Virus record (IMG/VR): IMGVR_UViG_3300001680_000219
Coordinates: 1-41,099 of that record
DNA: 41,099 bases
From: a virus
Reading direction: 5' to 3' (one strand)
Numbering within the stretch: the first letter of the stretch is position 1; each line of letters opens with the position of its first letter. Under the pieces are notes generated by a model, which searched no databases, was not told the DNA's origin, and saw only the letters and a list, made by a program, of their open reading frames with translations. Positions 1 through 41,099 of the stretch are shown here, in pieces. A program made the translations under genes and the position numbers.

Positions 1-455
1 ATATATTTATCTGCCAGCAATTTAGAATATGCATACATATTATTTGGAATATAATTCGTAGATGAGTCGTCAAACACGTCAGAATCTCCATATACAGAAG
101 CACTAGATGCATATACTAATGGTATATTATGTAGGATACACGTGTTTGCAATATTACAAGTATATTGATAATTGTTAGACATTAGGTAATTACCATCCGT
201 GCAAGTGGTAGAACTTTCTGCTCCCATATGATATACAGACTCTACTAAATCGTTATCTGCAAGCACCATAAATATCTCCATAAATTTATCCTTTGGGATA
301 AAATCTTCAATATCTAAATCTTTAATATTATTAATTTTTGTTGCGTCTGATAAATCGTCCACTAAAAGAATATTTCTACATCCTCTAGAATTCAATTCTT
401 TTATTATTCTACTTCCGATAAATCCGGCTCCGCCTGTTACGATTATATGACTCAT
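1..455 (-). CDS. NAD-dependent sugar epimerase, ADP-heptose 6-epimerase-like (3' part outside window)
   Basis: The visible 151 residues are the N-terminal half of an extended short-chain dehydrogenase/epimerase. Seen: the Rossmann dinucleotide-binding motif GGAGFIG at residues 8-14, an acidic residue after the second strand (LVDDLSDATK), a YASSASVYG segment supplying the catalytic Ser, and the YxxxK pair in YAYSK near the window edge. The DDLSDATK segment and overall spacing resemble ADP-L-glycero-D-manno-heptose 6-epimerase (HldD/RfaD) more than GalE, but family-level assignment is safer than exact substrate. The start at 455-453 overlaps the stop of the upstream carbamoyltransferase as ATGA, indicating translational coupling. 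It probably makes or converts a nucleotide sugar for the cassette at 1-5110. The C-terminal substrate-binding half lies outside the window. Confidence 0.8.
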   Translation of the reverse strand, partial: MSHIIVTGGAGFIGSRIIKELNSRGCRNILLVDDLSDATKINNIKDLDIEDFIPKDKFMEIFMVLADNDLVESVYHMGAESSTTCTDGNYLMSNNYQYTCNIANTCILHNIPLVYASSASVYGDSDVFDDSSTNYIPNNMYAYSKLLADKY

Positions 456-2242
456 TTGTTTTTTACCTCAATTATTAATTTATTATGTGGGATATATAAG
501 TATTCAATATCACTTTCTTTCAACGTTCTAACAGCGTCTTCGATAGTTTCTACTAATGGTTCACCACCTAAGTTGAATGATGTGTTGAAAAGAATTGGTA
601 CACCTGTTTGGTCATAAAACTCTTTAATCATTTCATAGTACACTGGATTCTGATGCTCTTTAACAGTCTGAATTCTACAAGTACCATCTATGTGAATGAT
701 TGCTGGAATCTTCTCTTCAATTCCTGGTTGACAATTCATAGCATACATCATATGAGGAGATTCTTCTAGTCCTCTCATATCAAACCATTCGTGTGCGTGT
801 TCGTGTAAAATAGAACCTGCAAATGGTCTAAAGTATTCACGGTGTTTAACACTATTCACATAGTCTTTACCGTCTTGTGTTCTTGGGTCAAAAAGAATTG
901 AACGATTGCCTAATGCTCTTGGACCATTCTCACAACGGTCTTGGAACAAAGTAACAATATTACCATTCATAATTAAATCAACAGCATCTTTAGGGGTTTG
1001 ATTATCATATAATGCAGTGGCACCATACTTCTTAGCAACCTCAATAATTTTATCCGTAGTTTCTTCTATAACTGGACCAAGATATAACGACTCAGCAAAC
1101 CCTTTATTATTAGAATCTTGGTTAATAGAATGATGTACTAATAACGCTGCACCCATTGCTGTACCAGCATCGTTTGAAATTGGTTCAACGTATATGTTAA
1201 TGTCTTCGTCTTTCAACTGCTCTAAGTACCAATAGTTAGCAACACAGTTTAATCCATAACCACCAGATATAACTACATTCTTCTCGCCTGTATCTTTAAC
1301 TGCTTTACGAATTAAGTCTAGTACCATCTGTTGTGATTCAGTCTGTACTGCATATGCCATATCTCTACGGTTTTGTAATAACGTTAAGTCTTGTCCTTCT
1401 AGCATTTCTAAAGTTTCTAATTCTGAGTACCTTTCTGAGTTTAAGATAGCCGCATTTGGATAAGTTGGAATGATCATATTCCTATTAGTAGATTTCCATT
1501 TCGCAAGACCGCCTTCGTCTGTGTATATATCTGGAAATTTATCATTAGGTTTGCCGTATGGGAATAGACCCATAGTTTTTCCTGCTTCGATTGGCGACCA
1601 ACCACAATACTGAGTGACTGCTTCATATGCTTTCACAATTCCAGCAGTATCGTCTAGAACCAATTCATGCGTTCCTTCCTCTGCCTCACGTTCACTATTC
1701 ATATCTTCAATGATACCTGCAGTAAATGGACCAGAACCACCTTGATGTTTATATATGGTTTTAAACTCCGCTGGGTAACTACATTTAAAAATACTTTCTA
1801 ATTCCCAAGTAGATTGACTACCCGTCGGCATATTCATAAATATTTCTGTACCGGCTCCGTCTACAATCAAAGCTGCGGCAGAATCAAATCCAGATCTATA
1901 GAATGCGCAAGAAGCGTGCATTTTATGGTGCCATTTATGAAAATCTATAACTTGGTCCTGATTATCTCTACTTCTAATAAGTCCCATCTTTCTAGCCAGT
2001 CCAGAATAAACGTCGTCTGCCGTATAGTCGACTCTGCTCGTATCTGGTTGAGTATGTGAAATTACAAGATAATCTAATTTATCCGTATAATCCAATATCT
2101 TCATCATAGACGCAAATGGACCTCCGTCGTATTTGTATCTACTTAAACGTTCTTCTTCAATTGCAAAAACAATCTCTCCATCCTTTAATAAACATACACC
2201 ACCGTTATGTCCTCGGGCAATACCCGCAATCCACTGACTCAT
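452..2242 (-). CDS. Carbamoyltransferase, NodU/CmcH/TobZ family (copy 2)
   Basis: This 596-residue protein has the two-domain layout of O-carbamoyltransferases, which use carbamoyl phosphate and ATP to carbamoylate a hydroxyl on a sugar or similar acceptor. Seen: an N-terminal Kae1-like domain with HHKMHA at about residues 105-110 (metal-site histidines in this family), followed by SGFDSAAALIVDGAG; SGGYGLNC at about 325-332; NDAGTAMGAA at about 355-364; and the C-terminal domain signature ENGPRALGNRSILFDPR at about 437-453, with HREYFRPFA after it. Length is normal for the family. The start follows AAGGAGAAA and overlaps the stop of the upstream paralogue by 4 bases (ATGA). It is clearly homologous to the next gene (2239-4062) but diverged throughout. 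The acceptor is not visible from sequence; glycan or modified-nucleotide targets are both possible. Confidence 0.93.
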   Translation of the reverse strand: MSQWIAGIARGHNGGVCLLKDGEIVFAIEEERLSRYKYDGGPFASMMKILDYTDKLDYLVISHTQPDTSRVDYTADDVYSGLARKMGLIRSRDNQDQVIDFHKWHHKMHASCAFYRSGFDSAAALIVDGAGTEIFMNMPTGSQSTWELESIFKCSYPAEFKTIYKHQGGSGPFTAGIIEDMNSEREAEEGTHELVLDDTAGIVKAYEAVTQYCGWSPIEAGKTMGLFPYGKPNDKFPDIYTDEGGLAKWKSTNRNMIIPTYPNAAILNSERYSELETLEMLEGQDLTLLQNRRDMAYAVQTESQQMVLDLIRKAVKDTGEKNVVISGGYGLNCVANYWYLEQLKDEDINIYVEPISNDAGTAMGAALLVHHSINQDSNNKGFAESLYLGPVIEETTDKIIEVAKKYGATALYDNQTPKDAVDLIMNGNIVTLFQDRCENGPRALGNRSILFDPRTQDGKDYVNSVKHREYFRPFAGSILHEHAHEWFDMRGLEESPHMMYAMNCQPGIEEKIPAIIHIDGTCRIQTVKEHQNPVYYEMIKEFYDQTGVPILFNTSFNLGGEPLVETIEDAVRTLKESDIEYLYIPHNKLIIEVKNK

Positions 2243-4062
2243 ACTATAATTTCTCCTTCATTATTACTATTACTTATATTGCTTATTTTAACCAAACTTT
2301 GAAATTCTGGATAATAGCAATATTCTATTTCGCACATACTTAACATATCAATAGAATCTTCTAAAGTTTCTACTAACGGTTCTCCTGCCAAATTAAACGA
2401 CGTGTTGAATAACATCGGAACTTTTGTTTGGTTGTAAAATTCTTTAATTAAATTCCAATAATTTTTATTTTGTTTTCTATTAACGGTTTGAATTCTACAC
2501 GTGTTATCCACATGCATAACTGATGGAATCTTTTCTGGATTATAACAATCCATCGCATACATCATATTTGGTGACTCTTTTAGTCCTCTCATATCAAACC
2601 ACTCATGCGCATATTCTTCTAATACTGATGATGCGAACGGTCTGAAGTATTCTCTACCTTTGACTTTATTTACTATATCTTTACCGTTAATAGAAGTTGG
2701 GTCGAATAAAATTGAACGATGTCCTAATGCTCTTGGTCCATTTTCAGAACGACCTTGATAAATTGCTACTATATTCTTTTTGGAAATTAAAGTTGATACT
2801 TCCTTTACATTTACCTTTGTTATACTTCCGTTATATTTTTTCACTGTAGACTCTAGGTCTTTGTATGAATAATTATAGTCTATACCTAAAAATAAATTAT
2901 CATTTCTAATGGTAGTTTTTGGTTCGTTTGTAATATTGTAATAATGTTTTAACGCTGCACCCATTGCTGTTCCTGCGTCCGAAGAATTAGGCTCAACATA
3001 AAGGTTAATGTTTAATTTTTTCAACTCTTCCAAATAAAAATAATTAGAAACACAATTTAGTGCATACCCACCACTCAATACCACATTGTTTTGCCCAGTC
3101 ATTTCTGTCGACTTTATGATTAATTTTAATACTTCTTGTTGTGTTTCTTTCTGAACAGAATATGCCAAGTCTCTTCTGTTTTGTTCTAATGTTATGTCTA
3201 CGCCTTCTATATCGAATGGTTGTATTAACGATTCAAATTTAGTGTCATTAACCCTTACTGGAAATGGGTATTGTGGTGTTATTAAATCTTTATTTGTGCT
3301 AGACCAAACTCCATCATGCTTAAAAATATTAGGGATATTATCGTTTGGTTTACCAAAAGCAGAAAGTCCCATAGTCTTGCCTGCTTCAGACAAACCAAAA
3401 CCACAATAATTTCCAACTGCGTCAAAAGACTTTCCGATTCCTGCGGCGTGGTCTATGATCAATTCATGGATATTGTTATTACCGTCTTGATAATATTTAG
3501 AATATCCACTGCTCAATTGCAAATCAGAAGTCCCATATTTTTTAAATAATGGTGATATATCTCCACGTTCGCATAAAAAAATACTTTCAATTTCATGAGC
3601 GTTTGTGTAAACGCCTTTATCTAAGAACGGAATACTGCTTCCTGCACTATCTACAACGACTGCGGTAGCAGCGTCGAACCCCGAATTATGAAAAGCAATC
3701 ATAGCGTGTAATTCGTGATGGTTATCTAACATTTCTATATACTGCGTTGATATAGAACCAACTTCGTGAAATTTTGGAGTCTCAATCAGTCCTAATTTTC
3801 TAGCAATTGCTTGATAAATTGGTTCTCCTGTATATTCAAGTTTGTTTATTTCGTTAGAAACATAACTTACTACAAGATAATCTACTTTATCTGTATAATC
3901 TAGAACTTTTAACATACCTAATAACGGACCACTGTCTGTTTTTACTTTAGATAGTCGTTCTTCTTCAATAGCAAATACTACCTCTCCATCCTTTAATAAA
4001 CATACACCACCATTATGTCCAATATTTAAACCAAGTATATAACCAGTTTTTTTATATTGCAT
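2239..4062 (-). CDS. Carbamoyltransferase, NodU/CmcH/TobZ family (copy 1)
   Basis: A 607-residue paralogue of the neighbouring carbamoyltransferase. Seen: NHHELHA at about residues 113-119 (metal-site His pair), SGFDAATAVVVDSAG after it, SGGYALNC at about 328-335, SDAGTAMGAA at about 359-368, ENGPRALGHRSILFDP at about 437-452 and REYFRPFA at about 467-474. All family landmarks are kept, so both copies look active. The N-terminal GLNIGHNGGVCLLKDGE closely matches the other copy, while the region after the metal motif is diverged and differs in length, as expected if the two enzymes recognise different acceptors or act as a heterodimer. The start overlaps the upstream glycosyltransferase by 11 bases and has only a weak Shine-Dalgarno sequence, so it is probably translationally coupled. 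Confidence 0.92.
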   Translation of the reverse strand: MQYKKTGYILGLNIGHNGGVCLLKDGEVVFAIEEERLSKVKTDSGPLLGMLKVLDYTDKVDYLVVSYVSNEINKLEYTGEPIYQAIARKLGLIETPKFHEVGSISTQYIEMLDNHHELHAMIAFHNSGFDAATAVVVDSAGSSIPFLDKGVYTNAHEIESIFLCERGDISPLFKKYGTSDLQLSSGYSKYYQDGNNNIHELIIDHAAGIGKSFDAVGNYCGFGLSEAGKTMGLSAFGKPNDNIPNIFKHDGVWSSTNKDLITPQYPFPVRVNDTKFESLIQPFDIEGVDITLEQNRRDLAYSVQKETQQEVLKLIIKSTEMTGQNNVVLSGGYALNCVSNYFYLEELKKLNINLYVEPNSSDAGTAMGAALKHYYNITNEPKTTIRNDNLFLGIDYNYSYKDLESTVKKYNGSITKVNVKEVSTLISKKNIVAIYQGRSENGPRALGHRSILFDPTSINGKDIVNKVKGREYFRPFASSVLEEYAHEWFDMRGLKESPNMMYAMDCYNPEKIPSVMHVDNTCRIQTVNRKQNKNYWNLIKEFYNQTKVPMLFNTSFNLAGEPLVETLEDSIDMLSMCEIEYCYYPEFQSLVKISNISNSNNEGEIIV

Positions 4063-5110
4063 CTAAAAGGTTCTTTGTGTTGAACTTATACTCCGGCATG
4101 TCACCAACTGCTGGAATAGTTCCACAACCACCATTTTGTATAGGCGGGGTATAAGTTCCTTCAAATTTTTCAGACTCACCCATAAACGACTTAACCGAAT
4201 CAACAACTATTTGTTCTTGTTCTTCTGTCATCATCATAACTTCGTCATTTGCTCTATCGCGTTCGTCGTCCATACTAATTCTAATAGGACTATAAACTCG
4301 TTTACCTTTGCCAATATCGATAATATCAAAGTCTTCCCAATCAGGATAACTGATATTCTCAGGGAAAGTTGCACCAGTAACGACTGTTGCTGTTTTACCT
4401 AATGCCTTTGCGATATGTTGTCCAACTGAGTCACACCCTAAGAAATGATCAGCAGAATTAATAACCGATGCCCATATTCTCATATCTTGTATTTGAGGAA
4501 CTGCTATTGGGTGGTCTTCGTTTGTTGAAAAAGACATAGCATGTTCCGTCATTACCACTACTAAATATTCTTCACGTAATTTCTCAATAATATTAATAAT
4601 ATTTTGTAGTTCGAACGAACGACTAGATTGATCTACTAAAAACTCACCTTGTTTTGCAATAGATCTACCAAAAGGTTGGACGACTAATATCTTATTCTTA
4701 CCAATATTAGACTTCATTTCTTGAATAGTTTGATATCCTTGAATCATTTCTGTCTTATTCAACTTGATAATTGGATCTTTCAATTCTCTAGGTCCGTCCA
4801 ATTCGTTTATTTGAATATCAAAAGCCTGAGCCAAATCGCAATTTTGATTCATATATTCATTGACACGGTATGGTTCCGGAGATATAATATCTTTGTCTTT
4901 TAAGTGATTTTCAAATAGACCTTTGTGCCAAGATTCGTATGCCCGTTTGTGAAGTTCAGGATGACCTCTATAGAAATCCATACCAGCTTCACATACGATA
5001 ACAAAATCTTCATCACCAGATTCTTCAGCATATTTTTCCAATGCTGGAATTGAACATAGTACACGACCTGCACCACCGTTTATAAAAAACGCCTTAGAGC
5101 GATTGCTCAT
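4052..5110 (-). CDS. Glycosyltransferase family 9 (heptosyltransferase)-like protein
   Basis: A 352-residue protein that looks like a two-domain GT-B enzyme. Seen: an N-terminal GGAGRVLCSIPALEKY at residues 12-27, in the place where GT9 enzymes have a G-D-x-x-x-x-x-P-x-L loop, and a C-terminal HFLGCDSVGQHIAKALGK at about 221-239, which matches the GT9 donor-site pattern (D/G-x-D-S/T-G-x-x-H-x-A-x-A-L-G). The match is at fold-motif level only; the acceptor is unknown. It is the first gene of the sugar cassette, follows a strong terminator, and has a good Shine-Dalgarno (AGGTGAGGTG) before its ATG. Next to a heptose-epimerase-like gene, a role in transferring a heptose-type sugar is attractive but inferred. 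No signal peptide or membrane segment is seen, so it would act in the host cytoplasm. Confidence 0.6.
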   Translation of the reverse strand: MSNRSKAFFINGGAGRVLCSIPALEKYAEESGDEDFVIVCEAGMDFYRGHPELHKRAYESWHKGLFENHLKDKDIISPEPYRVNEYMNQNCDLAQAFDIQINELDGPRELKDPIIKLNKTEMIQGYQTIQEMKSNIGKNKILVVQPFGRSIAKQGEFLVDQSSRSFELQNIINIIEKLREEYLVVVMTEHAMSFSTNEDHPIAVPQIQDMRIWASVINSADHFLGCDSVGQHIAKALGKTATVVTGATFPENISYPDWEDFDIIDIGKGKRVYSPIRISMDDERDRANDEVMMMTEEQEQIVVDSVKSFMGESEKFEGTYTPPIQNGGCGTIPAVGDMPEYKFNTKNLLDAI

Positions 5111-5150
5111 TTTTCACCTCACCTGTAAATAATATAATCATAATAGAGTA

Positions 5151-5179
5151 ATTATACCCTACTTTTATGTAAAAGTCAA
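5151..5179 (-). promoter_or_regulatory. Sigma-70-type promoter of the sugar-modification cassette
   Basis: Reading the minus strand, TTGACT (5179-5174) is followed after exactly 17 bases by TATAAT (5156-5151), that is 11 of 12 consensus bases with ideal spacing. It lies about 40 bases upstream of the first cassette gene (start 5110), whose Shine-Dalgarno remains within the predicted leader. Host-sigma promoters of this strength are typical of early phage genes. Confidence 0.75.
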
Positions 5180-5193
5180 CCTTTTTGTAAAAT

Positions 5194-5201
5194 TATTTAT
5201 A
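5194..5201 (-). promoter_or_regulatory. T4-type late promoter TATAAATA before the sugar cassette
   Basis: An exact TATAAATA on the minus strand lies between the terminator at 5205-5231 and the sigma-70 promoter at 5151-5179. The octamer is the T4 late promoter element read by gp55-type sigma factors. The position just after a terminator and before a new operon supports function, although the AT-rich genome makes chance matches possible. Confidence 0.6.
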
Positions 5202-5204
5202 AGC

Positions 5205-5231
5205 CATAAAAACCCCCAATTAAGGGGGTTT
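5205..5231 (-). terminator. Rho-independent terminator closing the tail-gene block
   Basis: On the minus strand, AAACCCCC (5231-5224), a 6-base TTAATT loop and GGGGGTTT (5217-5210) form a GC-rich hairpin whose 3' arm runs directly into a T tract (five Ts, then ATGG). It starts 17 bases after the stop of the last tail gene at 5248. The A-run on the other side would also let it work, weakly, on the plus strand, where no gene is present. Confidence 0.9.
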
Positions 5232-5247
5232 GTATTAATATAATTCT

Positions 5248-5979
5248 TTATGTTATATTATCTGGAAGTTGACTATCGATAGCGTCCTGATCCGCCTCAG
5301 TTCTATCAGCAATAGAAACAAAGTTTTCCAATAAATCTAAAGGATCTGGCTCATCAGGTGCTGTTGGATAACCAATCAAATTGTTTGGAATATCTGCAGT
5401 AAGAGTAGGTAGTTCACGTAGAGTTGATCTAAAATCTAACCATTCTTGTTTTAATTCTGCTGGCATGTCATCTGCGATTTTACTATCAGTTGGCCATAAT
5501 AATCCATCTCTAATACCACGTACAGACTCGTCTGTTCTATCTAGTGTGTCACCAGTACAATATACTAATGGTGCCCATGTTTCTGTGTTTAAATCATAAC
5601 CGTACATAGCTGCAGGTTTATCAAAAATCTCTCTGATATCAGTAGGATCTGCGATAACTTTATTAGGAATAGAGTCAACACCGTTATTAACTTCTAGATG
5701 TCTCATTTCTCCAATTCCACCCCATAAAAGACCAACTAAAAGTGCGTTTTCGTCAGACTTCGTTGAATCTATTTCAACTACAGTGTAGTTTAACGGAGTT
5801 GGTCTAGCGGGAACTTCATTCTCTGGGAATGAATCTACAACCCTAGTATCATCTTCGTTGTTAATAACCCAACATACTAATTTATCAGGTCCGTTGAATT
5901 CACAAGTTGACGTTTTGCCCATAGAATCGTCAGTTCCGTATCTCTCATTAGGCATTTTATATGTTATTGTTCTCATCAT
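5248..5979 (-). CDS. Tail-fibre assembly chaperone-like protein (Phage_tail_APC type), copy B
   Basis: A 243-residue protein with a C-terminal segment matching the phage tail assembly chaperone family (Pfam Phage_tail_APC): RGIRDGLLWPTDSK at about residues 151-165, then WLDFRSTLRELP at about 180-191 and a Pro-rich stretch (YPTAPDEPDP). The N-terminus (MPNERYGTDDSMGK) is nearly identical to the 266-residue protein at 6990-7790, so the two are paralogues; the central parts differ. Each follows a Gly/Cys-rich adhesin gene, here with a 10-base gap, which suits a dedicated chaperone or cap for that adhesin. Two ATGs occur in tandem; GGAGA is 3 bases before the first and 6 before the second, so translation may start at 5976. 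It is the last gene before the terminator. Confidence 0.7.
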   Translation of the reverse strand: MMRTITYKMPNERYGTDDSMGKTSTCEFNGPDKLVCWVINNEDDTRVVDSFPENEVPARPTPLNYTVVEIDSTKSDENALLVGLLWGGIGEMRHLEVNNGVDSIPNKVIADPTDIREIFDKPAAMYGYDLNTETWAPLVYCTGDTLDRTDESVRGIRDGLLWPTDSKIADDMPAELKQEWLDFRSTLRELPTLTADIPNNLIGYPTAPDEPDPLDLLENFVSIADRTEADQDAIDSQLPDNIT

Positions 5980-5989
5980 TGTTCTCCTA

Positions 5990-6964
5990 TTAAGAATACG
6001 TTACTTTAACTAATCCACCTGCACCGAATCCACCCCAACAAGCATTACCTGACGCAGTCGCATGACCTTGTCCACCACCACCTGGGAATAATGAATGTCC
6101 ACCTCGACAACCACTACATTGAGTACAAGCATGTCCACCGTTTGGTGCACCAGATACAGAAAACGGTCCATTCGGTCCACCAGAGTATCCATAAACGTCT
6201 GAACAACAATCGTATTTTCTAGTATAAGAACCAGAACTTCCTTTGAAGCAAACATCAGCACCATAAGATTGGGTGTTTACAGTTTGTGTACCCCAACTGC
6301 TGTCGTAGTTAGATCTACAACATTGTGTACTCTGATGACAATCGTAACAATTACTCATCTTATCCCAAGGAGTCGATCCACCTAGACCACCCACAGCACA
6401 GAAGTTAGAAAGACCAGAACCAGTTATCCATGAAGTACAACCTTGTCTTGTTGCCATACAACAATGACAACAGCATGAACATTGTGAAGTACCAGCTGCA
6501 CATAACGTATAAGAAGAAGAACCTGGAACAAAATCACCATTTTCTTCATATATCGTTTTAGAACTGTAACCACCACCTTGTCCACCAACAGTAATTTCAT
6601 AGTCACCACCAGATGATCCACCAGGACCACCACCACCAAGGATTTCAAATTTAATACTCTTAACGTTTGCTGGAACAGTCCAGTTTAAGCAACAACCGCC
6701 GTTAGTAACAGACCAATGGTTGGTGTTTTGTATTTGAAAGTCGTGAGTACCAATAGAACCACCACCGGCGGCTGCTAGAGCATCAATTCCGATTTGAGTA
6801 GTGTCTTCTAAACAAGTAACTTGTCCAGTCTGTACCGCTTCAATTTCAGATTGTACTGTGCACACATCACGTAGAGTTTCAAAAGTAGTGTTAGCAAGGT
6901 ATTCCAACGTGGCATCCACGTCCTTTGCCATTTGGTTCATTTTACCAAGTGTTAAAATATCCAT
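5990..6964 (-). CDS. Gly/Cys-rich tail adhesin (receptor-binding fibre tip), copy B
   Basis: A 324-residue protein. Residues 1-70 (starting MDILTLGKMNQMAKD) form a helical attachment segment with an AAAGGGS linker. The rest is glycine-rich with GGGGPGGSSGG-type runs and an unusually high number of cysteines, including CSCCCHCC around 6465-6495, and ends GGFGAGGLVKVTYS, a common ending of phage glycine-rich tip proteins. The composition recalls polyglycine-helix adhesins such as gp38 of T-even-like phages, but the Cys content is not typical of those. The Shine-Dalgarno AGGAT precedes the ATG. The gene is paralogous to 7809-8789, with an exact 38-base match at the 5' end and other long matches. 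Receptor binding is inferred from position and composition. Confidence 0.7.
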   Translation of the reverse strand: MDILTLGKMNQMAKDVDATLEYLANTTFETLRDVCTVQSEIEAVQTGQVTCLEDTTQIGIDALAAAGGGSIGTHDFQIQNTNHWSVTNGGCCLNWTVPANVKSIKFEILGGGGPGGSSGGDYEITVGGQGGGYSSKTIYEENGDFVPGSSSYTLCAAGTSQCSCCCHCCMATRQGCTSWITGSGLSNFCAVGGLGGSTPWDKMSNCYDCHQSTQCCRSNYDSSWGTQTVNTQSYGADVCFKGSSGSYTRKYDCCSDVYGYSGGPNGPFSVSGAPNGGHACTQCSGCRGGHSLFPGGGGQGHATASGNACWGGFGAGGLVKVTYS

Positions 6965-6989
6965 TTTTTATATCCTATTAATAATTAAT

Positions 6990-7790
6990 TTACTCTACAC
7001 CAGACGGTAGTTGAGCAACAACTTCTTTGTCCTTTGCAGTTCGTTCTGCTATTTTGATTACCTTAATGTGCGCAGAGGCTTCTTCATCAAGTGCGTCGTT
7101 TACGGGTTCTCCTGGCGCCTTAGGAAAAACGATTAAATCTACAGGAACTCCTGCCCAATCGTCTGGTAAATTTCTTAAGTTTGCTCTATAATCGACCCAA
7201 CCTTGTTTAATTGCTGTCGGCATATCTTCCGAAGTAGATGCATCAGATGCTTCTAATTGGTCGTTCCTTGCAGATCTAATAAACTCAATGTCCCAATTAC
7301 TACGACCATATACATTACCGTCAATATCATCACCAGGCAAACCTGTTTCGTATGATAATGCACCCCAACCTGTGTCTGGGTTATAACCATGTGTAACTGA
7401 GTTTTGATCATACACTTCACTAGGATAAGTAGTATCAAATACCGTGTTATTTCTTGCCGATGCTGGTCCAACTGCTACTTCATACACTTTAATGAAACCG
7501 AAAGGAGTTGCCCCGTCTTCGTCAGTTGGTCCGATTAAACCGCAACGAATGCAATTTTCGTCAGATTCTTCGCAATCCAAAACTAATTCGTAAAAATCAA
7601 GTGGAGTTGGTTGACCGCATAAGTCTGCCATGTCCTGCACTTCCTTAACCATGTTTGTTTCTTTGTCCATGAATAACATTAGACTAGCAGGACCGTTATA
7701 TTCCTGCGTAGATTCTTTACCCATAGAGTCGTCTGTACCGTATCTCTCATTAGGAATTTTATATGTAACTGTTTTTGTAATATTTGCCAT
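6990..7790 (-). CDS. Tail-fibre assembly chaperone-like protein (Phage_tail_APC type), copy A
   Basis: A 266-residue paralogue of the protein at 5248-5979. Seen: the shared N-terminus (IPNERYGTDDSMGKES), a central region of unknown fold containing a Cys pair (CEESDENCIRC), and the C-terminal chaperone-like segment: RSARNDQLEASD at about residues 171-182, WVDYRANLRNLP at about 197-208, then FPKAPGEP. These match the pattern I know for Phage_tail_APC proteins, usually encoded directly after fibre genes and needed for tip folding or assembly. It follows the adhesin at 7809-8789 with an 18-base gap and has a good Shine-Dalgarno (GGAGAA, 5 bases). Whether it stays in the virion as a cap is not visible from sequence. 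Confidence 0.72.
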   Translation of the reverse strand: MANITKTVTYKIPNERYGTDDSMGKESTQEYNGPASLMLFMDKETNMVKEVQDMADLCGQPTPLDFYELVLDCEESDENCIRCGLIGPTDEDGATPFGFIKVYEVAVGPASARNNTVFDTTYPSEVYDQNSVTHGYNPDTGWGALSYETGLPGDDIDGNVYGRSNWDIEFIRSARNDQLEASDASTSEDMPTAIKQGWVDYRANLRNLPDDWAGVPVDLIVFPKAPGEPVNDALDEEASAHIKVIKIAERTAKDKEVVAQLPSGVE

Positions 7791-7808
7791 TTCTATTCTC
7801 CTAATATA

Positions 7809-8789
7809 TTATTGGTATGAAACTTTAACAAGTCCGCCAGCACCAAAGCCACCCCAACAACCATTACCACCGTCATAACCACCGCCAGCACCGCCACCGC
7901 CAGGGAAGTAAGAATGACCACGACAACAACCCATACCAGTAGTGGTACATTCGTTTGTATCCCTACCGTTCGATTGAGATCCGGAGAATGGTCCTGTCGG
8001 TCCACCTCTAGTTCCACTAATTTCATTACAGCAACTGTAACCCTTTTGAACCATTCCTGTAGTTCCTGTGAAACCGTAGTCTGCACCGAAGAAACCTGGA
8101 GTACATGATTGGCATTGTCCCCAACCACCTGATACTTGGTTACCAACAACACATTGCGCACCAATAGAACAGTCGTAACAACTTGATTTTTTATCCCAAG
8201 CTGTAAAACCACCTTCTCCTCCGGTCGCACAGAAGTTTGATAGTCCATTACCAGTTACCCATGAAGTACAACCTGTTCTACATGGTTGACAATGCGCACA
8301 GCATGAACATTGTGAAGTACCACCAGCACATAAAGTAAAATTAGAAGTACCAGCAGTAAAATCAACGCCTTCCTCTAACGTCCTAGCTGCATAGTTACCA
8401 CCCCAACCACCAGAAGGAATATCGTAGTCACGACCAGATGATCCACCTGGACCGCCGCCACCTAGAACTTCGAATTTAATAGACTTGATTCCCTCAGGGG
8501 CTGTCCATAATAAACAACAACCACCATTAGTAACAGACCAATGGTTGGTGTTTAAAATCATAAATTCTTTAAATGGTTTCGATCCACCACCTGCAGCAGC
8601 AAGTGCGTCGATACCTATATCAACCTCATCTTGCAAACAAGTAACTTGTCCAGTCTGAGTAGCAATAACTTCTGCCTGCACATCGCAAACGTCTTTTAAC
8701 GTTTCGAAAGTAGTGTTGGCTAGATACTCCATTGTTTGGTCTAAATCCTTAGCCATTTGGTTCATTTTACCAAGTGTTAAAATATCCAT
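7809..8789 (-). CDS. Gly/Cys-rich tail adhesin (receptor-binding fibre tip), copy A
   Basis: A 326-residue protein built like the 324-residue copy: an N-terminal helical segment (MDILTLGKMNQMAKD), an AAAGGGS linker at about residue 65, then a glycine-rich domain with GGGGPGGSSG and many Cys (SQCSCCAHCQPC, SSCYDC, SCCNE, GCCRGH), ending GGFGAGGLVKVSYQ. Conserved blocks alternate with variable loops, for example GWGQCQSCTPGFFG is present here only. This suits a scaffold with swappable binding loops. It follows its own late promoter and an AGAAGGAA Shine-Dalgarno, so it is the first gene of the adhesin block. The cysteines could form disulfides outside the cell or bind metal; sequence alone does not decide. 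Confidence 0.7.
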   Translation of the reverse strand: MDILTLGKMNQMAKDLDQTMEYLANTTFETLKDVCDVQAEVIATQTGQVTCLQDEVDIGIDALAAAGGGSKPFKEFMILNTNHWSVTNGGCCLLWTAPEGIKSIKFEVLGGGGPGGSSGRDYDIPSGGWGGNYAARTLEEGVDFTAGTSNFTLCAGGTSQCSCCAHCQPCRTGCTSWVTGNGLSNFCATGGEGGFTAWDKKSSCYDCSIGAQCVVGNQVSGGWGQCQSCTPGFFGADYGFTGTTGMVQKGYSCCNEISGTRGGPTGPFSGSQSNGRDTNECTTTGMGCCRGHSYFPGGGGAGGGYDGGNGCWGGFGAGGLVKVSYQ

Positions 8790-8819
8790 AGTTGTATGTT
8801 CCTTCTAATATGTTTTAAT

Positions 8820-8827
8820 TATTTATA
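8820..8827 (-). promoter_or_regulatory. T4-type late promoter TATAAATA before the adhesin block
   Basis: An exact TATAAATA on the minus strand sits 31 bases before the first adhesin start, in a 46-base gap after the 1189-aa gene. The predicted leader keeps the AGAAGGAA Shine-Dalgarno. Confidence 0.65.
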
Positions 8828-8835
8828 ATAAATTT

Positions 8836-11800
8836 TTATACGTCCCAAATGTCTTTAAGAGTAATAACACCTCTCATATCATTTGTCGCACCGTCGTATC
8901 TCGAAGACTCATAAACTAATGAGTCTGGAGAACCATTAACCCATGACTGAGTAGTAAATTCCCAAGAATCGTTTAATGAGTGTCCTTCATAATTACCCCA
9001 CTGTACTAAAACTCCGTTCTTAAAGTTTGTTCCGGCAGAGGTGTTAGCACTGAATGGCGAATCGTCAGTATTACCTTTAGGTCCGTATAATGCATATGCA
9101 TTGCCTGCTAGGTTAATAGATCCACCAGGATATGTTACTGGTCCTGCAACAATAATAGTTGGAGTCTTGTATGCACTACCTGGATTATTAATAACAATAT
9201 TAGAAACGTTACCAGCACCACCTAACGATACAGTGCCAGTAGCACCATAGCCGGTAGGCTCTGGGTGACTATCGATAACAATAACTCTAGTCTGTCCATT
9301 AATATAGTCTGCCCAATCTTCTACGATAGTAGCACCACCAAGACCATTATTTAGTCCAACCGTTCCTACATATCCGATACCAACAGTATTTGTTGAATCT
9401 GTACCAACTGTGCCACCACCGTCTGTTACAACAACCATAGGTTCGTCGTAACCAGCACCACGTGTGGTAAATTCAATTGCAGAAATAACATTATTGATGT
9501 CAGTACTAACTGCACCACCAGTTCCTGTGTTTGTTGGGTCGTTAATAATAAGTTCAACGTCTGCATAACCAGAACCAGAACGAACAACTTTAACTTCTTT
9601 AATTTCTCCGACTGTAACTTCAACGAACCATTCTGCTCCTGAATTAGTACAAGCAGTAGGGTCTGTAATTGTAGCATCAGAACAGAATGCAGGAACTGCA
9701 AACGATGTGATTTCGGCACTTAAAGAAGCATTAGAACCATAATTACGACCGATTTCTGCCCCTAAATCATCGTAAATTGGGAAACCTGTAGGATCGAATA
9801 CTATAATTTTAGTTTCTTGCGAATAACCAGTACCTGTGTTGTCTACAGTAATTACTGCTACAGAACGATCTAATACTGGAGTTGCGTATGCACCCTCACC
9901 TGGACCAGAAACGTCAATAATTTTAACAGTATCGCCTTCGACGTAATCCTTTCCTGGACGATCTACTGCAATATCAATAATATTACCAGAAGCGTTTACC
10001 GTAGCAAGACCACGCAAACCACCACCCGTTTCAGTAACCATGTCTACAAATACTGTGTTTTCACGAACCCATAAAGTTGCACCAGCACCTGAATTTTGAT
10101 CTGTGATAACATACTTATCTGTTAGTTCTGTGTCTTGTGTAACTGTATATGAGAACACAGCATTTTGAGGGATATCTCCAGAATCAAATACACCATCTTC
10201 ATGAGTAACCGTATGAGCACTAATGTCAAGGTTAGTAAATTGAACCGTATCTCCGACGTTAGCAGAGATAATCGATGGAACAAAAGCGTTATTTTGAATG
10301 GCAACGGATACTGTTTTAGATGTTGTATCTGTGTATCCAGTGCCTTGATTTGATAATGAAATAGAATTAATACCACCATTAGCAAAATAAAGTTGAACTA
10401 CAGCAGCAACTGATTCATTACCACCAGTTATTGTTAATGTATCAGAAACCGCATATGCACTTCCTGGATTAGTAATTATAATTTTATCTAACGTATCATC
10501 TTCGTTTAATACTGCATAACCTGCAAGACTAACACCAGTAGAAGAGGTCATTCCTATTGAAATTTGAGGGTTGACTTGATATCCATCAGAATTCTTTCCG
10601 TGGTCATGTGGACCAACCTGACTAACGAAGTAAAACTGCTCAGAGAATGAATTCCATCCAATATCAATATCGTGACTATGTCCACTTTCGACCGTTGTAG
10701 CTGTAACAGCTGTTCCGGATTTAATAGTATTAACATCTGCTTGAGATATTTGTAGGTTATGAGTATGTCCATTACCTCCGTCTTGTACAGTGATATTCCA
10801 AAAACCTACATAACCTGCACCAGCAGAAATGACTTTTACATAGTCGACCATACCGTTTCTAAAGGTAGGAGCAGCAATTGCTTTAGTTTCAGTAGAACCT
10901 GCAACATCAACTGCGCCTAAGTCGAACGTTCTTGCTAATGTATTGCTTGAGTATTTAGTACCATTTTCTGTGATAGTAACGTCTGATACTCCATCGTCAT
11001 ACACTGCGTTAAAGATAGCACCTGTGCCGATAGTTGTATTTGAGTCGATAGTATAACCGTAAGTGTCAACAACACCAGAATCGTCTGTAATAGAAACTTT
11101 GTAAGTTAAACCGTCTGATAGTTCCGAGTCGTAAGATTCACCAGCAATTGCTGTTTCATATGAACGTTGCAAATCGTCTAATAATGAGACATTTGCATCT
11201 GTATATGTTTCGCAAAGTATTGGAGTTTCAAATGCACCACCGTCTGAATCTAATCCAGAAGCACCGTCTGTGGCAACTACACCCCAACCAGTAATTGACG
11301 ATATTCCGTCGTGACAATATGAAGTTCCAGGAGAGAACATAATAGTATCATAATCAATAGCATAGTTACCAGAAACTCCTTTATTGTAGACATCTCCAGA
11401 CAAGTCTGTAATTTTAACCATATCTCCTGTATCAATACCGTCAAACAACAATGCGTTCGAGTTACCTCGTCTAATTACTAATTCTGGATTATCAACATCC
11501 GCAATAGAAGTATTATTAAGAATTGTTAAATCCTCTGCTGCAGAACCGTCTACTTCATGACCAGTTGCTCTGAAAGAAGCAACACCAGTATTACCGATGT
11601 CTTTAAATATGCTATATGCTTTAATTTTTTCTACAGAAGTTGAACCAGCTGCATCATTTTCTAATTTCAAGTGATGAACAAACGGATATGGTTCTCCACT
11701 AATTTGCATAGCCTCACCGAAAGAAGAAATACCACCTTTGGAGTTGTATGCAATATGGTGAGTTTTATTAGGACCTTCTTCTGCGAAAGAAATTTGTCCA

Positions 11801-12405
11801 TCAGCAGTATATTTGTAATCTGTGAAACCAATTTCACGAGTCATTGTTACTTCAGCAACTAATAAGTTTGTTTGGTGTACAGAATAACCAGAGTCTGCCG
11901 CACCAGAAGTGTACTGAGCAAGGTTAAGTAACATGTCATCAAGTGCCTGTTGAATAATGGCATCCTGTGCTTGTACGTGTATTGTGTAGTCAGTTTGTAA
12001 CTGACCCATTGTAGTCGTTACGTTTGTTTCTAAAAGGTTAGAAGCTGTTGATAATGTACTACCAGCATCATTTGCCCAAGGGACAAACACTGAATTAACA
12101 AAACCAGCAACTTCGTCATTCATGTAAGTTTCAACTGCATTCATAGCAGTATTAGTCTTGACGACTACTTCATTTTTAAATGTGTTTTGTTGGTTTTCTA
12201 GTGGTGAAGTTACATTTGCATTTAACCATGATTTCATATTGCCCGCCATAGCGTTCAATTTGGTTGGAATCATCACCGCTGGGGTGTTGGTATAAATCTC
12301 TACTTCTTCAACGAATTCCGTAATATCAATACTCTCGAAAGTGATATCTGGTATATCGTTAAACTGGTCAACTTGCGTTGAAATGGTTGATAGTGTGACA
12401 GACAT
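8836..12405 (-). CDS. Large fibre-like virion protein with GxGY beta-repeats and an HxH module
   Basis: A 1189-residue protein. Residues 1-190 are alpha-helical and likely coiled-coil (many Asn/Thr/Val, few Gly), suited to anchoring. The middle and C-terminal parts consist of repeated beta units with GTGYT, GSGYA, GAGYD and GSAYK turns, each followed by a short strand. Also seen: an HxH module at about residues 540-600 (GHTHN, GHSHD, GPHDHG); a cupredoxin-like segment at about 705-765 (VGDTVQFTNLD, HTVTHEDGVFDSG) lacking the usual Cys-x2-His half; and one Cys-G-W module (CSDATITDPTACTNSGAEW) at about 905-925. The last 100 residues are Gly/Asn/Trp-rich. Two tandem late promoters precede the gene, with a GGAGATAAC Shine-Dalgarno. 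A tail fibre or baseplate-associated role is inferred from position and repeats; no T4 orthologue is recognised. Confidence 0.65.
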   Translation of the reverse strand: MSVTLSTISTQVDQFNDIPDITFESIDITEFVEEVEIYTNTPAVMIPTKLNAMAGNMKSWLNANVTSPLENQQNTFKNEVVVKTNTAMNAVETYMNDEVAGFVNSVFVPWANDAGSTLSTASNLLETNVTTTMGQLQTDYTIHVQAQDAIIQQALDDMLLNLAQYTSGAADSGYSVHQTNLLVAEVTMTREIGFTDYKYTADGQISFAEEGPNKTHHIAYNSKGGISSFGEAMQISGEPYPFVHHLKLENDAAGSTSVEKIKAYSIFKDIGNTGVASFRATGHEVDGSAAEDLTILNNTSIADVDNPELVIRRGNSNALLFDGIDTGDMVKITDLSGDVYNKGVSGNYAIDYDTIMFSPGTSYCHDGISSITGWGVVATDGASGLDSDGGAFETPILCETYTDANVSLLDDLQRSYETAIAGESYDSELSDGLTYKVSITDDSGVVDTYGYTIDSNTTIGTGAIFNAVYDDGVSDVTITENGTKYSSNTLARTFDLGAVDVAGSTETKAIAAPTFRNGMVDYVKVISAGAGYVGFWNITVQDGGNGHTHNLQISQADVNTIKSGTAVTATTVESGHSHDIDIGWNSFSEQFYFVSQVGPHDHGKNSDGYQVNPQISIGMTSSTGVSLAGYAVLNEDDTLDKIIITNPGSAYAVSDTLTITGGNESVAAVVQLYFANGGINSISLSNQGTGYTDTTSKTVSVAIQNNAFVPSIISANVGDTVQFTNLDISAHTVTHEDGVFDSGDIPQNAVFSYTVTQDTELTDKYVITDQNSGAGATLWVRENTVFVDMVTETGGGLRGLATVNASGNIIDIAVDRPGKDYVEGDTVKIIDVSGPGEGAYATPVLDRSVAVITVDNTGTGYSQETKIIVFDPTGFPIYDDLGAEIGRNYGSNASLSAEITSFAVPAFCSDATITDPTACTNSGAEWFVEVTVGEIKEVKVVRSGSGYADVELIINDPTNTGTGGAVSTDINNVISAIEFTTRGAGYDEPMVVVTDGGGTVGTDSTNTVGIGYVGTVGLNNGLGGATIVEDWADYINGQTRVIVIDSHPEPTGYGATGTVSLGGAGNVSNIVINNPGSAYKTPTIIVAGPVTYPGGSINLAGNAYALYGPKGNTDDSPFSANTSAGTNFKNGVLVQWGNYEGHSLNDSWEFTTQSWVNGSPDSLVYESSRYDGATNDMRGVITLKDIWDV
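10120..10290 (-). other. Cupredoxin-like segment without the C-terminal copper ligands
   Basis: Residues of about 705-765 of the 1189-aa protein read FVPSIISANVGDTVQFTNLD then HTVTHEDGVFDSGDIPQNAV, a close match to the first half of blue-copper proteins. The following strand (DKYVITDQNSG) has no Cys-x2-His, so a type-1 copper site is unlikely. Confidence 0.55.
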
Positions 12406-12437
12406 TGTTCGTTATCTCCAAAAAATTATTCTTAAAT

Positions 12438-12457
12438 TATTTATAATACTATTTATA
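12438..12457 (-). promoter_or_regulatory. Tandem T4-type late promoters before the 1189-aa gene
   Basis: Two exact TATAAATA octamers on the minus strand (12457-12450 and 12445-12438) are separated by GTAT, giving a 12-base period. They lie in the 101-base gap between the 456-aa and 1189-aa genes. The rest of the gap is AT-rich without a clear hairpin. Confidence 0.65.
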
Positions 12458-12506
12458 AACGTTATTTGTTGTTTCTATATTTCATTATCTAATCCCCCGA
12501 TTATTT

Positions 12507-13877
12507 CTATACTACAGTTATTGCACCAACTTCAGTAAACGTTTGACCGTCTAAATTAGTTACCCTAACATCATAAATTCCTGATGTTGAGTATGTCATT
12601 ACTAAATCAATTTGGTTAGCAGATTGCCAGTTTGCGGCAATCACTTCAACGACATTATCAGTTCCTGTGTCTAATATTTCAACAGTAGTGTCTCCATTGA
12701 CAAATCCAGCACCAGATAAAGAGTATACATTGTAATCACCATTTACTGTTGTGATGTATAAAGTATCACTTACTACAAATGGGTCAGCAAATGCAGAAGT
12801 ATCCATATCTGCATTTGTTACACGCAACTCTTGCTCACCTAACGGTGTGTCTGGGTGAATTTCAAAACGTACCTTGTATGGTAAGTTTAGACTTTCTTGA
12901 TTTGTTTGCTCTACACCACCTAAAGTAATTGTGTATGTTAAATCTATACCATCACCAACTATCTCAACCCACTCACCGTCTATTTCATCAAGAATGGTCG
13001 AATCCCATGTTCCTCTAGGAGATTCACAATCCACTTGATTGTCAACTGTAATATCAGCAATACTAGTAGTACAATGTTCTAAATCTTCAAGAATCCAAGT
13101 TCCTCTAGGTCCTTCACAAACTTCTTGTGAAGTTTGAATTCCATCTGAACAGTATCCAGGTAAACCATCAGTCCAAACGTTTCCTGCAGAAGTCCAAGTA
13201 TTACCAGCATTAGTGTATACGTTTATAGCAGTCCAAGTATTAGATGGTGTCCACGTAGCAAGATTAATTGCACAATCTGTTGCGTTCTCAGAAACAGCGT
13301 CAGAACAAGTACCAGGAGTTTCATAACATTCACCAGAAGTGAGTGATGTACCGTTTGAACAAGAACCACCTGAGTCTATACAAGCAGTTTCGTTATCGTT
13401 GTAAGCTGGGTCAGTACAAGTACCGGCTGCAACACAAGTATATTCAAACGAATATGTTAGATCAGAACAAGTACCAGCACCCAAACAACCATACTCAGAA
13501 GTATATAATGGGTCAGAACAAGAACCTGGAGTTTCTACACTCCACCAACCGAATACTGTTTCACAATCGACTTGAGTAGAATAATCTGTATTAGTACAAT
13601 GTGCGGCAACTGTCGCATACCACAATCCTACAACATTTGTACAAGTTAATTCAATGCTATATGTGTCTGTACCGAAATTAGTCGTACAGTTTGGAACTAT
13701 TTCAGTAACACCACGTCTTCCTGCCATCTTATCTGTAGATGATAGTGATATAGGTGGGTTAAGAATATCATTACCACGTCTATTAACGTCGTAGTAATCT
13801 TCAATGATTGACTCACCGAATGATTCCATAGTTCTCATACCAGCAATAGGTTGTCCAACATAGTCAGCATTTTCCAT
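12507..13877 (-). CDS. Virion protein with nine tandem Cys-Gly-Trp modules and C-terminal beta domains
   Basis: A 456-residue protein of no recognised family. Residues 1-55 form a leader rich in charged residues (MESFGESIIEDYYDVNRRG). Residues of about 60-290 hold nine copies of a roughly 20-residue module with consensus C-S-D-x-x-Y-x(4-6)-C-x(4)-G-T/x-W, for example HCTNTDYSTQVDCETVFGWW and CSDPLYTSEYGC. The C-terminal 160 residues look like two beta-sandwich (IPT/TIG-like) domains (VEIVGDGIDLTYTITLGG, YNVYSLSGAGFVNGDTTVEI). It starts 2 bases after the stop of the 2181-aa gene with a weak Shine-Dalgarno, so translation is probably coupled. Between two fibre-like giants, a structural linker or attachment role is inferred. 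Paired cysteines in each module may form disulfides after release. Confidence 0.55.
   Translation of the reverse strand: MENADYVGQPIAGMRTMESFGESIIEDYYDVNRRGNDILNPPISLSSTDKMAGRRGVTEIVPNCTTNFGTDTYSIELTCTNVVGLWYATVAAHCTNTDYSTQVDCETVFGWWSVETPGSCSDPLYTSEYGCLGAGTCSDLTYSFEYTCVAAGTCTDPAYNDNETACIDSGGSCSNGTSLTSGECYETPGTCSDAVSENATDCAINLATWTPSNTWTAINVYTNAGNTWTSAGNVWTDGLPGYCSDGIQTSQEVCEGPRGTWILEDLEHCTTSIADITVDNQVDCESPRGTWDSTILDEIDGEWVEIVGDGIDLTYTITLGGVEQTNQESLNLPYKVRFEIHPDTPLGEQELRVTNADMDTSAFADPFVVSDTLYITTVNGDYNVYSLSGAGFVNGDTTVEILDTGTDNVVEVIAANWQSANQIDLVMTYSTSGIYDVRVTNLDGQTFTEVGAITVV
13005..13700 (-). repeat. Nine-copy Cys-Gly-Trp protein repeat array
   Basis: Codes for nine roughly 20-residue modules of the 456-aa protein, each with two Cys and most with a closing G-T/x-W. 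The same module occurs singly in six other virion proteins of the window, including gp8. Confidence 0.75.
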
Positions 13878-13879
13878 AT

Positions 13880-16800
13880 CTAAATGATTTGCTTTCCATC
13901 TTTCTTCACCACTAATAAATACTCATCGGATGAAAGGTTAGGAATTGTTTTAACTGAAATGTCATCCCAATATGTAAATCCGTTTCCAGTAGTAGAAAGT
14001 GTTAAGTAAGCAGTACCAGCAATAGGAGCAGTAATTACAAAGTCTCTAGTTTCGTCATAAACTCCACTAGTCATAGTATCTTCGACAATCATTGAACCAT
14101 ACGTATCACTATCTGGAGTTGGACCTAATTTTAGAATTGAATCTGTAGGTCTATCAACTTTAAATGAAATCTTGTAATTCATACCTGCTTCCATTTCGAA
14201 AGTAATATGAGCAATACCTCTATTATTAATACCAGTACCAGAAGTGTAAATCTGCTGAGTAATTTGATCTACATACGCAACACCGTCTTGTTGAGGAGCA
14301 AATGTCCAATTTTCAATGATTTCTCTAATAGAAACGTTATCAATAGAACCCTCAAAACCAACATTAGAATAGTATGGATTATTTTCTTCAGGTCTATTGT
14401 CGTCTACGTCACCAATAAAGTGAACTTTTTGGTCATAAGATCCAGCACGAACGTGGAATACTTTATCACCGTCTTGATTAAGTCCATCAGTATTGGCATC
14501 AATAACAGGAATAGCTTCTTCAACGAGTTTAATTGAATTAATAGCACCAGAACCATTTAAGTTAATTGTAATTGTATTAGATGCTGTACCAATAAAGTCT
14601 AAATTATGAATACCACTTGAATTTGAACTCACTACAACAGTTCCGTTAATAACAACTTCTACAGTAGGTGTATTAATAATAGTAGAAATTAAAGTCAACT
14701 CATCGTGTCCTTCTGGATTCGATTGCTCTGAGATATAGAATTGGTCTATTCCGTTAATATTTGCATATTTAATGGTAAATTCATGTGTATATGTTTCTGC
14801 GTGATATCCATCAGTTTGTGCAAAAGTCAGAGACCTTACGCTGTCGAACGATATCCAGTCTGCTTGAGACTGAGTCATTTGGAACGTATGAGAGTGAGTT
14901 CCTGTTGGACCTGGACCTACTTGGAAGTTAAGGATATTATCTTCAATTAAATCTAAATCTAAACTAACTTCATACTTGACTCCTCCGACCAGTGCATTTG
15001 ATAAAGTGTAAACCGCAGTTGCGTCAGAAGATGAATTAAAGTTTAATGTGTCTTCTATAATACTAACCGTGTCGTCACCCATAACCCAATTAACTAAAAC
15101 TGGATCTGTAATATCAAAATTCCAGTTAGAAATTAAGTTACTAGGATTAGTTCCTAAAGCAACTCGCATACGTCCAGTCATACCATTATTGTCGTTATCA
15201 ACATCACCTAATGAATATTTAACTTCGTAAAGTTTACCTGTATCAATAGAAACTGTTTGAGAAACTTCTGTAGCAGAAGAAATTGACCCATCAAGGTATG
15301 CTTTCGCACCATCAGAAGTCCAACCCTCACCCATAGACCAAGCATTTTGGCCAGTAACACGTTCTTTAATAGAAACGTTGTCAATCTTACCTTGTCCTGC
15401 ATTAGTCAAACGTAGTAACGTTGTATTCGTAGGGGCAATTAGAGTTTCAGTATAATGACCAACTTGTGTATTGGCAGTACCTTGAACTGTAGTATCACCA
15501 ATTAAATTAGCAGTAATATTTCCAATCTCTGCACCATATTGGTCTTTGAAAGATTCAATAATATCGTACTGAACTTCATATGTAACACCATCTTCAATTG
15601 TACCCGTCACAAGTTGCTCAATATAAGCAGCATCTGTATTCGTAGTAAATGCACTACCACCAGAAACCGACCATGAACCTGTTTCAGTCCATACAACTTC
15701 TTTGAAAGTAACATTTGATAATTCAATATCAGAACGTTTGTCGATGTCAACACTAAAGTAAACCTTAGCAAGTCCACTAACGTCGTTAGTCACTAAGAAT
15801 TGCTCAGAACCTATTCCAGGAATCATTGATAAAGGTTCGATATATTGAATAGTACCTAATTCAATATTCATTGCTTGTATCACAGGAATTGCTCCCGCAC
15901 CTGTTGCTGTTAATTGGTTGCCAGTATTAAGAATATCTGCTTGAGTTCCTTTTACTGGGAATCCGTTTTCTGGTTCAGGTTGTACTTGGAAGTAATCAGG
16001 TCCAGTTCCATTATCAACAAGGATTTTATCCCTGATATGTAATGGAGTGTACATGTTATCTTGTCCGTGATGGAAGTAAACAACAATATCATCTCCGGCA
16101 TTAACAACAGGTAAATCAAGGATATTAAATTGACCCATCATAGAAGCATGCCAAGCACACTGATAATACATTACGTCTGGTGATACTTCAGGAACTGTCC
16201 AAGTCATAGTGTCATATTTTGTAACACCATCATCATCGACACCCCATAAATCTAATATATCACCCTCAGTTTGATCACCAAGTCCTTCTTCAGCACGTGA
16301 GTTCTGAACACCTAATAGGTATTCACCGAACCAAGCACCTGGAGTGAAATGTGAACCATCATCGGTTGTAACATAAATTGGGTGACCAGCAGAGTTAATC
16401 TTAAATGTGTATGTACCACCACGGTATAAATTAATTGTTCTGTTTGTTCCTTCAATCATTCCTGCACCATTAACCTCTCCAGGTGGAACGAATGGACCAA
16501 GTCCAGAAACACCATCGGAACCCGTAAGTCCGAAGTCTTCTGGAACTTTCCATGTAAATTCTTTTGCGAAGTTACCTACCCATTGGGAAGTTCTCCATTG
16601 AGCAAGTCCAGGATCTTCAGTAGGGTTTAATGCAAGACAAAGTGTTTCATCGTCTTCACCATTATAGTACCAACCAGAAACGTCTAATTCTTCACACCAA
16701 CCGTTTAATCCCATACAATGAGGGAATGCTTGATCTGATACCCAAGTTCCAGGCTCTTCTTCGTTATTTACGAAATCGTTATGGTCACCAGAACTAATAA

Positions 16801-19800
16801 TCAATCCATGGTCTGCTCTCATTGAAATACATTGTAAACCTGAATTGTCAATAAATCCTGCTTCTACAAGGTTGTCCCAACCACCGCCTGGAATTGCTTT
16901 AATACCAGCAGCGTGCATATACATAGGTTGTGGATTACCTGAAATTGGATCCGTTTCAATAATATGACCAGACGGACTCCATGCATTATTAATAAACTTA
17001 TACGTACCACCACGGTATAAATCAAAACCACCGTTAGTACCGTCATTACCACCAAATGATGCTTCATCTGCCTCTTCAATTTGATAAGGAGCATAAACGT
17101 CTGATGTATGATCCCACCAAGACCAATACCAAGGTGAATCTTGAGCACCCTCAACAGTAGTAATTGTTGAGTCTGCCCATGTAATTGTAGTTTGTGTATC
17201 AACCGTAATTTCCATATTATCGGTTGGACCATAACCATCACCAATAGCAATAACCGTATGGTCTAACATCTCACCAGGAAGTTCTGATGGAGTATATGGT
17301 TGTGCACCTGAAGGAAGTTGTACAACATCACCAACGGATAATCCGTGGTTTAATGATTTAACTGTACGAGGTCTAGACCACAGTAACTGAATACCAGTTC
17401 CTGCAACAGTGTCCCCTACATGGTTTGTAATATCTCTTTCTACCTGTAAACGGTAAGAAGCAAGGTCTGCCACAACTGTGTACTCTTCGATAACATCGTT
17501 AGTAGTAGGTGTAGTTCCTTGTGAATTTTGTAATGGGTAAACAACAACTTCTGTTAATGCGAAATGATCAGCATCGATAATGTAGTCAATATAATAGTTA
17601 GTATTACCATGATGAATGCCATTGTAAACGTTTTCGAAATGTACTCTGTCTCCAGGGTATAATCCGTGAGCATCAGACTCAATACCTTTTTCTTTCTTCA
17701 CATAACCGTTAATATCAGTAAACGGTGTTGCAATTGATGTTGGATTTAAATCGTCACCACCAATAGCAAAATTATACCAACCAATGTTAAATTGGTCTGA
17801 ACCTGGATACCAAACTCTATCAAAGTCGTGAATATGTTGGTCAATTTCAATAATCAAGTAAACGTCATTTATAGGATCTAAACAACCAAATTCTACTGTA
17901 TGGAAATGTTGTGGATCTGAAGTACCAAAATCAGAAGTTCTAATCATAGTAGTACCACTGGTTGCACTCCAAGTACCGTCAGCGTCTTGAGTAGTACCGA
18001 TTAATGGACTTGCTTTCAAGGTAGCCTCATCAATTTCAGAAACTAACAATTCGTGATAGTGACCGAAGTTTACTAATTCAATTTTTGTTCCACCCGAAAT
18101 TTCAATATACTCATCCATGCCGTGAGTATGACTACCTGTCATACCAACTAATATCATTCCACCAGCACCGTCATTTGCAGAGGCACTCCAGTCGAATGTC
18201 GCAACGTGTGTATGTCCTGAATCTTCAGACGTAGTAATTAATGTAGCACTTGATGCCAAAATTTGTACATATTCAGCAGGAGTGATTGTAGCAGTATGGG
18301 TATGTCCAATTTGATAAACATCGTTAAAGAATACGTCAATTCTTTCAGAACCTTTAGCAACACCAGTTACGATATATTCTTCCCACTTTCTTTCACCAAC
18401 ACCAACAGAACCATCTCCAGAACCATAACCTGAACCACCATCAACTAAAGTGATAGAATAAATATAACCATCAATCTCACCTGTGGCAGTAGCCGAAACT
18501 GTTGGGTTGCCACCAATAAATGTAATAACTGGAGGATTATGATAACCAGTACCCAGATCGGTAATAGTAATTGTGTCTATTTCTCCTTCTGCTGTAATTG
18601 TAGCAGTTGCAACAGCTTGTGTTGTCAATTGTGGAGCACGCCAGATCGATCCAGTAACTCCGTCACCAGCAACACAAGAAATTTCGTCTGTGTATTGTGG
18701 ATCGTCACAATAAGCATCCGGACCGAATTGAGGTACGTCTGGAGCAGAAATTTGTATAGTTGGTACTGATTGATAACCAGCTCCAACATCTGTTAATTCT
18801 ATTACTGTCAGAGAACCGTTAAATTCTAATGTACCTGTTGCGCCAGAACCTCCACCACCAGTTATGTACATTTGAGGTTTAGAACTATAATCACTACCTG
18901 GACCTATCAGTTGGATATTATCCACAGAACCCGCAACAACTGTAGCAGTAGCAGTAGCAAACACAGTGTCTACTTCTACACCACCATCAAATGTTACCAA
19001 CATAGGAACACCAGCATCTGGGTTAGTTTCAATTTCACCCGATTGGAATGTAACTAAGTTGTTAATAGATAAATCATGGTATAACGATTCAACCGCAGTT
19101 TGATCACCTGCACCACCTAAAGAAGTACATGTATTGAGCAATACTAAGTTAATAAAGTATGAATTTGCTAAAGATGGTAGGTCTACCATAGAACCATAAT
19201 TAATAGGCATCTTAATAGTATCGCCAGGATTCAATCCGTGGCCAACAGCATAAACAAACCTATGATTAGTAGTAGTTGATAAACGTCCTTCCTCTAATGG
19301 ATGGAATGTGCAATGGAAGTAAACGTCGTGGTATCCGTCAACAACCCACTCCCATGTATCTCCTGGATTCATATCCGGAGAAGCAAATGAAATATTATCG
19401 TCCGAAACTGCGTTGTGTACTAAATAGTTACCAATTGGATTTGTAAATATTAATGTATCGCCTTCACGTGCTTCTACATGGTAAGGAATAATAGAGTGAA
19501 TTTGAGTATTTGGGTCTACTAAATTTCCTGCATCCCATACTGCATTAGTTGAATAACATTCTTCTTGGTCTACAGCACCGTTTCCTGGGTATCCGTCACC
19601 GTCGTCATCACAGTAAAAACTTGAAGTTCCTGGATCATAATTCCATACGGCATCGTCAGCACTACATGCTGCTTCCATTGCAGGCAAGGCAAGTTGATAG
19701 TCTACTGAATTGTCCCATGCAACAACAACGCCATCACAAGTAGGCAATACTAAGTTATCGTCTTCGACAACTGAAATAACAATTTGTTGAGGGTCTGGAC

Positions 19801-20425
19801 CACCACCAGCTTCAGAGAATACTGTATCGTCAGTAGATAGTTGATCAACCATATTCTCACCACCACTAGGTAAATCCCAATTTACTGGGTTTACCGTAAG
19901 GTCGTATGAGAATTTATATTGTGTGTTTGGTTTTAATTGAGTTTCAAACCAAGAAATAGCAGTCTGCAATCCATCTGTATAAGCGCGGAGGATTTGAGTT
20001 CCTTCAGTAGTCAATACGTCAAATTGGTATGCAATACCATTTGCCCAAGGACGTGCTAAATCAACTGGAACGTCAAAACCAGAATTCTTTACTAATTCAA
20101 TTTCAAATGCATCAGAACTAAAAGACGAGTTCTGTACTAAGTTAGGTGTGTTGTATGTAACGTCAAAGCCACCATTAGTGACTAATTCAATAGGGTTTAC
20201 AAACTGAGCAGATCTAGTAGCAACATTAAGAATAAATTCTTTATATTCAGGCATATGTTCTAAGTTTTCCATCACTTCTAGTGATTTCAACATAAGAGCC
20301 ATATCCTTAACCAATAGGTCCGGAGATGATAATTTAATGTTTAAAGAATCTAAAAAATCAGATTTCTGTTGCTCAATAGTATTAAGTTCAGTTAATGTGA
20401 ACTTATGTCCAGTATAATGTGCCAT
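13880..20425 (-). CDS. Giant fibre-like virion protein with cupredoxin, HxH and carbohydrate-binding-like domains
   Basis: 2181 residues. N-terminal 85 residues are helical; then CBM-like openings (VTNGGFDV, LVKNSGFDVP) lead jelly-roll domains. Cys-G-W modules lie at about 252-298 and 570-595. Cupredoxin-like domain A is at about 308-380 (GDTLIFTN, LVHNAV, HCTFHP). GxGY beta-repeats are at about 480-680, and HxH modules at about 705-870 (GHTHT, GHTHV, GSHTHG, GHYHE). A degenerate cupredoxin-like start (LYRGGTYKFINNAW) is at about 1133. Cupredoxin-like domain C is at about 1328-1445, with GHPIYV and YYQCAWHASMMG. From 1500 on, several jelly-roll/CBM-like domains follow and another HxH module at about 1840-1910. 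No T4 orthologue is recognised. The gene follows a 67-aa gene with a 19-base gap. A long, host-contacting fibre is the likeliest role, inferred from size, domain types and position. Confidence 0.65.
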   Translation of the reverse strand: MAHYTGHKFTLTELNTIEQQKSDFLDSLNIKLSSPDLLVKDMALMLKSLEVMENLEHMPEYKEFILNVATRSAQFVNPIELVTNGGFDVTYNTPNLVQNSSFSSDAFEIELVKNSGFDVPVDLARPWANGIAYQFDVLTTEGTQILRAYTDGLQTAISWFETQLKPNTQYKFSYDLTVNPVNWDLPSGGENMVDQLSTDDTVFSEAGGGPDPQQIVISVVEDDNLVLPTCDGVVVAWDNSVDYQLALPAMEAACSADDAVWNYDPGTSSFYCDDDGDGYPGNGAVDQEECYSTNAVWDAGNLVDPNTQIHSIIPYHVEAREGDTLIFTNPIGNYLVHNAVSDDNISFASPDMNPGDTWEWVVDGYHDVYFHCTFHPLEEGRLSTTTNHRFVYAVGHGLNPGDTIKMPINYGSMVDLPSLANSYFINLVLLNTCTSLGGAGDQTAVESLYHDLSINNLVTFQSGEIETNPDAGVPMLVTFDGGVEVDTVFATATATVVAGSVDNIQLIGPGSDYSSKPQMYITGGGGSGATGTLEFNGSLTVIELTDVGAGYQSVPTIQISAPDVPQFGPDAYCDDPQYTDEISCVAGDGVTGSIWRAPQLTTQAVATATITAEGEIDTITITDLGTGYHNPPVITFIGGNPTVSATATGEIDGYIYSITLVDGGSGYGSGDGSVGVGERKWEEYIVTGVAKGSERIDVFFNDVYQIGHTHTATITPAEYVQILASSATLITTSEDSGHTHVATFDWSASANDGAGGMILVGMTGSHTHGMDEYIEISGGTKIELVNFGHYHELLVSEIDEATLKASPLIGTTQDADGTWSATSGTTMIRTSDFGTSDPQHFHTVEFGCLDPINDVYLIIEIDQHIHDFDRVWYPGSDQFNIGWYNFAIGGDDLNPTSIATPFTDINGYVKKEKGIESDAHGLYPGDRVHFENVYNGIHHGNTNYYIDYIIDADHFALTEVVVYPLQNSQGTTPTTNDVIEEYTVVADLASYRLQVERDITNHVGDTVAGTGIQLLWSRPRTVKSLNHGLSVGDVVQLPSGAQPYTPSELPGEMLDHTVIAIGDGYGPTDNMEITVDTQTTITWADSTITTVEGAQDSPWYWSWWDHTSDVYAPYQIEEADEASFGGNDGTNGGFDLYRGGTYKFINNAWSPSGHIIETDPISGNPQPMYMHAAGIKAIPGGGWDNLVEAGFIDNSGLQCISMRADHGLIISSGDHNDFVNNEEEPGTWVSDQAFPHCMGLNGWCEELDVSGWYYNGEDDETLCLALNPTEDPGLAQWRTSQWVGNFAKEFTWKVPEDFGLTGSDGVSGLGPFVPPGEVNGAGMIEGTNRTINLYRGGTYTFKINSAGHPIYVTTDDGSHFTPGAWFGEYLLGVQNSRAEEGLGDQTEGDILDLWGVDDDGVTKYDTMTWTVPEVSPDVMYYQCAWHASMMGQFNILDLPVVNAGDDIVVYFHHGQDNMYTPLHIRDKILVDNGTGPDYFQVQPEPENGFPVKGTQADILNTGNQLTATGAGAIPVIQAMNIELGTIQYIEPLSMIPGIGSEQFLVTNDVSGLAKVYFSVDIDKRSDIELSNVTFKEVVWTETGSWSVSGGSAFTTNTDAAYIEQLVTGTIEDGVTYEVQYDIIESFKDQYGAEIGNITANLIGDTTVQGTANTQVGHYTETLIAPTNTTLLRLTNAGQGKIDNVSIKERVTGQNAWSMGEGWTSDGAKAYLDGSISSATEVSQTVSIDTGKLYEVKYSLGDVDNDNNGMTGRMRVALGTNPSNLISNWNFDITDPVLVNWVMGDDTVSIIEDTLNFNSSSDATAVYTLSNALVGGVKYEVSLDLDLIEDNILNFQVGPGPTGTHSHTFQMTQSQADWISFDSVRSLTFAQTDGYHAETYTHEFTIKYANINGIDQFYISEQSNPEGHDELTLISTIINTPTVEVVINGTVVVSSNSSGIHNLDFIGTASNTITINLNGSGAINSIKLVEEAIPVIDANTDGLNQDGDKVFHVRAGSYDQKVHFIGDVDDNRPEENNPYYSNVGFEGSIDNVSIREIIENWTFAPQQDGVAYVDQITQQIYTSGTGINNRGIAHITFEMEAGMNYKISFKVDRPTDSILKLGPTPDSDTYGSMIVEDTMTSGVYDETRDFVITAPIAGTAYLTLSTTGNGFTYWDDISVKTIPNLSSDEYLLVVKKDGKQII
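14695..14900 (-). other. HxH module, type 2, in the 2181-aa protein
   Basis: Codes for HSHTFQMTQSQ, then a YHAETYTHEFTIKY segment and SNPEGHDEL. The 2784-aa protein has a close relative at 30310-30520 (GHTFSLTGSQ, HAEFYTHLFTV, TNPEGHDTL), so the module is shared between two virion proteins. Confidence 0.7.
16105..16445 (-). other. Cupredoxin-like domain with a complete type-1 copper ligand pattern
   Basis: Residues of about 1328-1445 of the 2181-aa protein contain LYRGGTYTFKINSAGHPIYV (N-terminal His ligand in GHPIYV) and, about 90 residues later, VMYYQCAWHASMMGQFNI with Cys-x2-His and a Met 3-4 residues on. This is the ligand order of blue-copper proteins. Confidence 0.7.
18110..18320 (-). 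other. HxH module, type 2, in the 2181-aa protein (second region)
   Basis: Codes for GHTHTATITPAEYVQ, SGHTHVATFDWS and GSHTHGMD, three HxH motifs spaced by about 25-30 residues. The 1189-aa protein carries the same arrangement at 10590-10780. Confidence 0.7.
19288..19500 (-). other. Cupredoxin-like domain with His, Cys, His but no obvious axial Met
   Basis: Residues of about 308-380 of the 2181-aa protein read EGDTLIFTNPIGNYLVHNAV, then NPGDTWEWVVDGYHDVYFHC and TFHPLEEGRL. Ligands His, Cys and His of a blue-copper site are present; the position of the Met ligand holds Leu/Glu. Confidence 0.7.
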
Positions 20426-20444
20426 TCTTTCTATCCCTTAAATA

Positions 20445-20648
20445 TTAATTTTCTGTTTCGCCAGAGTAGTTCAGTTGCATTGAAGTTTTTACCCAAACAT
20501 CACTAACACCCAACATATCAAACTCTTGCATTCTAACAAAATTATTCTGCTGTTGAATCATAAGGTTCGTGCGCTCCCTCCACTCTTTAAAAGTGTCGTC
20601 CTTTCTAACATATGGTATTTGAGTAAAACCTGTGTCTTCTGTCGCCAT
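20445..20648 (-). CDS. Small structural-block protein, unknown function (67 aa)
   Basis: A 67-residue protein that I do not recognise. It is mainly polar and predicted helical in the middle (EWRERTNLMIQQQNNFVRMQ), with a short beta-like end (WVKTSMQLNYSGE). It has no membrane segment or signal peptide. A good Shine-Dalgarno (GAGGTTATCA) precedes its ATG, and it sits 12 bases after the other 67-aa gene and 19 bases before the 2181-aa gene. Small genes in this place in marine T4-like phages are usually annotated as virion-associated or hypothetical; a connector or assembly factor for the giant fibre is only a guess. The reading frame is real by spacing and codon use. Confidence 0.6.
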   Translation of the reverse strand: MATEDTGFTQIPYVRKDDTFKEWRERTNLMIQQQNNFVRMQEFDMLGVSDVWVKTSMQLNYSGETEN

Positions 20649-20660
20649 TGATAACCTCTA

Positions 20661-20864
20661 TTATCTGCCCAATAAATCTCTTACTAAAGTCTTCAATTCG
20701 AAAACCTCATTCCTTAAACTATTTATAACTTTTTTAGAATCCTTCTGCGTTTGAACTGAATTCTTTTGATTTTCTAATATTTTTTTCCTATTCGCATAGG
20801 CATCCGTATCTGTAAATACTACAGCACCAGTATAAGGGTCTTTTACATATCTTTGTTCTTTCAT
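20661..20864 (-). CDS. Small coiled-coil-like protein, unknown function (67 aa)
   Basis: A 67-residue protein. The N-terminus (RYVKDPYTGAVVFTDTDAY) is compact and the C-terminal 45 residues form a strongly charged helix with a likely coiled coil (KKVINSLRNEVFELKTLVRD). This is typical of small trimerising or scaffold proteins, but no family is recognised. AAGGAGAT lies at good distance before the ATG, and the gene begins 10 bases after the 1814-aa gene ends. A late promoter octamer lies inside the coding sequence (20720-20727). Its place between baseplate and fibre genes suggests a fibre-attachment or assembly role, which is inference. Confidence 0.6.
   Translation of the reverse strand: MKEQRYVKDPYTGAVVFTDTDAYANRKKILENQKNSVQTQKDSKKVINSLRNEVFELKTLVRDLLGR
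20720..20727 (-). promoter_or_regulatory. T4-type late promoter TATAAATA inside a small gene
   Basis: Exact TATAAATA followed by GTTTAAGG on the minus strand, inside the 67-aa gene and 72 bases before the next start (20648). It would allow separate late transcription of the next 67-aa gene and the 2181-aa gene. The same TATAAATAGTTT extension occurs before gp8. Confidence 0.45.
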
Positions 20865-20874
20865 ATTAATCTCC

Positions 20875-23800
20875 TTATGTCATTGCTAATACACGCAATT
20901 CTCTAATTGCAGGCAAGTAGCACGGGTTAGTTGTATGTAATTCTATCTTAATTCTAAATGAATCAAATTCATCTACAACTTTCTTCAACGGTTTGAATGT
21001 ATGTTCTACGAATTCCATATTAGTAACAACTGTTGTGTTAGTAATAGCAACACCAGAGTCTTTCATTTCTCTCCATTCGATTGGTGGTAATTCAATAACA
21101 GCAAGTCCACTTCCGTAATCTTCATGGTCCACTGCAACAATAGAAGTTATTTCCAAAATAGGAACTGCTTCTTTACCGAAAGTTCCATCAGGTAATGCTA
21201 CCTTAATCCAAAAGTGTCTGTCTAAATCGTCATCCCAAGTACCAAACCAAATATCACCAACTGTATAGTTATTAATATCAGTACCCGAACCACCACTAGT
21301 GACATCGTGAGATACACCATCTAAGTCATAATGTGAAACAAAACATCCTTGTTGAATTGCTTTCATATCCGACATATCTGCTATGTACATACGTGTTAAA
21401 TTAGTAGGTTCATCATCTCCATCTATATAAGTTGTAGACACATGACTAGAACCACTACCAACCGAACCGACAACACCCGTCCAATTGTTTTGAGTTGAAT
21501 TTTGGTTAGTAATAATTGCCTCAGGAGAGAAAGAACCTGCAGGATAAACCCAAGCATATTGTTCTTCAAAATCGTTTACGTCAAAATCACCATGAGTAAT
21601 AATATTTGCATATGGAGTTATATCCATATATCTAGGAATAACTGTTCCTGTGTCATAGAATACTTTCATGTAAGTGTTAGGAACTTCTTGAATGGATAAC
21701 CACATAATTAAATCTGCAGCAGGGTTTGCTAATTGAATAAACTTAGAAACATAAATACCTTTCTGATTCTTTACTAGACTAGCACTGTCTGAAATAACAT
21801 TGTTCTGAACAACAGTACTCATTCTTTCTAAATTGATTACAGGAGAAATATTAGCATTAGTAGAAGTATATCTAGCAGTATATGAAATAGGTGCATATTG
21901 ATAACCAGCTGCGATTGTATTAGCACCGATTAGTGTTACTTGTTGTTCTAAAACAACATCTTCTTTATCTAATAAACCGTCATATATGTTATTAGTATCA
22001 CCATTAACAATTGCTTCGAATGCAACGTTAGTTCCTTGTAACACCATTGGTGAAAAACTAGGTGTGAATGAAGTAATCTCTTTAGTTCCTTCAAACCCTT
22101 TCATATCGAGTTGTAAAGTTCCTTCTGCTCCAGTATCAAACGAACATTTGTTTAATTTGAATTTAACGTCTTTATTCTGTTCGGCAGTCCAAGTAGTATT
22201 GTTCTGTGAAGTAAACATAGAACCAAGATACGGTTGTGAACTAATACGATTACCAGTAGCAAGGTCATTTTCACCTAATTCTGAAATAAAGATATTGTAA
22301 TTTAATGAATCTGAAATAAGAACGAAACAATATTCTGTATCGTTCATTAAGTAAATAGGGTCTGCGAATTGGAAACGAGTATTAGCAGTACCGTCACCAG
22401 ATACAACAACGTCATCCGGATACAACATTATTGATGCCATCGGTATTGGCGAAGGCGTAGGATATCCATTCTCCATAGGTCTAATTTCGCAACGTACTGG
22501 AGTTCCCTCTGTGTCTTTAGACCAGAAATATACATCAACAGAGTCTACAAATACACCACCCACTTCTCCGGTAACTAAGAAAGACTCAGATACTGGGTCA
22601 TACCACTCCGTGACCATCTTAGATTCAGTAGTAGTTGTTGTACCACCTCCACGTTTAACTGTTCTAGTGCCACCAGTTAATGTTTGGTTTTGACTTAATG
22701 CTTCATTTACTGTGACATTTTCTAAGGTAGAAAGAATTGTTTTCTCTCTAGTCTTTAATGTACCAGCAGAAGTATAAACTGCATTACCTTGAGTCGTCAT
22801 GTCAGTATCAAAACTGTCCATCATTTCTAATACTTTAGAACCTGTTCTGAAACGAACTCCATCAAGACCCTCAGACGGAATAGTAAATACAACGTTATCT
22901 AATCTTCCGTAAGCATCTGTTACTACTGGTTGTGCTTGAACACCACCATTTGGTGTTACGTAGTTATCAACTACTACACCATCAAATTTAAAGTGCATCT
23001 GAGTATTTGGTTTAAGTTTATGTGCTTCAATTGAAATATCTTTAGACCTCATAAACTCAATAGCAGAAGTGTCAATAAGTAAATCACTAACCTCTGTTCT
23101 AATATCATTTGTTTGTAACCAACTTCTTTCGCCAGTACGTACTTGATTAGTAGATTGTTGTTGACGTTGACTCCAAGACTCGGCAGTTCTAGTAATTTCT
23201 CTCCAAATTCTTCTTTGACGTGTAATACCATGGTCTTTAGGTGCAAATAGTCCATTCTCCCACTGCCAATTAATATCTGCAGCACCACCGAAGAATCCGC
23301 CAGATAACCTACCACGGTTTCCTACACCTCTTACTGATTCAATACCACCAGCAGCGTCAATGTCGAATTTTCCACCAGTGTCTGCCCAACCTGTCCAAGT
23401 AGTCTGCCATGCGTTCCATCTTGTTTGAGTGCCAAAGTCAACACGTGCTTGCGTGACGGCATTATTATTTTCGTTTTGAACGATAACATCAGGAACATAA
23501 GTTTCTTCAAACCAAGTATCAGTAGATGGTGATATTGTAACAAAACCAATCCACGATTTACGTGCATATGGATTGAGATTAATAACTTGAGAACCAAAAC
23601 TTTGTGAAATCCAACCCTCAATAACGTTAAAGTCTAACGTATATGTAAGGTTATTTTTCTTCATTCCTGTCATTACACCAGATTCAAAATCCATTCCGGC
23701 CATAGTGAAAGGTGTTGTACAAATTCCTGCTTCTGGGAATATTGAAACATAATAATCTTCATTAGTAATATCTCCAATTCCATGGTCGTGGAATGGGTCA

Positions 23801-26319
23801 ACTAACATACCATTTTTATATCTCTCAAATCCTAATCCATCAGTCACCTGCATTGAAGCAGTTGATTTTTCTAATAAATTTAGTGCAGTATAATATTCTA
23901 GATTATTTAGTCTTTGATCTAAACTACGAATATCCTGCATCGTGTATCGTTTATTTTTAACATGCGATACATTAATATTTTTACTCTCATAAGTGTATGG
24001 GGGAACATACAAATTATAAAGAGTCATTTCGTTTTCTAATTCTGTAGGAAGAATTGGGGTTTCCGAAGGGAATCCCTCTTTAATATTAATAAAACCATCG
24101 TCGTCTATTGTTAATCTATCTCTACGAGGTAAATAGAATTCATAAGAAGCAGAAATATTAGATTCTGGTAATGGTAAATATGTACCAACTAAGTAATCTT
24201 CATCAGAAGTTCTGAAGTCCAATACATCTGCAATTCTATATACCTTTTTGTCGACCTCACCCTGATATGCACTAATATCTGAATAACTAATACCAGCATC
24301 TGTTTTAGAGTTTACTGTGAAATATGTTGCCGTTGAAATATTACCGAAAGTCAATGCCTTGAATGTTACTGTAAATGAACCACTTTGAACGGCATTTATA
24401 TCATCATCCCAAGTTAATGTAGCATCTTTGTATGTTGTATCTGTGTTACCGTTGTCAAAAAAGAAACTTTCGGTAACATCAGAACTATCAGGAGCAATAA
24501 TACTAATTATTTCTTCTACTGCGTGAGGTAATGTTAATACGTCATTTGACATTATAAACGAACCTGAAGTTTGGTCTAAAGAAACACTTCTCCAAATAGC
24601 ATCTGACATATACATATCTGCCATGATATGAATTGTATCGCCATTTAAACTAGTATCAACCAAACTTGACACTTGGTCTATAATTGTTATAATTGCAGAA
24701 GTGTTACCCGATAAATCAGCAGTCCATGTAGGACCAGAAGAAACTGTACCATTTTTAGGAATAATGTTTCCTGTATTTTCATTGTACAAATATAATACAC
24801 GTTCCCAATGTAAACTAGTAAAACCGGCTGGTATTGACATAACACCACCAGTCATTACTGATTCAAAATTCTTTTGTGTTGAAAAATTAACCTGACCAGA
24901 AGTAACAGATGATGTCATATCTGCCATTTCATATAACCAAGGTTTATTAACACCTTTACGCACAGCATTTCCTGTAGGAATGTATAACTTAGCATACACT
25001 CCAGGGTTTGTTTGCGATACAATGAAACGTGCTGGGGCAACTGCGTCTAAACCTTGATCATTCTCAAGGTAAATTCTAAACATAGTACCCACCATAGTAA
25101 CATGGGTAATACGTTTAGTGACTGCAATAGTATCTGGTACAGAAGTTGCTGCAGAATAATCTGAGTTTGTTACGAATATAACGTTTTCTTTGTGTAAAAC
25201 ATCAAATACGCCTTGAAAATCATCTACAGATTCTACTTCAAAGTAAGGTCCAAACTCGGGGGTGAGGTGGTCGTTTGCAACCGAACGAGTTGTTCTTGCC
25301 CTAGATGCTTCAACTTCAACTGGCATTAATAGTTCATGTTCATAACCACTAATGTATGCCTTTGACGGTTCAACCTTTACTGTATATTTAGAAGGATCTA
25401 CATTATCTTTTAATTCTAAAGGGAATGGGTTAAGAGTATAATTACCAGACTCATCGTGAGTTCTTCTGGCGATTTCATTAGAGAGGAGAGAATAATCAGT
25501 ACGTTCATACTTGGTACTAATAGCACCATCTTCTACATCCATTAACCAAACCCACTTGTTGGCCTCTGTAGAATCTACCTCTTTAGTCAACAACAGTGTA
25601 ATTCTGTATCTATCTGCACCTGGAGCATTCTGATTGTAAAAACCAGAAGCAGGGTCTAATAGACTAGCATCAGTTGTAGATGCTACAATAGTTTCTTCAA
25701 TATCAAAACCAATCCTACAAGTTGGAACATCTCCGTTATCGTCTAAGAATATAGTTTGAGCAAGAACAGGAACAAAATTATTATCTATCCAATAAATACC
25801 ATTTCCGACCTTTGCTTCTAACGCCTTTCCTACAGCAACAGAAGTTCCCGTCATAGTTGTTAGAACTGGATCAAACCATGAATTATCTATACAAGAACCA
25901 TCGCCTAACTGTCCACCATTACATACTGTATCATATGTTATAATGTCCTCTGCTTGTACGAATGTTCCAGATAATATTCTGAAATAATAAATTGGTTGGG
26001 ATTGATCACTGTGAAGTTGTTCAATGACTGCAATGGCATTAGACGTTGCACCGTAAACAACACGGTTTAACCAACTAGAATCTGCACTAGCAAGTTGCAT
26101 CCAATTTCTATGATTGACTGAAACTTCACCACCTAATACATTAGCTCCGTCTTTCCAAATATGATTGGCGCCTGATGCTACTTGATTTTGAAGAACTGAT
26201 TGAATTTGAGTTAATTCACGTGCCTGAACTGCACGTCCAGGATTAAATAGAATTTTTAGAAATCTATTATCCGCATCGTAATCGTCGTAATATGGTGATG
26301 TATTAAAATTGTAGCTCAT
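20875..26319 (-). CDS. Large baseplate/tail structural protein with DUF4815-type N-terminus
   Basis: 1814 residues. The N-terminus (YDADNRFLKILFNPGRAVQ, then RELTQIQSVLQNQVASGANH) matches the DUF4815 family of phage structural proteins. A later segment (GGVFVDSVDVYFWSKDTEG, RPMENGYPTPSPIP, FVLISDSLNYNIFISE, GSMFTSQNNTTWTAEQN) is the conserved C-terminal-half signature of large cyanophage baseplate proteins. One Cys-G-W-like module (CNGGQLGDGSCIDNSW) lies at about residues 130-146. A GGG-TTTT linker (VKRGGGTTTTTES) lies near residue 1215. It follows gp8, where T4 has genes 9 and 10, so a role in the outer baseplate wedge and in fibre attachment is likely but inferred. The Shine-Dalgarno AGGAA precedes the ATG. 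Confidence 0.75.
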   Translation of the reverse strand: MSYNFNTSPYYDDYDADNRFLKILFNPGRAVQARELTQIQSVLQNQVASGANHIWKDGANVLGGEVSVNHRNWMQLASADSSWLNRVVYGATSNAIAVIEQLHSDQSQPIYYFRILSGTFVQAEDIITYDTVCNGGQLGDGSCIDNSWFDPVLTTMTGTSVAVGKALEAKVGNGIYWIDNNFVPVLAQTIFLDDNGDVPTCRIGFDIEETIVASTTDASLLDPASGFYNQNAPGADRYRITLLLTKEVDSTEANKWVWLMDVEDGAISTKYERTDYSLLSNEIARRTHDESGNYTLNPFPLELKDNVDPSKYTVKVEPSKAYISGYEHELLMPVEVEASRARTTRSVANDHLTPEFGPYFEVESVDDFQGVFDVLHKENVIFVTNSDYSAATSVPDTIAVTKRITHVTMVGTMFRIYLENDQGLDAVAPARFIVSQTNPGVYAKLYIPTGNAVRKGVNKPWLYEMADMTSSVTSGQVNFSTQKNFESVMTGGVMSIPAGFTSLHWERVLYLYNENTGNIIPKNGTVSSGPTWTADLSGNTSAIITIIDQVSSLVDTSLNGDTIHIMADMYMSDAIWRSVSLDQTSGSFIMSNDVLTLPHAVEEIISIIAPDSSDVTESFFFDNGNTDTTYKDATLTWDDDINAVQSGSFTVTFKALTFGNISTATYFTVNSKTDAGISYSDISAYQGEVDKKVYRIADVLDFRTSDEDYLVGTYLPLPESNISASYEFYLPRRDRLTIDDDGFINIKEGFPSETPILPTELENEMTLYNLYVPPYTYESKNINVSHVKNKRYTMQDIRSLDQRLNNLEYYTALNLLEKSTASMQVTDGLGFERYKNGMLVDPFHDHGIGDITNEDYYVSIFPEAGICTTPFTMAGMDFESGVMTGMKKNNLTYTLDFNVIEGWISQSFGSQVINLNPYARKSWIGFVTISPSTDTWFEETYVPDVIVQNENNNAVTQARVDFGTQTRWNAWQTTWTGWADTGGKFDIDAAGGIESVRGVGNRGRLSGGFFGGAADINWQWENGLFAPKDHGITRQRRIWREITRTAESWSQRQQQSTNQVRTGERSWLQTNDIRTEVSDLLIDTSAIEFMRSKDISIEAHKLKPNTQMHFKFDGVVVDNYVTPNGGVQAQPVVTDAYGRLDNVVFTIPSEGLDGVRFRTGSKVLEMMDSFDTDMTTQGNAVYTSAGTLKTREKTILSTLENVTVNEALSQNQTLTGGTRTVKRGGGTTTTTESKMVTEWYDPVSESFLVTGEVGGVFVDSVDVYFWSKDTEGTPVRCEIRPMENGYPTPSPIPMASIMLYPDDVVVSGDGTANTRFQFADPIYLMNDTEYCFVLISDSLNYNIFISELGENDLATGNRISSQPYLGSMFTSQNNTTWTAEQNKDVKFKLNKCSFDTGAEGTLQLDMKGFEGTKEITSFTPSFSPMVLQGTNVAFEAIVNGDTNNIYDGLLDKEDVVLEQQVTLIGANTIAAGYQYAPISYTARYTSTNANISPVINLERMSTVVQNNVISDSASLVKNQKGIYVSKFIQLANPAADLIMWLSIQEVPNTYMKVFYDTGTVIPRYMDITPYANIITHGDFDVNDFEEQYAWVYPAGSFSPEAIITNQNSTQNNWTGVVGSVGSGSSHVSTTYIDGDDEPTNLTRMYIADMSDMKAIQQGCFVSHYDLDGVSHDVTSGGSGTDINNYTVGDIWFGTWDDDLDRHFWIKVALPDGTFGKEAVPILEITSIVAVDHEDYGSGLAVIELPPIEWREMKDSGVAITNTTVVTNMEFVEHTFKPLKKVVDEFDSFRIKIELHTTNPCYLPAIRELRVLAMT

Positions 26320-26349
26320 TGTATTCTATTCCTACACAAATAAATTGTC

Positions 26350-26372
26350 AAAAGGTGCTCCTAAAGAACACC
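26350..26372 (-). terminator. Possible rho-independent terminator after gp8
   Basis: On the minus strand GGTGTTC (26372-26366), loop TTTAG and GAGCACC (26360-26354) form a 7-pair stem with one G-T wobble, followed by TTTT. It starts 22 bases after the gp8 stop. The short T run suggests partial termination, which would lower expression of the 1814-aa gene relative to gp8. Confidence 0.5.
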
Positions 26373-26393
26373 CATTTTATCTATTGAACAGAT

Positions 26394-27407
26394 TTAGAAT
26401 TCAACTACTAGTTTCAAGTCTTCAATCTGGTCAGAAGCACGAGTAATCGCACGTCTATTTTCTAAGTAAATCAACTGTCCAGAATCGGTTTGTAAGTCTG
26501 TGTCAGCAGAGGCATATACAGAACCCTGTGCACGTGTACCACCACCAGTTAATTCCGGATTACGTAGTAAACCAATTTGACGGAAGTCGTCGTTTTCAGG
26601 GAATCCATCAGAAGTTTCTAAACGAACGTGAATTAGTCCGTGATGACACTTCGCAGTAAAGATAGAATCTACATCACCAAAGTCTGCTTGCTCTGAACCC
26701 GCAAGAACGGCAGTTCCTGTGATTACTGGCATCCAGTCGTTTGTTGTTGAGTTAATAATGTCGTTTAATTCTAATTTATATAAGAAGTTCCAAACGTAGC
26801 TGTCTGATGTTGAGATATCTTCTGCAACTAATCCTGCGACGTCGCCAGTCTTACCTGTAGGTTCTTCTGAAGCACCAGTAGGTAGCCACAAACCACCGAG
26901 AGTCGCTTCACAAGTTGCTCGTGAAACTGCAGTACCTGTGTCATAAATACCACCAACATAACATTTACCCGTCGCTGGCTCACCAACACACTGATATACA
27001 CGATATTCTGAGTTCATTACAATTGAATGATAACCCGTTTTTGATACGAAAGAACGAGCAGGTTCAGCAATACCAACAATACCGTTTGCAGTATCGCCAT
27101 CAAATGCTAATGTATCACCAACATTCCAGTCAATACGTGGAAGTACGGGAGAGATGTCGTCATTCTGGATACGTTTCGCACCCACGATATCTGCCCAGTA
27201 TTGCGGTTCATCTTCGTCTAACGGATCTGGTAATGTAAATTGACCTGAAGATTCGTCATTACCTTGAGCATCATCTGGCCATGCGTCTGAACGACCGAAT
27301 CCAAGGTATAAGTAATTATCTGTGGCTACATTACCAGTCGTTTTAAACTGATCGATGAAAACCATCAAGTTTTGTGTTCTGAATTTGCTGGTTACAATTG
27401 CACCCAT
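26394..27407 (-). CDS. gp8: Baseplate wedge subunit gp8
   Basis: A 337-residue protein, close to T4 gp8 (334). Seen: the N-terminal AIVTSKFRTQNL, matching T4 gp8 (RAIVTSKFRTEK); a YLYLGFGRSDAWPDD segment; a PRIDWNVGDT stretch; YRVYQCVGEPATGKC, followed by the Cys-G-W module ending CEATLGGLW at about residues 147-175; and the C-terminal SGQLIYLENRRAITRASDQ, matching the T4 ending (GEMIYMENRPPI). gp8 dimers form part of the baseplate wedge with gp7, gp10, gp6, gp53 and gp25. It has its own tandem late promoter pair and a good Shine-Dalgarno (AGGAGT). A possible terminator follows it. No key segment is missing. Confidence 0.95.
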   Translation of the reverse strand: MGAIVTSKFRTQNLMVFIDQFKTTGNVATDNYLYLGFGRSDAWPDDAQGNDESSGQFTLPDPLDEDEPQYWADIVGAKRIQNDDISPVLPRIDWNVGDTLAFDGDTANGIVGIAEPARSFVSKTGYHSIVMNSEYRVYQCVGEPATGKCYVGGIYDTGTAVSRATCEATLGGLWLPTGASEEPTGKTGDVAGLVAEDISTSDSYVWNFLYKLELNDIINSTTNDWMPVITGTAVLAGSEQADFGDVDSIFTAKCHHGLIHVRLETSDGFPENDDFRQIGLLRNPELTGGGTRAQGSVYASADTDLQTDSGQLIYLENRRAITRASDQIEDLKLVVEF

Positions 27408-27457
27408 GTTAGTTACTCCTAAAAGTTAATTTCTTCTGTTTAATATAAATCTAAAAC

Positions 27458-27478
27458 TATTTATAATACTTATTTATA
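27458..27478 (-). promoter_or_regulatory. Tandem T4-type late promoters before gp8
   Basis: Two exact TATAAATA octamers on the minus strand (27478-27471 and 27465-27458) separated by AGTAT, a 13-base period. They lie in the 79-base gap between the 2784-aa gene and gp8, and the leader keeps the AGGAGT Shine-Dalgarno. Confidence 0.65.
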
Positions 27479-27486
27479 ATCTTTTA

Positions 27487-30400
27487 TCAAACAATCACTG
27501 GCCATACACTAGATTCATCAACAACCGTAGTATGAATATGGTCACCAATTCCCTCACCCTCAGTAGATATCACCCACTCTCCACCAGAAGTTAATTGACC
27601 AACATATGATATTAGATTATGTCCATCAATGTTATTCGTTTGATCTACTAAATTATATACACCATTATATGAAATTTCAATTTCATGTTGATATAAATCT
27701 GAGTGAATAGTATCTCTTTGATTTGTAGTAATAACAACACCACTAAACAAGTCAATATATTCTGTAACAGATATCCAATAATCATGTTGATGGAAACCAC
27801 CAGTCAATAAGAATTTATGAATAGTTGTTCCAGTTCCTTCTATTTGATTAAACTGATTAACAGATGTTACTTGGAATTCTCCTTCTGTTCCAATAAACGG
27901 ATTATATACAATCTTATATCCATGATAATGGGCAAGTGCTCCGTTTGGAGAGTCATAAAAAAGGATTCCGATATTGGTATCTTGTGCGTTTACTAAATCA
28001 TTTGCTTGAATTGTTGTTATAGGTTCACACATTCTTCCGTTGTATGCCCCTTGGGTATCTAGAGTACAACCCTCGTATAGTAAGTGGTCGTGAGATCCTT
28101 CTCCGTCAATGTATGTAGAATCTATCCATATTACTGGAGCAAAGTTTGCTTGAAGAATATCATTAACTCTAACCTGTCTTTGTTCTACAATCTCTACAGT
28201 TGTAGTTACACTCGTAGAAGAAGATTCTGATGTGGTGATTGGATCTGATGTAACAATACCATTTGACCCATCCGAAAGATAAGTAATCACGGTTGTAGTT
28301 GTAACAACCGTCTGTGTGGTAGTAGTTTCTGTATTTACTAATTTAGAAAATACTGTCATCTCAGTTGTATCACCAACTTCAGGTGTATCTTGGTATGTTG
28401 TAACAACAGGGTTTAATAATGTTTCAGTTATATTGTACGAAATTTGTGGGTCTGAAGTTAATACTTCAGGAATAGTAACAACTCTAGTTACATAGATAGA
28501 ACCACCAGTTTGATGAACAGGATCGTCACTTTCTGGATTCCAATCAATAGTTAAGTTATGCCAATGTAATCCTTCAGATTCGTTTAATACTTCAGATACA
28601 TAAAACTTTAAAGGGTCTTGATAAATATCTTCAATACCACCTTTAAGCCAAGTTATAGAACTATCCGCATAAAATATATTATCATTGATGTTATATTTAA
28701 TTACATATTCATGGAAATGAGCACCCTCAATAGAGTCATAAACAATCACTTCCTGAACTGTCTGATTAATCAAATCCATTGCGTTTTGAATAGTTAAACC
28801 GTCTGCATAATCGATTTGATTATTCCAAGCAAATGGACCAACAACAGTTCCGTTATGGAAGTGAGGGTGAGATCCGCCTGGGAATGGATAACCTGGAGAA
28901 GCGAACTCTGGTAAATCTTCTTCTAATAATTCTTCATTAAACCCATTAATAGAAAGTAAATTTGAAATCTCAGTAGTATGAGCATGTGTTCTAGGTGTTT
29001 GAGATAAAAATTGAGCACCATCTTCAGATACCCATTGCTCAGCATCTTCTGCAATAAATATTAGTCCAATATCATCGTATGTTACCCTAATTCCGTGATA
29101 ATGATCTCCATTTGCAATTGAACTATACACCATAACTTCTTCAACGTCACCGTTAATTAAGTCTGTTACTTGTTCGTCAGATAGAGCATCTGCTTCACGT
29201 CCAATATTAACACCAAGAGTGTCTAATATCGTTCCATTAAATGAATGTAGATGACTTGGTTCGTCACCCTCGAAGTTATCCCAATCGTTAGCAAGTCCTA
29301 CAGTAACATCTGGTGCGGTAAATAATGGAGTACCATTCCAACCCAAGTTGGTAGTAATTCCATCAACCGTCAATGTATGTTCGTGATTCCTTAGTAAGTC
29401 GTCTATTAATGACCACTCTCCAGTACCTAATTCGTCTATGAATTCACCATTCTCTATTGCTAGGAATTGTTGAGTGGAAGCATTCCATAAAACTTTAATT
29501 CCGTGATAATGTAAATGGTCACCAGTATCTGCAATACTTGAATAAAGTTCAATTTCATTAACTACACCATTAGCAAGTTCTTCTGCTTGTACACGAGTTA
29601 GTGGTGTGGCAAGTCTGCCAACATTATCACCGAATGTATCTAAAACACCACTATCGAAGTAATGAATATGTGTATTTTCTCCGTACTCATTTGCTCCTAG
29701 AATACTAATAACTGGCGCAGAGGCAATATAAATATAACCGTCTTCATCTTCAACAGGTGGAGCCCATGGTGTATCTGCTCCAATATCATATGGCATCCAC
29801 TGTTCTAATTCAGTATCATAATACCAACCAGCAGAAGAACCCAATAGTGTATTTGTATCAAGTACTCCAGACCACGCAGAATTAACTAGGTGAACGTGAG
29901 ACGCAGGAACGTTTTCAGTCCATTCTGGCCAGAAAGAATCATAGTTCTCCATTTCAATATCAGAAACCTCAACTGCTTGGAAGAAATTTTCTGGATCATA
30001 TGTAACTTCATATCCATGTACGTGAGCAGTTTCTGATGAAGGAATCTGTGCAGGCGCATCAGGAATATCAATTGAATTATAAGAATCTGTTATTTTAAAG
30101 ATATCTGTATTATTCGGACCCTCACCAAACGGTGCTTGGAATGTTTGAATACCATAACGTGCAGTGTATATAATTTCACCACTCTCAGTTTCACCCATTG
30201 TTAAAATAGACTCACCACCTGTAGTTAAATCAACCGTTTCCGTAACAGGATCCCATATAGATAAAGGTGTTCTGTCGTATGACAAATCAGTACCATATTC
30301 AATAAATTCTAATGTATCGTGTCCCTCTGGGTTAGTTTGCCCAACAATGACGAATTCTTGATTAACAGAACTCCACAATACTGTAAATAAGTGAGTATAA

Positions 30401-33400
30401 AATTCAGCATGAGTTGTATCAGTCTGTAAAGCAGTAGTTGTCTGTCCAGGATTATCTTTCAAGAATTGTACTTGAGAACCCGTCAGTGAGAATGTATGAC
30501 CGTGAGTAGCTCCATTAACTGGATTAGCAAGTGCATTAAAGTGAGCAGAGTTTCCGTCGAAGTTTTCACTTAATACGTATAAATGCCCAGAATCACCATT
30601 CCAATTTGTTCCCCAATCACCGAAGATATATTTACCTTGTAATGATGCAAGAGCACCACGATATACAAAACCACCAAGAATTGAAATACCAGTACCATGT
30701 GAGTATTCGTGTACAGGACGTTTCAAACTAAGTAAGAAATCTAATGTACTTGCATGTCCTAAATCAATTGCTATTTGGTCAACGATTTCTGGATCAGTTT
30801 CGTAGTCGTGATAACCCTCAATAACTCTCCAACCGTAGTTTCCGCCTTTCTCTACAATATTAATTTCTTCAAACTTGTCTTGTCCAACATCAGCAACCCA
30901 TAATTTTCCATCTTCTGCGAACGAGAATCTCCAAGGATTTCTGAAACCCATTGCCCATATTTCAGGTCTATATGGTGCTTCTTCTGCTTGTCCTTCTTTG
31001 TAAAGTGAATTTACGAAAGGATTATCGGTAGGAATATTATAAGTTTCACAATCCACTGAGCACACTTCAACCAAAGCAATATCTGCAGCAAGTGGCACGA
31101 GTATCATATCGTGAATATAATCTGGGTAAGAAGAAAATGCGGAATAATCCCATTCATCACGGTCATATAACCAAGCAAGAACATCCTCGATATTGTTAAA
31201 ACCCTTACGGTTCATGTCCATTCTAGGTAATATAGTTCCAGCAGGATATTCTACATCCTCCATTAACCACTCGTGAATCCATTGGTTATAATCCAAACTA
31301 GGTTCGCCGGCGATCGCCTCAGCAACAGTAGAGTAAGTTCCGTCATACACATATGCCATTGCCAAAAGTAAACCACTAACGGCTAGTCCTACATCATTAC
31401 TAATAATGTTGTCTGGTCCATATGTTGCAGGGGTGTTAAGTGGAGGAACGTTTGATTCTTCTGGAGTTACATTAACTCTTAAAATATTACCTAATAAGTT
31501 TGATGGATTTTGAGCATTACCATATGGACCATGTCCACCATGACCAGTTGCCCATGAAGTATCGCCAGCAGAACCACCATCACCTAATCCAATGTATAAC
31601 ATACCATCTGGACCAAATGCTAATTCACCACCATTGTGGTTAAAATCAGGTTGAGGAACAGTCATCAAAATTCGTTCTGTTGAAATATTAGCAGTTAGTT
31701 TTCCAATATCTGCTGTGAATTCAGAAATTACAGACGATGAAAGTGGGAATCCCCAAGCACCTGTACCACCACCTTGTTCAGTCATATAGTAAACGTAGAA
31801 TTTACCATTGTTAGAATAGTCTGGGTGGAATGCTAAACCTAATACACCACGTTCGTCATAGTTCATAAATGAACCTAGACCAATATCATGTTGTAATGTT
31901 TCTAAGTCCATAAACAATGTCTGTGTACCAGTATTCTCATTCATTAAGAAAATGTAACCAGACATATCAATAATAGCAACTGTATCTGCTTGAACTGATG
32001 ATGGGAATGCTTCTATCGTAGCAATATCTGTACCAACACCTAATTTCTCTACACCGATTAAGTCGCCACTATCTCCAACACCTGGAACTTCTTGAACAAA
32101 GTTAGATGAGTATAATTCTACAAAGTCTACGTTAGGATTTAAATCTGCTGGCCATTGCTGATTGTGTTGTAATGTAATATCAGGGTTGTTTAAGAAACCA
32201 CCAACATATTCATCTGAAACTTCAAAGAATACATTTTGTGGCCATTGATTTCCTAAGAAATCCATACCACCCATAATAGTTCCATCAACAGGTAAATCTG
32301 GTCGATAGTTGAAACATAACCAAGTCACAATTGGAGTATATACAAAACCGTGTGTCATATCAACACCACGCCAATCTTGTTTGGTTTCCCAATCAGAATC
32401 GTAAGTTACTGAGTATTCGTGATAGTGACCAGATGTTATCTCGCCTCGGATATTAGTAATAGTTCCGCCTTTAGTAACACCATATTCGTCTAACTGAACT
32501 TGCCCGTCATCTAAATAACCAATGCAATCGTATAATGTTACTGATGAAATATCACCATCAATTAGTTGTCTTGCTTGTTCTCTTGTTAATGGATCCGCAG
32601 TACGACCTCTTTGATAATCAACAACTTGGTCTTTAACAAAGTAAGAAGTGTGACCTTTCATCGGTGGTAAAGACTCAAGGGTGAAATAACCCCAAGAATG
32701 TCCAACAGCATTACAAGATGCTTCTGACGATAAGCAATAACTCATCGTTCCGGCGGCCCATTCATTGTTTGAGAAAGAAGCAGCTACAACTGGGACTATA
32801 TGTTGCCATATAAATTCGTCACTAGTAGCATCTAAGGAAGTAGTGCCTTGCACCAAACCATAGTACCAAGTATCAAAATCGTTATTATCTGTATGAGTAG
32901 TGCCGTTTCTATCCATATCCCATCTTGGAGAAATAACTCCAGCAGGATATTCAACATCTTCGTTCAACCAATCATGTAATGCGGGAACATAATGCATGCC
33001 CATACCAAATGCTAACCAACCATCTAAATCGTCTTGATAAGAAATACCGTCATGGAGTAGACCGTGGTCCACTACTGCAATTGTATAAAGAGTTTCTGAA
33101 AGTGAATTTAGTAAAATCTGAGATAATACGCCTACAATAGCAGGGTTCCATGTACTACCAGAATCATAAGTTACAAGGTCTGCGTTATTTACTATATCAC
33201 CATCATGAGCAACTAATACACCATTAGTACCCTGAACCCACGTATCACTCATTCCTTCGCAAACTGTTTGTGACATATTAGACATATTAGAACACATTGG
33301 TGGCATCCAGAACATTGGATTGCCTCCATATGCAGCTATACAGTCTGTTGGATTATCATATGCAGAATTGAAACATTCTCCATATCCGTTATAGCGTGGG

Positions 33401-35841
33401 TCTTGTTGTGAGTCTACCCAATCTCCCCATAGAGGAGGTGTCATAATGCCACCACATAATAGGTTAGCACCATGCATATGTGGAATTTCAAAATACTCTC
33501 TGTCTATCAATGCACGTGCTTCAGAATAATTGATTCCTCTAGCAGTGACTTCTTTACCGTGTACTATTAAGTTTGGAATCGGTGTTTCGTCAAAGTAGTG
33601 AACGTGGAATGCCGAAGCACCAACGTCCATTTGAGGTAATTCTAATCCTTTAGTAACAACTGTTTCCATTAATGGTGCAAATCCGTCCTCTTTACCGTGT
33701 GAGTGAATACGGAGTCCGTCGGAAGAGTCAAAAGCACCAATATGAACAGAGTCAATTACATCATTAGTTTTACCATAAATGTTTTGGATTCTTCCTGATT
33801 CTCTATTTGACTCAAAATATTCATACGACTTTTCATAAGCATATTCTGCTTCAGGCATGAATGAATCCATATACTCAAGAACTCTGCGCATTGCCTTGAA
33901 TACACCAAGTTCCCAAATATCACAAGAAACCATTCTACCGTCAGTGGTATTATCTAAACCATCAACAATCAGTAATTCAGAAACTGATGGTGGAAATTCA
34001 TCAATAGGTAGTACTCTAAGTTGCTTAGTAAACATAAGCATCGTAGTTTCTGGGTATGCGTCAATAGTGTTTCTAATATTGGCATTCATCCATGCCACTA
34101 TCCATTGCTTTTCTTTAACCCTTGTACCAATAGCAATTGCATCTTGTGTTTGCATTTCAACAGAAAAGTGATCTGATGGCTTACCCCAATCATCTGCTGG
34201 GATTAGAGAACCTGTATTTTCTAGACGGGACATCATTTCGATGACATACTCTTCAAATCCAGTTTCTAAGAATACACCGAATCCTTCGTGTGCGTGTCCT
34301 AATGTACCATGCTGTTCACTCTCTTGATCCCAGATGTCCATAGCAACATCAAGATAAGAGAATAAGAAAATTTGTAATTTAACGTAGTCTGTAGGAATTT
34401 CAACCGTCATATCTACAGAAGAATTGAAAGCAAACTCAGCAAATAATTTAAGTCCTACTGGGTGAACTAATTTCTTTAATACTTCACGGTATGCTTGAAT
34501 AGGAACATCTGATTTAATTACATAAGAAAAGTCTTGGTAATAATCATTATCCTGCATCTTACGGTCAGATGAAATAAACGCAGTAGAGTCTAACCACTCT
34601 CCGTTTGGAATCCAAAGTGCCGTTTTTACTAAAGGTTGAGTGCCATCTTCTAAAGCAATACATTCTTCTCGTGAAGTTGGTCTAGACGTACCCACAGACA
34701 ATGAATCTTGTACTGTTTGTATTCCCTTTGTTACTGTTAAGAACGGAAACCAAAATAAATGTGCACTTTCCCCATAATGGTCTGAAGTTGGGTCGGCTGC
34801 ATCTGGATGCATAGCATCCATACAATCACGTTCCGTTAAGAATGAACCTAATGGCCATTCGTTATTTGAAGAACAAAAACTAACAGTAGGGTTTGGATCA
34901 TAGTTTAAAGCAGAAGTATTAAATACTTCTTCCCCAACGATAAATTCACCTTGTATGTCTGTAAGGTCAAATTTAGTCCAGTTAATATTTTCAACACCAA
35001 CTTTAGCATATGCCCCAGAAGTAACACCTGTAATTGTATTATCTGTTGCGTGTTTTATTTCTACTCTAGGACCAGTAATATTAATCCAAGTTTCGTTCCA
35101 CTTAGCACCATTAATAGCACACTCACCGTCAGAACGTATTCCTTCAGAAGTGATAGTTGCAGTGGTTGGTGTATTACCAGATGTTCCAACATCTTCTAAA
35201 ATAACCTCACCTTGAAGGAAATTACCATTGACTTCTGTTAATAGTAATTGTGTAGAGTCTGATAATGTAATACCCTCTTCAGTATCAACAAATGCTGTTG
35301 CGCCCGAAGTTTGACCAATAATCTTTTTGTTGTAGAATAATACAGTATTCGCAGCAGTCCCATCTATATTAATCCATTGTGGTTCATGCCACTTTGAATT
35401 AGATGCTTTCCACATAAATTCTTTAGGATAAATAATATCTGCATCTGTATTAAATTCTCTTCTAAATAAAAAGTCAATACCCTTTACAGTACCTTTTTCT
35501 TTATAAGTATCTTTAATGTTCTTAGCAAGAAAAGATTTATCTGTTTGTATTATTGATGGGTCTATCGTATTATGAGGTATGTTACCCAAATACTGTTTTT
35601 CAAACTCTGGTATAAATTGATCCAAAGCATGATCAATATCTATGTTTTTAAGTAAGTCTGATATTTGAGTATATTCACCCAATTCGCCATTAATTCCAGT
35701 TTCCCTTTCTAGGTATTCGAAATAACCTTTGATAAATTCTATAAATTTAGGATGGTCCTCACGAACGTAATCCGGAACCATTCGTTCGACGAATACCGAA
35801 AGGAACTTCGCTGGATTTTCAGTGAATTTGCTATTACTCAT
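27487..35841 (-). CDS. Giant baseplate wedge protein in the gp7 position, with a sugar-dehydrogenase beta-propeller and HxH arrays
   Basis: 2784 residues, far longer than T4 gp7 (about 1030). Residues 1-230 (FLSVFVERMVPDYVREDHPK, FIEFIKGYFEYLERETG) match the N-terminus of the large wedge protein of marine T4-like phages encoded after gp6. Residues of about 240-405 and 820-1050 hold several Cys-G-W modules. An EF-hand/dockerin-like module (EDVEYPAG) starts near 920. An HxH module is at about 1060-1150. A glucose/sorbosone-dehydrogenase propeller spans about 1260-1760, itself interrupted at about 1470-1600 by a second EF-hand-like module. From about 1775 to the end there are repeated HxH modules and a Thr-rich linker (TTTQTVVTTTTVITY). 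The start is 12 bases after the gp6 stop with a GGGTAGGTT Shine-Dalgarno. The frame is continuous over 8.3 kb, so the fusion is not an assembly frameshift. The gp7 assignment rests on synteny. Confidence 0.8.
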   Translation of the reverse strand: MSNSKFTENPAKFLSVFVERMVPDYVREDHPKFIEFIKGYFEYLERETGINGELGEYTQISDLLKNIDIDHALDQFIPEFEKQYLGNIPHNTIDPSIIQTDKSFLAKNIKDTYKEKGTVKGIDFLFRREFNTDADIIYPKEFMWKASNSKWHEPQWINIDGTAANTVLFYNKKIIGQTSGATAFVDTEEGITLSDSTQLLLTEVNGNFLQGEVILEDVGTSGNTPTTATITSEGIRSDGECAINGAKWNETWINITGPRVEIKHATDNTITGVTSGAYAKVGVENINWTKFDLTDIQGEFIVGEEVFNTSALNYDPNPTVSFCSSNNEWPLGSFLTERDCMDAMHPDAADPTSDHYGESAHLFWFPFLTVTKGIQTVQDSLSVGTSRPTSREECIALEDGTQPLVKTALWIPNGEWLDSTAFISSDRKMQDNDYYQDFSYVIKSDVPIQAYREVLKKLVHPVGLKLFAEFAFNSSVDMTVEIPTDYVKLQIFLFSYLDVAMDIWDQESEQHGTLGHAHEGFGVFLETGFEEYVIEMMSRLENTGSLIPADDWGKPSDHFSVEMQTQDAIAIGTRVKEKQWIVAWMNANIRNTIDAYPETTMLMFTKQLRVLPIDEFPPSVSELLIVDGLDNTTDGRMVSCDIWELGVFKAMRRVLEYMDSFMPEAEYAYEKSYEYFESNRESGRIQNIYGKTNDVIDSVHIGAFDSSDGLRIHSHGKEDGFAPLMETVVTKGLELPQMDVGASAFHVHYFDETPIPNLIVHGKEVTARGINYSEARALIDREYFEIPHMHGANLLCGGIMTPPLWGDWVDSQQDPRYNGYGECFNSAYDNPTDCIAAYGGNPMFWMPPMCSNMSNMSQTVCEGMSDTWVQGTNGVLVAHDGDIVNNADLVTYDSGSTWNPAIVGVLSQILLNSLSETLYTIAVVDHGLLHDGISYQDDLDGWLAFGMGMHYVPALHDWLNEDVEYPAGVISPRWDMDRNGTTHTDNNDFDTWYYGLVQGTTSLDATSDEFIWQHIVPVVAASFSNNEWAAGTMSYCLSSEASCNAVGHSWGYFTLESLPPMKGHTSYFVKDQVVDYQRGRTADPLTREQARQLIDGDISSVTLYDCIGYLDDGQVQLDEYGVTKGGTITNIRGEITSGHYHEYSVTYDSDWETKQDWRGVDMTHGFVYTPIVTWLCFNYRPDLPVDGTIMGGMDFLGNQWPQNVFFEVSDEYVGGFLNNPDITLQHNQQWPADLNPNVDFVELYSSNFVQEVPGVGDSGDLIGVEKLGVGTDIATIEAFPSSVQADTVAIIDMSGYIFLMNENTGTQTLFMDLETLQHDIGLGSFMNYDERGVLGLAFHPDYSNNGKFYVYYMTEQGGGTGAWGFPLSSSVISEFTADIGKLTANISTERILMTVPQPDFNHNGGELAFGPDGMLYIGLGDGGSAGDTSWATGHGGHGPYGNAQNPSNLLGNILRVNVTPEESNVPPLNTPATYGPDNIISNDVGLAVSGLLLAMAYVYDGTYSTVAEAIAGEPSLDYNQWIHEWLMEDVEYPAGTILPRMDMNRKGFNNIEDVLAWLYDRDEWDYSAFSSYPDYIHDMILVPLAADIALVEVCSVDCETYNIPTDNPFVNSLYKEGQAEEAPYRPEIWAMGFRNPWRFSFAEDGKLWVADVGQDKFEEINIVEKGGNYGWRVIEGYHDYETDPEIVDQIAIDLGHASTLDFLLSLKRPVHEYSHGTGISILGGFVYRGALASLQGKYIFGDWGTNWNGDSGHLYVLSENFDGNSAHFNALANPVNGATHGHTFSLTGSQVQFLKDNPGQTTTALQTDTTHAEFYTHLFTVLWSSVNQEFVIVGQTNPEGHDTLEFIEYGTDLSYDRTPLSIWDPVTETVDLTTGGESILTMGETESGEIIYTARYGIQTFQAPFGEGPNNTDIFKITDSYNSIDIPDAPAQIPSSETAHVHGYEVTYDPENFFQAVEVSDIEMENYDSFWPEWTENVPASHVHLVNSAWSGVLDTNTLLGSSAGWYYDTELEQWMPYDIGADTPWAPPVEDEDGYIYIASAPVISILGANEYGENTHIHYFDSGVLDTFGDNVGRLATPLTRVQAEELANGVVNEIELYSSIADTGDHLHYHGIKVLWNASTQQFLAIENGEFIDELGTGEWSLIDDLLRNHEHTLTVDGITTNLGWNGTPLFTAPDVTVGLANDWDNFEGDEPSHLHSFNGTILDTLGVNIGREADALSDEQVTDLINGDVEEVMVYSSIANGDHYHGIRVTYDDIGLIFIAEDAEQWVSEDGAQFLSQTPRTHAHTTEISNLLSINGFNEELLEEDLPEFASPGYPFPGGSHPHFHNGTVVGPFAWNNQIDYADGLTIQNAMDLINQTVQEVIVYDSIEGAHFHEYVIKYNINDNIFYADSSITWLKGGIEDIYQDPLKFYVSEVLNESEGLHWHNLTIDWNPESDDPVHQTGGSIYVTRVVTIPEVLTSDPQISYNITETLLNPVVTTYQDTPEVGDTTEMTVFSKLVNTETTTTQTVVTTTTVITYLSDGSNGIVTSDPITTSESSSTSVTTTVEIVEQRQVRVNDILQANFAPVIWIDSTYIDGEGSHDHLLYEGCTLDTQGAYNGRMCEPITTIQANDLVNAQDTNIGILFYDSPNGALAHYHGYKIVYNPFIGTEGEFQVTSVNQFNQIEGTGTTIHKFLLTGGFHQHDYWISVTEYIDLFSGVVITTNQRDTIHSDLYQHEIEISYNGVYNLVDQTNNIDGHNLISYVGQLTSGGEWVISTEGEGIGDHIHTTVVDESSVWPVIV
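27865..29685 (-). repeat. Repeated HxH modules (type 1) in the C-terminus of the 2784-aa protein
   Basis: Four related modules, at about 29440-29685, 29035-29262, 28655-28875 and 27865-28098, each roughly 75 residues. Consensus: HxHxxxGxxxDTxG, then GR-x(3-4)-LT-x-x-Q-A-x-x-L-x-x-G-x-V-x-x-I, then Y-S/D-S-I and GDHYHGIxVxY. A fifth, less similar copy is upstream at about 32385-32665. Confidence 0.8.
30310..30520 (-). other. HxH module, type 2, in the 2784-aa protein
   Basis: Codes for THGHTFSLTGSQVQ, HAEFYTHLFTVLWS and TNPEGHDTLEF, just after the beta-propeller. It is the relative of the 2181-aa protein module at 14695-14900. Confidence 0.65.
30565..32065 (-). other. Glucose/sorbosone dehydrogenase (PQQ-type) beta-propeller domain
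   Basis: Residues of about 1260-1760 of the 2784-aa protein. Family landmarks seen in order: DERGVLGLAFHPDYSNNGKF; NHNGGELAFGPDGMLYIGLG and DGG; QNPSNLLGNILRVNV; IPTDNPFV; RPEIWAMGFRNPWRFSF; LWVADVGQDKFEEINIVEKG; NYGWRVIEGYHDYE; HEYSHGTGISILGGFVYRGA; LQGKYIFGDWG. The NHNGG His lies where soluble PQQ glucose dehydrogenase has its general-base His, and RNPWRF where that enzyme has its Arg-Asn cofactor pair. Activity is not shown by sequence. Confidence 0.85.
31075..31365 (-). repeat. EF-hand/dockerin-like module, copy 2, inserted in the beta-propeller
   Basis: About 95 residues with HEWLMEDVEYPAGTILPRMD, then MNRKGFNNIEDVLAWLYD. D-M-N-R-K-G-x(4)-D resembles a calcium-binding EF-hand/dockerin loop. 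It sits between LLGNILRVNV and YNIPTDNPF, which are almost adjacent in typical family members. Confidence 0.7.
32770..33080 (-). repeat. EF-hand/dockerin-like module, copy 1, upstream of the propeller
   Basis: About 100 residues with HDWLNEDVEYPAGVISPRWD, then MDRNGTTHTDNNDFDTWYYG. Paralogous to the copy inside the propeller at 31075-31365: shared EDVEYPAG, PR, D-M-x-R-x-G and a following I-x(3)-I/VP-x-x-A-A helix. Confidence 0.7.
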
Positions 35842-35853
35842 AACCTACCCTAA

Positions 35854-37614
35854 TTAGTTAGATATTGTTTCTAATTTAACGTTGGTACTATTTAGTACCA
35901 AAAGGTTATTCCGTGATGTAGATATGTCATTTGATTTAGGTTCTACGTACAAACTTATTACAGTATTAATATCTAATATTGGATTAAAACCATTTAACTC
36001 GATTATTCCGTTTTCATAATCTACAGTTCCTTGAGCTGTATTAATAAACCCCTCTGAGATTATATCGTATAGAAGAATATTACCTTGTCCGTCGTCTAAT
36101 AATGCCATCTGAGTACCAGAAACAGAAGAACCAAAAACAGATGAAATTGCCGTTCCTGGTTTTACTTCATTGTTAAACTTAAAGATATAGTTTCCTACAG
36201 TATTTGAATTCTGAGTATAGAATTTTTTATAAATCTTTAACGTGGTTAAATTATTGCTAATTGAAATGTCCGAATTATCAATAGTTTGAGATAATTTCGA
36301 GAATCGCATATTAACTTTAAATTGATTAATTTCGTCTGAAAAGAAACTTTTAACATTTTCTATAATAATAGTTTGTATGCTTCCTGAAGTAATTGATGAT
36401 ACCAATGGGTCGTATTTAACCGTAGTGTTTATATCAATATACGTATATTCAGGTGCTACGATAATTGGATTAACGGCAAGAATATTATACTTTGAAAGGA
36501 TATCGTCTGTTAATCTTTGTTTAGTAAGTGGGGATAATTCTAATCCGTATTTAGGTTTAATTGAAATAAATACAGCACCATATTGAGGTGGATCATTATC
36601 TTCACCACCCCATACTGAAATAGAATCAATATTTGGATATTTTTCTAAAAGAATAGTCTTATAATCTTCAGCAGTTACAGCACGGTTTTGTCTTTCATAT
36701 GACTTAGGAGCAGTTTGTCTGATAGATTCAATAGTTTCTAACTCAGTACCTAATGATGATATATTAATAGTTTCTATTATAACCCTATCTGAATCATAAG
36801 AACCGTCAATTACAGAATCTAATGAAAATACTTGAGAGCGTACAGTAGAAGTATAATTAGCAGGTGTTCCTTTAGTGGATAAATATTCAACATTAACCAC
36901 AGTCCCATCTCTAGGAATAGAACCGAAAATATCATTACCAAAATAAATTTCTGTAATAGCGTCTAATCCTTCCTGGAAGAAAAATATTTTAGAATCTGGT
37001 CTGGATTCTGATAAAAATTGATTATTTATCCAAGGAGTTCCGTCTATAGACAACGATAATGTTGCTCTATCGCATCCCTTATCGTAAACAAAAAATTGCT
37101 GATGCTCTTGAGACTTATCATAAACCCATTCTAGTGCTTTAATCTGCCCTTGAGTTACAGTAAGTTCTCCAGTAAACTCTCCAGCATCGTCTGAGAATAT
37201 GTTTACGGTGTCTAGAGAAGTAAATTGATATGAGTTTCCATTAATAGTTGATGTAAATACAGTACCTCTTTCTATAGAAATATAGTCAGGATCTAAACCA
37301 GAAGTATCAAATGTTAATTTAATAATTGCCTCAGATGAAGTAATAGATTTTGGGATATATCCCAGAGACTTTGCGTGAGATACAACTGAGTTTCTTAGTG
37401 TAGCAGTATCTAAGAAAGATTCATTGATTGCCATATTTGCGTGGAAACCCATGTAATGAGTTGTGTATGCCATAACATCTAGCATAACAGACATACCAGA
37501 ACCCTCAAAGTCAAAATCTGTAAAAGTATCTTGTCCTCTTAAAAAATCCTTAATATTACCTTTAACTTTATCAAATTCTAAATCTGAGATATTTAATTGT
37601 TTATCTAATGCCAT
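35854..37614 (-). CDS. gp6: Baseplate wedge subunit gp6
   Basis: A 586-residue protein matching T4 gp6 (660). Seen: an FTDFDFEGSGMSVMLDVMAY segment, then HANMAINESFLDTATLRNSV and a VSHAKSLGYIP stretch, which follow the T4 gp6/Baseplate_J pattern (F-x-D-x-D-F-x-G-S-G-x-S, MA-x-NE-x-FLD-x-A-x-LR-x-SVV-x-A-K-x-x-GY-x-P). The middle has the Baseplate_J-like ESIRQTAPKSYERQNRAVTA and EDYKTILLEKYP. gp6 forms the inner ring joining the baseplate wedges and carries the contraction signal together with gp25 and gp53. The gene follows gp25 by 9 bases, starts with an AAGGTG Shine-Dalgarno, and precedes the giant wedge gene by 12 bases. Confidence 0.96.
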   Translation of the reverse strand: MALDKQLNISDLEFDKVKGNIKDFLRGQDTFTDFDFEGSGMSVMLDVMAYTTHYMGFHANMAINESFLDTATLRNSVVSHAKSLGYIPKSITSSEAIIKLTFDTSGLDPDYISIERGTVFTSTINGNSYQFTSLDTVNIFSDDAGEFTGELTVTQGQIKALEWVYDKSQEHQQFFVYDKGCDRATLSLSIDGTPWINNQFLSESRPDSKIFFFQEGLDAITEIYFGNDIFGSIPRDGTVVNVEYLSTKGTPANYTSTVRSQVFSLDSVIDGSYDSDRVIIETINISSLGTELETIESIRQTAPKSYERQNRAVTAEDYKTILLEKYPNIDSISVWGGEDNDPPQYGAVFISIKPKYGLELSPLTKQRLTDDILSKYNILAVNPIIVAPEYTYIDINTTVKYDPLVSSITSGSIQTIIIENVKSFFSDEINQFKVNMRFSKLSQTIDNSDISISNNLTTLKIYKKFYTQNSNTVGNYIFKFNNEVKPGTAISSVFGSSVSGTQMALLDDGQGNILLYDIISEGFINTAQGTVDYENGIIELNGFNPILDINTVISLYVEPKSNDISTSRNNLLVLNSTNVKLETISN

Positions 37615-37623
37615 ATTACACCT

Positions 37624-38031
37624 TTATCTTAATCTATCTAAAAAGAAATCTAATTCGACGATTTCTTGTTCGTTAATAGGAATATACACAATCCATACTG
37701 CATACCTATTCTCACCTGGAACTGCTCTCACTGTAACAGATTGTAAATCGGCTCTAGGTTCTTGTGTATTTATTGCGTTTTCAATCTTTGCTTCTAACGT
37801 TATTCTTGTTACTGACGACATTGGTTCAAATAACGAAGAATATACGTCAGAACCAAAATCTGGGTTAAACACCCTTTCTCCCCTTTTGGTCTTTATTATA
37901 TTCATAATAGAACCATTAATAGCAGAATCGTCATAACGACCAACAATATCATTGGTATGCGGATGAACCAGCATATCCAAGTCGATATCTGAGTATTTTC
38001 TATTAATTTGTGTTCGTATCGGTTGAGGCAT
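37624..38031 (-). CDS. gp25: Baseplate wedge subunit gp25
   Basis: A 135-residue protein, close to T4 gp25 (132), of the GPW/gp25 family. Seen: YSDIDLDMLVHPHTNDIVGR, the NPDFGSDVYSSLFEP motif that is the gp25 hallmark (x-x-x-G-x-x-x-x-x-L-F-E-P), the helix ITLEAKIENAINTQEPRADL, and a short C-terminal strand (YIPINEQEIVELDFFLDR). gp25 binds gp6 and gp53 in the inner baseplate and primes sheath polymerisation. A late promoter octamer lies just upstream and AAAGGGAT serves as Shine-Dalgarno. Older annotations call this family lysozyme-like, but it has no enzymatic residues. Confidence 0.96.
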   Translation of the reverse strand: MPQPIRTQINRKYSDIDLDMLVHPHTNDIVGRYDDSAINGSIMNIIKTKRGERVFNPDFGSDVYSSLFEPMSSVTRITLEAKIENAINTQEPRADLQSVTVRAVPGENRYAVWIVYIPINEQEIVELDFFLDRLR

Positions 38032-38049
38032 AATAATCCCTTTATTATA

Positions 38050-38057
38050 TATTTATA
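38050..38057 (-). promoter_or_regulatory. T4-type late promoter TATAAATA before gp25
   Basis: Exact TATAAATA on the minus strand, directly after the PAAR gene stop (38058-38060) and 19 bases before the gp25 start. The predicted short leader still holds the AAAGGGAT Shine-Dalgarno. Confidence 0.6.
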
Positions 38058-38348
38058 CTATCCATTGGTGATTACATTACCAGAACCTGAAGAATTCATA
38101 CTACCGCAACCGATAGAATCTCCTATTCTCGCTAATTGTTTACTATTAACAAATACAGTAGGACTACCCGAAGCCTGAGACGACCCATGGGGAGGACATA
38201 CCGAACAACCATGGGAAGACCAAGCATCACCAACTCTATGTGCTCCCCTACTATTTATCAAAACATTACCACTAGCAGATATATTTCCCCTAGAACCGAA
38301 ACACCCATGCCCAGTACATACGTCCCCTAACCTTACAGAGCCTGGCAT
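38058..38348 (-). CDS. PAAR-repeat tail spike tip protein (gp5.4-like)
   Basis: A 96-residue protein of the PAAR family, which caps the trimeric gp5 beta-helix as a sharp metal-stabilised cone. Seen: a P-x-x-R-x-G-D start (MPGSVRLGDVCTGHGCF), then two PAAR-like units (VLINSRGAHRVGDAWSSHGC and VFVNSKQLARIGDSIGCG). His and Cys residues (GHGC, SSHGC, PPHGS, GCGS) would provide the metal ligands near the tip. Length matches T4 gp5.4. The start codon overlaps the stop of the 653-aa gene by one base (TAATG), so translation is coupled. The position between the gp5-like gene and gp25 is as in other T4-like phages. Confidence 0.93.
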   Translation of the reverse strand: MPGSVRLGDVCTGHGCFGSRGNISASGNVLINSRGAHRVGDAWSSHGCSVCPPHGSSQASGSPTVFVNSKQLARIGDSIGCGSMNSSGSGNVITNG

Positions 38349-40309
38349 TACGTTATCCCCACAAATGCTTTTTTAGTTGGTAATACAGAACTTAATTCAA
38401 TATTTTTATTTGCTCTTATCATATTGCTAGTTATTACCTGTTGTGCAACTAACCCTGCGTCGGTAGTTCCTATTTGACATTTCCAAGTTCCTCCGTTTGA
38501 TTCGCAACTTGATTTATCCGCATAATTTACGTTTCCTGTACATCTACAAACGGTAATCTTAGAATAATCTCCACTTTCTCTTGCAGCATTAATGACGTCT
38601 ATATTTTTATCAAATCGTGTTATAGAAGACTCAAACGAAGAAGTTGTCCCTGGAGACTGAATCTTTGCTCCTGAAACGTGTTTATCGAACTGAGTAGGAA
38701 TATTGTACATCCTTTCTTTATTTATCTCAGGAGAACTGGCTTTAGCACTAGTGCCAGGAGCTTCCACATCTTTTCCAACAGCAGTAGGAATAGAACCTTG
38801 TTCTACGATTGCTTTCACTTTACCTAATATTTTTGTTTTTACCCTCGGAGCATCTGCACCAGAACCAAAACTAGTTGGTTCTTGTTTCTCTGCTGGTTGA
38901 TATTTAACAACACTACTACTAGTTCCAGTTTTTATTTCCGTTACGGAATCGTAGCCAGAAACCTTACTAAGTCCTGAAACTTCAGAACTAGACGTAGTAT
39001 ATGAACTATCATGCCATATGCCGTTATTATTTAAACATTCTTCTTCTGACATATTAGATAACGTATCTCCTCCAGAACAAGAACCAACTTTAAATTGTTT
39101 AATTCCATCTTTGTGCTCCATTAGAGCTTTAAATTCAATAGTTTCTTTGACCTTTTTAAAATTATCCAAAACAGGATTAAATGCATTATCCGGATTTCCC
39201 ATGCCAGCTGCTACTGCCTCTGCCACCCCCGAAAATACTTCTGTTATTTGCTCTATCACTGACTCAAACCCGAGTGCGATTGAATCTAATCCAGTCACAC
39301 CGTCGGTTGAAACTTCTCCTTCTACTTCTACCCAGGAATTGGCAATAGGGTCCCATTCTTTTGTAACAACTGTAGCACCTACGATATCAATACTTGTTTG
39401 ATTTCCAGATACACTTGTTCCTAATGAAGAAAAGTAAGTTTCGAATGGAATAACTGTTCCTGATGCTTGTTTGTATTGTGGAACTAATTGGTTACCACCG
39501 ACTAGAGCCGTTGATGTATCTGGGGAAAATATATCACCGACAATATCACCTAGATCACCACCACCAATAACTCCCTCGTATAAATCTATAATATCGTCCA
39601 TTACTGGATCTGTGACACTATTGAACATTTGTTTATTATTAACTAAAGCACAAGGGTCTCCCGTGGCTAGATTAGCAAAGGCTGCCCACTGTGCTAATTT
39701 ATTTAATATGGCATTCAAAGCTGCTAAATCTTTAGCAACTAATTGGTTAAATGCGTCTTTCATGCCAGTACAAAAATCATTGAATGGTTCAAGTAAACCC
39801 TGAACGGCATCTAGATTAGTAATCATATTAGCAAGTTTAGATGGGTCTGTTATGTCTAGAACAATTTGTTGAATACGAGATTGTATTTGAGGTAAATCAC
39901 CAAGTCCTAATACGTCATCGAGAATTCCTTTAGAATCAAACAAGGTCGCAAAACCCGCAAGACAATCTACTTCATCGCTATATTGACCCAAGGTATTTGC
40001 TAAGTCCCTACCAGCTTCTTGAATACCAGTATTCTTAATATAATCTTCAGTAGATGCTTGAATTGCATCCTGGGCGTAATTACCACACTCATCGAAAGCA
40101 TCTGATAGATTTTGTACTTCTTGTAATTGTTGATAGAATTGATTTCCATAACCAGGAAACCCAGCTTCAAGAACATTTTGGTCTAAATTAACAGTCATAT
40201 TTAAACTTGTCGCTGCGTCTTGCAGTCTATTGACGGAAGTCATTGCTGGTGAGTTTAATAAACCACCAACTTGCCCCATTGCATCATTGACATTGTTAAA
40301 AATTCCCAT
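38348..40309 (-). CDS. Virion structural protein of unknown function between gp5 and PAAR
   Basis: 653 residues with no family that I recognise. Residues 1-240 are helical (VNRLQDAATSLNM, LQEVQNLSDAFDECGNYAQD, LANTLGQYSDEVDCLAGFAT) with conserved-looking Cys. Residues of about 250-400 are Gly/Asp/Val-rich and beta-like. Two Cys-G-W modules follow: CSGGDTLSNMSEEECLNNNG, then IW, at about 410-433, and CTGNVNYADKSSCESNGGTW at about 590-610. The C-terminal 200 residues are Ser/Thr/Lys-rich and may be extended. It has a good AGGAG Shine-Dalgarno, follows gp5 by 10 bases and overlaps the PAAR gene by 1 base. Position suggests a hub or spike-associated component; T4 has no such protein between gp5 and gp5.4. 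No lysozyme motif is seen. Confidence 0.6.
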   Translation of the reverse strand: MGIFNNVNDAMGQVGGLLNSPAMTSVNRLQDAATSLNMTVNLDQNVLEAGFPGYGNQFYQQLQEVQNLSDAFDECGNYAQDAIQASTEDYIKNTGIQEAGRDLANTLGQYSDEVDCLAGFATLFDSKGILDDVLGLGDLPQIQSRIQQIVLDITDPSKLANMITNLDAVQGLLEPFNDFCTGMKDAFNQLVAKDLAALNAILNKLAQWAAFANLATGDPCALVNNKQMFNSVTDPVMDDIIDLYEGVIGGGDLGDIVGDIFSPDTSTALVGGNQLVPQYKQASGTVIPFETYFSSLGTSVSGNQTSIDIVGATVVTKEWDPIANSWVEVEGEVSTDGVTGLDSIALGFESVIEQITEVFSGVAEAVAAGMGNPDNAFNPVLDNFKKVKETIEFKALMEHKDGIKQFKVGSCSGGDTLSNMSEEECLNNNGIWHDSSYTTSSSEVSGLSKVSGYDSVTEIKTGTSSSVVKYQPAEKQEPTSFGSGADAPRVKTKILGKVKAIVEQGSIPTAVGKDVEAPGTSAKASSPEINKERMYNIPTQFDKHVSGAKIQSPGTTSSFESSITRFDKNIDVINAARESGDYSKITVCRCTGNVNYADKSSCESNGGTWKCQIGTTDAGLVAQQVITSNMIRANKNIELSSVLPTKKAFVGIT

Positions 40310-40319
40310 GACTATACTC

Positions 40320-41099
40320 CTATGGATTTAGATGAATAATAGCACCCTTAATAGTATGAGTCGAAGCCGACTCGTCCATTTTAGTACCTGCTGTCATAAT
40401 ATCTGTATTACCTAGAACGTCAACGTTCCAATTTCCGTGTACAAATATATTATAATCTCCTATCACTTCAACATTATAAATACCACCAACTTTTAAGTTG
40501 ACATTCCCGTCCACCGTGACGTGAACATTCCCGCCTACCACATAACCATCTACTGTTTTTTGTTTGACGTGAACAAAGTCGTCGCCAGCTAAAATAGTAT
40601 AGTTATCTTTAGACACTTTAGTCACCTTTGTTCCGTCTGGGTGAATCTCTTCAAACGTTCCAGACTTGTGCCATTTCATTAACCTTTCTGCATCTGGTGT
40701 ATCATCCCATTCTTCGACATGACCACTTTCACTTTCACGAACATGGTTAAATGGATACTCTGCCGCAAAAGGGTTTTCTGGTTCGTCCCAAGGTAGTGCA
40801 GTCTTTGATAAATCTCCAGCACTTGCTATTTGAACTTCCATATCTCGTTCACGTAAAACCTCTTCATCTCCTTCTGGTTCGTGTTCGTCGTCCAACTGAG
40901 TAGTTTTACTGGACCAAAACTCACCATCAACAGGATCTTCAAAGTCTACAACTGCACGTCTATTTGTATCTGGTTCTTTTAAATTCTCCTCTCTTGGGAA
41001 TTTTTTACTAGGGTCGTTAAAACCGTCATTCCTTGCGACTTCTAACGGATATCCTCCTAATGTTCCCATAATAACAGGATCTTGACAATTCTTTCCATC
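40320..41099 (-). CDS. gp5: gp5-like baseplate hub/spike protein, C-terminal part (5' end outside window)
   Basis: The open frame continues to the window edge (reading DGKNCQDPVIMGTLGG), so the Met at 41069 is internal and the true start lies outside. The visible 259 residues start near the end of an OB-fold (PVIMGTLGG), pass a low-complexity acidic linker (about 100 residues, DDEHEPEGDEEV), then FNHVRESESGHVEEWDDTPD and HKSGTFEEIHPDGTKVTKV, the standard gp5/VgrG motif before the triple-stranded beta-helix (NVHVTVDGNVNLKVGGIYNV, repeats of V-x-G-x-x-x). No lysozyme domain lies between the OB end and the helix, unlike T4 gp5. The protein forms the membrane-piercing spike that the PAAR protein caps. 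Confidence 0.88.
   Translation of the reverse strand, partial: DGKNCQDPVIMGTLGGYPLEVARNDGFNDPSKKFPREENLKEPDTNRRAVVDFEDPVDGEFWSSKTTQLDDEHEPEGDEEVLRERDMEVQIASAGDLSKTALPWDEPENPFAAEYPFNHVRESESGHVEEWDDTPDAERLMKWHKSGTFEEIHPDGTKVTKVSKDNYTILAGDDFVHVKQKTVDGYVVGGNVHVTVDGNVNLKVGGIYNVEVIGDYNIFVHGNWNVDVLGNTDIMTAGTKMDESASTHTIKGAIIHLNP

Follow-up and report, generated by a model that had tools for sequence, protein, structure and literature searches.

Type-1 cupredoxins (PF00127, PF13473) carry their metal-binding residues in the order His...Cys-x2-His-x2-Met; in classical type-1 sites the first His is followed by Asn or Ser, and a C-x2-H-x2-M loop has the length found in amicyanin. Phage tail fibres of the T4 gp37 type also contain metal-binding residues, in their case paired HxH histidines around iron (PMC11705849). 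Here we describe a domain, denoted domain C, that lies in a tail-module protein like the gp37-type site, and that differs from it in having a Cys/His/His/Met site and a different fold. We consider domain C to be, with fair probability, a diverged member of the cupredoxin family with a type-1-like site, which would serve as a structural or adhesion module binding one copper ion.

The source of the domain is a 41-kb IMG/VR virus record from an uncultured marine phage, and the whole stretch of 41,099 nucleotides analysed is called the window. Domain C is carried by a tail-module (fibre/adhesin-like) protein of 2181 aa, encoded by an ORF on the minus strand (13880..20425) that also contains domains A and B. 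This gene is flanked by a DUF4815/phrog_358 protein and by tail-fibre assembly genes, and the T4-like tail module of the window comprises, besides the DUF4815 protein and the tail-fibre assembly genes, a gp6-like wedge subunit and baseplate proteins resembling gp7, gp8 and, weakly, gp10. The wedge subunit shows ∼34-37% identity to its counterparts in Methylophilales phage Melnitz and in Pelagibacter, Desulfovibrio and Synechococcus phages. As a whole, the 2181-aa protein has no relatives among 50,697 phage records, where domain C alone finds matches. The earlier description of the protein as tail fibre-like is reasonable, given that the gene sits in a tail/fibre module and that relatives of domain C are annotated as fibre or connector proteins, which falls short of proof.

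Further minus-strand genes of the window are worth noting. Two adjacent Nol-like carbamoyltransferase genes (phrog_1601; 452-2242 and 2239-4062) form an apparently duplicated pair, and the gene pair phrog_9740 plus phrog_4205 is present twice at 5248-8789, a tandem duplication of a likely fibre/assembly pair, phrog_9740 having a weak match to tail-fibre assembly. A 456-aa protein (12507-13877) contains 18 Cys in short repeated units and has no Pfam matches above threshold.

Domain C covers aa 1320-1441 (122 aa; 16103..16468, minus strand), and the span that the earlier note assigned to it, 16105-16445, translates to aa 1327-1441. The putative first copper ligand is His1348 (16382..16384, minus strand), directly followed by Pro1349, within the motif GHPIYV at aa 1347-1352. 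The other three putative ligands lie in the last loop (16139..16159, minus strand), where YYQCAWHASMMG, aa 1420-1431, holds Cys1423 (codon 16157-16159), His1426 (16148-16150) and Met1429 (16139-16141). Hence the blue-copper order of His followed by Cys, His and Met that had been claimed is confirmed in the translation, with the spacing C-x2-H-x2-M, and domain C has the type-1 residues in the right order and spacing.

The window copy is peculiar at its start. Compared with close relatives, 45 bp (15 aa) are absent in frame at 16462..16463 (minus strand), and the segment that is gone, YHVTHDGGLYRFDKS or a similar sequence in the relatives that cover the region, lies just before the domain and forms its first strand in the family alignment. 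The gap is clean. An identical contig (L001) represents the same genome, and in two near-identical ones (L002 and L003) the sequence opens very close to 16462/16463 with an undeleted end; the absence may be real or an effect of assembly. Domain C of the window clade also contains an insertion of ∼30 residues.

Using domain C of the window as tblastn query, 164 phage records were matched, and a consensus-like query built from relatives matched 340, nearly all of them Synechococcus or Prochlorococcus phages. In these 340 records the carriers are mostly gp9, the baseplate wedge-tail fibre connector, further carriers being proximal or other tail-fibre proteins and a subtilisin-like protein; gene annotations include gp9 connector, proximal tail fibre and tail fibre-like. 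At least 571 relatives were found in IMG/VR, and 16 occur in contigs of bacterial genomes or MAGs, a part of these contigs perhaps being of phage origin. Contigs of uncultured phages include close relatives with 68-100% identity over domain C. The gp9 connectors and tail fibre-like proteins of cyanophages such as P-SSM2, S-RIM2 and S-SSM5 carry domain C with the four residues in place, in a shorter version that lacks the insertion and is ∼28-33% identical to the window domain, within proteins that are otherwise unrelated. We found no discussion of domain C in the literature searched, and as far as that literature shows the domain has not previously been described. The earlier note remarked that copper-binding domains on phage fibres are rarely discussed; domain C itself is common, not rare, among marine phages.

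The four columns are covered in 129 distinct copies, and 124 of these have the full set of ligands. The five exceptions keep three ligands (one copy), two (one copy) or one (three copies), so that four of the five lose two or three ligands together. Because the search patterns included the first His and the Cys, these two columns were partly selected; in copies found outside the relevant pattern, the His is present in 96 of 97 and the Cys in 28 of 31. Neither the second His nor the Met was part of any search pattern, and they are kept in 126/131 and 128/131 copies, respectively. Moreover, the four ligands are invariant in an alignment of ten divergent members, and in an alignment of 66 sequences, most of them 30-47% identical to the window domain, only 6 of 106 columns are invariant, four of which are the ligands. 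One could suppose that the motif arose by chance in a repetitive protein with no relation to cupredoxins, and the window domain alone indeed has no Pfam match above cut-off; this supposition is practically negligible and was rejected, since hundreds of phages conserve the four residues although overall identity is low. Domain C with its putative ligands is real and conserved and not a product of chance.

The relation to blue copper proteins becomes visible at the level of the family. Taken alone, domain C of the window gave no Pfam match above the curated cut-offs, including those of PF00127 and PF13473, and no match worth keeping in a single-sequence search of the PDB. A profile of ten sequences matched 43 distinct PDB sequences at E ≤ 10; by our count, type-1 copper proteins make up 35 of them, each match being weak by itself. 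The best were pseudoazurin (E 0.0069), rusticyanin and plastocyanin, with E-values of 0.007-0.015, and azurin, amicyanin, auracyanin and Cu nitrite reductase were also matched. Aligned with rusticyanin and plastocyanin, the profile has its GHP opposite GHS or GHN and its Cys, His and Met opposite theirs, so the ligand His and the loop are in register. The ending YYxC..H..M.G.I.I is likewise shared with type-1 cupredoxins. What supports homology to known members is the concentration of weak matches on one superfamily, as single E-values are weak. With a deeper profile, Cu nitrite reductase ranked first (E 0.0024), and the list was more mixed and weaker. After removal of the Cys-His-Met end, the profile found no cupredoxin in the PDB beyond one laccase (E 0.8), thus the evidence for homology rests mainly on the His and the C-terminal loop. 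In hhalign comparisons, four cupredoxins scored above fibronectin and titin controls in most pairs, with low probability for domain C.

Among Pfam families the best match is PF25489 (At5g54830-like), a family whose name comes from a plant protein of the DOMON/cytochrome b561 type; its matches include 31 of 66 members (E ≤ 0.01; best E 2.3e-13), and the window domain reaches 15.5 bits, below the cut-off of 27 bits. No description of the PF25489 domain was found in the literature searched. PF00127 is matched at E ≤ 0.01 by 4 of 66 members, the window copy not being among them. Compared with type-1 cupredoxins, domain C thus shares ligand order and loop length but differs in its location in a giant phage protein, in the insertion, in the absence of the first strand and of a PF00127 match from the window copy, and in the residue following the first His, which is Pro in 65 of 66 sequences. 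Asn or Ser at this second-shell position is common in type-1 sites and not strictly defining.

For structure prediction, aa 1075-1441 (367 residues) were modelled by AF2 with 85 sequences. Domain C is predicted as a beta-rich unit with pLDDT of ∼80-97, and the upstream part of the model is of low confidence. The His is located directly before a strand, the Cys ends the next-to-last strand, and the second His and the Met fall in the loop that leads into the last strand; the predicted order of strands and the positions of the ligands along them fit cupredoxins. Searching BFVD with Foldseek, ∼111-113 columns were superposed at 1.6-2.1 Å on predicted proteins of P-SSM2, P-SSM5 and other phages. 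Metagenomic genomes of Pithovirus and Marseillevirus were also among the hits, with 'beta-sandwich proteins' for which a similar fold is predicted.

Against the PDB, the top 50 matches of the 367-residue model contained no named cupredoxin; they were weak matches to beta-sandwiches, Ig-like and others, had poor TM-scores and included two entries of factor VIII, whose A domains are of cupredoxin type, poorly superposed. This uninformative outcome probably reflects the low confidence of more than half of the model, the large insertion and the missing first strand. As no cupredoxin came near the top, the claim of the fold depends mainly on sequence, and we regard a cupredoxin fold of domain C as probable. 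The original proposal of a cupredoxin domain with a full type-1 ligand set is thus upheld in part: sequence supports it well, through ligand conservation and the PDB profile matches, and a fold match was not obtained from Foldseek against the PDB. The missing fold match, and the Pro in place of the second-shell Asn or Ser beside the first His, would also be compatible with a beta-sandwich having the same residues and a purely structural role, whose native metal is not copper (e.g. zinc or iron), whose site takes up whatever metal is at hand or is empty in virions. We hold this to be unlikely, because the set and order of the ligands are those of type-1 copper sites and the proteins matched by the profile are copper proteins. 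Hence copper is the likely metal of domain C, as judged from its residues and relatives, with a structural or adhesion role suggested for the domain.

Domain C is not the only stretch of this kind. Domain A (aa 295-395; 19241..19543, minus strand) is a second cupredoxin-like domain, with His337, Cys372 and His375 and with Glu378 taking the place of the axial Met. By itself it matched 9cck (Cu nitrite reductase, E 6e-4) and 5fc9 (blue copper protein, E 1e-3) in the PDB, and a profile of domain A matched 9cck at E 3.6e-5. Relative to these two proteins (5fc9 being a blue type-1 copper protein), the His, Cys and His of domain A are in register; all copies have the Glu at the axial position, and 5fc9 also lacks Met there, with Arg in the alignment. 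No relatives of domain A were found in phage records, and 37 distinct copies were found in uncultured relatives; an alignment of 26 sequences shows no variation at the columns of His, Cys, His and Glu. A fold search with an AF2 model of domain A, which returned cupins and others, was set aside, the model having been made from 7 sequences and having a pLDDT of 52. Domain B, from about aa 1122 (16500..17060, minus strand), partly resembles domain C (LYRGGTYKF..SGH); it has no Cys-x2-His-x2-Met and its AF2 model is of low confidence. A third cupredoxin-like stretch, at aa 694-756 of an adjoining protein of 1189 aa (10138..10326, minus strand), keeps one His and is without the Cys/His/Met end in all relatives seen.

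Three minus-strand proteins of the window are rich in HxH motifs, located in His-rich repeats of the GHTH type, with 23 in 27487-35841, 7 in 13880-20425 and 3 in 8836-12405 (2.8, 1.4 and 0.3, respectively, expected from shuffles). The GHTH repeat of the 2181-aa protein has no Pfam, PDB or phage relatives. Iron-binding HxH motifs of phage fibres have been discussed for a role in metal disguise (PMC11705849), and with its 7 motifs against 1.4 expected the present protein could be imagined to act similarly, copper on the fibre serving as a lure or contact for a metal (metallophore) receptor in the outer membrane of the host. We think this quite improbable, as the family occurs in gp9 connectors as well as in fibres and is not limited to tips.

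A glucose/sorbosone dehydrogenase-family (GSDH) beta-propeller region is present at 30532..31851 (minus strand), within the gp7-like baseplate wedge protein (2784 aa; 27487-35841, minus strand), with a PF07995 match of E 2.1e-29; an insertion of well over 100 residues is specific to the window. GSDH and domain C accompany domain A in each of the 15 records that have it, one of which is this genome, and 9 other records with domain C, including three cyanophage isolates, hold neither GSDH nor domain A. Throughout the clade the GSDH region preserves NHNGG, G-x-RNP, E-I/V-N and GGNYGW, as judged against a soluble glucose dehydrogenase sequence, and the part from RNP to GGNYGW aligns to soluble glucose dehydrogenase. 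From this co-occurrence and these motifs one may construct a sugar-oxidising unit on the virion, in which a PQQ-type propeller would pass electrons to the two copper domains of the fibre protein, one of them with an axial Glu, perhaps oxidising surface sugars of the host at attachment. Such a role is very doubtful. The 15 records form one clade, so the co-occurrence is an association and may reflect plain ancestry rather than function; the best PDB matches of the region are to the non-enzymatic Hedgehog-interacting protein, and domain C is widespread without GSDH. Only four named phage records match GSDH, all labelled Acinetobacter phage with a gene annotated as aldose sugar dehydrogenase that is probably bacterial; among named phage records no convincing phage isolate carries a GSDH. 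The propeller is a possible partner of the copper-like domains.

Thus, domain C is most likely a metal-stapled structural or adhesion module rather than an electron carrier. In the model we propose, domain C would be one of at least two cupredoxin-like modules that this T4-like marine phage has in its giant tail-module protein, and one copper ion would tie the strand of His1348 to the last loop with its Cys, His and Met. The metal would stiffen the beta-sandwich, a repeated unit that could provide structure or adhesion close to the baseplate and to where the fibres attach, and the many cyanophage gp9 and fibre proteins carrying the domain would use it in the same way. A metal-stabilised structural or adhesion role is the simplest account, because the domain sits in connectors and fibres across many phages.

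If copper is bound, hundreds of abundant marine phages would have copper-loaded tail proteins, which would bear on the entry of metals into virions and on marine copper ligands, as well as on the stabilisation of phage fibres or host recognition. Domain A, with its invariant Glu in place of the axial Met, would likewise be an unusual natural copper site, if it binds copper. Cultured cyanophages that have the domain in gp9 make these possibilities directly testable.
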